From Paracoccaceae bacterium (GTDB taxonomy: Bacteria > Pseudomonadota > Alphaproteobacteria > Rhodobacterales > Rhodobacteraceae): a stretch of DNA of 52,544 bases. Under the pieces are notes generated by a model. The model was not told the DNA's origin and ran no database searches. It saw only the letters and a list, made by a program, of their open reading frames with translations. Shown piece by piece: positions 1 through 52,544 of this stretch (the stretch's first letter is position 1; each line of letters begins with the position of its first letter). Location of the stretch: positions 1-52,544 of the forward strand of contig JAHRVG010000078.1 of NCBI GenBank assembly GCA_019090795.1. Direction: 5' to 3'. A program made the position numbers and the translations under genes.

Positions 1-53
1 CGAGATCTACACCCTAGAGTTCGTCGGCAGCGTCAGATGTGTATAAGAGACAG
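1..53 (+). other. Illumina Nextera i5 adapter (not genomic)
   Basis: The first 12 bases match the end of the i5 flow-cell primer. They are followed by an 8-base index CCTAGAGT (13-20, which I recall as Nextera XT index S516), the 14-base Nextera linker (21-34) and the 19-base Tn5 mosaic end (35-53). This is library adapter left on the assembly. Any reading frame running through it, such as the apparent C-terminus of RpoB ending in [11 protein letters not shown], is artefactual up to base 53. Confidence 0.98.
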
Positions 54-3000
54 GTAACAAGCGAGTAAGGACCAGTCGAACGCGCGTGGATTTTGTCGTC
101 AACAAGGTGGTGCAGTTTGAGCAGGTATTTCACACCCACAGTCACCGGGCGGGCGAATTGCTCTCCTGTCCGGCCATCAAACACGATGGACTGACCAGAA
201 GTAGCAAAACCGGCACGGCGCAGCGCGTCGTTCACGTCTTCTTCTTTTGCACCATCAAAAACAGGCGTTGCGATTGGAACACCACGAGTCACATTGCCCG
301 CTGCCTCTAGGAACTCATCCTGAGACATTTCTGACAAGCTTTGCGCGTAGATTTCATCGCCGTAGGCGATTCTCATGGATTCTTGAACCGGAGTCATATC
401 GCCGGATCGGCGGTATTCCTTCAGAGACTCACCAATGCTTTCGCCCAAGCCGCGAGCAGCCCAACCCATATGGGTTTCCAAAATCTGGCCCACATTCATA
501 CGTGAAGGCACACCAAGCGGGTTCAGACAGAAATCAACAGGTGTACCATCCGCAAGGAACGGCATATCCTCTTGTGGAACAACGCGGGAAATAACCCCTT
601 TGTTGCCGTGACGACCAGCCATTTTATCACCCGGTTGCAGCTTGCGCTTCACCGCGATGAAGACTTTAACCATCTTCATCACACCCGGAGGCAGATCGTC
701 GCCACGACGGACCTTGTCAACTTTGTCTTCAAAACGTGCTTCCAGCGATTTCTTCTGGATTTCGTATTGCGTGTTCAAAGCCTCAATTTCTGTCGAGTCC
801 GCATCATCGGCAATCGCCAACTGCCACCACTGACCGCGAGACAGGCTATCGAGCAGATCCTCGTCAATCATCGAACCGGAACGAACACCTTTGGGGCCTT
901 TGACGGCCTCTTTGCCCAGAACGAGGGTTTTCAGACGCGCATAGATGTTGCGGTCCAGAATGCCCATTTCATCGTCACGATCACGTGACAGGCGTTCGAC
1001 TTCTTCACGCTCAATTTGCAAGGCGCGTTCGTCTTTTTCAATACCATGACGGTTGAAAACACGAACCTCTACCACAGTACCGTAATCTCCGGGCGGCAGG
1101 CGCATGGAGGTATCCCGTACATCAGATGCTTTTTCACCAAAGATGGCGCGCAGCAGTTTTTCCTCTGGCGTCATCGGGCTTTCGCCTTTGGGGGTGATTT
1201 TACCTACCAGAATGTCGGCCGGGCCAACCTCGGCACCAATGTACACGATACCGGCTTCGTCCAGATTGCGCAGCGCTTCTTCGCCCACGTTCGGAATATC
1301 ACGGGTGATTTCCTCTGGTCCCAGTTTCGTATCACGGGCCGCAACCTCAAATTCCTCGATGTGGACCGAGGTAAAGACGTCGTCTTTCACAATCCGTTCG
1401 GAAATCAGGATGGAGTCCTCGTAGTTATAGCCATTCCACGGCATAAACGCGACGAGGATGTTTTTACCCAAGGCCAATTCACCCAGATCGGTGGACGGAC
1501 CATCAGCAACAACTTCGCCTTTGGACACGCGGTCGCCAACTTTCACCAGCGGACGCTGGTTGATGCAGGTGTTTTGGTTCGAACGCTGGAACTTACGCAG
1601 ACGGTAAATATCCACACCCGGATCACCCGGCATCAGATCCTCGGTCGCACGCACAACGATACGCATCGCGTCAACTTGGTCGATGATACCACCACGGCGC
1701 GCGGTAATCGCAGCGCCAGAATCCCGTGCCACGACTTCCTCGATACCCGTACCCACGTAAGGCGCTTCCGCCTTAAGCAGTGGAACTGCTTGTCGTTGCA
1801 TGTTCGAACCCATCAACGCGCGGTTAGCATCGTCGTTTTCAAGGAATGGGATCAAGGATGCCGCAACAGAAACCAACTGCTTGGGTGAAACGTCGATATA
1901 ATCAATGTTTTCCGGAGCGGTCAGTGTGTATTCACCCGATTTCCGAGAGGAAGCCAGATCATTCATGAACTTGCCGTTCTCATCCAACTGAGCGTTGGCC
2001 TGCGCCACAGTATAGCGCATTTCCTCGGTTGCAGACATGTATTGAACGTCGTCAGTCACAACAGCGTTGTCCACACGACGATAAGGCGTTTCAATGAAGC
2101 CATATTTATTCACCCGTGCATAGGACGCAAGGCTGTTGATCAAGCCAATGTTCGGGCCCTCAGGCGTTTCAATCGGGCACATACGACCATAGTGGGTTGG
2201 ATGCACATCGCGCACCTCAAAGCCGGCACGTTCGCGGGTCAAACCGCCAGGGCCAAGCGCAGACAGGCGACGTTTGTGGGTCACCTCGGACAGCGGGTTA
2301 GTTTGGTCCATGAACTGCGACAGCTGTGAGGAGCCAAAGAATTCACGCACCGCAGCAGCGGCAGGTTTGGCGTTGATCAAATCTTGCGGCATGATTGTGT
2401 CGATTTCAACACTGCTCATACGTTCCTTGATCGCGCGTTCCATACGCAGCAGGCCAACACGATACTGGTTTTCCATCAGCTCACCAACCGAGCGCACACG
2501 ACGGTTGCCGAGGTGGTCAATATCGTCAATGCCGCCTTTGCCATCACGCAGACCAACGAGGGCCTTAACAACGGCGATGATGTCTTCTTTACGCAGGGTG
2601 CGTTGGGTATCAGCGGCATCCAGTTGCAGGCGCATATTCATTTTGACCCGGCCAACAGCCGACAGATCGTAACGATCTTTGTCAAAGAACAGCGTGTCAA
2701 ACAGCGCAGAAGCAGCGTCAACCGTGGGTGGCTCACCTGGGCGCATCACGCGGTAAATATCCATCAGCGCAGTGTCACGACCATGGTTTTTATCGACAGC
2801 CATTGTATTGCGGATGTAGGGGCCAACGTTGATGTTGTCGATGTCCAGCGTTGGAATATCGGTCACGCCGTTTTCCAGCAACAGCGGAATCGTGCCGCCG
2901 TTGACATTGCCCTCTTTATCGTACTCGAATGTCAGCTCATCGCCCGCTTCGACCCAGATTTCACCGGTTTCTTCGTTGATGATATCTTTGGAAACGTAAC

Positions 3001-3916
3001 GGCCGGCAATTTCTTCAAATGGCACCAGAACTTCGGTGACTTTGCCGTCGTCGATCAGCTTTTTAACTGTCCGTGGCGTAATCTTTTTACCGGCTTCGGC
3101 AATCACTTCGCCGGATTTGGCGTCAATGACATCAAAAATTGGTTTCGTTCCGCGAATCCGGTCTGGGAAGAATTTGGTTGCCCAACCGTTTTTCTTCTTG
3201 ATCATCCGGTAATTAACGGTGTCGTAATAAGCGTCGCAGATGTCTTCCTGAGTCAGACCCAGAGAATACAGCAAAGTGGTTACTGGCAATTTCCGCCGAC
3301 GGTCGATGCGGGCAAAAACGATGTCTTTGGCATCGAACTCGAAATCCAACCAAGAGCCGCGATAGGGTATAATCCGCGAGGCAAACAGCAGCTTGCCGGA
3401 CGAATGGGTTTTGCCTTTGTCGTGGTCAAAGAACACACCGGGTGAACGGTGCATTTGCGAAACAATCACACGCTCGGTACCGTTTACTACGAATGTACCA
3501 TTGTGGGTCATCAAAGGCATGTCGCCCATGAATACGTCTTGTTCCTTGATATCCTTAACTGAACGCGCGCCTGTGTCTTCGTCCACATCAAACACGATCA
3601 AACGCAAGGTCACCTTAAGTGGCGCAGAGTAAGTCATGTCGCGTTGCTGACATTCCTCCACGTCATATTTCGGCTTTTCCAGCTCGTATTTCACAAATTC
3701 CAGAACCGAGGTTTCGTTGAAATCCTTGATCGGGAATACCGATTGGAAAACACCCTGGATTCCGTTGCCGTCCGTTGGAACGGGCGCCTCACCAGAGCGT
3801 AGAAACAAATCATAGGAACTTTTCTGAACCTCGATCAAATTTGGCATTTCCAGCACTTCACGGATATGACCGTAATATTTGCGGATACGTTTTTGACCTG
3901 AATGCGTTTGGGGCAT
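54..3916 (-). CDS. rpoB: DNA-directed RNA polymerase beta subunit, 3' end cut off by contig end
   Basis: RpoB forms most of one pincer of the core RNA polymerase clamp and part of the active centre, and carries the rifampicin pocket. About 1287 residues are visible, starting [17 protein letters not shown]. The family is usually near 1380 residues in this group, so roughly the last 90 are missing because the insert ends at base 54. The rifampicin region is clear, with [12 protein letters not shown] followed by [14 protein letters not shown], and no known resistance substitution is apparent. The [10 protein letters not shown] segment and the [10 protein letters not shown] motif near the active site are also present. 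The gene is last in the secE-nusG-rplKAJL-rpoB series here, and rpoC would be expected next, off the contig. It lies 244 bases after rplL, separated by a hairpin. Confidence 0.98.
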
Positions 3917-4092
3917 GCTTGTCTACACTTTCTTTTATGTTCACCTTACACATCCGTTGGGCACCGGACATGCGCAGCCACATCAGCGGGAGCGGTTCCA
4001 TTCTTGCAAAAGTTCCCAAACTTTCGCACCCGAACCAAATCCCGCGTCTTTCAAAAGACCCTTTTGCCAAAGGCCTCTGGAAAGACGCGTTA

Positions 4093-4123
4093 GGCTGAAC
4101 CCACCAATCCGGCGGGTTCAGCC
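4093..4123 (-). terminator. rplL-rpoB intergenic hairpin, possible attenuator
   Basis: GGCTGAACCC (4093-4102) is a perfect 10-base inverted repeat of GGGTTCAGCC (4114-4123) with an 11-base loop. On the transcribed minus strand it is not followed by a T-run, so it is not a classic strong terminator. In E. coli the rplL-rpoB gap holds an attenuator and an RNase III site that set the ratio of ribosomal protein to polymerase subunit. This hairpin is in the same place. The function is inferred from position. Confidence 0.5.
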
Positions 4124-4160
4124 AATCTCGTTTCATCTATTCCGGCAAAACCGGCGCAGA

Positions 4161-4538
4161 TTACTTCAGTTCTACTTCAGCACCAGCTGCTTCCAGCTTG
4201 GCTTTGATTTCGTCAGCTTCGGCTTTGGTTGCGCCTTCTTTGACAGCTTTGCCGCCAGCGTCTACCAGTGCTTTAGCTTCTTTCAGACCCAGGCCAGTGA
4301 TGGCGCGGACTTCTTTGATGACGCCAATTTTCTTGTCGCCAGCAGATTTCAGAATGACGTCGAATTCGTCTTTCTCTTCTGCAGCAGCGCCACCAGCGTC
4401 TGCAGCGCCAGCAACCATTACAGCGCCACCAGCAGCAGGCTCGATGCCATACTCGTCTTTAAGGAAAGTTTTCAGTTCTTGTGCTTCCAGCAGGGTCAGA
4501 CCCACGATGCTTTCTGCGATTGCTTTGATATCAGCCAT
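4161..4538 (-). CDS. rplL: 50S ribosomal protein L7/L12
   Basis: The 125-residue acidic stalk protein recruits translational GTPases. The N-terminal dimerisation helices come first ([19 protein letters not shown]). An Ala/Gly-rich hinge follows (around residues 37-53, [18 protein letters not shown]). The globular C-terminal domain comes last, with [21 protein letters not shown], the factor-binding face. The start is set at the Met of MADIK, preceded by an ACGGAAAT-like ribosome-binding site. A longer in-frame extension upstream has no family support. It lies directly after rplJ, giving the usual rplJL pair. Confidence 0.97.
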
Positions 4539-4614
4539 TTGATATTTCCGTTCTTTTGTTTTTGTTTCCAGTGCGGCTTTGAAACCATACACCAGTCTTA
4601 AAATTGCAGTTCAG

Positions 4615-5133
4615 CTACGCAGCCTCTGCCTTATCCTCGATCGTGGAAAGAATTCCAGCGATGTTGGAGGCAGGCGCACCAATCGCACCAGCAATGTTGG
4701 AAGCAGGAGCACCAATACAGCCAACGATAGAAGCAATAAGCTCCTCACGCGACGGCATGGCGGCAACGGCTTTAACACCAGCTGAATCAAGAAGGTCGGA
4801 ACCCATAGATCCACCCAGAACAACAAGTTTCTTGTTGTCTTTGGCAAATGCTTCAGTGGCTTTCGCCGCTGAAACCGGATCTTCGGAATATGCGAAAACA
4901 GTCATGCCGGTCAAAAGATCGGCGATGCCTGCGCATGGGGTGCCCTCAAGAGCGATTTTGGCGAGCTTGTTTTTGGCAATGCGTACGGATCCGCCGAGTT
5001 CGCGCATGCGCGCCCGGTAATCCTGCATCTCTGCAACTGTCAGACCGACATAATGGCTTACGACCACTACACCAGAGTCCGTGAAGATTTGACCGAGTTC
5101 CTCGATCACAGCTTCTTTTTGGGCTCTATCCAC
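4615..5133 (-). CDS. rplJ: 50S ribosomal protein L10
   Basis: At 172 residues this is a normal-length L10, the stalk base that anchors L7/L12 dimers to 23S rRNA. It opens [17 protein letters not shown] and contains the conserved [14 protein letters not shown] and [12 protein letters not shown] stretches of the rRNA-binding domain. The C-terminal L7/L12-binding helix is built of repeats: [11 protein letters not shown] is followed at once by a near-identical [11 protein letters not shown]. Each segment of this helix is known to hold one L7/L12 dimer in other bacteria, so three dimers are plausible here, but that count is inference. The L10 leader region lies directly upstream. Confidence 0.96.
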
Positions 5134-5330
5134 AGTATTGCTCCAGTTTATGGAAGGGTCGCCCCCTCCGGCTCGAATTTACCGACTCAGCTTGCACCTT
5201 GTCGGCATCTTAGGGTCCTTAACTACGGTTCCCTCGCAAATCGCTCGAGGGCGTTCACCCCTTTGCTATTGTTCGTTCCCCGTCTCAGGCAGGAAATTAA
5301 GCCTTGCGGCACCCACCATCTTGGACAGTG
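5134..5330 (-). promoter_or_regulatory. Probable L10 leader (autoregulatory mRNA leader of rplJL)
   Basis: The roughly 200 bases ahead of rplJ contain no reading frame of note. They read, in the transcribed direction, through a stem-rich stretch with GGGTGAACGCCC, CGAGGGAACCGTAG and TTAAGGACCCTAAG elements. In many bacteria L10 or the L10-L12 complex binds such a leader through a kink-turn and represses its own translation. The identification rests on position and on these GA-rich elements. A covariance-model search against the Rfam L10 leader would settle the boundaries. Confidence 0.6.
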
Positions 5331-5380
5331 CGGGATGGCTTGCACCATCCCGTTATCACCCGGCCCCTTGCAGGGTCGGG
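5331..5380 (-). other. Tandem GNRA-loop hairpins just after rplA
   Basis: Two hairpins stand six bases apart. The first in transcript order is 5380-5359, an 8-bp stem (one G-U pair) with loop TGCAAG. The second is 5352-5331, a perfect 8-bp stem also with loop TGCAAG. In both, the loop can be read as a GCAA (GNRA) tetraloop closed by a U-G pair. They begin 8 bases beyond the rplA stop and precede the L10 leader. Neither has a T-run, so mRNA end protection, RNase processing or protein binding is as likely as termination. Confidence 0.65.
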
Positions 5381-5387
5381 AGAATTC

Positions 5388-6086
5388 TTATTCGCCGAGA
5401 GCGGCGGCCACATCAATCGTCACGCCCGGGCCCATGGTAGAGCTGAGGGAGATCTTTTTCATGTAGGCACCTTTGGCACCTGATGGCTTGGCCTTTTGGA
5501 CCGCGTTGATGAATGACTTAACATTCTCAACCATTTTAGCCTCATCAAAGGACGCCTTGCCAACACCTGCATGTACAACACCGGCTTTTTCAGCCTTGAA
5601 CTGCACTTCACCGCCTTTGGCAGCCTCGACAGCGGCCTTAACGTCCATAGTCACGGTACCTACCCGCGGGTTTGGCATCAGGTTACGTGGGCCAAGGATT
5701 TTACCCAGACGACCAACGATAGGCATCATGTCAGGCGTTGCGATACAGCGATCAAAATCAAGCGTACCGCCCTGAATGATCTCCATCAGGTCTTCGGCAC
5801 CAACGATGTCTGCACCCGCAGCCGTTGCCTCATCCGCTTTTGCATCACGGGCAAAAACTGCAACGCGTACTGTTTTACCCGTGCCGTTTGGCAAGGATAC
5901 AACACCACGAACCATTTGGTCAGCGTGGCGCGGATCGACACCCAAAGTCAGGGCAATATCAACAGTTTCGTCGAATTTCGCAGTTGCGCTAGCCTTTACC
6001 AGTGCAACAGCCTCTTCGACAGTTACATTGTCTTTACCAGCGAAAGCAGCTTTGGCTGCCTGAGTTCTTTTACCAGCTTTAGCCAT
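5388..6086 (-). CDS. rplA: 50S ribosomal protein L1
   Basis: The 232-residue protein of the mobile L1 stalk helps release E-site tRNA, and in other bacteria represses its own operon. It starts [15 protein letters not shown] and has the conserved [19 protein letters not shown] and [12 protein letters not shown] segments, ending near [16 protein letters not shown]. The start ATG overlaps the rplK stop by one base (TAATG), so the two are translationally coupled. It is the usual length for the family. Confidence 0.98.
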
Positions 6087-6511
6087 TACTTCACCTCGAT
6101 GCCCATGGAACGGGCAGAACCCAGAATGATTTTCATCGCAGCTTCGATATCGTTCGCGTTCAGATCTTTCATCTTCGCTTCGGCGATTTCTTTAACCTGC
6201 TTGGCAGTCACAGAACCCACAACTTCACGACCCGGCAATTTTGCGCCGGACTTCAGCTTGGCAGCTTTGCGCAGAAAATAGGACGCAGGCGGAGTTTTAA
6301 TGTCCATGGTAAAGGATTTATCAACGTAATACGTGATAACTGTCGGGCAAGGGGCGCCCGGCTCCAGATCCTGTGTCTTGGCGTTAAACGCCTTACAGAA
6401 TTCCATGATGTTGATACCGCGTTGACCCAATGCTGGGCCTACGGGGGGGGATGGGTTGGCTTGACCTGCTTTAACTTGCAGCTTCATCGTGCCAGCAACT
6501 TTTTTAGCCAT
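6086..6511 (-). CDS. rplK: 50S ribosomal protein L11
   Basis: The 141-residue L11 binds the GTPase-associated region of 23S rRNA and is needed for RelA-type stringent signalling. It contains the hallmark [21 protein letters not shown] followed by [13 protein letters not shown]. The C-terminal rRNA-binding domain includes [17 protein letters not shown] and [11 protein letters not shown]. It is coupled to rplA by a one-base overlap and follows nusG after 106 bases that hold no gene and no obvious structure. Confidence 0.98.
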
Positions 6512-6617
6512 AAGGCTCTCCTTAACTCCGATCCGAACAGGCGCGTCCCGTCAGATCATATTTGGTGTGGTACAGTTTGAGCCACGCGTGACCCTCGCCT
6601 CCCACAAGACACAACAC

Positions 6618-7151
6618 TTAGGTTTGCTTAGCAACCTGCGTGTATTCCAGTTCGACCGGCGTAGCGCGGCCAAAAATTGATACGGTCACTTTCAGACGGG
6701 CGTTTTCTTCGTCCACATCTTCGACCATCCCCGAGAAACCCTCGAACGGGCCATCGGTTACATTTACATTCTCGCCAATGTCGTAAGAAATCAGGGTCCG
6801 CGGGTTTTCCGCGCCCTCTTCTACCTGACTTACCAGCGCTGCGACTTCACGATCCCGCATCGGGATTGGCTTACCTGGCTGACCCAGAAATCCAGTGACG
6901 CGGTTGATGTTAGAAATCAGGTGATACCCTTTGCCCGACATATCCATGCGCACCAAAACATAGCCCGGCATAAAGCGACGCTCTACCGTCACCTTCTTGC
7001 CACGGCGGATCTCAATCACCTCTTCAGTAGGCACGAGAACCTCTGCGATTTCGTCTTCCATGCCCTCTTGTGCAACAGCTTCGTTAATCGCCTCGGCGAT
7101 CTTTTTCTCATAGTTTGAGAGAACAGCAACAGAATACCAACGTAACGCCAT
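6618..7151 (-). CDS. nusG: Transcription termination/antitermination protein NusG
   Basis: NusG (177 residues) binds elongating RNA polymerase through its N-terminal NGN domain and Rho or ribosomal protein S10 through its C-terminal KOW domain. The NGN domain opens with RWYSVAVLSNYEKKIAE and includes RRFMPGYVLVRMDM. A linker leads to the KOW segment around residues 123-150 (VTDGPFEGFSGMVEDVD), and the protein ends with the conserved ELEYTQV. It sits between secE and rplK, as in most bacteria. Confidence 0.97.
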   Translation of the reverse strand: MALRWYSVAVLSNYEKKIAEAINEAVAQEGMEDEIAEVLVPTEEVIEIRRGKKVTVERRFMPGYVLVRMDMSGKGYHLISNINRVTGFLGQPGKPIPMRDREVAALVSQVEEGAENPRTLISYDIGENVNVTDGPFEGFSGMVEDVDEENARLKVTVSIFGRATPVELEYTQVAKQT

Positions 7152-7232
7152 TTAGCCCGACACCTTTGTCACGGCAGAAACCTGCCAAAAATCATTTATT
7201 ATCAGACGCTTGCGCGATCCGCCCCAGACAAC

Positions 7233-7268
7233 AACAAAGCGCGCATACCGAATCGTTGCGCGCTTGTT
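7233..7268 (-). terminator. secE-nusG intergenic hairpin with T-rich tail
   Basis: On the transcribed strand AACAAGCGCGC pairs with GCGCGCTTTGTT across a 13-base loop, with a single bulge. The stem runs into TTTGTTGTTGT. This resembles a weak intrinsic terminator or attenuator between secE and nusG. The remainder of the 158-base gap shows nothing else I can name. Confidence 0.5.
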
Positions 7269-7309
7269 AAACTGGGATGGGCTGCATTTACGCCGGAAAC
7301 AGCGTTAAT

Positions 7310-7507
7310 TCAAGAGGCTAGGCTCAGAATAATCCGCAAAACCAGCTGGATTATCTGATCCACCCCAAAGAAGAAAATCGCGAATATCGCGGCCATAACG
7401 AAAACCATCACAGTAGTAATGGTGGTTTCCCGGCGCGACGGCCAAACAACCTTGGACACTTCGGCCCGGACCTGCTGCATAAACTGCAATGGATTAGTAC
7501 GTGCCAT
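7310..7507 (-). CDS. secE: Protein translocase subunit SecE
   Basis: SecE is the small clamp subunit of the SecYEG channel. The 65-residue protein is of the short, one-helix type. An amphipathic N-terminal helix carries the family signature VRAEVSKVVWPSRRETTITT, followed by one membrane segment of about 25 residues (MVFVMAAIFAIFFFGVDQII). The start at MARTNPL is favoured over an upstream in-frame codon because AGGAG lies six bases before it and the extension would be outside the family. A tRNA-Trp gene often precedes secE, but none is visible here. Confidence 0.95.
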   Translation of the reverse strand: MARTNPLQFMQQVRAEVSKVVWPSRRETTITTVMVFVMAAIFAIFFFGVDQIIQLVLRIILSLAS

Positions 7508-7689
7508 GGGTGGCTCCTGAATCAAGACGTTTTGTCAGATAAGGCGTTTGGGGGGGGATGGCAAGGGGGAGGATGGCATCGGGACAATCTGAACGATCAC
7601 CTTTATTTAATAGCAGCAGATTGCAAATAATGGTTCCCAACCACAGGAACTCACTTTGCACTCCCAATGTGGCTATGCTAGGTCAGGCA

Positions 7690-8874
7690 ATGACAACCGC
7701 CATACTGGCCACATTATGCCTCGCCGTCGGCTTTCTGTTCTGGCCGCGTCTTTCCAATGCCACACTTTGGCGAGCGACAATCACTCCGCTTGCTTCCATT
7801 ATTGGCAGTGGCTTTCTGGTACTTGGACCGATCCTTCACAGCTCCTACGGTCTCTATGCCCCTCTCGCCATGGCGGCACTGAGCCTATTGGCCTATCTGT
7901 TTGGAGCAGCGGTGCGTTTTAATATTCGCACGCTGGAATCCGCCATGCCGCGCCCCAAACTTGCCAATCGCATCGAAGTTCTGGCTTCTTGGGCACTGAC
8001 GTTTGCCTATGTTGTGTCCGTCACCTATTATCTCAACCTGTTTGGAGCTTTTGCTGTCAGTCTGACCCCGTTCAACACGCCTTTGAATGCAGAATTGGCT
8101 ACAACAGCGATTTTCGGGGTGATCCTGATGACTGGCCTGACCAAAGGGTTCCGTGCATTGGAACGGCTGGAGCAATTTAGTGTCGCAATAAAGCTAGCGA
8201 TCATTGCCGGATTACTGGCTGGAATGACCGTCTATTTTGCGGATAAAACCAGCATGGGTGAACTCATTTTCAGCCCTGCCTCCGTGTCGGGGTGGTCCGC
8301 ACTGACGCTTGGCTTTGGCCTGCTGATCACCGTTCAAGGGTTTGAGACCTCACGCTATCTTGGAAATAGTTACAGCACACCAACACGAATCTATTCCATG
8401 AAACTGGCGCAGTGGGTTTCAAGCGCAATCTACATGGTTTACATTGGCTTGCTTACCTATGTTTTTGCCCCTGTTACCGGCCCAATCAGTGAAACCGAGA
8501 TCATCGACATGATGGCCATCGTTTCCCCCGTTTTACCGCTGTTACTCGTTGCTGCTGCTCTTGCAGCGCAACTGAGCGCTGCCATAGCCGACACATCGGG
8601 GTCGGGTGGCTTAACAGTGGAGTTAACCAAAGGTAAAATCGGAGAGAAACAAGCCTACTCAATACTGGTGGGAATCGGGTTGGCGCTGACATGGGTTGCC
8701 GATATCTTTCAAATCATCAGCTATGCGTCGCGCGCCTTTGCGATTTACTATGCTTTACAAGCTACAATTGCTGCACTGTCCTGTGCACAACCCATACGCA
8801 AGTCCCTTTTCTGGGCCGTGGCTCTTACTGGTCTGCTAGCGGCAGTATTTGGACGCGCCATTGAGGGTGGATAG
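7690..8874 (+). CDS. Multi-pass membrane protein, APC-permease-like, function unknown
   Basis: I do not recognise a named family with certainty. The 394-residue product is almost entirely hydrophobic, with about ten to eleven membrane segments, and its hydropathy pattern is that of amino acid/polyamine permease-like proteins. A motif LITVQGFETSRYLG sits mid-protein. A polar stretch GSGGLTVELTKGKIGEKQ precedes the last three helices. The start at MTTAILATL is chosen because hydrophobic sequence begins there. An in-frame ATG five codons upstream (7675) is equally possible, and the longer frame from 7558 lacks conserved-looking sequence. It is divergent from secE and converges on the IMPase gene with an 8-base gap. 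Confidence 0.7.
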   Translation: MTTAILATLCLAVGFLFWPRLSNATLWRATITPLASIIGSGFLVLGPILHSSYGLYAPLAMAALSLLAYLFGAAVRFNIRTLESAMPRPKLANRIEVLASWALTFAYVVSVTYYLNLFGAFAVSLTPFNTPLNAELATTAIFGVILMTGLTKGFRALERLEQFSVAIKLAIIAGLLAGMTVYFADKTSMGELIFSPASVSGWSALTLGFGLLITVQGFETSRYLGNSYSTPTRIYSMKLAQWVSSAIYMVYIGLLTYVFAPVTGPISETEIIDMMAIVSPVLPLLLVAAALAAQLSAAIADTSGSGGLTVELTKGKIGEKQAYSILVGIGLALTWVADIFQIISYASRAFAIYYALQATIAALSCAQPIRKSLFWAVALTGLLAAVFGRAIEGG

Positions 8875-8882
8875 CACACCCC

Positions 8883-9653
8883 TCACAACCGCCCCAACAA
8901 CCCATCATAAACCGCCGGAGCTGCTGAAATCAGTCCGTCCACCCGCGGGTCGGCGTTGTTGTAGCGGGCCGCCTGCCCTCGTTTGGTTCCCGTACTCGCG
9001 CCCGCTTCCTGTCCGATCAAATCCCCCGCAGCAATGTCCCACTCCCAAGCGGGGCGTAACGTCACCATGCCGTCAAAACGTCCGTTTGCAACCAAACAGA
9101 GGCGATACGCTAGCGAGGAGCGAAAATGGCGCTCTACCGGGGGTGGGTTCCCGTTCCAGAACTCTGGCTTGAACTGTGATCCGGCGGCCAGAATGCGCGC
9201 GCCTTCCTCGGTGTCGCGTGCGCTGTTGCTGATCGGCTCGCCGTTCATAAACGCGCCGCCACCAGCAAAGGCGGTGAAAGTCATATCTTTGGCGGGCAGA
9301 TGTACCACCGCTGCGGTGACCACGCCGTTCGTGGCGATAGCCAGCGAATGGGAAAAGTTTTCATGCCCCGCGATAAACGAACGGGTGCCGTCGATTGGAT
9401 CAATGATAAACACCTGATCGTGGCTCAGACGGTCCGCTGTATCTTCGGTTTCCTCGGACAGCCAACCGTAATCGGGGCGCGCTGCGCGCAGGTCAGCCTT
9501 TAGCATCCGGTCGATTTCCAGATCAGCCACTGAAACCGGCCCTTGGTTGTCACCCTTGTCCCAATTTTCCGGATCCGCGCGGAAATATTTCAGCGCGATT
9601 TCTCCAGCGGCAAGCGCCGCCTCGGTCAGCAATTCAAGGTCACGCTCCGGCAA
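8883..9653 (-). CDS. Inositol monophosphatase/CysQ-family phosphatase
   Basis: The 256-residue enzyme of the Mg2+-dependent, Li+-sensitive phosphatase superfamily would hydrolyse a sugar or nucleotide phosphate such as inositol phosphate or 3'-phosphoadenosine 5'-phosphate. The metal-binding motifs are all there: WLSEETED near residue 80, IIDPIDGTRSF near residue 100, and WEWDIAAGDLI near residue 200. Sequence alone does not separate IMPase from CysQ. Its start overlaps the 3' end of pmbA by 14 bases, so the two are co-transcribed. Confidence 0.88.
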   Translation of the reverse strand: MPERDLELLTEAALAAGEIALKYFRADPENWDKGDNQGPVSVADLEIDRMLKADLRAARPDYGWLSEETEDTADRLSHDQVFIIDPIDGTRSFIAGHENFSHSLAIATNGVVTAAVVHLPAKDMTFTAFAGGGAFMNGEPISNSARDTEEGARILAAGSQFKPEFWNGNPPPVERHFRSSLAYRLCLVANGRFDGMVTLRPAWEWDIAAGDLIGQEAGASTGTKRGQAARYNNADPRVDGLISAAPAVYDGLLGRL

Positions 9654-10986
9654 TGATCAACCCCTCGACCAGCAGGCTGGACACTTGCCTCGACAGATGG
9701 GCGCGGGCATCATTGGCAGGTTGGATCGACATCAGCATTTCCCGCAGATTCCCCGCAATAGTGCAGCCATTCACCGGCCCGGTGATTTCGCCGTTTTCCA
9801 CCCAAAACCCGGCCGCCCCGCGCGAATAATCGCCCGTGTTCGGGTTAATTGTCGCCCCGATCAAAGAGGTGATCAACAACCCTTTGCCCATCTTGGCAAT
9901 CAGATCATCACGGCTGTCAACCCCTTGCGTCAGCGCCAGATTCCCCGCCGAGGGCGACGGCGGTGCCGAAACCCCGCGGCTGGCATTGCCCGTGCTTTGC
10001 ATCCCCAGCTTGCGCGCTGTCGCCAGATCAAGTGTCCAGCCCTGCAGCACCCCATCCACCACAACGTCACGCAGCGCCACAGGCAGGCCCTCGCCATCAA
10101 ACGGCCTAGAGCCACCAATTCGCGGCCGAAACGGGTTTTCAACCAGCGACAAGCCTTTGGGTAAAACCGGCTTCCCCAGATCGCCTGACAACCAACTGGC
10201 CCCACGCACAATGGCGGAACCGTTGATGCCGGATACCAGATGCCCGATCAAGGAAGAAGAAATGCGTTCGTCAAACAGCACCGGATAGGCGCCCGTTGGC
10301 GGCGTGGTTGCACCGATGCGCTCCACCGCGCGCTGCCCCGCCTGTTGGCCAATACCCGCAGCATCCGGCAGATCCGCCAGATGGTTGCGCGCCTCACCAG
10401 CGTAATCGCGCTCCATTTTCAGGCCCTCGCCGGCAATCGCAGCACAGGAAACCGAGAATCCCCCCCGGCTGTAACCACCGCGAAACCCGTTACTGGTGGC
10501 CAGATAGATTTCCGTGTCGCTATACCCCGCACTAGCCCCCTGAACCTGCGAAACGCCTGCAACGCCCAAGGCGGCGGCCTCTGCTTCCAGCGCCAGTGCC
10601 TCCATCTTTTTAGGGGTTGGGCGTGCGTTCGGGTCTTGCAACTCCAGCGCCGCAACATCCCATTCCTGCGCCAACTGCTCCGTATCAGCCAAACCGCATG
10701 TAGGATCCTCTGGTGCCTCGCGCGCCATCGCCACTGCGCGCTGTGCCATTTGGGAAATCGTGTCGGCATTTGTGTCAGAAACCGAAACACACGCCTGCCG
10801 TTGCCCGACAAATACCCGCAGTCCCAGATCAACACCCTCTGCACGCTCCGCATGTTCCAACGCACCGGCACGCACCTCGATTGAAACCGACGTGCCATCC
10901 ACTGCAATTGCATCTGCCCCGTCCGCGCCCGCGCGACGGGCCGCTTCCAGCATTTGTTCCGACAGTTGCGCCAGTGTTTGAGTCAT
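9640..10986 (-). CDS. pmbA: TldE/PmbA family metalloprotease subunit
   Basis: PmbA (TldE) pairs with TldD to form a heterodimeric protease, known from microcin B17 maturation and CcdA turnover. The 448-residue length is normal. Recognisable family segments are GVDLGLRVFVGQRQACVS near the N-terminus, PVLFDERISSSLIGHLVSGINGSA in the middle, and the C-terminal STGNASRG and TGDYSRGAAGFWVENGEI. The start is set at MTQTLAQ, preceded by GAAGG. A longer in-frame extension reads like non-coding sequence. tldD is not in this window, which is common because the two are often unlinked. Confidence 0.93.
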   Translation of the reverse strand: MTQTLAQLSEQMLEAARRAGADGADAIAVDGTSVSIEVRAGALEHAERAEGVDLGLRVFVGQRQACVSVSDTNADTISQMAQRAVAMAREAPEDPTCGLADTEQLAQEWDVAALELQDPNARPTPKKMEALALEAEAAALGVAGVSQVQGASAGYSDTEIYLATSNGFRGGYSRGGFSVSCAAIAGEGLKMERDYAGEARNHLADLPDAAGIGQQAGQRAVERIGATTPPTGAYPVLFDERISSSLIGHLVSGINGSAIVRGASWLSGDLGKPVLPKGLSLVENPFRPRIGGSRPFDGEGLPVALRDVVVDGVLQGWTLDLATARKLGMQSTGNASRGVSAPPSPSAGNLALTQGVDSRDDLIAKMGKGLLITSLIGATINPNTGDYSRGAAGFWVENGEITGPVNGCTIAGNLREMLMSIQPANDARAHLSRQVSSLLVEGLIIAGA

Positions 10987-11106
10987 TGGGTAGCCTTCAC
11001 TTGAATTAGTCGCGACAGTGTCCTTTATTCCAACGTCAGCCGCAAGCGCGCAAACAAACGCAAGCGTCGGCCAGAACATGACCACCTAGTCACACATAGA
11101 ATAGGC

Positions 11107-11129
11107 CCTCGCAACACAGGGTTGCGAGG
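11107..11129 (-). terminator. Hairpin downstream of the DUF2125-like gene
   Basis: CCTCGCAAC (11107-11115) and GTTGCGAGG (11121-11129) form a perfect 9-bp stem with a 5-base loop. One mismatch later, two further G-C pairs extend it. It starts 22 bases beyond the stop of the gene at 11152-12594. The T-tract is poor, so termination is likely but not certain. Confidence 0.5.
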
Positions 11130-11151
11130 ACCTGATACTCAATAGCGGTGA

Positions 11152-12594
11152 TTATTTAACCGGATTACCATTCACCAGAATAGACCCACCCTCTTTCATT
11201 TCAATCTTGGAGGTCAGATGATCCGTCCCATCACCACCCGGCAAGGTGAACATACCAGACATCATCTTGACCATCTCGCCTTGATCCGCAGGGACCAAAC
11301 CCAAGGCCACTAGCTTATCAAGCAGACCAATGCCGCCCCTGAGGTCCAGATCAACCGTGCCAACCGGCTCAGGTGGGAATTTGGAATTGTCAATAATTGC
11401 ACTGCCTGTACCGTGCAAATGCGCACCGGCCACTTGTAGCGTAATATCGTTGACCGTCACGTCCTGAACCTCGGCAGGCATGCCCACCGCCTGATCTGCT
11501 TTCACCAGATCAACCAGCCACTTCATATTTGCCGTCAGATCAATGTTCAGATTGGCCTTGTCACGCGGCAATGAACCGGTTGGGTCAACCATCCCCCACA
11601 AAGTATCAGAGGCCTTTAATCCGGACAGGTTAAACATAATTTTAGCAGGCACAACCGTATCGGTTTTCTTCAACGGTATCTCAATACTTGTAGATGCAAC
11701 GTCGATCCCTGCCTGAAACGGTGGCAAAGGCATTTCCGAAAACTTTAATTCATAGGCCGCCGCGCGGGCATCGCCGGACATTTTGAATACTCCGTCAGAA
11801 ATAGAAATACTGCCCTGCCCACCATCAGAGGCAGCTGAGAGTACACCAACAAAATCGGGCTGGTTCATATCTGTTGTCGAAGTACCCGAACCCATCGAAT
11901 AGTTGATTTTGAAATTTCGTTTCCCGTTCAACAGGTCTTCTGCGGTTTCCTCGGTTATTGAATCCGCGTCGAAATCAATTTCGAAATCGTGATAGTCCAT
12001 TTGCATCGACATTTTGACGTCTTTGTCATCCATGCCATAATTGACGCGCAATGTATCTGCAGAAAAATCACCGCTGAAATGGCGGATATCGTCCCCGCTA
12101 TGCATTTGCATGCCCTCAACGCCAATCATCTCTACATTCATATTGAAGGATGAGTCTTCCGTATTCACCACATACCTGATTGAGGGAGCCGTTAAATCGT
12201 GACGGCGGGCATCCGCCGTTCCAGAAATAATATGCTCCACACCGGCCAAATCAACGGTGGCACTTATTGCTGGAATTTCGTCGTTTGCCGTGGTTTTAAA
12301 TGCGATTTCATCAGGATAGGACACCGAAACGCGGCCATTGCCGATCTCTTCGGCACGGATGAATTCCCATGTCATAACGCTCTGACCGTCAGGCATACCA
12401 AATATAACGTCTTTCCACTCAACCGTGGCGCCGGATACGGTTTTGATACCCGGGTCAATTGTCACGCCGATCTGGCGAGCTTCGGCAAAATACTCTTCAA
12501 TCACCTCTTCAGCCAAAGATTGCGAAAACACTGGCAGGCTGGACGAAAACAATACGGCAGCACTAGCAAGCAGTGACTTGGTAACAAAGGACAT
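11152..12594 (-). CDS. Secreted DUF2125-like protein
   Basis: The 480-residue product has a clear Sec signal peptide (FVTKSLLASAAVLFSSSLPVFSQ) and is otherwise soluble and acidic, so it is probably periplasmic. Sections such as VEWKDVIFGMPDGQSVMTW and VDLAGVEHIISGTADARRHDLTAP resemble the alphaproteobacterial DUF2125 family, which has no established function. The repeated beta-rich layout suggests an extended fold related to lipid- or envelope-handling proteins, but that is only an impression. The start at MSFVTK is supported by AGAGG six bases upstream and by the position of the signal peptide. It is transcribed alone, divergent from the amidinotransferase gene. Confidence 0.6.
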   Translation of the reverse strand: MSFVTKSLLASAAVLFSSSLPVFSQSLAEEVIEEYFAEARQIGVTIDPGIKTVSGATVEWKDVIFGMPDGQSVMTWEFIRAEEIGNGRVSVSYPDEIAFKTTANDEIPAISATVDLAGVEHIISGTADARRHDLTAPSIRYVVNTEDSSFNMNVEMIGVEGMQMHSGDDIRHFSGDFSADTLRVNYGMDDKDVKMSMQMDYHDFEIDFDADSITEETAEDLLNGKRNFKINYSMGSGTSTTDMNQPDFVGVLSAASDGGQGSISISDGVFKMSGDARAAAYELKFSEMPLPPFQAGIDVASTSIEIPLKKTDTVVPAKIMFNLSGLKASDTLWGMVDPTGSLPRDKANLNIDLTANMKWLVDLVKADQAVGMPAEVQDVTVNDITLQVAGAHLHGTGSAIIDNSKFPPEPVGTVDLDLRGGIGLLDKLVALGLVPADQGEMVKMMSGMFTLPGGDGTDHLTSKIEMKEGGSILVNGNPVK

Positions 12595-12744
12595 AAAGCA
12601 CCTCTTTTTGATTGTGCGGAACCTGAACATAGCATTCCACTGAATTGAACAAGCTTCACCTCACAGCTTCGCATAAAACGAAACCCGTTGCAATTTGCAT
12701 CCCCCTGTTATCTTTAGAAGTGACGAAACGCACGGAGTCGCAAA

Positions 12745-13866
12745 ATGAATTGGTCCCCTGAAAAAACCCAAGTCAACAGCTGGAACGAATGGGATCCGCT
12801 GCGCCACGTTATTGTGGGCCGCGCGGATGACTGCCACATACCACCGGCCGAACCCGCCCTTGATGCCAAGGTACCTGAAGACAGCGACATGCGCGGCCAA
12901 TGGGGACGGCGCCCGCAAGAAACCATCGACAAGGCGAATGAGCTGCTGGACAATTTCGCCGATCTGCTGACCAAACGCGGGGTGCGGGTGGATCGTCCGA
13001 CACCTACCGATTTCAGCTTGCCCGCCACCACACCCGATTTTCACACAGACAGCCAGTTCGGCTGTATGCCACCGCGCGATGTATTGCTGACGGTAGGTTC
13101 CGAAATTCTGGAGGCCACGATGTCCTATCGTTGCCGCTGGTTTGAGTACCTATGCTATCGTCCACTGATGCAACAGTATTTCAATGAGGACCCGAATTTT
13201 CGCCACGAGGCGGCCCCCAAACCACGGCTGACCGACGCGGATTACCACCCTGACTATTTGTCCGATAAAATCGGCAACGCTCAACGGTTGAAATGGGCCG
13301 AAGAAAAATTCTTTGTCACGACCGAGGAAGAACCTTTGTTCGACGCCGCCGACGTGCTGCGCTTTGGCAAGGATCTGGTGGTGCAGCACGGCTTTACCAC
13401 CAACCTCAAAGGCATTGAATGGCTACGCCGCCATTTCCCCGATCACCGGGTTCACACAGTGAACTTTCCCGGCGATCCATATCCCATTCATATCGACGCT
13501 ACCTTCACCCCACTGCGCCCCGGCCTGATCGCCAACAACCCGCAGCGCCCCTTGCCAGAGGATCAGCGCGCCCTGTTCCACCGCAATGGGTGGGAAATCG
13601 TTGACGCGGCGCAACCCGCACATAATGCCCCTCCCGCCCTGTGCTATTCCTCGACATGGTTGTCGATGAATGTTCTGGTGCTGGACCCTAAAACAGTCTG
13701 CGTTGAAAAATCCGAAGTGTATCAGGCCGAACAGATGGACAAACTGGGTATGGAAGTGATTGAGGTTGACCTGCGCGATGCCTATGCCTTTGGCGGCGGC
13801 TTGCACTGTTGCACTGCTGACGTATATCGAGAAGGTGCCTGTGAAGATTACTTCCCAAAACAATAG
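12745..13866 (+). CDS. L-arginine:glycine amidinotransferase-like enzyme
   Basis: This 373-residue protein belongs to the amidinotransferase family, which moves the amidino group of arginine to an amine acceptor through a covalent Cys intermediate. Visible family segments are WDPLRHVIVGRA near the N-terminus, the MPPRDVLLTVG segment, EPLFDAADVLRFGKD with Asp200, PIHIDATF with His249, and GGGLHCCTADV with Cys355. The spacing of Asp, His and Cys matches that of human AGAT (254, 303, 407). The acceptor could be glycine, giving guanidinoacetate, but lysine or a secondary-metabolite amine is possible. The next gene on the strand is an NADPH-FMN reductase-like protein 103 bases on. No biosynthetic cluster surrounds it. 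Confidence 0.85.
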   Translation: MNWSPEKTQVNSWNEWDPLRHVIVGRADDCHIPPAEPALDAKVPEDSDMRGQWGRRPQETIDKANELLDNFADLLTKRGVRVDRPTPTDFSLPATTPDFHTDSQFGCMPPRDVLLTVGSEILEATMSYRCRWFEYLCYRPLMQQYFNEDPNFRHEAAPKPRLTDADYHPDYLSDKIGNAQRLKWAEEKFFVTTEEEPLFDAADVLRFGKDLVVQHGFTTNLKGIEWLRRHFPDHRVHTVNFPGDPYPIHIDATFTPLRPGLIANNPQRPLPEDQRALFHRNGWEIVDAAQPAHNAPPALCYSSTWLSMNVLVLDPKTVCVEKSEVYQAEQMDKLGMEVIEVDLRDAYAFGGGLHCCTADVYREGACEDYFPKQ

Positions 13867-13969
13867 TGCGTTACGACTTTTTATTCCAACGCAAAGCACT
13901 ACCTTTCGCGAACGCGCAATGCGCTGTTTGACAATTCAAAGTAAAATCTAAACGCCCGAGGACCAAACC

Positions 13970-14500
13970 ATGACCACTCTGATCGGCATATCCGGCTCAC
14001 TGCGCGCTGGCTCAGTTAACACCATGTTGCTGAAAGAAGCCGCCCGCCTGTTTGCGCCTGACGCTTTCACTTTGGCCGATGTTCGTTTGCCACTTTACGA
14101 TGGAGATCTGGAAGAAACCGAGGGCCTGCCCGCGAGTGTTATCACCCTGAAAGACCAAATTGCCGCCGCCGACGCGGTGGTGATTTCTACACCTGAGTAC
14201 AATTCCAATCTTTCCGGTGTATTGAAAAACGCGCTGGACTGGACAAGTCGTGGTGGCCCGTCACCGTTCAAAGGCAAGCCTGTTGCAATTCTATCTGCCG
14301 CTGCTGGGCGTACAGGCGGCGCGCGGGCGCAGTTTTCCCTGCGCCACTGTCTGACACCGTTTCAGCCCAACATTTTGCAAGGCCCCGAAGTGCAAATCGC
14401 GAACGCCAGTGCGGCATTTGATACAGATGGTCGGATGCTGGAGGAGCGCAACATCAAAACATTGCAAAGCCTTATGGACAGGTTGGCAGCACAGATTTAG
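13970..14500 (+). CDS. NAD(P)H-dependent FMN reductase family flavoprotein
   Basis: The 176-residue flavodoxin-like protein has the family phosphate-binding loop GISGSLRAGSVNTMLL at the N-terminus and the flavin-contacting STPEYNSNLSGVLKNALDW near residues 64-84. This architecture is that of NADPH-dependent FMN or quinone/azo reductases (ChrR/YieF/SsuE type). The physiological acceptor cannot be read from sequence. Its stop overlaps the stop of the convergent VOC gene by four bases. Confidence 0.85.
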   Translation: MTTLIGISGSLRAGSVNTMLLKEAARLFAPDAFTLADVRLPLYDGDLEETEGLPASVITLKDQIAAADAVVISTPEYNSNLSGVLKNALDWTSRGGPSPFKGKPVAILSAAAGRTGGARAQFSLRHCLTPFQPNILQGPEVQIANASAAFDTDGRMLEERNIKTLQSLMDRLAAQI

Positions 14501-14892
14501 CCGTAGGTGGAAATTTCAATCAGGTTCCCGTCAGGATCACGGATATAAATCGACTGGATAGGGCCGCGTGCACCTGTGCGCGCAATCGGTCCTTGTTCGA
14601 TCGCAACCCCCTGCGCCGCCAGATGCGCCTGCCAAGCAGCCAAAGGATCATCTGTCAGCAAACACACATCCGCTGAACCTGAAACCGGCTGTTGCGCATG
14701 GGGTTTAAACTCGGCCCCCTCCGCATGCAGGTTGATCTTGCAGTGGCCAAATTTAAGGGCCCACCGAGAAGAGCCGTCGGCAGGCGTAAATTGCTCCGCC
14801 ACCATCCCCAGCGCTTTTCCGTAGAACGCAACAGTCTCTGTAACATCACGAACCGTCAGCACAAAATGGTCAATACTGCGCAACCCAACCAT
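14497..14892 (-). CDS. VOC (glyoxalase/bleomycin-resistance) family protein
   Basis: The 131-residue protein has the paired beta-alpha-beta-beta-beta modules of the vicinal oxygen chelate fold. It opens with IDHFVLTVRDVTETVAFYGKALG, a typical first-metal-ligand strand with His, and ends with IYIRDPDGNLIEIS, supplying the Glu ligand. Members include lyases, dioxygenases and fosfomycin/bleomycin resistance proteins, and no closer assignment is possible. The start at MVGLRS is supported by GGAGAG immediately upstream. It is divergent from the dehydratase gene that follows. Confidence 0.8.
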   Translation of the reverse strand: MVGLRSIDHFVLTVRDVTETVAFYGKALGMVAEQFTPADGSSRWALKFGHCKINLHAEGAEFKPHAQQPVSGSADVCLLTDDPLAAWQAHLAAQGVAIEQGPIARTGARGPIQSIYIRDPDGNLIEISTYG

Positions 14893-14952
14893 GGTACTCT
14901 CCTTTTTGCAACAACCCTTGCCCAATTCCGACCCTTTAGCAATAATGGAACC

Positions 14953-15756
14953 ATGAAAACCCGCGAACGCCACGACATGATTGATCCCGCCCGCGCCGCT
15001 GCCCTGCACGCGGTGTTGAACCTGTCGGGACCATCCCCGGCACATGGCGACCCGCTACCGCCGTTCTGGCATTACATCCATTTTTGGGAAGCCCTGCCCG
15101 CCTCGGGTCTGGGCCGCGATGGCCACCCGCGAACTGGCAGTTTCATCCCCGATCTTGGCCTGCCCAGACGCATGTGGGCAGGCGGTAATCTGGGATTTCT
15201 TGCCCCCTTACGGGTCGGAACACCCGCCACCAAACGCAGCACGGTTACCAATGTTGCCGAAAAGTCCGGCAGATCAGGCAAGCTGGCCATCGTAACCCTG
15301 ACCCATGAAATCATCCAGTCCGGCATCGCCTGCATCCGTGAAGAGCAAAACCTAATCTACCGCGCCGAGGCTGATCCAAACGATGCCAAACCCGCACCCC
15401 CGCGCGCGCCTACCAACGAAATCATCTGCCGCGAGCGCAGTTTTTCCACTACTGATCTATTTCGCTATTCCGCCCTGACATTCAACGGCCACCGTATCCA
15501 TTATGACCGCAATTACGCCTGTGACGTCGAAGGTTATCTCGGCCTCGTGGTGCACGGGCCTTTGCTGGCACAAACGCTGATCGAAATCGCCGAGGGTATG
15601 CTGGGCAGTCTGAAAACCTTCGACTTCCGCGCCACCGCCCCCGCTTTCGACACCGAGCTCATCAGCTTTTGCGCCCTGCCAACTGCACTTGGCCTTGATC
15701 TTTGGGCCAGAGGGCCGGATGGGCGGCTATGTATGAATGCAAGTGCAACCGCCTAG
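14953..15756 (+). CDS. HTD2-type / FAS1-like MaoC dehydratase
   Basis: The 267-residue protein resembles hot-dog-fold acyl-CoA/ACP hydratases of the mesaconyl-C4-CoA (3-methylfumaryl-CoA) hydratase and HTD2 group. Visible are the N-terminal PPFWHYIHFWEALPASGLGRDGHPRTG, the RRMWAGGNLGFLAPLRVG strand, and the C-terminal FRYSALTFNGHRIHYDRNYA followed by GLVVHGPLLAQ, the double hot-dog active-site segment with conserved Asn-Xaa-His-Xaa-Ile-His. Reaction: reversible hydration of an enoyl thioester. The start ATG at 14953 has only a weak ribosome-binding site, and one at 14977 (MIDPAR) is an alternative. The gene stands alone on this strand. Confidence 0.7.
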   Translation: MKTRERHDMIDPARAAALHAVLNLSGPSPAHGDPLPPFWHYIHFWEALPASGLGRDGHPRTGSFIPDLGLPRRMWAGGNLGFLAPLRVGTPATKRSTVTNVAEKSGRSGKLAIVTLTHEIIQSGIACIREEQNLIYRAEADPNDAKPAPPRAPTNEIICRERSFSTTDLFRYSALTFNGHRIHYDRNYACDVEGYLGLVVHGPLLAQTLIEIAEGMLGSLKTFDFRATAPAFDTELISFCALPTALGLDLWARGPDGRLCMNASATA

Positions 15757-15795
15757 CACCCAAACTGATGGGTTGGGCGTGAGTTCACGCCTCTT

Positions 15796-16565
15796 CTATG
15801 CCGATTGCGCTGCGTCCGGTTTATACCCAAAAGAGCTTTCGATCAGGTGCTTTGTGTAAGGATGCGCGGGGTTCATTGCGCGCACGTCCTCGACTGTCAG
15901 AACCTCAACGATCTCGCCATTCTGCATCACTGCCGTAGCATCGCACATATGGGCCACTACCGCGAGGTTATGGGACACCATCAGATAGGTCAGTTTGTGC
16001 TCTGCCCGCAAATCTGCCAACAAGTTCAACACCTCTGCCTGCACCGAAACATCCAGTGCGGATGTCGGTTCATCCAACAACAGTATGCTCGGTTCCGGCG
16101 CAAGAGCGCGGGCAATGGCAACCCGCTGGCGTTGGCCACCGGACAGCTGGTGCGGATAGCGAAAGCGAAAAGCGGCACCAAGACCACGTCATCCAGCAGC
16201 TTCATGATCCGCTTGTCAATGTCCTTGAAACCATGCAGCGACAGGGTTTCCCCAAGCACCTGATCAACCGAGTGACGCGGGTGCAAAGAGGCGTAGGGGT
16301 CCTAAAATACCATCTGCACATCTTTGTAGAATGCCTTGGGGCGTTTTAGTCCCAGTTTTAGATCCCCGATCTGCATGTCACCCGACCACGTAGGCACCAA
16401 GCCAACCAATGCCCGCAGGATAGTCGATTTTCCCGATCCACTCTCGCCTACCAAGCCAAAGCTGGCCCCGCTTGGCACATCAAACGTCGCATCCTTGACC
16501 GCATCCACGCGCTCGTCTTTTTCGCCAAACCAGACGTTGAGGTTGTTAATTTGAATGCGGCTCAT
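15796..16565 (-). pseudogene. Peptide ABC transporter ATPase (DppF type), disrupted
   Basis: The reading frame starts MSRIQINNLNVWFGEKDERV with a normal Walker A (GESGSGKST) but hits an amber TAG at 16302-16304. The TAG stands exactly where the Q-loop glutamine should be (MVF-stop-DPYASLHPR). Downstream a second lesion, loss of one G from a GGG run near 16184, shifts the frame just before the ABC signature. In the restored frame [40 protein letters not shown] and the C-terminus are intact. It would have energised dipeptide/oligopeptide import. Its ATG overlaps the preceding gene's stop (ATGA). With two lesions it cannot make a functional ATPase. Confidence 0.9.
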
Positions 16566-17340
16566 ATCCGACCACTCACACTTGGGGTTTCACTCCATTT
16601 CGGATCGCGTTGCAGCACCTCCAAACGGCTGTTAGGCGTGTCAATGCGGGGCAAAGAATTCAACAAGCCACGAGTGTAGGGGTGTTTGGCCTCGTGAAGT
16701 CTGCCTGCGTCGCAAACCTCGACCACACGTCCCGCATACATAATTAATACCCGATCGCAAAAAGACGCCACAAGGTTCAAATCATGGCTGATAAAGATCA
16801 GCCCCATGCCGCGATCAGGATTTTCGGTTCCGTCACCAGCATCATCGCAATCATAATCCGCTGTCCCATGCCGCCGGACATCTCGTGGGGATAGGATTTC
16901 ATCACCCTGAGGGGATCACGAATGGAAACCGCCTCAAGCATCTCAACCGCCTTGGCAAAGGCCGTTTTGCGCGATGCGCCCGTATGAAAGCGATAAATCT
17001 CCATGATCTGGTTGCCCACATTCATCACCGGATTAAGCGAAAATTTGGGGTCTTGCATTACCATCGAAATTTCTTGCCCGCGCTCGCCCTGCATCTGCTT
17101 TTCGGTCATCGCCAACAAATCTTGGCCGTGCAATTCCATCCGGTCTGCCGACACCCAGCCCGGTTTGCGGATCAGGCGCAGAATAGCGCGCCCGGTCATG
17201 GATTTACCGGAACCACTCTCGCCGATAATACCAAGGCGTTCTTGGCCAAGGGTGAAAGAAATCCCCCGCACCGCCTCAAATTCCCCTTGCCGCGTGGGGA
17301 AGGTGACGGTCAGGTTTTCAATATCCAGCAGATTGCTCAT
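16562..17340 (-). pseudogene. Peptide ABC transporter ATPase (DppD type), internal deletion
   Basis: The first 180 codons read as a normal DppD-type ATPase: MSNLLDIENLTVTFP, Walker A GESGSGKS, Q-loop MVMQDPKFSLNP, and the signature region HEMSGGMGQRIMIAMML. Reading stops shortly after PKILIA, where Walker B (DEPTSALD) should follow. The sequence instead jumps to the segment GMGLIFISHDLNLVASFCDRV, which is normally some 26 residues further on and is in another frame. About 80 bases are lost, with GCGG shared at the junction (16808-16812). Walker B and the D-loop are gone, so the protein cannot hydrolyse ATP. The start overlaps the upstream permease stop by four bases. Confidence 0.9.
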
Positions 17341-18193
17341 GACGATCCCCCTTCTTTCGGGTCCAGCACATCGCGTAACCCGTCGCCCAATAGATTAAAG
17401 CCAAGTGAAACCGTAAAGATCGCAAGGCCGGGCACAGTAGCAACCCACCAGTGGTCGAGGATAAATTTGCGCCCCTCGGAAATCATCGCCCCCCATTCAG
17501 GGCTGGGCGGTTGTGCACCAAGGCCAAGGAAACCAAGGCCCGCTGCTGCCAAGATCACCCCCGCCATATCCAGCGTCACCCGCACGATTAGCGATGAAAT
17601 GCACAGCGGCCAGATATGTTTGGTGATGATGCGAAATGCACCCGCGCCTTGCAGTTTCACCGCCGCGATATAATCCGAGTTGCGAATGGTCAGCGTTTCC
17701 GCCCGCGCAATCCTCGCATAGGGCGGCCAAGCAGTCAGGGAGATCGCCAGAACAGCGTTTTCAATGCCCGCGCCCAGAGCAGCGACAAAGGCGAGTGCCA
17801 GAACAAGGCGGGGAAAGGCAAGAAAGATATCGGTGATCCGCATCAGAACTGCATCGACTATGCCACCAGCGTCACGATATACAGGGTGATCCGCGAACCA
17901 TAGATCACGCGGCTCAACAAATCGCGCCCAAGGCTGTCGGTCCCCAGAATATGGCCATCCGCCCCCATCGGCTGCGAGCGTCCGATCAGGTTTTGCTCAA
18001 ACGGATCATGGGGCGATATCAGCGGGGCAAAGGCGGCCATTAACAGTAACAGAACCAAAATTCCCAATCCGACCATCGCCATGGTATTGGCACGCAGCGT
18101 CAGCCAGCCGGAATAGGCCGCTGTAAATCGCGCGTGGCGGCGCGAGGTAGGCGTGTCGGTCATCAACCAGTCGCGTAAACTTTGGTCAGCCAT
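17337..18193 (-). pseudogene. Peptide ABC transporter permease (DppC type), internal deletion
   Basis: The N-terminal 110 codons encode a DppC-type permease with its cytoplasmic lead, the first membrane helix and the GTDSLGRDLLSRVIYGSR motif. The frame then ends at LYIVTLVA-stop. Reading resumes in another frame with VDAVLMRITDIFLAFPRLVL, followed by the EAA loop region and the remaining helices to the end. The stretch normally in between (a Gly-rich turn before the second helix, around 15-20 residues) is absent at about 17855-17862, so a short out-of-frame deletion broke the gene. One-base coupling to dppB upstream and ATGA coupling to the ATPase downstream are preserved. Confidence 0.88.
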
Positions 18194-19203
18194 TATTTCG
18201 CCCTCGGATCAAACACGCGGTACAGTAGGTCAGAGAAAATATTCAGCAGCACAATGATCAGCCCCACAACGATTGTCCCCCCCAGCACTGCGTTCATATC
18301 CGCAGACAACAGGGCGGTGGTGATTTATTGACCAATGCCCGGCCACGAGAAGATAATTTCCGTCAGAACCGAGCCTTCCAACAGGTTCGCATAACTCAGC
18401 GCAATGACGGTCACCAGTTGTACCTTGATGTTCCCAAAGGCATGTCGCCAAACAACGGTGCGTTCAGGCAGGCCTTTGACCCGCGCAGTGGTGATGTATT
18501 CCGCGCTCAGCTGTTCCAGCATGAACGAGCGGGTCATGCGGCTGATGTAAGCCATGGAATAATAAGCGAGGATCGAGGAAGGTAAAATGATATGGCTGAG
18601 CGCGTCTTTGAACACGGTCCAGTTGCCATCAATGATGCTGTCGAGCAGGATCATGCCCGTTACCGTAGGTACTTCGTCCACATAGAAAATGCCCACACGG
18701 CCCGGGCTACCGACCCAGCCTAGAATTCCGTAAAAGACCAACAGACCCATAAGACCCAGCCAGAAAATCGGCATGGAATAGCCAACCAGTGCCACAACGC
18801 GGGCGATTTGGTCGATCCATGTGTCGCGCTTTACCGCCGCCAGAACACCCAGTGGTACGCCAAGAGTTACCCCAAAAATCGTGCCCAGTGCTGCCAGCTC
18901 TAGCGTGGCGGGGAAAACCCGTCTGATGTCTTCGGCAACAGGGCGGCCATTCAGCAGCGACATGCCAAAATCGCCATGCAGCACATCCCAAATGTAGATA
19001 AAAAATTGAACAATAATTGGCTTGTCCAGCCCCATCGCCGCATAAGCTTCGTCATAGGTGGATTTGCTTGCCTGCTCGCCCACAATGGACAGAACCGGAT
19101 CAATTGGCATAACCCTGCCAATAATAAAGGTCACAAATGCCAACCCCAGCATTGTAATCAAGATCGACCCGATGGTCTTGCCGATCAGGATCAGGACGGG
19201 CAT
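18193..19203 (-). pseudogene. Peptide ABC transporter permease (DppB type), nonsense mutation
   Basis: The permease reads normally from MPVLILIGKTIGSILITM through six-helix DppB-type sequence, including NGRPVAEDIRRVFPATLELA and the EAA-like loop MTRSFMLEQLSAEYITTARVKGL. A TAA occurs at 18325-18327, right after SWPGIGQ, where Tyr (TAC/TAT) is usual. The remaining frame, ITTALLSADMNAVLGG to the true end at 18193 (FDPRAK), is otherwise intact and in frame. The lesion removes the last membrane helix. Read-through is conceivable, but given the state of the neighbouring genes it is most simply a dead gene. Confidence 0.88.
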
Positions 19204-19231
19204 GGAAAGGGGCGACTTGCGCCGCCGAGGT

Positions 19232-20426
19232 TCAGGTTGGAAACGCTTGCGCGAAAGTATTTTGCAAGGATTGCGAAATCTCGATCCGCTCTTGCGCTTC
19301 ACGCACGCCAACCTCTATTTCAAGACCACTTACGCCAGCGCTTGCCAGAAATTCTTTGGCTTTGGCAATGTTCAGGCTGAACGGGCTTTCGTTGACCGCA
19401 CCAAGATATGTTGCAGGCAAGAAATTCTGATGAACCGTGTACTGACCTTTAAGGAAGCTGTTTTGCATACCCTCGTAATCCACCAGATATTTGATGGCTT
19501 GGCGCACCTCTGGTTTCGACAAAACAGGGTGTTTCTGGTTCAAGGAAATATACATCAAACGACCGCGCAGAGCACTATCAATTGCGATGCCATCTTTGCC
19601 GGAAATGCCCGTCACATCATCTGGGTTCAGGTTACGGGCCACATCAATATCGCCGCGTTCCAGCATCAGACGTTGGGTGGAACTTTCCTGAACGTGACGC
19701 ACGATCACCCGTTCCATTGCTGGTGCACCTTGATAGAAATCTTGGTTGGATTTCAGAGTCACAGCGTCATTTGGCTTCCAGCTCACCAGTGAATAAGCAC
19801 CGGAACCCGCGGTGTGAGTCTTCAGCCATGTGTTGCCCATGTCGCCGTCCGCGGCGTTCGCCATCACGGTTTTCATGTCAACAATACCGCCAATGGTCGA
19901 GGTCAGACAGTTCAACACGAAAGACGTAGCATAGCGTTTATCGGTGGTGATGGAAACGGTATTCCCATCTGCCTTGATCATGTCCATCGCATTGTCGGCG
20001 GTAAAGCCAAACTGCGTCAGAATGAAGGACGGGGTTTTGTTCAGGATCACTGCGCGTTGCAGCGACCAAGCTGCGTCTTGCACTGTCACTGGGTTGCCCG
20101 AATGGAATTTCACTCCGGTACGCATGGTGAAGGTGATGGTTTTACCATCTTGGGAAACGGGCCAGCTCTCGGCCAGATCGGGCTGATAGCCCGCGTCAAG
20201 GTTTAGTGGATCAAAGTTGATCAGTTTACCATAGACATTGCGGCTAACGTCGGAACCCGCGAACTCAAAGCTTTCAGCAGGATCAAGGGTGGTGATGTCG
20301 TCAATTCGGAATCCGGTTAGCAATCACCAACATGTTGGCAGGCGTTTCAGCTGCCACAGGCATCGCCGTCATACTGACCACAAATCCCATAACCACTGTG
20401 GCCGTAATATTTCTGAATGGTTTCAT
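19232..20426 (-). pseudogene. Peptide ABC transporter substrate-binding protein (DppA type), broken at both ends
   Basis: The start ATG (20424-20426) has AGAGGA upstream and a good signal peptide (MKPFRNITATVVMGFVVSM to PVAAE). The mature part begins ANMLVIANRI and then meets TGA at 20301-20303. A 7-base near-duplication (CGGATTC next to CGAATTG) has shifted the frame. In the other frame the family continues normally: DDITTLDPAESFEFAGSDVSRNVYGKL, then KTITFTMRTGVKFHSGNPVTVQDAAWSL, and so on to LQNTFAQA. After that it runs out within four residues and meets sequence just upstream of the permease. Roughly the last 150 residues of a normal SBP_bac_5 protein are missing. Confidence 0.9.
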
Positions 20427-20479
20427 TATGTTAGTCCTCTCTGTTTTGTTTTAGTTAAGCAGTGTTTCCTGCCTTTGCC

Positions 20480-21565
20480 TCAATTACTCCAGGTTTTATC
20501 CAGCACCCGCAGCCAGTTTTCATGGCATAGTTTTTTCATCAGGGCGCTGTTATAACCCTGTGCTTTCATCGCGTCGCGCAGGTTGTTCAACCCGGCCACG
20601 TCGGTAATCTCCTCGGGCATCATCGCACCGTCGAAATCCGATCCCAAACCGACACGATCTTCTCCCAGCCGCTCTATCAAGTGATCCAGATGCCGCAGCA
20701 TGGTTTCTAACGGCACATCCGGCTTCATTTGCCCGTCAGCGCGCAAAAAAGCACAAGCATAATTCAGCCCGACCATGCCGTCACTTTCCGCGATTGCATC
20801 CAGTTGTTTATCCGTCAGATTGCGCGCGTGGGGACAAATGGCATGAACGTTGGAATGGGTCGCCACCAGCGGCGCATTGCTGTGCTTGGCCACATCCCAG
20901 AAACCAGCCTCGTTCAAATGCGACAGATCCAGCATCACGCCCAGTTGATTGCAACGTTTCACCAACCGCAGGCCCGCATCCGTCAGCCCCGGCCCGATGT
21001 CGCCGTCAGAGGGATATTTGAACGGCACGCCATGGCCAAATATCGTTGATCTGCTCCAGACTGGCCCCAGTGAGCGCAGGCCTGCAGAATAGAGAACCTC
21101 AAGCGCGTGCAAATCCGGATCAATCGCCTCTGCTCCTTCCATGTGCATGATCGCTGCCATCTTGCCGCTGGCAAAACAGCCACGCAGATCGTCGGTTGTA
21201 TGGCAAATTTTCAGCGCGCCCATTTCCTGCAACTGCAACAAGATTGCAATTTCCTTGAGAATGACGGGCAAAGCTTGGGCCTGTTCCATCAAAGGGGGCA
21301 TAGCGATGTCGTATGCCGCGCGATTCATCTCGTCGTATCTCTCGGCGGCGGTCTTGTCGATGTCGCTTTGGGACAGCACAAACAGCGCAAAAAAACCGCC
21401 GCCAAAACCACCGATTTTGGCGCGTGGAATATCTATTTGCCCTTTACCACCGGAAACAAATGACTGCACGGCATCCGGTGCATCGTTCATCAGCAACTTG
21501 AGCAGCACATCGTTGTGCCCGTCGAAAATCAGTGGTTCATTTTGCAAGGGCAATGGCGACTCCAT
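20480..21565 (-). CDS. Membrane dipeptidase, peptidase family M19
   Basis: The 361-residue zinc dipeptidase (renal dipeptidase-like) would cleave dipeptides, including ones with a D-residue at the second position. The metal site is complete: FDGHND (His17, Asp19), HMEGAEA (Glu143), the later ATHSNVHAICPHARNLTD segment, and GSDFDGAM near the C-terminus. The length is normal for bacterial M19 and I see no lesion. It is the first gene of the minus-strand unit that leads into the broken peptide transporter, 53 bases upstream of it. Without a signal peptide it would act in the cytoplasm on imported dipeptides. Confidence 0.93.
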   Translation of the reverse strand: MESPLPLQNEPLIFDGHNDVLLKLLMNDAPDAVQSFVSGGKGQIDIPRAKIGGFGGGFFALFVLSQSDIDKTAAERYDEMNRAAYDIAMPPLMEQAQALPVILKEIAILLQLQEMGALKICHTTDDLRGCFASGKMAAIMHMEGAEAIDPDLHALEVLYSAGLRSLGPVWSRSTIFGHGVPFKYPSDGDIGPGLTDAGLRLVKRCNQLGVMLDLSHLNEAGFWDVAKHSNAPLVATHSNVHAICPHARNLTDKQLDAIAESDGMVGLNYACAFLRADGQMKPDVPLETMLRHLDHLIERLGEDRVGLGSDFDGAMMPEEITDVAGLNNLRDAMKAQGYNSALMKKLCHENWLRVLDKTWSN

Positions 21566-21571
21566 TTTTTT

Positions 21572-21600
21572 ACCTAATGAACAAAGTTATCACTTTAGGT
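21572..21600 (-). promoter_or_regulatory. Inverted repeat upstream of the dipeptidase, candidate operator
   Basis: ACCTAA (21572-21577) and TTAGGT (21595-21600) flank a 17-base centre that itself contains AAAGT-TATC-ACTTT. The element lies 6 bases upstream of the M19 start codon, a position suited to a repressor or to a 5' UTR hairpin. No regulator gene is adjacent. It is seen in the sequence, and the role is inferred. Confidence 0.4.
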
Positions 21601-21686
21601 GAAATAGCAAGTGATTCCAGAACTATCACGCCAAATAGTTCTCGCGCTTAGAGCGTAAGGCAAGCAAGTTAATCAATCACATTGTT

Positions 21687-23963
21687 TTAGTTCTCATTTT
21701 TCTTGCCACTGCCAAAAATTCCTTTCAACACCTTGCCCAGAACATTTTCCGCTTCCTGATCAAGCTTGCTCAGGTCACGACCGATCTTGTCGCGCGTTTC
21801 ACGCACTGATGTTTTAAACCTGTTTTTCTTATTCCCCGAAATCCCGAACAAGCCTTTTTTCTTGTCTTCTTCGACCCCCTCGTCAATCGGCGACGGCGCA
21901 TACATCGGCAGAGGCTTGGGCGTTAATCCTTCGTTTACCCGTACCATGGTTTCACGCCAGATATCCGCAGGCAGGCCCCCCCCAGTGGTTCCCTTCAGCT
22001 TTTGATTGTTGTCATAGCCAATCCAGACACCCGCGACATAATCCGCCGTGAAGCCGATAAACCACGCATCCCGCGCGCCTTGGGTTGTGCCGGTCTTGCC
22101 CGCCACCTGCCACCCCTCCATGCGCGCCCGTCGGCCAGAACCGACCTCGACAACCTGATTCATCATATAGACCAGCTGTTCTGCCGCAAAGTCATTGATC
22201 ACCCGTTTGCTTCCAATGACCGAATGGGTAATCAAGGGGGTGCTGTCGCCTTGCAAAGTCAGTTCCTCCACCCCATAGGGCATGGCCGAGTGACCGGAAT
22301 TCAGAAACCCTGCATATGCTCCCGTCATTTCCAGCAAGGTCGATTCAGAGGCACCCAATGCAAGTGCCGGACCCGCCGCGAGCTTATGTTTAATGCCAAA
22401 ATCCTGCGCCAAGGCGCGTATTTTCTTGCGGCCCACAGATTCAGAAATACGCACCGCAGAGGTATTGATAGATTGTGCCAGCGCTTCTGTCAGGGTTATT
22501 TCTCCAAGATATTTCTTGGTATAGTTCTTAGGCGACCAAGGCCCCGATCCCGGTATGTTAATTGTCAGCGGCGCATCATCTACAATACTGTCATAGCGAT
22601 ACCCCTGCTCCAGCGCCGCCGCATAGACGAAGGGTTTGAAAGACGACCCGGTCTGGCGCAACGCTTGCGTTGCTCGGTTGAAACCACCCGCAATGCCAGA
22701 CTTGCGCCCGCCAACAATTGCCCGCACCGCACCATTGCCGGACATCACCACAATCGCCGCCTGCGCATTGGATTTATTGCTGACTTTGGTGTCAAAAATA
22801 TAGTTCAGCGCATCCTCTGCTGCCTTTTGAATTCGCGGGTCAAAGGTGGTGCGGATCACGATATCCTCAGTTGTATCTTTAAGAATAAACTCCGGTCCAG
22901 CCTCCATTATCCAGTCTGCAAAATAGGTGCCAGTGCGTGATTTGGCCTCGGCTGATAGTTTTGCCGGGTGCGCCCGCGCATTCTGCATTTCCGGTTTGCT
23001 CAGATAACCCTGATCATACATCAGCCCGACAATCAGCCCTGCCCGATCTTGTGCCTTGGATATATTACGGGTCGGGGCGGTAGAAGACGGTGCCTTGAGC
23101 AACCCCGCCAGCATTGCTGCCTCGGCAATAGAAACAGAGGTAGCAGATTTGGAAAAGTAGCGTTTGCTCGCCGCCTCGAACCCGTGGCTACCGGCCCCCA
23201 GATAGGCCCGGTTCATATAGATCGTCAGGATTTCGTCTTTGGTGTATTTGAGTTCCATCGCAAACGCCATCGGGATTTCCTTGAGCTTGCGATTGATTGA
23301 TCTGATGTCAGAGAAGAACACCCGTTTTGCCACCTGCTGCGTGATCGTGGAACCCCCATTGCCCTTGAACGGATTTCGCCCCGCGCGCATGTTGATACGC
23401 ATGGCCCCGATGATACCGCGGGGGGATATACCGAAATGGCTGTAAAAACGCTTGTCCTCGGTCGCTACAACCGCGTTTCGCAGGTGGGGCGCTACGGTTT
23501 TGCTATCGACCAAGCCGCCAAACTGATCGCCGCGCCAAGCGAACACCTTACCAGCTTGGTCCTGCATCGTGACCGAGCCACGTTTCCGGTCATCCATCAA
23601 GACCCGCGCTTCCGGCAGGGTGCTATAATAATACCCCGTCGCACTGCCAACAACCAACAGCAGCACGACGGCTACACGAAAAGTTATCCACCAGATTATT
23701 TGGAGTATGCCAGCGAAAAGCCAACGCAGAAACCGCGTCAGGAAATTCCCGCCTGGTCTTTGCTTGGATGTCGCCTTGCGTTTTGCCTGAGCGGGTTTCT
23801 TTTTATTGGCTAACGCCTTGCCCGCCGGTTTTTTCTTGGCCTTATTGGGCATCATACGCAATGCCAACCCAGCGGCTACACCCTCTTTGCTCGCTGGTTT
23901 CTTCTTGGTGAATTTACGTTTGGGCGCGACCAATGAGGGGCGCTTTTTACCGGTACTAGCCAT
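21687..23963 (-). CDS. Class A penicillin-binding protein 1A-type
   Basis: The 758-residue bifunctional peptidoglycan synthase has a very Lys/Ala/Pro-rich basic cytoplasmic tail (residues 1-75) and one membrane anchor (about 84-110). The GT51 glycosyltransferase domain follows, with E169DKRFYSHFG and GGSTITQQVAKRVFF around 203-217. The transpeptidase domain has S440SFK (SxxK), S498IN (SxN) and K623TGT. A charged C-terminal tail (DKKKGLFGISGNKKNRFK) ends it. It polymerises lipid II and cross-links the strands in the periplasm. The long basic tail is a common but variable trait of alphaproteobacterial PBP1A proteins. It is divergent from glnK, with 253 bases between. Confidence 0.93.
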   Translation of the reverse strand: MASTGKKRPSLVAPKRKFTKKKPASKEGVAAGLALRMMPNKAKKKPAGKALANKKKPAQAKRKATSKQRPGGNFLTRFLRWLFAGILQIIWWITFRVAVVLLLVVGSATGYYYSTLPEARVLMDDRKRGSVTMQDQAGKVFAWRGDQFGGLVDSKTVAPHLRNAVVATEDKRFYSHFGISPRGIIGAMRINMRAGRNPFKGNGGSTITQQVAKRVFFSDIRSINRKLKEIPMAFAMELKYTKDEILTIYMNRAYLGAGSHGFEAASKRYFSKSATSVSIAEAAMLAGLLKAPSSTAPTRNISKAQDRAGLIVGLMYDQGYLSKPEMQNARAHPAKLSAEAKSRTGTYFADWIMEAGPEFILKDTTEDIVIRTTFDPRIQKAAEDALNYIFDTKVSNKSNAQAAIVVMSGNGAVRAIVGGRKSGIAGGFNRATQALRQTGSSFKPFVYAAALEQGYRYDSIVDDAPLTINIPGSGPWSPKNYTKKYLGEITLTEALAQSINTSAVRISESVGRKKIRALAQDFGIKHKLAAGPALALGASESTLLEMTGAYAGFLNSGHSAMPYGVEELTLQGDSTPLITHSVIGSKRVINDFAAEQLVYMMNQVVEVGSGRRARMEGWQVAGKTGTTQGARDAWFIGFTADYVAGVWIGYDNNQKLKGTTGGGLPADIWRETMVRVNEGLTPKPLPMYAPSPIDEGVEEDKKKGLFGISGNKKNRFKTSVRETRDKIGRDLSKLDQEAENVLGKVLKGIFGSGKKNEN

Positions 23964-24177
23964 GAGTGCTCGAACTTTTTATTTTTGTTGGATACAGGAT
24001 AGCCATTTTTTAACCATTTGTAGAGGGGCATGAAGACATCTGTTTCATTGTTATACTGCCTATTTTTTAGTCGTTTAACTTATCTAGGTCAAATAATAGG
24101 CAAAATAGCCCTTTGGCCGGAATCACACCCCCCCATTTTCTTGTTATCTCGTCGATTCGCCTGCCTTTTACCCTTGA

Positions 24178-24555
<378 letters not shown>

Positions 24556-24577
24556 ACCCGACAGTGAGGAAATTAAA

Positions 24578-25936
24578 ATGTCCGTAACAACTAAAACAGT
24601 GGGATTGCTTGCAGCCACCCTACTTTTGCCCAGCACCGCTTTCGCGCAAGACGCCCCGGCACTGGTCCCCACCGAAGTTTCATATATCCTGACAACCCTG
24701 CTGTTCCTGATTGGCGGCTTTCTGGTATTCTTCATGGCGGCTGGTTTCGCCATGCTCGAAGCAGGTCTGGTGCGTTCCAAGAACGTCACCATGCAGTTGA
24801 CTAAAAACATGGGTCTGCTCGGGTTGGCCACAATCTTTTACTATCTGATCGGCTATAACTTGATGTATCCGGGCGACGGCTGGACCATTGCCGGTGTTAT
24901 TGGCGCTTTTGGCCCTGCAGGGCTGGAACCTGTTGGTGCGGGTACGGATGCGGTTGACCTGGGCTATGCCTCTGTCGGTTCTGACTTCTTTTTCCAGCTG
25001 ATGTTCTGTGCAGCGACGGCCTCTATCGTGTCCGGTGCAGTTGCCGAGCGGATCAAGCTTTGGCCATTTCTGGCATTCACTGTCGTTCTGACCGCTGTCA
25101 TCTATCCGATTCAGGCCTCCTGGAAATGGGGCGGTGGCTTTTTGGGTAGCGATGCGACAGAGGGTTTCATGATGTCAAACTTTGGCGTTGTGTTTCAGGA
25201 TTTCGCCGGCTCTACAATTGTTCACTCTGTAGGTGGCTGGGCTGCGCTGACAGGCGCTATCATCCTAGGCCCGCGTATCGGCAAATATGTTGGCGGTCGT
25301 GTGCATCCGTTCATGGGTTCAAATCTGCCGCTGGCAACACTGGGTACTTTCATCCTGTGGCTCGGTTGGTTCGGCTTTAACGGCGCATCGCAATTGGCGA
25401 TGGGTTCTGTGGGCGATGTCACCGACATCTCGCGCATCTTTGCCAACACCAACACCGCAGCAGCTGGGGGCGCAATCGCAGCCCTGATCCTGACGCAAGT
25501 GGTGTTCAAAAAGCCTGACTTAACCATGATACTGAATGGCGCATTGGCTGGCCTCGTGTCGATCACTGCGGAACCACTGGCCCCCACATTGGGCGAAGCA
25601 ACCCTGATCGGTGCCATCGGTGGTGCAATTGTCGTCTTCGCTGTCCCGCTGCTTGACAAGTTCAAGATTGACGACGTGGTTGGTGCTATTCCGGTGCACC
25701 TGTTCGCCGGTATCTGGGGAACTTTCATCGTTGCTTACACCAACTCCGATGCGTCCTACATGGGCCAGTTGGCTGGTATCGTTATCATCGGTGGGTTTGT
25801 CATCGTCACCTCCGCGGCACTGTGGTTCATTTTGAAAGTGACCGTTGGTATCCGTGTCGGTGAAGAAGAGGAAATCACCGGTCTGGATATGTCCGAACTG
25901 GGCATGGAAGCCTATCCAGAGTTCTCTCACCGCTAA
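24578..25936 (+). CDS. amtB: Ammonium transporter AmtB
   Basis: The 452-residue Amt/Rh channel has a cleavable signal peptide (SVTTKTVGLLAATLLLPSTAFAQ) and eleven membrane helices. Features include the MAAGFAMLEAGLVRSKNV segment of the first helix, DFAGSTIVHSVGGWAALTGA with the first of the twin pore histidines, WLGWFGFNGAS, and VVGAIPVHLFAGIWGT with the second. The start at MSVTTK follows a GTGAGGA ribosome-binding site, and longer in-frame starts overlap glnK. It imports ammonium and is regulated by GlnK docking. A strong terminator follows 20 bases after the stop. Confidence 0.96.
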   Translation: MSVTTKTVGLLAATLLLPSTAFAQDAPALVPTEVSYILTTLLFLIGGFLVFFMAAGFAMLEAGLVRSKNVTMQLTKNMGLLGLATIFYYLIGYNLMYPGDGWTIAGVIGAFGPAGLEPVGAGTDAVDLGYASVGSDFFFQLMFCAATASIVSGAVAERIKLWPFLAFTVVLTAVIYPIQASWKWGGGFLGSDATEGFMMSNFGVVFQDFAGSTIVHSVGGWAALTGAIILGPRIGKYVGGRVHPFMGSNLPLATLGTFILWLGWFGFNGASQLAMGSVGDVTDISRIFANTNTAAAGGAIAALILTQVVFKKPDLTMILNGALAGLVSITAEPLAPTLGEATLIGAIGGAIVVFAVPLLDKFKIDDVVGAIPVHLFAGIWGTFIVAYTNSDASYMGQLAGIVIIGGFVIVTSAALWFILKVTVGIRVGEEEEITGLDMSELGMEAYPEFSHR

Positions 25937-25955
25937 GAACTCTTATTGAAGAACC

Positions 25956-25986
25956 AAGTCGGGCCGATGCGGCCCGACTTTTTATT
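25956..25986 (+). terminator. Rho-independent terminator after amtB
   Basis: AAGTCGGGCCG (25956-25966) pairs perfectly with CGGCCCGACTT (25970-25980) across a 3-base ATG loop. The stem runs straight into TTTTTATT. This is a textbook intrinsic terminator and closes the glnK-amtB unit. Confidence 0.95.
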
Positions 25987-26042
25987 GGCAATCATATTCA
26001 GTTCCTGATTAGCATTCTCTCGTAACACTGGGAGATTCGAAA

Positions 26043-26810
26043 ATGCCTGCACCGTCAAACATCACCCCCATTCAATCCAACATAGGACACTGGCAAGAGC
26101 GCGTCGATCTGGCCGCCTCGTTTCGCTGGACACACCGCCTGAACCTGCACGAAGCCGTTGCCAACCATTTTTCGCTGGCAGTCAACGAAGACGGCTCGCG
26201 GTTTCTGATGAACCCGAACCAAGCCCATTTCAGCCGCATCAAGGCCTCCGATTTGCTGCTGCTGGATGCCAATGAGCCGAATGCACTGGACCACCCCAAC
26301 GCCCCCGATCCCACCGCCTGGGGACTGCACGGCTCTATCCACCGCCGCTGCCCGCACCATCGCTGTGTGATGCATGTTCATTCAGTTTTCGCCACTGTGC
26401 TGGCCGCATTGGCGGATTCTAATTTGCCGCCAATTGACCAGAACACCGCGACGTTCTTTAACCGCTATGTGATTGACGAGGGCTTCGGCGGTCTGGCGTT
26501 CGAGGCAGAAGGAGAGCGTTGCGCTAGTGCCCTGCAAGATCCCCGTAAACAGGTGATGATCATGGGCAACCACGGCGTGCTGGTGATGGGCAACACCGTC
26601 GCGGATACATTCAACCGCCTGTACTATTTTGAACGCGCCGCAGAGACCTACATTCGCGCACTGCAAACTGGCCAGCCGCTGCGCGTGCTCTCTGATGACA
26701 TCGCCGAGAAAACAGCCCGCGAGTTGGAGGAGTATCCGGAACAGGCCGACAAGCATTTGGCTGAATTGAAGCTGATTTTAGACGAAGAAGGCTCCAACTA
26801 CGCCAGTTAA
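26043..26810 (+). CDS. Class II aldolase/adducin family protein
   Basis: The 255-residue protein has the class II aldolase/adducin fold: LAASFRWTHRLNLHEAVANHFSLAV near the start, the metal-binding MHVHSVFATVLAAL around residue 113, and MIMGNHGVLVMGNTVADTFNRLYYFERAAETY near residue 175. The histidines for Zn2+ binding are present, so it may be an active aldolase, epimerase or dehydratase rather than an adducin-like binder, but the substrate is unknown. It precedes the acyl-CoA dehydrogenase gene by 88 bases, where a loose hairpin lies (about 26813-26849). Co-expression with the CoA-ester genes is possible but not shown. Confidence 0.82.
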   Translation: MPAPSNITPIQSNIGHWQERVDLAASFRWTHRLNLHEAVANHFSLAVNEDGSRFLMNPNQAHFSRIKASDLLLLDANEPNALDHPNAPDPTAWGLHGSIHRRCPHHRCVMHVHSVFATVLAALADSNLPPIDQNTATFFNRYVIDEGFGGLAFEAEGERCASALQDPRKQVMIMGNHGVLVMGNTVADTFNRLYYFERAAETYIRALQTGQPLRVLSDDIAEKTARELEEYPEQADKHLAELKLILDEEGSNYAS

Positions 26811-26898
26811 GCGGCCTGAAAACGACCCGATTTTGGCGGGTTTCGGCCTGACTCGAAACCAAGGACCCGCTACCTATGGCCCACCATAGGAGGCACCC

Positions 26899-28059
26899 AT
26901 GCAATACGGGCTGACAGAAGAACAGGAAATGATCGCAGCGACAGTTCGCTCTTTCGTGGAAAAGGAAATCTATCCACACGAGGAGTTGGTAGAGCGCACC
27001 GGCGAAGTGCCCCAAGAGATCGCAAAAGAAATCAAACGCAAGTGTCTGGAACTGGGTTTCTATGGCTGCAATTTTCCCAAAGAAGTTGGGGGCGCTGGTC
27101 TGAACCACGTTGAATTTGCGCTTGTGGAACGTGAGTTGGGGCGAGGCTCTATGGCGCTGAACCACTTTTTTGGGCGACCGCAAAACATCTTGATGGCTTG
27201 TAACCCTGAACAGCATGAACGCTACCTGATACCCGCCATGCGCGGCGAGCGTATGGATGCACTGGCAATGACGGAACCCGGTGCCGGGTCAGACATTCGC
27301 GGCATGAAATGCAACGCGCGGCGCGATGGCGGTGATTGGGTGCTGAACGGCACTAAACATTTCATATCAGGCGCAGATCACGCGGATTTCATCATTGTTT
27401 TTGTCGCCACAGGGGAGGATCAAACCCCCCGCGGCCCTAAAAAACGAATCACGACTTTTCTTGTCGATCGCGGCACCAAAGGTTTTACCATTCGTGACGG
27501 CTACAAATCAGTCTCCCATCGCGGTTACAAAAATATGATCCTTGAATTTGACGATTGCCGCCTGCCTGATGAACAGGTTTTGGGGCAGGTGGACGGCGGT
27601 TTTTCTGTGATGAATGAGTGGCTCTATGCCACCCGGGTCACTGTCGCCGCCATGTCGGTCGGACGGGCGCGGCGGGTGTTTGACTATGCGCTGGAATACG
27701 CCGCAGAACGGGAACAATTTGGCCAGCCGATAGGCAAATTTCAGGGCATCGGCTTCCAAATTGCCGACATGATTACCGAAATTGATGCGGCGGATCTGTT
27801 GACTCTGGCAGCGGCGGATCGACTTGACAAGGGTATCCCGGCAAACCGCGAAATCGCCTCTGCAAAACTCTATGCCAGCGAAATGCTAGCGCGGGTCACT
27901 GATGCAGCGATTCAAGTGTATGGCGGGATGGGGTTGATGGACGATCTGCCGCTGGAACGCTTTTGGCGCGATGCGCGGGTTGAACGAATTTGGGACGGTA
28001 CATCGGAAATTCAGCGCCACATCATCAGCCGCGAATTGCTGCGCCCGCTGGGGGCATAA
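26899..28059 (+). CDS. Acyl-CoA dehydrogenase, possibly acting on a butyrobetainyl-type CoA ester
   Basis: The 386-residue FAD enzyme introduces a double bond next to a CoA thioester. Both PROSITE-type signatures are visible: AMTEPGAGSDIRGMKCNA around residue 120 and QVYGGMGLMDDLPLERFWRDARVERIWDGTSEIQ near the end. The catalytic base position (Glu in medium-chain enzymes, in the YEGTS motif) is Asp366 here. The reading frame is followed after 3 bases by a GTG-start acyl-CoA synthetase gene, and that by a CaiD-like hydratase. The substrate is thus probably a short, perhaps quaternary-amine, acyl-CoA. This substrate is inferred from neighbours only. Confidence 0.88.
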   Translation: MQYGLTEEQEMIAATVRSFVEKEIYPHEELVERTGEVPQEIAKEIKRKCLELGFYGCNFPKEVGGAGLNHVEFALVERELGRGSMALNHFFGRPQNILMACNPEQHERYLIPAMRGERMDALAMTEPGAGSDIRGMKCNARRDGGDWVLNGTKHFISGADHADFIIVFVATGEDQTPRGPKKRITTFLVDRGTKGFTIRDGYKSVSHRGYKNMILEFDDCRLPDEQVLGQVDGGFSVMNEWLYATRVTVAAMSVGRARRVFDYALEYAAEREQFGQPIGKFQGIGFQIADMITEIDAADLLTLAAADRLDKGIPANREIASAKLYASEMLARVTDAAIQVYGGMGLMDDLPLERFWRDARVERIWDGTSEIQRHIISRELLRPLGA

Positions 28060-28062
28060 CGG

Positions 28063-30090
28063 GTGCTTGGCCGCCTGTTCTCGCCGCGCTCCATCGCAGT
28101 TGTCGGCGGAGGAGCCTGGTGTCTCTCAGTCATTGAGCAATGCCACAAGATGGGTTTTACCGGCGAAATCTGGCCGGTGCATCCCAAAGCAGAGAACCTT
28201 GGCAGCTTGCCTGTGTTTGCGCGCATTGACGACCTACCCCAAGCCCCCGACGCCAGCTTTCTCGGCATCAACCGCCACGCCACGGTTGATGTGGTTAGCC
28301 AGCTTTCCGCGATGGGCGCGGGTGGTGCCGTCTGTTTTGCTTCTGGCTTTCTGGAAGCGGGCGCCGAGGACAATAGCGGCGCGGGTCTGCAACAGCAACT
28401 GGTCGCCGCAGCCGGCGAAATGCCTATCCTTGGTCCCAATTGCTATGGTTTTATCAACTACCTCGATAACGTACTGTTGTGGCCGGATCAGCATGGTGGG
28501 CAGGCAGTGGATACGGGTGTCGCAATTGTCACCCAGTCCTCGAACATCGCAATCAACATCACCATGCAACAACGAGCTTTGCCCTTGGGCGTGCTGGTTT
28601 GCGCGGGAAATCAGGCGCAAACAGGGATTGCAGAAATTGGCATGGCGTTGTTATCCGACCCCCGCATCACCGCCCTAGGCCTGCACATCGAGGGCATCGG
28701 CGAAATCCGAGCCTTTGAGGAGTTGGCGGTTAAGGCCGCTGAATTGGGCAAAGCCATTATAGCCCTGAAAGTCGGGAAATCGGAACAGGCCCGCGCCGCA
28801 ACTATCTCTCACACCGCCTCGCTTGCAGGGGGTGATGCCGGTGCGCAGGCGCTGTTACAGCGTCTGAACATACCACGCGTGAACAGTCTGCCAGAATTTC
28901 TGGAGGCTCTCAAACTCCTGCACATCTGCGGCGCGCTGCCCAGTAACCGCATTGCCTGCGTAAGCTGTTCTGGCGGTGAGGCCAGCCTTGTAGCTGACAT
29001 GGCAGAACCGCTTGATCTGGAATTCCCTCCCCTAAATCGAACACAGCAAACTGACCTGCGTGCCGCCCTCGGCCCGATGGTGGCACTGGCCAACCCACTA
29101 GATTATCACACCTATATCTGGCGCGATACGGTGGCGATGGCCAAAGCATGGACGGCAATCATCGACCCGTCACTGGCGCTGACATTTCTAGTGGTGGATT
29201 TCCCCCGAGCGGATAGGTGCAATGCGGATGACTGGGATTGCGCAATCACAGCTGCGATTGCAGCCCGAAAGGCAAGTGGCGGAAAGATAGCGATGGTTGC
29301 AAGCTTACCGGAAAACATGCCGCAATACATTGCACAGCAGTTGGCGCAAAATGGCATATCCCCGATGCACGGGCTGACAGAAGCATTGGCGGCAGCAGAG
29401 GCGGCCGCTCGGTTTGATCCGGATTGGCAGGTGCCTGCTCCGATTCTCTTGCCATCAAATGCAGGGGAGGGGAAGGTCATGAATGAAGTTATCGCCAAAA
29501 AAAGCCTGTCTGATTACGGATTGGAAGTGCCCTGTTCAATGCAAGCGCACTCGCCTGTTATGGCGGCGGCAGCGGCCAAAACAGTCGGTTTCCCAGTTGT
29601 GCTCAAAGGCGAAGGTATTGCGCATAAAACCGAAGCAGGAGCTGTGCTTTTAAACCTGAAAACGGCGCCGGAAACAAAGATTGCGGCACAAGAAATGCCC
29701 GCTGGCACCTTCCTTGTCGAAGAGATGATCACAGATGCTGTTGCTGAACTGTTGATCGGTGTGGTCAAAGATCAAGCCCATGGCTTTGTGCTGACCCTTG
29801 GCGCTGGAGGAACGCTAGCGGAGCTGCTTAAAGACAGCTGCTCCCTGTTGATCCCCGCCACACAGGGTCAAATTCTAGCCACACTGGAAAAGTTGAAAAT
29901 CGATAAAATCCTGAACGGCTATCGCGGGGCAGCCCCCGCCGACAAGTCGGCAATCCTAGCAGCGATCCTTGCGGTGCAAAACTACGTTCTTGCAAATGCG
30001 CAGAGCTTGGAAGAAATTGAAATCAATCCGCTGCTCTGTTGCCCCACTCGTGCAGTTGCAGCCGATGCCTTGATCCGGAGACAGCCATGA
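28063..30090 (+). CDS. Acetate-CoA ligase (ADP-forming) family acyl-CoA synthetase
   Basis: The 675-residue fused synthetase makes an acyl-CoA from acid, CoA and ATP through a phosphohistidine. Domains in order are a CoA-binding Rossmann domain (1-125, LFSPRSIAVVGGGAW), a succinyl-CoA-ligase-like domain (about 150-300) with the phosphorylated His250 in ATISHTASLAGGDA, and a C-terminal ATP-grasp domain (about 465-675, VVLKGEGIAHKTEAGAVLLNL). It starts with GTG three bases after the dehydrogenase stop and ends in an ATGA overlap with the hydratase gene. The tight coupling argues that it activates the substrate for these two enzymes. Confidence 0.88.
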   Translation: MLGRLFSPRSIAVVGGGAWCLSVIEQCHKMGFTGEIWPVHPKAENLGSLPVFARIDDLPQAPDASFLGINRHATVDVVSQLSAMGAGGAVCFASGFLEAGAEDNSGAGLQQQLVAAAGEMPILGPNCYGFINYLDNVLLWPDQHGGQAVDTGVAIVTQSSNIAINITMQQRALPLGVLVCAGNQAQTGIAEIGMALLSDPRITALGLHIEGIGEIRAFEELAVKAAELGKAIIALKVGKSEQARAATISHTASLAGGDAGAQALLQRLNIPRVNSLPEFLEALKLLHICGALPSNRIACVSCSGGEASLVADMAEPLDLEFPPLNRTQQTDLRAALGPMVALANPLDYHTYIWRDTVAMAKAWTAIIDPSLALTFLVVDFPRADRCNADDWDCAITAAIAARKASGGKIAMVASLPENMPQYIAQQLAQNGISPMHGLTEALAAAEAAARFDPDWQVPAPILLPSNAGEGKVMNEVIAKKSLSDYGLEVPCSMQAHSPVMAAAAAKTVGFPVVLKGEGIAHKTEAGAVLLNLKTAPETKIAAQEMPAGTFLVEEMITDAVAELLIGVVKDQAHGFVLTLGAGGTLAELLKDSCSLLIPATQGQILATLEKLKIDKILNGYRGAAPADKSAILAAILAVQNYVLANAQSLEEIEINPLLCCPTRAVAADALIRRQP

Positions 30091-30869
30091 CAAACCCCGT
30101 AAAAACTGAACGCAACGACGGTATTTTACTGGTCACGCTGGATCGACCCAAGGCCAACGCTATTGATCTGGCGACCAGCCGTATCATGGGTGATGTTTTT
30201 GCCGGTTTTCGAGATGATCCAGAGTTGCGGGTGGCCATTATTACCGGCGCGGGTGAAAAGTTCTTTTGCCCCGGCTGGGATTTGAAAGCTGCCGCTGGTG
30301 GCGACGAAGTAGACGCGAGTTATGGCGTTGGCGGTTTTGGCGGCTTGCAGGAACTGCGCGATTTGGGCAAACCAGTGATTGCCGCAGTGAACGGGATTTG
30401 TTGTGGGGGGGGGCTGGAATGGGCCTTATCGGCGGATATTATTCTGGCAGCGGAACATGCCAGTTTTGCTTTGCCGGAAATTCGATCCGGCACAGTGGCC
30501 GATGCGGCCAGCATCAAGATGCCCAAGCGAATTCCCTATCATATTGCCATGGAAATGTTGCTAACGGGGCGTTGGCTGGACGCCGAGGAAGCGCACCGTC
30601 TAGGCTTTGTGAACCACATCCACCCCGCCGCTGACCTGATGGATAAAGCATGGGAAATGGCGCGTTTACTGGCCTCTGGCCCGCCGCTGGTTTACGCCGC
30701 AATCAAGGAAATTGTCCGCGATGCGGAGGATTCAAAATTTCAGGACGCAATGAACCGGATTACCCAACGCAAGCTGCGCTCGGTGGATGAACTCTATGCC
30801 TCCGAGGATCAGCTGGAAGGCGCTAATGCCTTCACCGAGGGGCGTGATCCGGTGTGGAAGGGGCGCTAA
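30087..30869 (+). CDS. CaiD-like enoyl-CoA (crotonobetainyl-CoA) hydratase
   Basis: The 260-residue crotonase-fold enzyme hydrates an enoyl-CoA. Its closest look is to carnitinyl-CoA dehydratase: FFCPGWDLKAAAGG, DLGKPVIAAVNGICCGGGLEWALSADI with the oxyanion-hole glycines, and ALPEIRSGTVADAASIKMPKRIPYHIAME, a stretch typical of CaiD. The start overlaps the synthetase stop (ATGA), with CGGAGA upstream. A longer in-frame start at 30039 is rejected because it lies deep inside the synthetase gene. Its stop overlaps that of the convergent hydrolase gene by four bases. The assignment to carnitine metabolism is probable by resemblance, not proven. Confidence 0.82.
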   Translation: MTNPVKTERNDGILLVTLDRPKANAIDLATSRIMGDVFAGFRDDPELRVAIITGAGEKFFCPGWDLKAAAGGDEVDASYGVGGFGGLQELRDLGKPVIAAVNGICCGGGLEWALSADIILAAEHASFALPEIRSGTVADAASIKMPKRIPYHIAMEMLLTGRWLDAEEAHRLGFVNHIHPAADLMDKAWEMARLLASGPPLVYAAIKEIVRDAEDSKFQDAMNRITQRKLRSVDELYASEDQLEGANAFTEGRDPVWKGR

Positions 30870-31678
30870 TAGCGTAGCTCTGCCAACAGCCCGAAATGAT
30901 CGCTCGGCCACATGCCATCCACCGGCGTATTGCCAATGATGCGGCATTCGGTGATGTGACCTGCACCATCTGAGCGGGGCCAGCCGGTGAAAATATAATC
31001 AATACGGCGGTCCGGTTCGTGGGTGGATGCCACAAACGGGTTGGCATTGTCCCATGTGAACCCTGCGTCCAACCCGTTGGCAAAGCGCCAGGCGTCATGA
31101 AACACCAAGTTGTCAACGGCGGCGGTAGTTTGGCCCGTCATCATGCGTATTTCCTCGGACTCGGGATCAGCGTTGAAATCGCCGCAGATCACCGGCGGGA
31201 ATTTCCAGCCCTTGTGGATCTTCACAAACTGCGCCAGATCAGCGACCTGCATTTGCCGGATATGACTATGGGGCATTTGCCAGTTCAGATGGGTGCAAAA
31301 CACCGGAATCTTGCCGCGCGGCCCGTCAATCTGGGCGAAAATCGCAACCCGCATTTCCTCATTCTTGCCATCACTGCGCAGGGCGAGCACTTCGGATTTC
31401 AGGATTGGCCAGCGTGACAGGATAGCGTTTCCCATGCGCACGCCATTCAAGATCGCGCCGGGGGCGTAATGATAGTGATAGCCCAGTTCAGCGGCAAATT
31501 TCTGGGCAGAGTTTTCTGCGCCCTCGCCCCAGATTTCCTGCAAACCGATGATATCCGCATCAAGATCTTTTAGGGTTGCCACAATCGCCGACGCACGTTC
31601 CTGCCACGGGCCAAACTGCCACCAGAGGTTCCAGCTCAGCACGCGCAGACGGGTATCAATAGGGGTGGTTTGGGTCAT
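30866..31678 (-). CDS. Endonuclease/exonuclease/phosphatase (EEP) family hydrolase
   Basis: The 270-residue metal-dependent phosphoesterase has the full EEP pattern: LRVLSWNLWWQFG, ADIIGLQEIWG with the metal-binding Glu, VFCTHLNWQM, VICGDFNADPES with Asp and Asn, RRIDYIFTGW, and the final WPSDHFGLLAEL with the catalytic Asp-His. The family includes nucleases, sphingomyelinases and inositol phosphatases, and the natural substrate is not evident. No signal peptide is seen. The ATG at 31678 is favoured over an upstream GTG at 31690. Confidence 0.85.
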   Translation of the reverse strand: MTQTTPIDTRLRVLSWNLWWQFGPWQERASAIVATLKDLDADIIGLQEIWGEGAENSAQKFAAELGYHYHYAPGAILNGVRMGNAILSRWPILKSEVLALRSDGKNEEMRVAIFAQIDGPRGKIPVFCTHLNWQMPHSHIRQMQVADLAQFVKIHKGWKFPPVICGDFNADPESEEIRMMTGQTTAAVDNLVFHDAWRFANGLDAGFTWDNANPFVASTHEPDRRIDYIFTGWPRSDGAGHITECRIIGNTPVDGMWPSDHFGLLAELRY

Positions 31679-31767
31679 AGGATTGTCCACTTTGATGATA
31701 TCACTGCCCGCACCTTAGATGCGATCCAGCCGAATTCACCCTCAAAACCGACACTGGGTTACAATTG

Positions 31768-32100
31768 TCAGTCAAAAAACGGCGTCAACTGTGCCACCAC
31801 AACCGAGTTTTCGTCAAGCGCCCGCTGCATCAAAGCGCGTTCTTCGTCGTTGATGTCGTGACCCTCGTCCAGCCGTTCCTCTAGCGTGCCGTAACCCGTG
31901 ACATCCAGCGGGGCCAGATCGGCCTGCTTCAGGATGGCCACGGTTTCGCGCACCGCCTCAGCCTCATCCACGCCAGAAGCATAGCACATCAGCGCACCGC
32001 CAGTAGCTTTCTTAGGCAGGCCATCGCCCGCAGCACGGCCCACCTGAACAATTAGGGTGAATACCTGTTGCGGGCGTTTGGGTTTGTTGTCTTTAGACAT
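31768..32100 (-). CDS. Small conserved protein of unknown function, in operon with dapD
   Basis: I do not recognise this 110-residue protein. It is soluble and mixed alpha/beta. A basic N-terminus (MSKDNKPKRPQQVFTLIVQVGRAAGD) is followed by GGALMCYASGVDEAEAVRETVAILKQA and an acidic C-terminal half (RLDEGHDINDEERALMQRAL). It starts 5 bases after the dapD stop, so it is translated from the same message. The ordered composition and clean start support a real gene. Confidence 0.75.
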   Translation of the reverse strand: MSKDNKPKRPQQVFTLIVQVGRAAGDGLPKKATGGALMCYASGVDEAEAVRETVAILKQADLAPLDVTGYGTLEERLDEGHDINDEERALMQRALDENSVVVAQLTPFFD

Positions 32101-32105
32101 TGGGC

Positions 32106-32933
32106 TTAGTCCCGCAACAGCTCATTGATCGAGGTCTTGGACCGCGTCTGCGCGTCCACCTTCTTAACAATCACTGCGCAATAGAGGTTCACGCCGTTTT
32201 TGCTGGGCATGGAACCGGCAACAACAACCGAACCGCTGGGGACTTCGCCATAGCTAACTTCACCGGTTTCGCGGTCTACGATTTTGGTGGATTGGCCGAT
32301 GAACACGCCCATGCCCAAAACCGAACCTTCGCGCACGATACAACCCTCTACCACTTCGGAGCGGGCGCCGATGAAGCAGTTATCCTCGATGATTGTCGGG
32401 CCTGCCTGCATGGGTTCCAGCACGCCGCCGATGCCAACGCCGCCTGACAGATGCACATTTTTGCCGATCTGGGCGCAGGAACCGACTGTGGCCCATGTAT
32501 CAACCATGGTGCCGCTGTCCACGTATGCGCCAATGTTCACGAAGGAGGGCATCAGCACTACGCCCGGTGCAATATAGGCCGAGCGGCGTACGACACAGTT
32601 TGGCACCGCACGAAAACCGGCAGTCTGCCATTCATCGTCGCCCCAACCTTTGAACTTATTGTCAACCTTGTCCCACCAGCCAGCGCCTTGCGGGCCGCCT
32701 TCGTGTTGCTCCATATCCTTGACGCGGAAACCCAGCAGCACCGCCTTTTTGGCCCACTGGTTTACGTGCCATTCACCACTGTCGCGCGGCTCTGCAACCC
32801 GCAAGCTGCCACTGTCGAGCGCATTCAGCGTATCCTCGATCGCATCACGCGCCTCCCCTTTGGTGGCGGGGGTGATGGTGTCGCGTGCTTCCCACGCGGC
32901 CTCAATTGCGGTTTCGAGTTGAGCATTCGACAT
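32106..32933 (-). CDS. dapD: 2,3,4,5-tetrahydropyridine-2,6-dicarboxylate N-succinyltransferase
   Basis: DapD transfers succinyl from succinyl-CoA to tetrahydrodipicolinate in the succinylase branch of lysine and meso-diaminopimelate synthesis. The 275-residue length is standard. An N-terminal helical domain ([15 protein letters not shown]) is followed by the left-handed beta-helix of hexapeptide repeats ([54 protein letters not shown]). A C-terminal strand region ends it. The start at MSNAQL has GGAG six bases upstream, and a longer in-frame reading is not supported. Confidence 0.97.
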
Positions 32934-33032
32934 GGGGTTCTCCAAAACTTGACCTGACATTGTTAATTCGACCCTATAGAGGGAACCGGCAAGCCGTGCA
33001 ACGCGGCAGATGGAACATAGGGGATTTCCGGC

Positions 33033-33842
33033 ATGACGCGCAGTCAAAAAACCTTTCCGAGTGCGAAAAGTGATATTCAACAGGCCAAAAGCATGCCGGA
33101 TACACCGCAAACCCGCTCGCCGGTTTATCGGTTGGCGTTTGCAGATTCAGATTTTCTATGCAGCGATGAATTGCGGCCAATGCGGATTCAGCTGGAAATG
33201 CTGAAACCTGAAATGGTTCTATCAGAGCGCGGTATCGAAAGCACAATTGTACTGTTTGGCGGCGCGCGGATACCGGAACCTGCCAAGAAGGACAAAGCAC
33301 GCACAAAAACACTGGCTGAACTGTCGAAATACTATGATGAAGCGCGGGAGTTTTCCCGGCTGATGACCCTTGAAAGCATGGAAAATGGTGGACGCAAGAA
33401 TGTCATTGTTACCGGTGGTGGTCCGGGGGTGATGGAGGCCGGAAACCGTGGCGCGGCAGATGCCGGTGGCTCCTCCATTTCGCTGAATATCGTGCTGCCG
33501 CATGAACAGGCCCCGAACGAATACTGTACGCCGGACCTGTGCTTCAATTTTCACTATTTCGCCACGCGCAAGATCCATTTCCTGATGCGCGCCAAGGCGG
33601 TGACCATATTCCCCGGCGGTTTTGGCACCCTCGACGAGATGTTCGAGACCCTCACCCTGATCCAGACCAAACGGATGGAACGCATACCCGTGATCCTGTT
33701 TGGCGAGAAATTCTGGCGCTCGATTATTAACTGGGAAGCGCTGGCAGAGGCTGGAACCATTTCAGACGAGGATATTGGACTGTTCCATTTCGTGGAAACC
33801 GCAGCGGAGGCCATGGATATTTTGTCAAGGGCGGATAGCTAA
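33033..33842 (+). CDS. LOG family (TIGR00730) Rossmann-fold nucleotide hydrolase
   Basis: The 269-residue protein has both LOG-family hallmarks: [21 protein letters not shown] near residue 130 and [21 protein letters not shown] near residue 195. Family members are often phosphoribohydrolases releasing a base from nucleotide 5'-monophosphates, cytokinin ribotides among them, and some are misnamed lysine decarboxylases. The N-terminal 50 residues are an extension common to the longer members. It is divergent from dapD across about 100 bases that show no clear element. Confidence 0.88.
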
Positions 33843-34160
33843 CCAGCTACCGCTGTTATGAAAGATCTAAGCTGGGCATCCCGCATGTCCCAGTTACATT
33901 ATTGTCTTGGCGCCGGAAATGCCGTGAACAAACGAGACACTGCTGAGTGTATTGCAGAACGGGGAATCAATTTTCTGAAGCAGAAATCAGCTGGATAAGT
34001 CGTAATATGCACTATAATTCATCACTGATTACAGCCCGCCTATACGCATAACTTATTGTTTTAAAGTATTTTAAAAACTTAATTTCGGTAAAGTTTCATC
34101 TTGGTGAAAAAGTTTTGAGGTATTATAATGCAAACAACAGCATTGACGGGGAGCAGCCAT
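33843..34160 (+). promoter_or_regulatory. Upstream region of the box operon, with candidate operator
   Basis: These 318 bases hold no convincing gene. The last 150 bases before boxC are very A/T-rich and end in TGAGGT and GGGGAGC ribosome-binding sites for two possible starts (34128, 34161). At 34064-34080 lies a 17-base near-perfect palindrome, AAGTATTTTAAAAACTT (7 of 8 pairs match). TGCA tetramers occur at 33953 and 34008. BzdR, a relative of BoxR, is known to use TGCA-containing operators, so these are candidate sites, but I cannot assign them. Confidence 0.4.
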
Positions 34161-35822
34161 ATGACCAGCCGAATTGAGTTCCAAAAAGACCCAGAAAAAT
34201 ACCGCCACTGGCGGGTTGAGTATGATGGTGATGTGGCAACCCTGTTTATGGACGTGGACGAGGATGGCGGGCTGTTTGAGGGCTATCAACTCAAATTGAA
34301 CTCTTATGATTTGAGCGTCGATATCGAACTGGCCGATGTGGTGCAGCGGATGCGGTTTGAGCATCCCGAAGTGCGCGCGGTTGTCATGCGCTCTGGCAAG
34401 GACAACGTGTTTTGTGCTGGGGCCAACATTCGGATGCTGGGCGGTGCAGAACATGCGCATAAGGTTAATTTTTGTAAATTCACCAATGAGACCCGCAACA
34501 CCTTCGAAGCGGCGGGCGCTGAATCTGGTCAGCCTTATATTTGTGCGGTCAAAGGGGCCTGTGCTGGGGGTGGCTATGAATTGGCGCTGGCCTGCGATTA
34601 TATCATGTTAACTGACGATGGCACCTCTAGCGTTGCCTTGCCCGAAGTACCATTACTGGCGGTCCTGCCCGGTACTGGCGGGTTGACCCGGATCACCGAC
34701 AAACGCAAAATGCGCCGCGATCTGGCGGATATTTTCTGCTCGACCGAGGAAGGCGTGCGTGGACCAAAAGCACTGGCATGGCGGCTGGTAGACGAGGTGG
34801 TTCCCAATGCAAAGTTCGATCAGGTTGTGGCCGAGCGGGCAACGGAATTCGCCGCTAAGTCTGCACGCGCCAAACCGGCGGTGGGTATCAAGCTAAAGCC
34901 GCTACAACGCAAAATAGACGACAACGGATCATTGAGCTATTCCTGTGTTGAGGTTGATATCAACCGGTCGGCCGGACTGGCTAGCATCACTATTTCAGGC
35001 CCAGATCAGCCTGCCCCAAATTCGATTGAGGCGCTGCATAGCGAGGGCGCAGACAACTGGATGCTGCGTTGCGCCCGGGAGCTGGACGATGCTTTGTTGC
35101 AACTGCGGTTCAATGAATTGGAAATCGGGGTTTTAACGTTCAAAACGGCTGGTGACGGTGAACTGGTTGCCGCCCACGAGAAGCTTTTGCTGGACAACAG
35201 TGATGGCTGGCTCGCTCAGGAAATCCTGCTGTACTGGAAGCGGGTTTTGAAACGGGTAGACCTGACCTCCCGCTCACTTGTGGCGCTGGTTGAGCCGGGT
35301 TCCTGTTTCGTTGGAACATTGGCGGAACTGCTGTTCGCGGTCGATCGATCCTATATGGCGATGGATGAATTCGAAGGCGACAACCGCCCTATAGCCACCA
35401 TTCAACTGACTGCCGCAAATTTTGGCCTCTATCCGATGTCGAACGACCTGACCCGCCTGCAAACGCGATTTCTGGGCACTCCGGAGGCTGTGGACGCGGC
35501 AGAGGAAACCAAAGGTCAGATGCTGGAAGCAGAGGCCGCAGATACGCTGGGTTTGGTGACATTTGCCTATGACGACATCGACTGGGAAGACGAGATTCGA
35601 GTGTTTCTGGAGGAACGCACCAGTTTCTCGCCGGACTCGCTCACAGGGATGGAGTCAAACTTGCGATTCCCGGGGCCGGAAACAATGGAAACACGTATTT
35701 TCGGGCGATTGACCGCTTGGCAAAACTGGATATTCCAGCGCCCGAACGCAGTTGGGGAAAAGGGCGCTTTGCAGCGCTATGGAACTGGAGTTCGCGGCGA
35801 GTACGACAAACGCCGTGTTTGA
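34161..35822 (+). CDS. boxC: Benzoyl-CoA-dihydrodiol lyase / 2,3-epoxybenzoyl-CoA dihydrolase BoxC
   Basis: BoxC opens the ring of 2,3-epoxybenzoyl-CoA with two waters, giving 3,4-dehydroadipyl-CoA semialdehyde and formate. The 553-residue protein is an extended crotonase-fold enzyme with signature stretches DGGLFEGYQLKLNSYDLSVDIEL, FCAGANIRMLGGAEHAHKVNFCKFTNE, and GACAGGGYELALACDY. It also has LPEVPLLAVLPGTGGLTRITDKRK. The start at MTSRIEF gives the usual N-terminus (RIEFQKDPEKYRHW), while an ATG 11 codons upstream (34128) also has a ribosome-binding site and cannot be excluded. boxB follows after 22 bases. Confidence 0.95.
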   Translation: MTSRIEFQKDPEKYRHWRVEYDGDVATLFMDVDEDGGLFEGYQLKLNSYDLSVDIELADVVQRMRFEHPEVRAVVMRSGKDNVFCAGANIRMLGGAEHAHKVNFCKFTNETRNTFEAAGAESGQPYICAVKGACAGGGYELALACDYIMLTDDGTSSVALPEVPLLAVLPGTGGLTRITDKRKMRRDLADIFCSTEEGVRGPKALAWRLVDEVVPNAKFDQVVAERATEFAAKSARAKPAVGIKLKPLQRKIDDNGSLSYSCVEVDINRSAGLASITISGPDQPAPNSIEALHSEGADNWMLRCARELDDALLQLRFNELEIGVLTFKTAGDGELVAAHEKLLLDNSDGWLAQEILLYWKRVLKRVDLTSRSLVALVEPGSCFVGTLAELLFAVDRSYMAMDEFEGDNRPIATIQLTAANFGLYPMSNDLTRLQTRFLGTPEAVDAAEETKGQMLEAEAADTLGLVTFAYDDIDWEDEIRVFLEERTSFSPDSLTGMESNLRFPGPETMETRIFGRLTAWQNWIFQRPNAVGEKGALQRYGTGVRGEYDKRRV

Positions 35823-35844
35823 TAACTGACTTAAGGAGACCGAA

Positions 35845-37296
35845 ATGGCCGGAATAATGGACGTAAGTTACGACACACAAATCCCGAATAACATTGGACT
35901 TTCCAGTGATAGAAGGGTCTTGAAGGCGCTGGAAAAATGGCACCCCGGTTATATTGACTGGTGGAAAGGCAGTGGTCCTGACGGATTTCTGGAGGATCTG
36001 GTTTACCTGCGTACAGCGGTAAGCGTTGACCCTAAGGGCTGGGCCAAGTTTGACTATGTAAAGATGCCGGATTACCGCTGGGGAATTTTGCTGGCACCAC
36101 AGGTTGAGGGGCGCATTATTCCTTGCGGTCAACACCTTGGCGAACCTGCTTGGCAAGAAGTTCCGGGCGAATATCGCTCGCTTATGCGCCGTTTGATTGT
36201 TATTCAGGGCGACACTGAACCAGCCTCTGTAGAACAACAGCGGTTCTTGGGTAAAACCGCCCCATCGCTCTATGATATGCGTAACCTGTTTCAAGTGAAT
36301 GTTGAAGAAGGCCGCCACCTTTGGGCCATGGTTTACCTGTTGCAAAAATACTTTGGCGCTGATGGTCGCGAAGAAGCGAACGAGCTGTTAAAACGTCAAT
36401 CCGGTTCCGAGGAGAAACCCCGGATGCTGGGTGCGTTTAACGAAGAAACGCCGGATTGGCTGTCGTTCTTCATGTTCACCTATTTCACCGACCGTGACGG
36501 CAAAATGCAGCTGGAAGCACTGGCGCAATCAGGCTTTGATCCGCTGTCCCGCACCTGCCGCTTTATGCTAACCGAAGAAGCACACCACATGTTTGTGGGT
36601 GAAACCGGCGTAGGCCGCACCATTCAACGCACCTGCGAAGCAATGAATGCAGCGGGAATAACTGACCCCTATGACATCGACAAAATCCGTGCTTTGGGCG
36701 TGATTGACCTACCTACCATCCGCAAGAAAATGAACCTGCATTACACCCTGTCACTGGATCTTTTCGGCCGCGAAGTATCGACCAACGCGGCCAACGCGTT
36801 CAACGCGGGTATCAAGGGGCGTTACCAAGAGGTTAAGATCGACGACGATCACCAATTGCAAGACGCGACTTATGCGGTTTCGGAATTCACCGGCGGCCAG
36901 ATTTTGGTCAAAGATGTGCCCGCCCTGACCGCCATCAACATGCGCCTGCGCGATGATTATTCCCGCGACGCTGCCGGTGGTGTGAAGCGCTGGAATGCGA
37001 TTATCAAAAAACACGGAATCGACTTTGCTCTGGAACTGCCTCACGAAGGTTTCCATCGCAAGATTGGCGTGTTTGAAGGCGCGCCGATTACACCGGATGG
37101 TCTCGTTATTACTTCTGACGAATGGGCCGCACGTCGCGACGAGTGGTTGCCTTCCAAAGCCGATGGCGATTTCATCCAGTCTCTGATGGTAGCTGTGCAT
37201 GGTCCCGGCGAATACGCAGGCTGGATCGCCCCCCCTCGCGTTGGTATCGACAACAAACCCGGCGATTACGAGTACGTGAAGCTTTATATGGCCTAA
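35845..37296 (+). CDS. boxB: Benzoyl-CoA 2,3-epoxidase, diiron oxygenase subunit BoxB
   Basis: BoxB is the oxygenase component that epoxidises benzoyl-CoA using O2 and electrons from BoxA. The 483-residue protein carries the diiron helices: FQVNVEEGRHLWAMVYLLQKYFG (Glu, Glu-x-x-His) around residue 150 and RFMLTEEAHHMFVGETGVGR around residue 240. KMNLHYTLSLDLFGREVSTNAA follows. Length and conserved ends (DYEYVKLYMA) match the family. It has an AAGGAG ribosome-binding site. It is translated from the same message as boxC. Confidence 0.96.
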   Translation: MAGIMDVSYDTQIPNNIGLSSDRRVLKALEKWHPGYIDWWKGSGPDGFLEDLVYLRTAVSVDPKGWAKFDYVKMPDYRWGILLAPQVEGRIIPCGQHLGEPAWQEVPGEYRSLMRRLIVIQGDTEPASVEQQRFLGKTAPSLYDMRNLFQVNVEEGRHLWAMVYLLQKYFGADGREEANELLKRQSGSEEKPRMLGAFNEETPDWLSFFMFTYFTDRDGKMQLEALAQSGFDPLSRTCRFMLTEEAHHMFVGETGVGRTIQRTCEAMNAAGITDPYDIDKIRALGVIDLPTIRKKMNLHYTLSLDLFGREVSTNAANAFNAGIKGRYQEVKIDDDHQLQDATYAVSEFTGGQILVKDVPALTAINMRLRDDYSRDAAGGVKRWNAIIKKHGIDFALELPHEGFHRKIGVFEGAPITPDGLVITSDEWAARRDEWLPSKADGDFIQSLMVAVHGPGEYAGWIAPPRVGIDNKPGDYEYVKLYMA

Positions 37297-37309
37297 CGGC
37301 CCCGACCAG

Positions 37310-37335
37310 AAACGGGGGCATCAGTGCCCCCGTTT
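37310..37335 (+). terminator. Perfect hairpin between boxB and boxA
   Basis: AAACGGGGGCA (37310-37320) and TGCCCCCGTTT (37325-37335) make an 11-bp perfect stem with a TCAG loop, starting 13 bases after the boxB stop. The tail GATACAA is not a T-run, so it looks more like a message stabiliser or partial terminator that lowers boxA relative to boxB than a full stop. Confidence 0.7.
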
Positions 37336-37361
37336 GATACAATTTCGCGACGGAGCCAGCC

Positions 37362-38558
37362 ATGACCACAGCCACCAAACAACATCTGATCGACCCGGAA
37401 CTGTGCATTCGCTGCTATACTTGCGAGGAAATTTGCCCGATAGATGCGATCACCCATAATGACGACAATGTCGCGGTTGATGCATCAATTTGCGACAACT
37501 GCATGGATTGCATTTTGCCCTGTCCCACAGGGTCTATTGACGAATGGCGGGTAGTGGAAACGCCCTATTCTCTGGACGAACAGTTTGAGTGGATGGAACT
37601 GCCGGAACAAGAGGACTTCACCAATGTTTCCAACGGGTCCGAAGGCACAATCGAAGCAATTGACGAGAGCATCACCGCCCTTCTGAATGAGGCGCATCAA
37701 GGCGCTGGTGGCAAATCCAATGCCCCTGCTTCCGCCTCAAAACCAGCGATCAACCTGTATTCTCCAAACCATCCGGTAGAAGCAACCGTGCAAGGCAATT
37801 TCCGCCTGACAGAGCAAGGAGCGGATGCGGATATCCGCCATATCATCCTTAATCTAGGTGCCAATAAATTCCCGCTGCTAGAGGGCCAAACCGTTGGTAT
37901 CACCCCCCCCGGCATCGCCAAGAATGGCAAACCTCACATGCCTCGGCTGTATTCCGTTTCCAGCCCTCGGGATGGAGAACGCCCTAACACCAACAACCTG
38001 TCGCTGACGGTCAAACGCGAGGAACAGGGGATTTGTTCCAACTATATTTGCGATTTGGAAAAGGGCGCCAAAGTGCAGCTTTGCGGCCCGTTTGGCAGTA
38101 CCTTCTTGATGCCGGATGACCCGCAGGCCAAGCTGATTATGATTTGCACCGGCACCGGCTCTGCCCCGTTTCGCGGCTTTACCATGCGTCATCAGCGGGT
38201 GATGCCTGAAATCAACGGGGTTATGCATCTATTTTTTGGCGCGCGCACTGCGGATTCTTTGCCCTATTTCGGACCGCTAAAAAAAGTTCCACAGCATTTT
38301 TTGACCAAGCATTTTGCCTTGAGTCGTGAACCTGACACACCCAAGCAATACGTGCAGGATCGGCTGTGGGCCGCACAAGACAGTATTGCGCCTATGCTGG
38401 CCGAACCGACAACCTACATCTATCTCTGTGGTCTCAAAGCCATGGAAGACGGCGTTGAGGAGGCACTTACCAAGATCGCTGCGGCAACGGGCCAGAACTG
38501 GCTGGAGATCCGCGATACAATGCGGGAAACAGGACGCTATCACGTAGAAACATACTAG
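37362..38558 (+). CDS. boxA: Benzoyl-CoA epoxidase reductase subunit BoxA
   Basis: BoxA passes electrons from NADPH to the diiron oxygenase BoxB. The 398-residue protein fuses a two-cluster ferredoxin domain (CIRCYTCEEICP near residue 15 and CDNCMDCILPCP near residue 45) to a ferredoxin-NADP+ reductase domain. The latter shows RLYSVSSPRDG for FAD binding, CTGTGSAPFRGF for NADPH, and ends with RYHVETY. A variable acidic linker lies between (about 70-130). The start at MTTATKQ follows CGGAG. Confidence 0.95.
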   Translation: MTTATKQHLIDPELCIRCYTCEEICPIDAITHNDDNVAVDASICDNCMDCILPCPTGSIDEWRVVETPYSLDEQFEWMELPEQEDFTNVSNGSEGTIEAIDESITALLNEAHQGAGGKSNAPASASKPAINLYSPNHPVEATVQGNFRLTEQGADADIRHIILNLGANKFPLLEGQTVGITPPGIAKNGKPHMPRLYSVSSPRDGERPNTNNLSLTVKREEQGICSNYICDLEKGAKVQLCGPFGSTFLMPDDPQAKLIMICTGTGSAPFRGFTMRHQRVMPEINGVMHLFFGARTADSLPYFGPLKKVPQHFLTKHFALSREPDTPKQYVQDRLWAAQDSIAPMLAEPTTYIYLCGLKAMEDGVEEALTKIAAATGQNWLEIRDTMRETGRYHVETY

Positions 38559-38563
38559 CGGCA

Positions 38564-38588
38564 CGCGCACTCTGGTTCAGAGTACGCG
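38564..38588 (+). other. boxA-boxR intergenic hairpin
   Basis: ACTCTG and CAGAGT form a 6-bp stem with a 3-base loop. After one mismatch, CGCG/CGCG adds four more pairs. It lies six bases after the boxA stop and 26 bases before the boxR start. There is no T-run. A role in tuning the amount of regulator relative to enzymes is a guess. Confidence 0.4.
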
Positions 38589-38614
38589 CAAGCTGCGCGA
38601 GGAATAACAAATCC

Positions 38615-39538
38615 ATGAGCGAAATTGTGACATTCAAGGGTCTGGTAACTTCGCCTTCGGCGGGAACTGAGCTTGATGACTCGCAAGTTTCGCAATTTCT
38701 ACTGCTGGTAGGCAACCGTGTGCGCAAGGCCCGTGGCCGAAAGGGAATGTCGCGGCGGGTTTTGTCTGAAACATCCGGTGTGTCACAACGCTATCTGGCA
38801 CAGCTGGAAACAGGGCAGGGCAATATTTCAATCGGGTTGTTACTGCGAATAGCGGATGCGCTGGATTTTGGCATTGAATGGCTTGTCGGTCAGGATGATC
38901 CATGGGGTTCCGACATCTCTCGCGCCAGTTATTTGTTGCAAAGTGCCACCCGAAAACAGCGAGAACAGGTGTTTGAAATTCTGGAACCTGCGCGGGCCGA
39001 CCAGAACAAGGCAAGCAGGATCGCGATAATCGGGTTACGCGGTGCTGGCAAATCAACACTTGGCAGGTTAGCCGCGCAGCATCTGCGAATGCCTTTTTTA
39101 GAATTGAATGACGAAGTTGAGGATTCCAGCGGGATGCCGGTAACTGAGGTTATCGCGCTTTATGGTCAGGAAGGCTATCGTTTGTTGGAACATCAGGCGG
39201 TTGAACGGGTTGTTGCCACCCATAGCTCTGTGATACTCGCGATTGCCGGGGGCATTGCCGCGCAGCCGGATACGTTCAATTACCTGTTGGCAAATTACCA
39301 CACTATCTGGCTGCGGGCAGAACCTGAAGAACACATGCAGCGAGTGCGCGCGCAAGGCGATGAGCGGCCCATGGCGGGCAGCCCAAATGCGATGAACGAG
39401 CTGCGCAAAATCTTGACCAACCGAGAAGAACAGTATCGCCGTGCAGATGCAAAAGTAGACACCTCAAACGCCACGGTAGAGCAAAGCTTAAGTGCCTTGA
39501 TCAGCGTTATAAACGATACTGCTTTCTTTTCTGGATAG
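38615..39538 (+). CDS. boxR: BoxR/BzdR-type transcriptional regulator (XRE HTH plus shikimate-kinase-like domain)
   Basis: The 307-residue regulator begins with an XRE helix-turn-helix (about residues 28-88: GNRVRKARGRKGMSRRVLSETSGVSQRYLAQLETGQGN). It continues as a shikimate-kinase-like P-loop domain (IAIIGLRGAGKSTLGRLAAQHL around 133-155). Known BoxR/BzdR proteins of this architecture repress box/bzd genes until benzoyl-CoA binds the C-terminal domain. The Walker A lysine is retained, although kinase activity is not expected. It is the last gene of the box unit on this strand and ends 6 bases before the convergent matB gene. Confidence 0.93.
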   Translation: MSEIVTFKGLVTSPSAGTELDDSQVSQFLLLVGNRVRKARGRKGMSRRVLSETSGVSQRYLAQLETGQGNISIGLLLRIADALDFGIEWLVGQDDPWGSDISRASYLLQSATRKQREQVFEILEPARADQNKASRIAIIGLRGAGKSTLGRLAAQHLRMPFLELNDEVEDSSGMPVTEVIALYGQEGYRLLEHQAVERVVATHSSVILAIAGGIAAQPDTFNYLLANYHTIWLRAEPEEHMQRVRAQGDERPMAGSPNAMNELRKILTNREEQYRRADAKVDTSNATVEQSLSALISVINDTAFFSG

Positions 39539-39544
39539 ACTTTT

Positions 39545-41071
39545 TTAATTAGTTCCCAGTCCTTTATAGGTTTCTCTTAAAGCATTCTTTTGCACCTTGC
39601 CCATCGTGTTACGTGGCAATTCGTCAACGATCACGATATGGCGAGGTTGTTTGAACCTCGCAAGATTTTCACGCAGCGCATCAGCGATATCCTCAGGCTT
39701 TAGAACCGCCCCGTTTTGGGGGACAACGATCGCAGTGACGGCCTCGCCAAAATCGGCATCGGGTACTGCGATCACCGCGCTCTCGTTTACGCCGGGCAGA
39801 TCATCAATCAATAATTCTACCTCTTTGGGATAGACGTTATAGCCACCTGTGATGATCAAATCCTTGTCACGACCAACAATCTGCACATAGCCCTGATCAT
39901 CAACCAGACCCAAATCACCCGTAATGAAAAACCCATCGTCGCGCAATTCGGCTGCGGTTTTTTCCGGCATCTTCCAGTAGCCTGCGAACACATTATCGCC
40001 ACGTACTTCCAGCACGCCGATCTCGCCTTGGGCCAGTTCAGCGCCGGTTTTCGGGTCACATACTTTTAGTTCAACACCAGGCAGGGGGAAACCAACAGTG
40101 CCCGCACGCCGGGCCCCAACGTATGGGTTCGATGTATTCATATTGGTTTCGGTCATACCATAGCGTTCCAGAATGGCGTGACCGGTTTGGGCACGCCATT
40201 GGTCATGGGTTTCCGCCAGCAGCGGCGCAGACCCAGAAACAAACAGGCGCATACCGCGCGCGGCATCAGGCAGGCCATGGGTCTGCAATAGACGCACATA
40301 AAAGGTCGGCACCCCCATCAAAGCCGTGGCTTGCCCCATGTAATCACGCACCGTTTCCGCATCAAAATTGGGCAGGAAAATCATTGATCCCCCCGCCATC
40401 ATCGTCACATTGGTGGCAACAAACAAACCGTGGGTATGAAAGATCGGCAAGGCATGGATCAGCACATCGTCACGGGTGAAATGCCAGTAGTCTTTGAGCA
40501 CTTGCGAGTTGGATGCAAGTGCACGGTGGGTCAACATCGCCCCTTTGGAACGACCTGTAGTTCCAGAAGTATAAAGGATGGCAGCTAGATCATCAGCCAT
40601 GCGGGCAACGGGATGAAAGCCCGATTGTTGTGCATTGCGCTGATCCGTGAGGGTTCCTGTCTCATCCGCTGCAATCGTCCAAATCTCGGAGACACCCGCT
40701 TGTTGCGCAACGGGCGTCAGTTTGGCCAGATTTACCGGATCGCAAACCAGTAAATTCGGGCCGGCGTCTTGCAGAAAATAGGCCACTTCGGAGGCAGTGT
40801 AGCCCGTGTTGAGTGGTAAAAAAACAGCCCCCGCCAGCACCGCACCGACATAGAGTTCCAGTACAGCCACAGTTTTCGGAACTTGCACCGCAATGCGATC
40901 ACCTGGTTTAATACCTGCGGCTACCAGCGCCGCCGCCATCCGTTCTGCATTGGCGAAAAACGCGCCGTAACTCTGAGTTTCCCCAGTCTGATGGTTCAAT
41001 AGCAGGTGCGCATCATTGCGCCCGATACTTGCTGCACGCAGGGCGCAGGCAAGGTGGTTTTCACTGTACAT
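39545..41071 (-). CDS. matB: Malonyl-CoA synthetase (malonate-CoA ligase)
   Basis: The 508-residue AMP-forming ligase makes malonyl-CoA from malonate, CoA and ATP. It has the adenylation motifs YTSGTTGRSKGAMLTH near residue 165 and FITGDLGLVDDQGYVQIVGRDKDLII. The C-terminal lysine motif is PRNTMGKVQK. The segment ERYGMTETNMNTSNPY is the hallmark that separates MatB from fatty-acyl and benzoate ligases. So this is not the benzoate-CoA ligase that the box pathway would need. The amidase gene is immediately upstream, with its stop one base before this ATG. Confidence 0.9.
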   Translation of the reverse strand: MYSENHLACALRAASIGRNDAHLLLNHQTGETQSYGAFFANAERMAAALVAAGIKPGDRIAVQVPKTVAVLELYVGAVLAGAVFLPLNTGYTASEVAYFLQDAGPNLLVCDPVNLAKLTPVAQQAGVSEIWTIAADETGTLTDQRNAQQSGFHPVARMADDLAAILYTSGTTGRSKGAMLTHRALASNSQVLKDYWHFTRDDVLIHALPIFHTHGLFVATNVTMMAGGSMIFLPNFDAETVRDYMGQATALMGVPTFYVRLLQTHGLPDAARGMRLFVSGSAPLLAETHDQWRAQTGHAILERYGMTETNMNTSNPYVGARRAGTVGFPLPGVELKVCDPKTGAELAQGEIGVLEVRGDNVFAGYWKMPEKTAAELRDDGFFITGDLGLVDDQGYVQIVGRDKDLIITGGYNVYPKEVELLIDDLPGVNESAVIAVPDADFGEAVTAIVVPQNGAVLKPEDIADALRENLARFKQPRHIVIVDELPRNTMGKVQKNALRETYKGLGTN

Positions 41072-41072
41072 C

Positions 41073-42509
41073 TTAATGCTTCACCACCGGATCAATCGGC
41101 CCCAGCAGGCCACCAACTGCAATTTCGACAGTGCGGGCAACTTGCAACAGGCGCGCCTCGCCCCGTGGCTGGCCAATCAGTTGCAAGCCCACGGGCATAC
41201 CGTTTAACAGGCCAACAGGTACGGAAACGGAAGGCAGGCCAACGGTGGTTGAAAGGAACGAATACTTCAGCCAATCGAGGTAATCTGTCAGTTTTTCACC
41301 GTCGATATACTGGGGGTATTCCTCCTCAACTGGTCCGGATACTAACCCGACCACCGGGCAGGCAAGCACGTCGAAATCTTGCAAAAAAGAGGCCATATTA
41401 TCAAATAGAACCGATTTTCCGGCAAAAGCATCATAAATTTGATCCGCGCTCAAGTTCCGGCCCTGCTCGATGTTATTCATCAGTGTGAACTTGAAATGTT
41501 TCTGCACAGACTCCGGCGCGCGCCCCGGTCCAGCGGCCCACAGCATGGCGCGCAATGTACGGTAGGTTTGGTCCAGATTCGGCAGTTCTGGACAATCAAG
41601 ATCAACTGTCCCGCCCTGCTGTGCGACCTTGGCCAGCGCCCCCCGCAAATGAGCGTCCATCTCTTTTGAGACAAAGGTAAACCAGTTCAAATCAGGCGCA
41701 TAGGCAATGCGCACGTTTTGATCCACTTCCAATACCGATTGCTGGTAGGACTTTTCCGGTGCGGGCCAAGACAAGGGTGTTGCGGGGTCAAATCCGGCCA
41801 TCGCATCCAGAAACAACGCACAATCGCGGACCGAGCGGGCCATGGGGCCACTGACGGCCTCGGTGTGGAATTTCATGTCTGCAGGCCCACCGCCCGCAAC
41901 CCCTGCACTGGGGCGAAAGCCGACAACGCCGCAATAGGCAGCAGGGGTTCGCAAAGAACCTGCCAGATCGGAACCTTGACTGAGCCAAACCTCACCGGTG
42001 GCCAGTGATACCGCAGCACCACCTGACGAGCCGCCCGCATTTTTACGCGTGTCCCACGGGTTGCGGGTCATGCCGAAAACGGCGTTAAAGGTGTTGCCCC
42101 CCGCGCCCATTTCCGGCGAGTTGGTTTTGCCAACAACAACGCCACCCCGATCCTCTAGTCGTAGCACAAGTTCATCACTTTTAACCGGAATGTTATCTGT
42201 CAGCCCCAGGCTGCCAAAGGTGGTGCGCACGCCCTCAACCTCTGTCAAATCTTTGATACCGATAGGCAGGCCGCCCAGCCATTCGCGGGGGCGTCTCTCA
42301 TCCCCATCCATCACCTCGATCATGGCTTCCGCTCGATCCCGGCAGGTTGTCGGCATGGCATTAACCGCAGGTTCTACCTCCTCGATCCGCGCAAAACTGG
42401 CGGCCAAAACCTCAGCCGGGGAAACCTCGCCCTTGCACAGCAAATCAACAACTTCATGCGCATGTTTGGCGCAGATTTCTGGGCCGGTAAATACAGGAGT
42501 ATCGGACAT
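41073..42509 (-). CDS. Amidase-signature family hydrolase, perhaps a malonamate amidase
   Basis: The 478-residue amidase has the full signature: the catalytic Lys in GLPIGIKDLTEVEGV near residue 88, the GGSSGG loop near residue 160 (NAGGSSGGAAVSLATGE), and the nucleophile Ser in SDLAGSLRTPAAYCGVVG. It hydrolyses an amide to acid plus ammonia. Substrate is unknown from sequence. The one-base spacing to matB suggests a source of malonate, such as malonamate, as with the malonamidase linked to malonate genes in rhizobia, but this is inference. Confidence 0.85.
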   Translation of the reverse strand: MSDTPVFTGPEICAKHAHEVVDLLCKGEVSPAEVLAASFARIEEVEPAVNAMPTTCRDRAEAMIEVMDGDERRPREWLGGLPIGIKDLTEVEGVRTTFGSLGLTDNIPVKSDELVLRLEDRGGVVVGKTNSPEMGAGGNTFNAVFGMTRNPWDTRKNAGGSSGGAAVSLATGEVWLSQGSDLAGSLRTPAAYCGVVGFRPSAGVAGGGPADMKFHTEAVSGPMARSVRDCALFLDAMAGFDPATPLSWPAPEKSYQQSVLEVDQNVRIAYAPDLNWFTFVSKEMDAHLRGALAKVAQQGGTVDLDCPELPNLDQTYRTLRAMLWAAGPGRAPESVQKHFKFTLMNNIEQGRNLSADQIYDAFAGKSVLFDNMASFLQDFDVLACPVVGLVSGPVEEEYPQYIDGEKLTDYLDWLKYSFLSTTVGLPSVSVPVGLLNGMPVGLQLIGQPRGEARLLQVARTVEIAVGGLLGPIDPVVKH

Positions 42510-42602
42510 CGGGCTATCCTAGGTTGGTTCTTGGTCAAACAAACACACAATGCTTTGTTTGACCACTTAAAAGGCGAACAAATGACCTCAAAGCACTTTA
42601 TC

Positions 42603-43223
42603 TTACCGGGTGGACGCCATGAAAACACTGCTGCCAAGCAGAAAACCACCCCCTGTGTAGCTAATTCGGCGTTGAGCTTTGGGGTTGTTGAATACAGTTC
42701 GCGCACGGGCGGCGGCTATGGCGTAACTTGAAAGAACAGCCCCTACGATAACGGTTGAAGTGCTTGCCAGAATAAGGAACTGCTGTGCTGCCGGGGCAGT
42801 TGGATCCATGAATTGAGGCAGAAAAGCCATATAAAAAATGACCGCCTTGGGGTTTAATACGCCCGTAAGGAACCCCATTTTCAAAGCCGTAAAACCTTGG
42901 GTCTGACGGGAAGGCAGCCCAGTTGTAGCAACACTTTTGCGAGCGGCGGTAATCTGGCAGATTCCCAGATAGGCAACATATAGAACACCGGCCCATTTAA
43001 CCAATTGGAACAGCACTGCAGATGCCGCGAGAATGGCTCCAACCCCAAACAGCGACAAAGCAATCAGTACAACCCCGCCCAATAAATCACCCAGAACACA
43101 CAGCAATGCCGTACTCTTGCCGTTGCTCAGGGCAAGGCTTGTGACAATAAAAACGCTGGGTCCGGGGCTGATGCAAATGACTGAATACACCGCGATGAAT
43201 GTTAGCCAGAGGTTGAAATCCAT
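42603..43223 (-). CDS. LysE-family amino acid exporter
   Basis: The 206-residue inner-membrane protein has six hydrophobic segments and the LysE/RhtB signature ISPGPSVFIVTSLALSNGK near the N-terminus. LGDLLGGVVLIALSLFGV and GFLTGVLNPKAVIFYMAFLPQF follow, the last being a typical family motif. Members export amino acids such as lysine, threonine or homoserine. It begins 12 bases after the gcvP stop, so it is read from the glycine-cleavage message. Export of an excess amino acid linked to glycine/serine metabolism is plausible but untested. Confidence 0.87.
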   Translation of the reverse strand: MDFNLWLTFIAVYSVICISPGPSVFIVTSLALSNGKSTALLCVLGDLLGGVVLIALSLFGVGAILAASAVLFQLVKWAGVLYVAYLGICQITAARKSVATTGLPSRQTQGFTALKMGFLTGVLNPKAVIFYMAFLPQFMDPTAPAAQQFLILASTSTVIVGAVLSSYAIAAARARTVFNNPKAQRRISYTGGGFLLGSSVFMASTR

Positions 43224-43235
43224 CCCGGTTATCCC

Positions 43236-46088
43236 TTACTCAGCGTCGTCTGCATATGCCTCCATCGACGGACAGGTGCACACCAGATTGCGGTCACCAT
43301 AAGCGTTGTCAATGCGGTTCACCGGAGGCCAGTATTTGTCCATACGGAATGCGCCCGCAGGATAACAGGCTTGCTCGCGCGTGTAGGGCCTATCCCAATC
43401 ACTGATCAGATCTGCCACTGTGTGGGGCGCATTTTTCAGCGGGTTGTTTTCGGCATCAATCTTGCCATCTTCAATGTCCCGTGCCTCTGCCCTGATCGAA
43501 AGCATGGCATTAATAAAGCGGTCAATCTCAGCCTTTGGTTCGGATTCTGTTGGCTCTACCATCAGGGTTCCCGCCACTGGCCAGCTCATGGTGGGGGCGT
43601 GAAAACCATTGTCCATCAGGCGTTTGGCAATATCGTCCACCGACACCCCTGCACTGTCCGCCAAAGGGCGGGTATCAAGAATACATTCATGGGCAACACG
43701 GCCACTCTTGGACGTGTAAAGAATGTCGTAATCGCTTTTCAAGCGCTCAGCGATATAGTTGGCGTTCAGAATTGCGACTTTGGTCGCTTGGGTCAGACCC
43801 TCGCCCCCCATTAGCATCAGATAAGCCCAGCTGACCGGTAGAATAGACGGCGAACCAAAAGGCGCGGCGGATACAGGCCCCACTGCACTGCCTCCCTCGG
43901 GATGACCTGGCAAATGCGGCGTCAGATGTGACTTAACACCAATGGGGCCCATGCCCGGCCCACCACCGCCGTGGGGAATACAAAAGGTTTTATGCAAGTT
44001 CAGGTGGCTAACATCACCCCCAATATCGCCCGGACGCGCCAGTCCAACCATGGCGTTCATATTTGCCCCATCAATATACACTTGCCCGCCGTGTGCATGG
44101 GTGATCTCGCAAATTTCCATAACAGTTTCTTCGAACACGCCATGGGTAGAGGGGTAAGTGATCATACACCCTGCCAGATTCTCACTGTGCTTTTCCGCCA
44201 GCTCGCGAAAGTGTGCCACGTCGATATTTCCGTGCTCATCTCCTTTGACGGGGACAACTTTCCAACCCACCATATGTGCAGAGGCCGGATTGGTGCCATG
44301 CGCCGAAGTCGGGATCAGACAAATGTTACGATGCCCTTGCCCATTGGCCTTGTGATAGCCACGAATGGTCATCAGGCCAGCATACTCGCCTTGCGCGCCA
44401 GAATTCGGTTGCTGGGAAATCGCGTCATAGCCGGTAATCTTGCACAGCATGTCGTTCAGATCGTCGATCATTTCGGTATAGCCCACCGCCTGATCCTTGG
44501 GCACGAAAGGGTGCAGGTCAGAAAATTCAGGCCAGGTAACGGGGATCATTTCGATCGTTGCATTCAACTTCATCGTGCAGGAACCCAGCGGAATCATCGC
44601 CCGATCCAGCGCCAAATCACGATCCGCAAGACGGCGCATATAACGGGTGATTTCTGCCTCGGCCCGGTTTTGCTGAAAAATTGGATGGGTCAGATATTCC
44701 GTTTGCCGCGCCGCATGTTCGGGCAGGCGGTAGGCGCGGTGCTTAACATTGTCATCCTTAATTTCACCACCAAAGGCGCGCCAAACGGCCTCGATAGTCT
44801 CAGCACGGGTTTGTTCATCAAGGGAAATACCGATTTTCGTACCCCCTACTTTGCGCAAGTTCACCCCATTCGCCACAGCCGAAGCCATAACCACACCTTG
44901 CAGCGCACCGACCTCTACTGTGATAGTGTCAAAAAACACATTCGGTTCAATCACAAAGCCCATGGCTTCCAGCCCATTTGCCAAACGCGATGTTCTGCGG
45001 TGGATGGTCTGGGCAATCGCCTTGATACCTTCTGGCCCATGATAAACCGCATACATTGATGCCATCACCGCCAGCAAAGCCTGTGCAGTGCAGACATTGG
45101 AATTGGCCTTCTCACGGCGAATATGTTGTTCGCGGGTTTGCAAAGACAGGCGATAGGCGGGCTTGCCATGGGAATCAATCGACACACCGATAATGCGTCC
45201 GGGCATGGAGCGTTTGTATTTGTCGCGCGTCGCCATATAGGCCGCATGTGGTCCTCCGTATCCCATGGGAACCCCAAAACGCTGGGTTGATCCAACGGCA
45301 ATATCCGCGTCCATTTCCCCCGGCGATTTCAGCAAGGCCAGCGCCATCGGATCGGCAATCATAATTGCAAGCGCTTTGGCTTTATGCAAACGCGCAATGT
45401 GGTCGGTAAAGTCACGCACATGGCCATGGGTTCCGGGGTATTGGAAAACCGCGCCGAAAACATCATCGGCGATCATATCGTCCGGATCACCCACCCGGAT
45501 TTCAATGCCCAGCGGTTCAGCGCGGGTCTGAATCACAGCGATATTCTGCGGGTGGCAATTCTCATCCACAAAAAACGCCATGGATTTTGATTTCGCACCC
45601 CGCTTGGCCATAGTCATCGCCTCTGCCGCAGCAGTAGATTCATCCAGCAGCGATGCGTTGGCGATTTCCATATCTGTCAGATCACAAACCATGGTTTGAA
45701 AATTCAACAACGCTTCCAGCCGCCCTTGCGAGATTTCAGGTTGGTAAGGTGTATAAGCCGTATACCAAGCCGGGTTTTCCAGAATGTTTCGCAGAATAAC
45801 GGGTGGCGTTGTTGTGCCATGATACCCCTGACCAATCAGCGATGTCAGCACCGTATTCTTATCCGCCACCTGCCGCATATGATAAAGCGCATCGCGCTCG
45901 GTCATACCGGGGCCGGTATCCAACGGCGCCTTTTGCCGGATCGCTTCCGGTACGGTGGCATCAATCAGATCGTCTAGCGTTTCATACCCGAGAACCTGGA
46001 GCATTTCCTCCATTTCCCGCACCGAGGGGCCAATGTGACGGCGTTTGGCAAAATCATAGGCTGTATATTCGGTCAGTTGGAATACCAT
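43236..46088 (-). CDS. gcvP: Glycine dehydrogenase (decarboxylating), P-protein of the glycine cleavage system
   Basis: GcvP decarboxylates glycine with PLP and loads the aminomethyl group on lipoylated GcvH. The 950-residue single-chain P-protein has the N-terminal [46 protein letters not shown], and the PLP site [27 protein letters not shown] in the C-terminal half. The start at MVFQLTEY has GGAG 8 bases upstream. An in-frame extension to 46130 has no family match. It follows gcvH in the gcvT-gcvH-gcvP-lysE unit. Confidence 0.97.
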
Positions 46089-46178
46089 GAAAGATCTCCG
46101 GTCTAGCTGAAACGGTGCATTCAGAGGCATTATTACAGCCTCCGGCGAGGGTTTTGTGGGCGAATTTGAAAAGAAAGG

Positions 46179-46544
46179 TTAACCTATCAGTTCCTTATAG
46201 GCAGCCTCATCCATCAGGTTTTCCAATTGTGTCGGGTCTGAAATCTTGAGTTTGTAAATCCAGCCATCGCTTTCCGGGCTCTCATTCAGTTTACCAGGAT
46301 TACCTTCGAGATCCTCGTTAATTTCGATCACTTCACAATCTACCGGCGCAAAAATTTCAGAAGCAGCTTTAACCGATTCAATCACCCCGATTTCATCGCC
46401 CTGCTCAAAGTCGTCGTCGACATCTTTCTGCTCGACAAAAACAACTTCACCCAGCTGCTCGGCGGCATGGGCTGTAATGCCCAAAATTCCTATGTCACCT
46501 TCGACATTCAGCCATTCGTGGTCTTCGGAATAATAGATGGTCAT
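46179..46544 (-). CDS. gcvH: Glycine cleavage system H protein
   Basis: The 121-residue lipoyl carrier protein shuttles the aminomethyl group between P, T and L proteins. The lipoylated Lys59 lies in GVIESVKAASEIFAPVDCEV. The flanking strands (YYSEDHEWLNVEGDIGILGIT) are as expected, and the size is normal. The ATG has AAGGAA upstream and comes 14 bases after the gcvT stop. Confidence 0.97.
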   Translation of the reverse strand: MTIYYSEDHEWLNVEGDIGILGITAHAAEQLGEVVFVEQKDVDDDFEQGDEIGVIESVKAASEIFAPVDCEVIEINEDLEGNPGKLNESPESDGWIYKLKISDPTQLENLMDEAAYKELIG

Positions 46545-46558
46545 GGATTTTTCCTTGT

Positions 46559-47662
46559 TTAACGTTTGTAGTTTTGCTGCACGAATGGCAAGGCAGTGAT
46601 GGTGGCAGGCTGAGCTTTACCGCGAATGATCAGGTTTACCTTGGTGCCCACTTCAGCAGCGCTGGCACTGACATAACCCATAGCAACCGGTGCGCCAACA
46701 GTGGCGCCAAAACCGCCAGAGGTAATTTCTCCGACATGCCTGCCATCAAGCGTTTGCACCTCGACATGCGCGCGCGCCGGGGCGCGGCCATCCGGTTTGA
46801 TGCCAACCAGTTTGCGCGACGGGCCGTCAGCCAGTTCTTGCTGAATGCGCGCAGCCCCCGGAAATCCACCCTCTTCGCGGCGGCGTTTCTGGATTGCCCA
46901 ATTCAACTGCGCCTCAATCGGCGACGTGTCATTGTCAATGTCGTTGCCATACAGGCAAAGCCCTGCCTCTAACCGCAGACTGTCACGCGCCCCAAGGCCC
47001 GCGGGGGCGCAGTCAGGGTGATCCAGAAAGGCGCGGGTAATTTCAACGGCACGGCTCTCAGGCATGGAAACCTCATAGCCATCCTCACCTGTGTAACCCA
47101 GCCGCGAAATCCGGCAAGAAGCTCCCATAATATCGGCAACCACGGTCTCCATAAACTTCAGATCCACCACAGCCGGACACAAAGCCCCCACTACATCAAC
47201 CGCCTTTGGTCCCTGCACGGCAACCAAAGCACGATCGGTCAACTCGACAACTTCAACCCCTATAAGGTTGTCCCGCATATGGCCAATATCCTGATCCCGC
47301 ATCGAGGCATTGACCACAACAAACAGATGATCCCCTGCATTGGCGACAATCAGGTCATCCATGATGCCGCCCTGTTCATTGGTGAAAAACGTGTAGCGCG
47401 CCCTGCCGTCAGCCAGCGGCACAATGCTTGCCGGAACCAGCGTCTCCAACGCCGCCGCCACGTTTACTCCGTGCAGTTCCACCTGCCCCATGTGGGATAC
47501 ATCAAACACTGCCGCCGCCTCGCGGCATTGGTTGTGCTCACCCATAATTCCCATCGGGTATTGAACCGGCATCTCCCAACCGGCAAAATCTACCATTTTG
47601 CCGCCAAGTTCCACATGCAGATCATAAAGCGGCGTGCGCTTGGATATCGATTCTGGCGACAT
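46559..47662 (-). CDS. gcvT: Aminomethyltransferase, T-protein of the glycine cleavage system
   Basis: The 367-residue enzyme releases ammonia and transfers the methylene group to tetrahydrofolate. It carries TPLYDLHVELGGKMVDFAGWEMPVQY at the N-terminus and VFDVSHMGQVELHG. The ISRLGYTGEDGYEVSMP segment is near mid-protein. The start at MSPESIS has AAGGAG seven bases upstream, and an in-frame ATG eight codons earlier has no such site. It is the first gene of the gcv unit. Confidence 0.96.
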   Translation of the reverse strand: MSPESISKRTPLYDLHVELGGKMVDFAGWEMPVQYPMGIMGEHNQCREAAAVFDVSHMGQVELHGVNVAAALETLVPASIVPLADGRARYTFFTNEQGGIMDDLIVANAGDHLFVVVNASMRDQDIGHMRDNLIGVEVVELTDRALVAVQGPKAVDVVGALCPAVVDLKFMETVVADIMGASCRISRLGYTGEDGYEVSMPESRAVEITRAFLDHPDCAPAGLGARDSLRLEAGLCLYGNDIDNDTSPIEAQLNWAIQKRRREEGGFPGAARIQQELADGPSRKLVGIKPDGRAPARAHVEVQTLDGRHVGEITSGGFGATVGAPVAMGYVSASAAEVGTKVNLIIRGKAQPATITALPFVQQNYKR

Positions 47663-47717
47663 GGCAAAGCTCCTTGTAAGGCTCATAAGGTATACCGTAG
47701 TATTCCGATCTTGTGCC

Positions 47718-47752
47718 GTTTCCTATCGGAAACTTTCAGTCCCTTCAAGGGA
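47718..47752 (-). promoter_or_regulatory. Two adjacent inverted repeats upstream of gcvT
   Basis: GTTTCC-TATC-GGAAAC (47718-47733) and TCCCTT-C-AAGGGA (47740-47752) are perfect palindromic elements side by side, 56 to 90 bases upstream of the gcvT start. Such pairs often mark operators or a structured leader. I did not recognise the conserved core of the glycine riboswitch in this gap (47663-47903), so control by a DNA-binding protein is an alternative. Nothing else was seen there except a small AGCGGC/GCCGCT hairpin (about 47822-47836). Confidence 0.4.
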
Positions 47753-47903
47753 TTCCTTTCCCTAATCTCGGCAAAAAATCTTTCGCAAACCACTCTGGCC
47801 ACCCCTGTCTTTTCACCCATCAGCGGCGGAGCCGCTCATCCTCAAGGAAACCCCAAACACGTAGGGCCCTCACCCTTTGGAACAGCTGCAGTTTGAGAGC
47901 TCG

Positions 47904-48941
47904 CTACACCGCAGCCGTCCAAAACCGATAGCGCGCCTGCCCCGTTACCTCCCGCACCAACCCGCGACCTTGGAGAAGTGCTAGATTACGCTGGGCGGAA
48001 ACCTTGGAAACACTGGTCGCGTTCACCACCATTTCAACCGAAACAAGCGGATACTGAAGCAGAGCTTCCAACAAAATTGGGGGTGTTCGGCCTGATAGAT
48101 CGTTAGTCTTGAGGCCCGCATGAATATACCAATCCGCAAGCCGGTCCAGATGCAACAACGCCCGCTTGCATGCGTTGTCTATTGCCACAAACCACAGTGG
48201 CAGAAGTTTCTCCGCCTTCCCGCTTTGCCCAAATAGATACTTATCCCCCAAGGCCACCGGCAAAAAAGATAACTCAAAAAAGCCCGCCTCTTTAGTCGCA
48301 GAAGACACAGCTGCCATGGGTTCAAGCACCGCACCCGGCTCGGACACTCCCAACAACCGCCAACTAAAAACCCCGACCGCCGCCCTTGTCAGAAAATGCA
48401 AATGTACGGACTGGTCCTGAAGCGCATACCACTGTTTTTCCAGTCGCTCGAAATCTTTGCCAAAGGGGCGTTTCCCCATTTCTGCCAAACCGTCGCTATC
48501 GGCCTCATGGCGCCCTAAAAACCGGGCCAGCCCGTTGTCGGGCCCTCGAGGTGACATCAATCGCCGCAACGCCCAGTCAGCCTGAGATAGAATGCGCGCA
48601 TTCTGCACGGTAGATAGCCGCAAACTTCGATACAACGCGAGTTTTTCCGGTGCTACCCAATCCCCTTGTGCCCAAAGCTGATCCGCCACTTCCATCAATG
48701 CCAAACGCTCGCATAACCCTTTTGGCCCCCAGCGCAGCCTTTCATCCAGACGGGCAATGCCGGCGGCAGCAACCGCCAGTTGCTGTCCCAAAACAGTTTC
48801 AGCACGCTCCCATTCAGTCACATCAAATTGTGGCCCGCGCAGTTCAACAGGCCAAGGCGGATCGGTTGGGGCCATGTCTTCCGGTGGCCCGGGCAGGAAC
48901 CAAAGATCATCATCGGAATCAGAATTGTCAGATACAGGCAT
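47904..48941 (-). CDS. DUF1612 / HTH-domain protein
   Basis: The 345-residue protein resembles the alphaproteobacterial DUF1612 family. It has a helical N-terminal part (residues 50-130, including GIARLDERLRWGPKGLCERLALMEVADQLWAQG) and a C-terminal winged-helix region (about 285-345, YPLVSVEMVVNATSVSKVSAQRNLALLQGRGLVREVTGQARYRFW). It probably binds DNA. Many relatives are encoded on plasmids and phages, and the function is not established. The N-terminus is acidic and low-complexity (SDNSDSDDD), and no ribosome-binding site is obvious. It is divergent from the large secreted protein across 125 bases. Confidence 0.65.
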   Translation of the reverse strand: MPVSDNSDSDDDLWFLPGPPEDMAPTDPPWPVELRGPQFDVTEWERAETVLGQQLAVAAAGIARLDERLRWGPKGLCERLALMEVADQLWAQGDWVAPEKLALYRSLRLSTVQNARILSQADWALRRLMSPRGPDNGLARFLGRHEADSDGLAEMGKRPFGKDFERLEKQWYALQDQSVHLHFLTRAAVGVFSWRLLGVSEPGAVLEPMAAVSSATKEAGFFELSFLPVALGDKYLFGQSGKAEKLLPLWFVAIDNACKRALLHLDRLADWYIHAGLKTNDLSGRTPPILLEALLQYPLVSVEMVVNATSVSKVSAQRNLALLQGRGLVREVTGQARYRFWTAAV

Positions 48942-49066
48942 TGGTTTGCGCTTTTAGAAACAAGAGACAAGGCATTTCTAGCGGCAATTTTTCACCCTGT
49001 CTGCCCTATCTCAGGCATATCCCCTGCTTTTTCCTTTTGGTTTTCAGTTTTTACCGCCATATTCCT

Positions 49067-51988
49067 ATGATGATAACATACTCCATCCGATCAAGCTTGC
49101 ACCACTTCTTTGCCTATACAGTATTGCTTGTTGCCTGTTTTACGCCCGCTGCGGCGCAGCAGAAACCTGCTCTCAATACCTATTTCTTTGGCAACAGTCT
49201 GGTGAATCACCCCACCGATAGCCCCGAAACCTCGGTGCCGCATTGGCTCCACCACTTAGCAAAATCAGCTGACAAGGGCTTTGCAGTGGATGGCCAGTTC
49301 GGCTTTTTGCGCAATTTTGCAACCGACCTACCACCCAGTGCCGGCTGGTCTTTTGAAGATGCAAAACGGGGGTGGAATGCAGGGCGGGTAGCCTTTGAAG
49401 ATTCACTAATTGACGCGATCATCATCACCCCTGCCAATTTTATCCAGTACCAACCAGCCGGGGCCGCTTATGACTGGGAGAACCCAGAGAATATCTCGCC
49501 CCTAGATGCCAGTTTGACAGTGATTGACTGGGTGTCTTCACGAAAACGAAATCAGGTTTATTACATCTATGAGGGCTGGGCAGACATGGGGTCCATTGCC
49601 AAGGGGTTTCCGCCAACTGATGCGGAACTGGCCCGTTATCAAGCCTTCAATGGTGCTGATTATCACGACTGGTATGGCTCCTTTGTTCGCCAGTTACAAA
49701 CCGCGCGTCCAGGGTTGGACATTCGTCTTATTCCCATCGCGAAAACCTTGGCTGGATTGCTAACGCAGACTCCCTTGGCCAATATTCCAGCGACTGAGCT
49801 TTATACCGATAACGCGCCCCATGGCACGCCAACACTGTATTTTCTGGCCAGCCTGATTGCCTATAAAACACTGTTTGATGCGGCAGCACCCACAGCCTTT
49901 CCAGTACCCGACACCGTTAACCAGATCGTGCGGGACAATTATCAAGGCATCCTCGGGTATATCGACACAGGCGAATTTCGCCGTGCCAGTATCACCCCAA
50001 CCACCGCCATTCAAACGACTTCAAGCGCCCCCGCATTCCCGACCAATCCGCCTTTGGCGATGGGCTTGGACGGCATCGCGGATTGGTCGGCCCAGCAACC
50101 TTTTGTAAACGTAATGAAATCCGCCCGTCCCTGGGTTGGCCATATCAAGGGGCAATGGGGGGGCTGGGACGCAGACAGATTGCGCGCTGGTGATTATCTG
50201 GATGCCAACGGCTGGCCCCAAAAAATCCCCGATGAGCTGTCCCACATCGAAAGCTTTGTCCTGACCAATCAACCTCCCGAAGCGATGTCCTCAATCGGGC
50301 GCTATCGCTTAACCTATACCGGCAAGGGCCAGATAAATGTTGGGGGGTTGGCACAGAATATCGTGAAGAAACCCGGTGAAATTTGGTTTGATTTTATCGC
50401 TGGCGAAGATCCGGTCGGGATCAGCATTACAACCACCGATCCTGAGGGAACCGGCAACTACATCCGCGATATTGCGGTGGTTAAAGAAACCAATATTGCT
50501 TTGTTCGAAGTGGGTGTCTTGTTCAACCCCAACTGGATTCGCCGCATTCAGGATTTGCGCTCGGTGCGTTTTATGGACTGGATGTTTACCAATGGCTCCA
50601 AAATCACCGATTGGAACCAGCGGCCAAGAGTAGACGATTATACTTATGTCGGTGGCGGTGCTCCGATCGAGGTGATGGTGGCATTGGCAAACCAGATCGG
50701 CGCAGACCCGTGGTTCAATATGCCCCATCTGGCGAATGACGGCTACAGCCGTGGCTTTGCTACTTATGTGCGGGATCATCTTGACCCCAATCTCAAGGCA
50801 TATGTTGAATATTCCAACGAAGTCTGGAACTTTACTTTCCCGCAAACGGCTTGGACCATACAGCAGGCCGAGGAGCGCTGGGGAAGAAAGGGAGGGCAGG
50901 ATGGATGGATGCAATTTGCCGGAATGCGGGCGGCCCAAATGGCGGCGATTTGGCGCGAGGTCTATGGAACGCAGGGCAAGGAACGACTGGTCCGGGTGAT
51001 TGCCACCCACACCGATTGGCCGGGGCTAGAGGAGGCGCTGTTGCAGGCACCCCTTTGGCAGGCAGAAGGCGGGCAAGCACCGGTCACGGAGTTTGATGCC
51101 TATGCGGTAACCGGATATTTTGGCCATGATCTGGGCAGTGATCTGGCCCCCAAAGTGCTGGATTGGATCGCAACCGGCACCCGCAAAGCAGAAATCGAGG
51201 GCGCGGAACACGGTTTGAAATTCAGAAACCTGCGGGCCTATGTGGCGGCCCACAGGTTTGAGTATGCAAGCAAGCAGGCAGCGCAGGCGGTCAGGAAAGG
51301 GTCGCTGAAACATTTGCTGACCGAAGCCTTGCCCTATCAGGCAAAAGTCGCCGCTGACAACGGTTTACAGCTGGTGATGTACGAGGGAGGCACCCATGTA
51401 GTCGGGATCGGAGAAATGGCCTCGAACGAGACCCTAGGTGCCTTCTTTAACTACTTTAGTTATACGCCTGAAATGGCCGGACTATACGAGACCTTGCTGC
51501 AGGGTTGGCAAGATTCCGGCGGCACCCTGTTCAATGCCTTTGTTGATGTCGCCCGCACCAGCAACTGGGGCAGTTGGGGGGCTTTGCGTCATCTCGATGA
51601 TACCAACCCACGTTGGGATGTGTTGATGAAATTCAATCGGGAGACCCCCGCATGGTGGTCCCAAAGGCCTGCCAACACATTTGCAAACGGGATATTTTCG
51701 CAGGGAACGGATCAGGGGGAAACTCTGGAAGGAACACCACATGAGGATATTTTATTAGGGCGTGCGGGGGATGATCTGTTGATCAGCCATGGGGGTGCAG
51801 ACATGCTGCACGGTGGGGCAGGGATGGATCATGCCGTATTTTCAGGAAAGCGGTCGGATTTCACCGTTGAAACAGACGGCGATGCCACGGTTCTAATCGG
51901 ACCCTCGGGGGCGACGCGGTTGTTTAGCGTTGAAAAGATCAGTTTCTCGGATCAACCCGATACCGTCTATTCAGTGCCTGATTTGTAG
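49067..51988 (+). CDS. Large secreted protein with SGNH-like, glycosidase-like and RTX-like segments
   Basis: The 973-residue protein has a signal peptide (HFFAYTVLLVACFTPAAAQ). The N-terminal part carries FGNSLVNHPTDSPETS (residues 41-56), which resembles SGNH-hydrolase block I. Further on, VEYSNEVWNF places a Glu (E585) after Asn, and LVMYEGGTHV has E773, as in clan GH-A glycosidases with an acid/base and a nucleophile. The C-terminal 90 residues (about 880-973) contain GGxGxD-type repeats (GRAGDDLL, HGGADMLHGGAGMDHAVFSG), suggesting Ca2+ binding and type I secretion or surface use. The start at 49067 is chosen from the signal peptide and has a poor ribosome-binding site. The longer frame from 48650 overlaps the divergent gene and is rejected. 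Substrate unknown. The convergent glycosyltransferase overlaps its end by 22 bases. Confidence 0.75.
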   Translation: MMITYSIRSSLHHFFAYTVLLVACFTPAAAQQKPALNTYFFGNSLVNHPTDSPETSVPHWLHHLAKSADKGFAVDGQFGFLRNFATDLPPSAGWSFEDAKRGWNAGRVAFEDSLIDAIIITPANFIQYQPAGAAYDWENPENISPLDASLTVIDWVSSRKRNQVYYIYEGWADMGSIAKGFPPTDAELARYQAFNGADYHDWYGSFVRQLQTARPGLDIRLIPIAKTLAGLLTQTPLANIPATELYTDNAPHGTPTLYFLASLIAYKTLFDAAAPTAFPVPDTVNQIVRDNYQGILGYIDTGEFRRASITPTTAIQTTSSAPAFPTNPPLAMGLDGIADWSAQQPFVNVMKSARPWVGHIKGQWGGWDADRLRAGDYLDANGWPQKIPDELSHIESFVLTNQPPEAMSSIGRYRLTYTGKGQINVGGLAQNIVKKPGEIWFDFIAGEDPVGISITTTDPEGTGNYIRDIAVVKETNIALFEVGVLFNPNWIRRIQDLRSVRFMDWMFTNGSKITDWNQRPRVDDYTYVGGGAPIEVMVALANQIGADPWFNMPHLANDGYSRGFATYVRDHLDPNLKAYVEYSNEVWNFTFPQTAWTIQQAEERWGRKGGQDGWMQFAGMRAAQMAAIWREVYGTQGKERLVRVIATHTDWPGLEEALLQAPLWQAEGGQAPVTEFDAYAVTGYFGHDLGSDLAPKVLDWIATGTRKAEIEGAEHGLKFRNLRAYVAAHRFEYASKQAAQAVRKGSLKHLLTEALPYQAKVAADNGLQLVMYEGGTHVVGIGEMASNETLGAFFNYFSYTPEMAGLYETLLQGWQDSGGTLFNAFVDVARTSNWGSWGALRHLDDTNPRWDVLMKFNRETPAWWSQRPANTFANGIFSQGTDQGETLEGTPHEDILLGRAGDDLLISHGGADMLHGGAGMDHAVFSGKRSDFTVETDGDATVLIGPSGATRLFSVEKISFSDQPDTVYSVPDL

Positions 51989-52509
51989 GCCGCTATTTCC
52001 CGCAGCAAAACCTCTGCCCCCAGTGTAGAGCGAAAGCCGCTTACAATCCGTTCCCGCCCCTTCTGACCAAGCGTCAACGCTAAATCCGGATCATTTGCAA
52101 TCGCTTGGATCATATCAGCCAAAGCCTCCAGATTTTGCGGTGGCACCAGACAACCGTCAACACCATCCTCAATCAATTCGGGAACCCCGCCAGCATTGGT
52201 GCCAATCGTCGGAACCCCGCAAGCCATTGCCTCCATATAGGCCACGCCGAGCGGCTCGCTCCAGCTTGCCAAGGCAAAAATATGGGCGCCTTGCAACTTG
52301 TCACGCACCTTGTCCGCATCAATCGCCCCCAGCAGGGTTACGTGATCCTGCAGGTTCAAAGCCAACAAATGCGCTGCCAGTTCTTGATGATACCCTTGGC
52401 CGCCATCGTCATCCTCGCCCGCGATTTCCAACTGCACATCAATGCCGCGCGCTATCAAAATAGCGACAGCCTGCATCAAATCCTGATGGCCTTTGACGAT
52501 GTTCAACCG
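51967..52509 (-). CDS. Group 4 (GT-B) glycosyltransferase, 5' end missing
   Basis: Only the C-terminal nucleotide-sugar-binding half is present, about 180 residues. It has IAGEDDDGGQGYHQELAAHL, HVTLLGAIDADKVRDKLQGAHIFALAS, and the Glu-x7-Glu motif EPLGVAYMEAMACGVPTIGTNAGGVPELI. The fold is that of GT4-type glycosyltransferases. The N-terminal acceptor-binding half lies beyond the contig end, where the adapter (52510 on) replaces it. The few residues MYKRQ that appear upstream are adapter. Its neighbour with glycosidase-like features suggests a polysaccharide locus. Confidence 0.88.
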   Translation of the reverse strand, partial: RLNIVKGHQDLMQAVAILIARGIDVQLEIAGEDDDGGQGYHQELAAHLLALNLQDHVTLLGAIDADKVRDKLQGAHIFALASWSEPLGVAYMEAMACGVPTIGTNAGGVPELIEDGVDGCLVPPQNLEALADMIQAIANDPDLALTLGQKGRERIVSGFRSTLGAEVLLREIAAYKSGTE

Positions 52510-52544
52510 CTGTCTCTTATACACATCTGACGCTGCCGACGAAC
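52510..52544 (-). other. Illumina Nextera adapter, reverse orientation (not genomic)
   Basis: The 19-base Tn5 mosaic end starts at 52510, followed by the 14-base Nextera linker and then AC. Those last two bases are the first two of the reversed index CCTAGAGT seen at the left end. Both contig ends thus carry the same i5-side adapter in inverted orientation. Confidence 0.97.

What the first reader, a model, noticed from the sequence alone, without database searches (positions are those of the whole stretch)
15796..20426. Every gene of a five-gene peptide ABC operon is independently broken
Reading the minus strand gives at least seven separate lesions: a 7-base near-duplication and a lost 3' end in dppA; a TAA in dppB; a short internal deletion in dppC; a larger one in dppD that removes Walker B; and an amber codon plus a one-base loss in dppF. 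The translational-coupling overlaps between the genes are still in place, so the decay is recent on the operon scale. Point changes, small indels and deletions are mixed, which is unlike assembly error. The M19 dipeptidase gene at the head of the same unit is intact. This looks like loss of dipeptide uptake with retention of dipeptide hydrolysis.
Basis: partly seen in the sequence, partly recalled or inferred. Interest (0 to 1): 0.75.

Follow-up and report, generated by a model that had tools for sequence, protein, structure and literature searches.

The report
Recently decayed peptide-importer operon, dipeptidase intact
A marine bacterium has recently lost a peptide-type importer, with all five genes broken and the neighbouring regulator gene gone, while the peptide-cutting enzyme next door is still intact; this looks like ordinary gene loss caught partway.

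Summary
Against syntenic, intact operons in congeners, window 15796-20426 (minus strand) carries eight lesions, at least one in each of five genes: +7 bp in the binding protein; about 358 bp and 73 bp lost at its 3' end, the second also removing the next gene's start; a TAA; -58 bp; -79 bp, removing Walker B; a TAG; -1 bp. In a survey, 63 of 63 operon-bearing loci with enough flank have five near-full-length genes. Decay is recent: window-branch dN/dS of the broken genes is 0.069 (0.049-0.093), no higher than an intact relative's. The M19 dipeptidase is intact. 'Loss of dipeptide uptake' is too strong: the transporter meets no Dpp cut-off, and eight other loci of its binding-protein family remain, one with a complete ABC set. 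M19 without the transporter recurs (7 of 40 genomes), though some cases are paralogues. Best reading: neutral decay of a dispensable importer. Reads and conspecific strains were not available.

The parts
20480..21565 (-). M19 dipeptidase gene, intact, 361 aa
   Evidence: PF01244, 299.8 bits; 78% identical to two congeners; no change at 72 invariant sites
21566..21686 (.). Spacer where five of seven congeners have a divergent LysR gene; LysR absent
   Evidence: single copy in the genome
19228..20426 (-). Remnant of the binding-protein gene (A)
   Evidence: 85% and 79% identical pieces to G030 A; PF00496
20306..20312 (-). +7 bp near-duplication in A; TGA follows at 20303-20301
19227..19247 (-). 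Junctions of about 358-bp and 73-bp deletions, end of A and start of B
18193..19224 (-). Remnant of permease gene B
   Evidence: 86% identical to G030 B from residue 11 on
18325..18327 (-). Internal TAA in B (residue 310 of 354 in G030)
17337..18193 (-). Remnant of permease gene C, 58 bp missing at 17872
16562..17340 (-). Remnant of ATPase gene D, 79 bp missing at 16810 (Walker B stretch)
15796..16565 (-). Remnant of ATPase gene F: TAG at 16304-16302 and 1 bp missing near 16185

Best explanation
A recently pseudogenised peptide/nickel-type ABC importer operon in a marine Rhodobacteraceae species. The ancestor probably had a divergent LysR gene and an M19-A-B-C-D-F unit, as most relatives do. 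The importer became dispensable; the LysR gene was lost and small deletions, one small insertion and point changes accumulated in all five importer genes. M19 stays under constraint and probably still makes an active dipeptidase. Shown: the lesions, the intact relatives, the absence of LysR, no rise of dN/dS. Inferred: neutrality, order of events, M19 activity.
For: Eight lesions against intact congeners. 63 of 63 operon loci with room are near full length. No LysR orthologue in the genome, best 28% identity, no remnant. Window-branch dN/dS 0.069 in A-F against 0.088 in the intact L052 branch, so the loss is late on the branch. 7 changes at 617 otherwise invariant sites in A-F, highest of 67 loci, median 1, and none in M19: the slight relaxation expected.
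Against: No reads, no second strain, no expression data. dN/dS shows no relaxation by itself, and synonymous distances are near saturation. The lead in private changes is slim (7 against 6 for the next two) and comes after trimming alignment edges near lesions; untrimmed it was 13. 18 of 68 intact operons lack an adjacent LysR, including the congener G026, so LysR loss alone does not predict decay.
Confidence: 0.87

Rival explanations
1. Selected rather than neutral loss: disabling the importer was favoured, for example because it let in a toxic peptide or was costly, and the other lesions followed.
For: Every gene and the regulator are hit; the loss is recent.
Against: Multiple lesions are equally expected under neutrality once the first has struck; no sign of selection was tested for.
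Confidence: 0.12
2. Other importers cover the function, so the operon became redundant and peptide uptake persists. Compatible with the best explanation; it names the cause.
For: Eight other loci of PF00496; C14 has binding protein, two permeases and two ATPases.
Against: No orthologue of the lost permease remains; other full-length own-genome matches are about 30-34% identical. Substrates unknown.
Confidence: 0.35
3. Assembly or sequencing error.
For: No reads were seen; draft of 141 contigs.
Against: Mixed substitutions and deletions of 1 to about 358 bp concentrated in one operon; 47 of the 49 permease-domain matches in the genome have no internal stop.
Confidence: 0.03

Closest known systems
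M19-ABCDF peptide/nickel-type importer operon of Rhodobacterales, e.g. L052 (same contig as G030), L055, L066
   Same: Same gene order and 79-92% protein identity of the surviving pieces to G030
   Different: There all five importer genes are intact and LysR is mostly adjacent; here all five are broken and LysR is absent
E. coli-type dipeptide importer DppABCDF
   Same: Same architecture: binding protein, two permeases, two ATPases
   Different: Intact orthologues fall below the NCBIfam DppA, DppB and DppF cut-offs
M19 dipeptidases 3LY0 and 3FDG (recalled: from Rhodobacter sphaeroides, 3LY0 with an L-Ala-D-Ala mimic)
   Same: Full-length match, E about 1e-123
   Different: Substrate of the window enzyme untested
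Pseudogenes of pelagic Roseobacter genomes (PMC12661815, passages read)
   Same: Pseudogene shares of 3.5-15.3% reported, so gene decay is common
   Different: Here a whole operon is caught mid-decay with one member kept; that paper's passages do not mention dipeptide or dipeptidase

Membership tests
Pseudogenised operon | Intact orthologues in relatives | tested here: met
Pseudogenised operon | Disabling lesion in each gene | tested here: met
Pseudogenised operon | Relaxed constraint | tested here: inconclusive
   dN/dS not raised; slight excess of private changes
Pseudogenised operon | No functional product | not testable with these tools
   No expression or transport assay
DppABCDF dipeptide importer | DppA equivalog score, tested on the intact orthologue in G030 | tested here: not met
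   96.9 against 1005 bits
Peptide/nickel-type ABC importer | SBP_bac_5, BPD_transp_1 and ABC_tran domains | tested here: met
   window pieces, intact orthologues
M19 dipeptidase | PF01244 match | tested here: met
   299.8 bits, cut-off 26
M19 dipeptidase | Metal and catalytic residues (identity recalled): H17, D19, E143, H216, H237, R248, D310 | tested here: met
   Invariant; motifs aligned with renal dipeptidase for the seven-sequence profile (the first motif in a weak segment)
M19 dipeptidase | Dipeptide hydrolysis | not testable with these tools
   No assay

The most novel reading that the evidence does not exclude
This branch of M19 has a job inside the cell that does not depend on its partner importer, for example recycling of the cell's own D-residue dipeptides. 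Lineages therefore repeatedly shed importer and regulator while keeping the enzyme, and the window catches one such uncoupling in mid-course.
Probability: 0.25. Interest if true: 0.4.

Novelty: new member of a known kind. Interest (0 to 1): 0.2.

Why it matters
It is a clean snapshot of an operon dying while one member is kept, with intact relatives for comparison and evidence that the loss is recent. The recurrence of M19 without the importer in other Rhodobacteraceae makes an importer-independent role for this M19 branch testable. Otherwise it is ordinary gene loss.

Tried and rejected
A displaced LysR gene: rejected, best own-genome match 28% identity. A LysR remnant in the window: none at E below 0.1. 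The spacer as a repeated element: single copy. A promoter or terminator in the spacer: none by consensus scan (not evidence of absence). Similarity of the spacer to the relatives' loci: no hit in a short blastn, a weak test at this divergence.

L054 as an end point of the same decay at the same place: its M19 is nested in the operon clade but lies among different genes, so it is a separate loss or move. High private-change counts of L058 and L061 (16 and 12) fell when X residues were left out; L058 holds many X.

Orphan M19 genes are not all losses. Of the ten genomes behind M19-only loci, two have a close permease elsewhere (73% and 80%), two a 60-64% match, four only distant matches and two none at E 1e-30. 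G145 has an operon copy and a second M19. The absence calls rest on at most seven scored candidates per genome. Literature searches listed no paper on this operon; they cover only the held library and those terms.

Full report
What was given. The window is one whole contig (52,544 bp; contig length) of a 3.63-Mb, 141-contig draft genome estimated 100% complete. The nearest named relatives of the locus are Rhodobacteraceae MAGs, some labelled Amylibacter or Marinosulfonomonas.

The observation. A search of 33 genomes of the genus found close permease orthologues (80-86% identical) in seven besides the window. Fetched with flanks, five show the complete order M19-A-B-C-D-F with open frames (G030, G026, G012, G021, G014); the contigs of G019 and G015 end inside the unit. 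The loss at the end of A resolves into about 358 bp and 73 bp; the 73-bp piece also takes the usual start of B and, read by eye, lies between similar GGCGGCGC-like stretches. The remaining frame of A stops after 41 codons. The TAG in F stands where the six relatives that reach this point have a glutamine codon.

Five congeners (G030, G019, G012, G021, G014) have a divergent 302-aa LysR gene beside M19, 57.8-93.7% identical to one another; G026 has another gene there, and G015 is cut. In the window 121 bp separate the upstream penicillin-binding-protein gene from M19. No LysR remnant is found and no orthologue exists in the genome (best 28% identity). The regulator, and probably its shared promoter region, is gone.

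How unusual. Seventy carry ABC genes beside M19. LysR lies within 600 bp in 50 of the 68 with enough upstream flank. Nine have M19 with neither ABC genes nor LysR; one is cut. In 63 of 63 ABC-bearing loci with room downstream, all five genes match near full length in one piece. Six loci show a stop inside the match to F: in L068, L072, L084 and L105 before the likely start, in L058 and L096 at the end; L058 also holds many masked residues. So no second broken operon was seen in this set.

How recent. On codons aligned to intact relatives, pooled A-F dN/dS on the window branch is 0.069 (bootstrap 0.049-0.093; 1,436 codons), against 0.088 (0.056-0.152) for the L052 branch; M19 on the window branch is 0.099 (0.042-0.180). 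Synonymous distances are near saturation, so these are rough. At sites invariant in the other sequences the window has 7 changes of 617 in A-F, the most of 67 loci (median 1, next 6), and none in M19. Before trimming of alignment edges near lesions the A-F count was 13. The broken genes still look like constrained genes with a small excess of odd changes, so the decay occupies only a late part of the branch.

The kept gene. M19 is full length, matches solved M19 dipeptidases 3LY0 and 3FDG at E about 1e-123, and keeps the residues recalled as metal ligands and catalytic. In the M19 tree the window is sister to L052 and L053, inside a clade that, apart from the orphan L054/G050, consists of operon-bearing loci (95/87, 97/86, 100/89).

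Is it uptake loss? The intact orthologues miss the NCBIfam cut-offs for DppA, DppB and DppF; permease C passes one model, Opp2C, 303.7 against 300 bits (for the ATPases only the best 25 models were shown). The genome has eight other loci of the binding-protein family, and C14 carries a binding protein, two permeases and two ATPases. One importer of unknown substrate was lost, not peptide uptake in general.

Is uncoupling recurrent? In 296 family genomes (tallied by hand), 40 besides the window have an M19 of this branch at E 1e-137 or better. In 33 the permease lies beside it; seven have no permease match at E 1e-100 (G050, G131, G096, G176, G040, G293, G296), with at most seven candidates scored per genome. 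G050 is the contig of L054: its M19 is 79% identical and nested in the operon clade, and its genome has no such permease at E 1e-30. G176 groups with L126 and L130 inside another operon clade. Against a simple rule: two of ten M19-only genomes have a close permease elsewhere, some M19-only genes may be paralogues, and G194 shows the reverse, an M19 with an internal TAG beside near-full-length A-F matches. Within the genus M19 and this permease occur in the same eight of 33 genomes.

Context. Pseudogene shares of 3.5-15.3% are reported for pelagic Roseobacter clusters (PMC12661815, passages read), so a decayed transporter operon is an ordinary event.

Verdict. A genuine, accurately described, recent pseudogenisation; the functional conclusion needs narrowing and the regulator loss should be added. 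Interest is low to moderate.

Noticed in passing
window 34128-41071: Neighbouring enoyl-CoA hydratase, PaaA_PaaC-like, ferredoxin-reductase-like, HTH plus shikimate-kinase and AMP-binding genes; as recalled, the layout of the aerobic benzoyl-CoA (Box) pathway.
   Followed up: no
window 48650-51988: 1,112-aa ORF with one weak RTX calcium-binding repeat match overlapping the HTH ORF at 47904-48941.
   Followed up: no
L139 (G194) 2695-3735: Reverse pattern: M19 with an internal TAG in its conserved DLSHLN motif beside near-full-length A-F matches and an adjacent LysR.
   Followed up: partly
G000:C114:12653-13135: The one other permease-domain match in the genome with an internal stop, a TAG.
   Followed up: no
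L123, L124: Two MAGs labelled Granulosicoccaceae carry the same M19-ABCDF unit; transfer or misbinning.
   Followed up: no
window 21566-21686: The spacer contains two short inverted repeats (AGAACTAT/ATAGTTCT and ATCACTT/AAGTGAT, by eye); single copy in the genome.
   Followed up: partly
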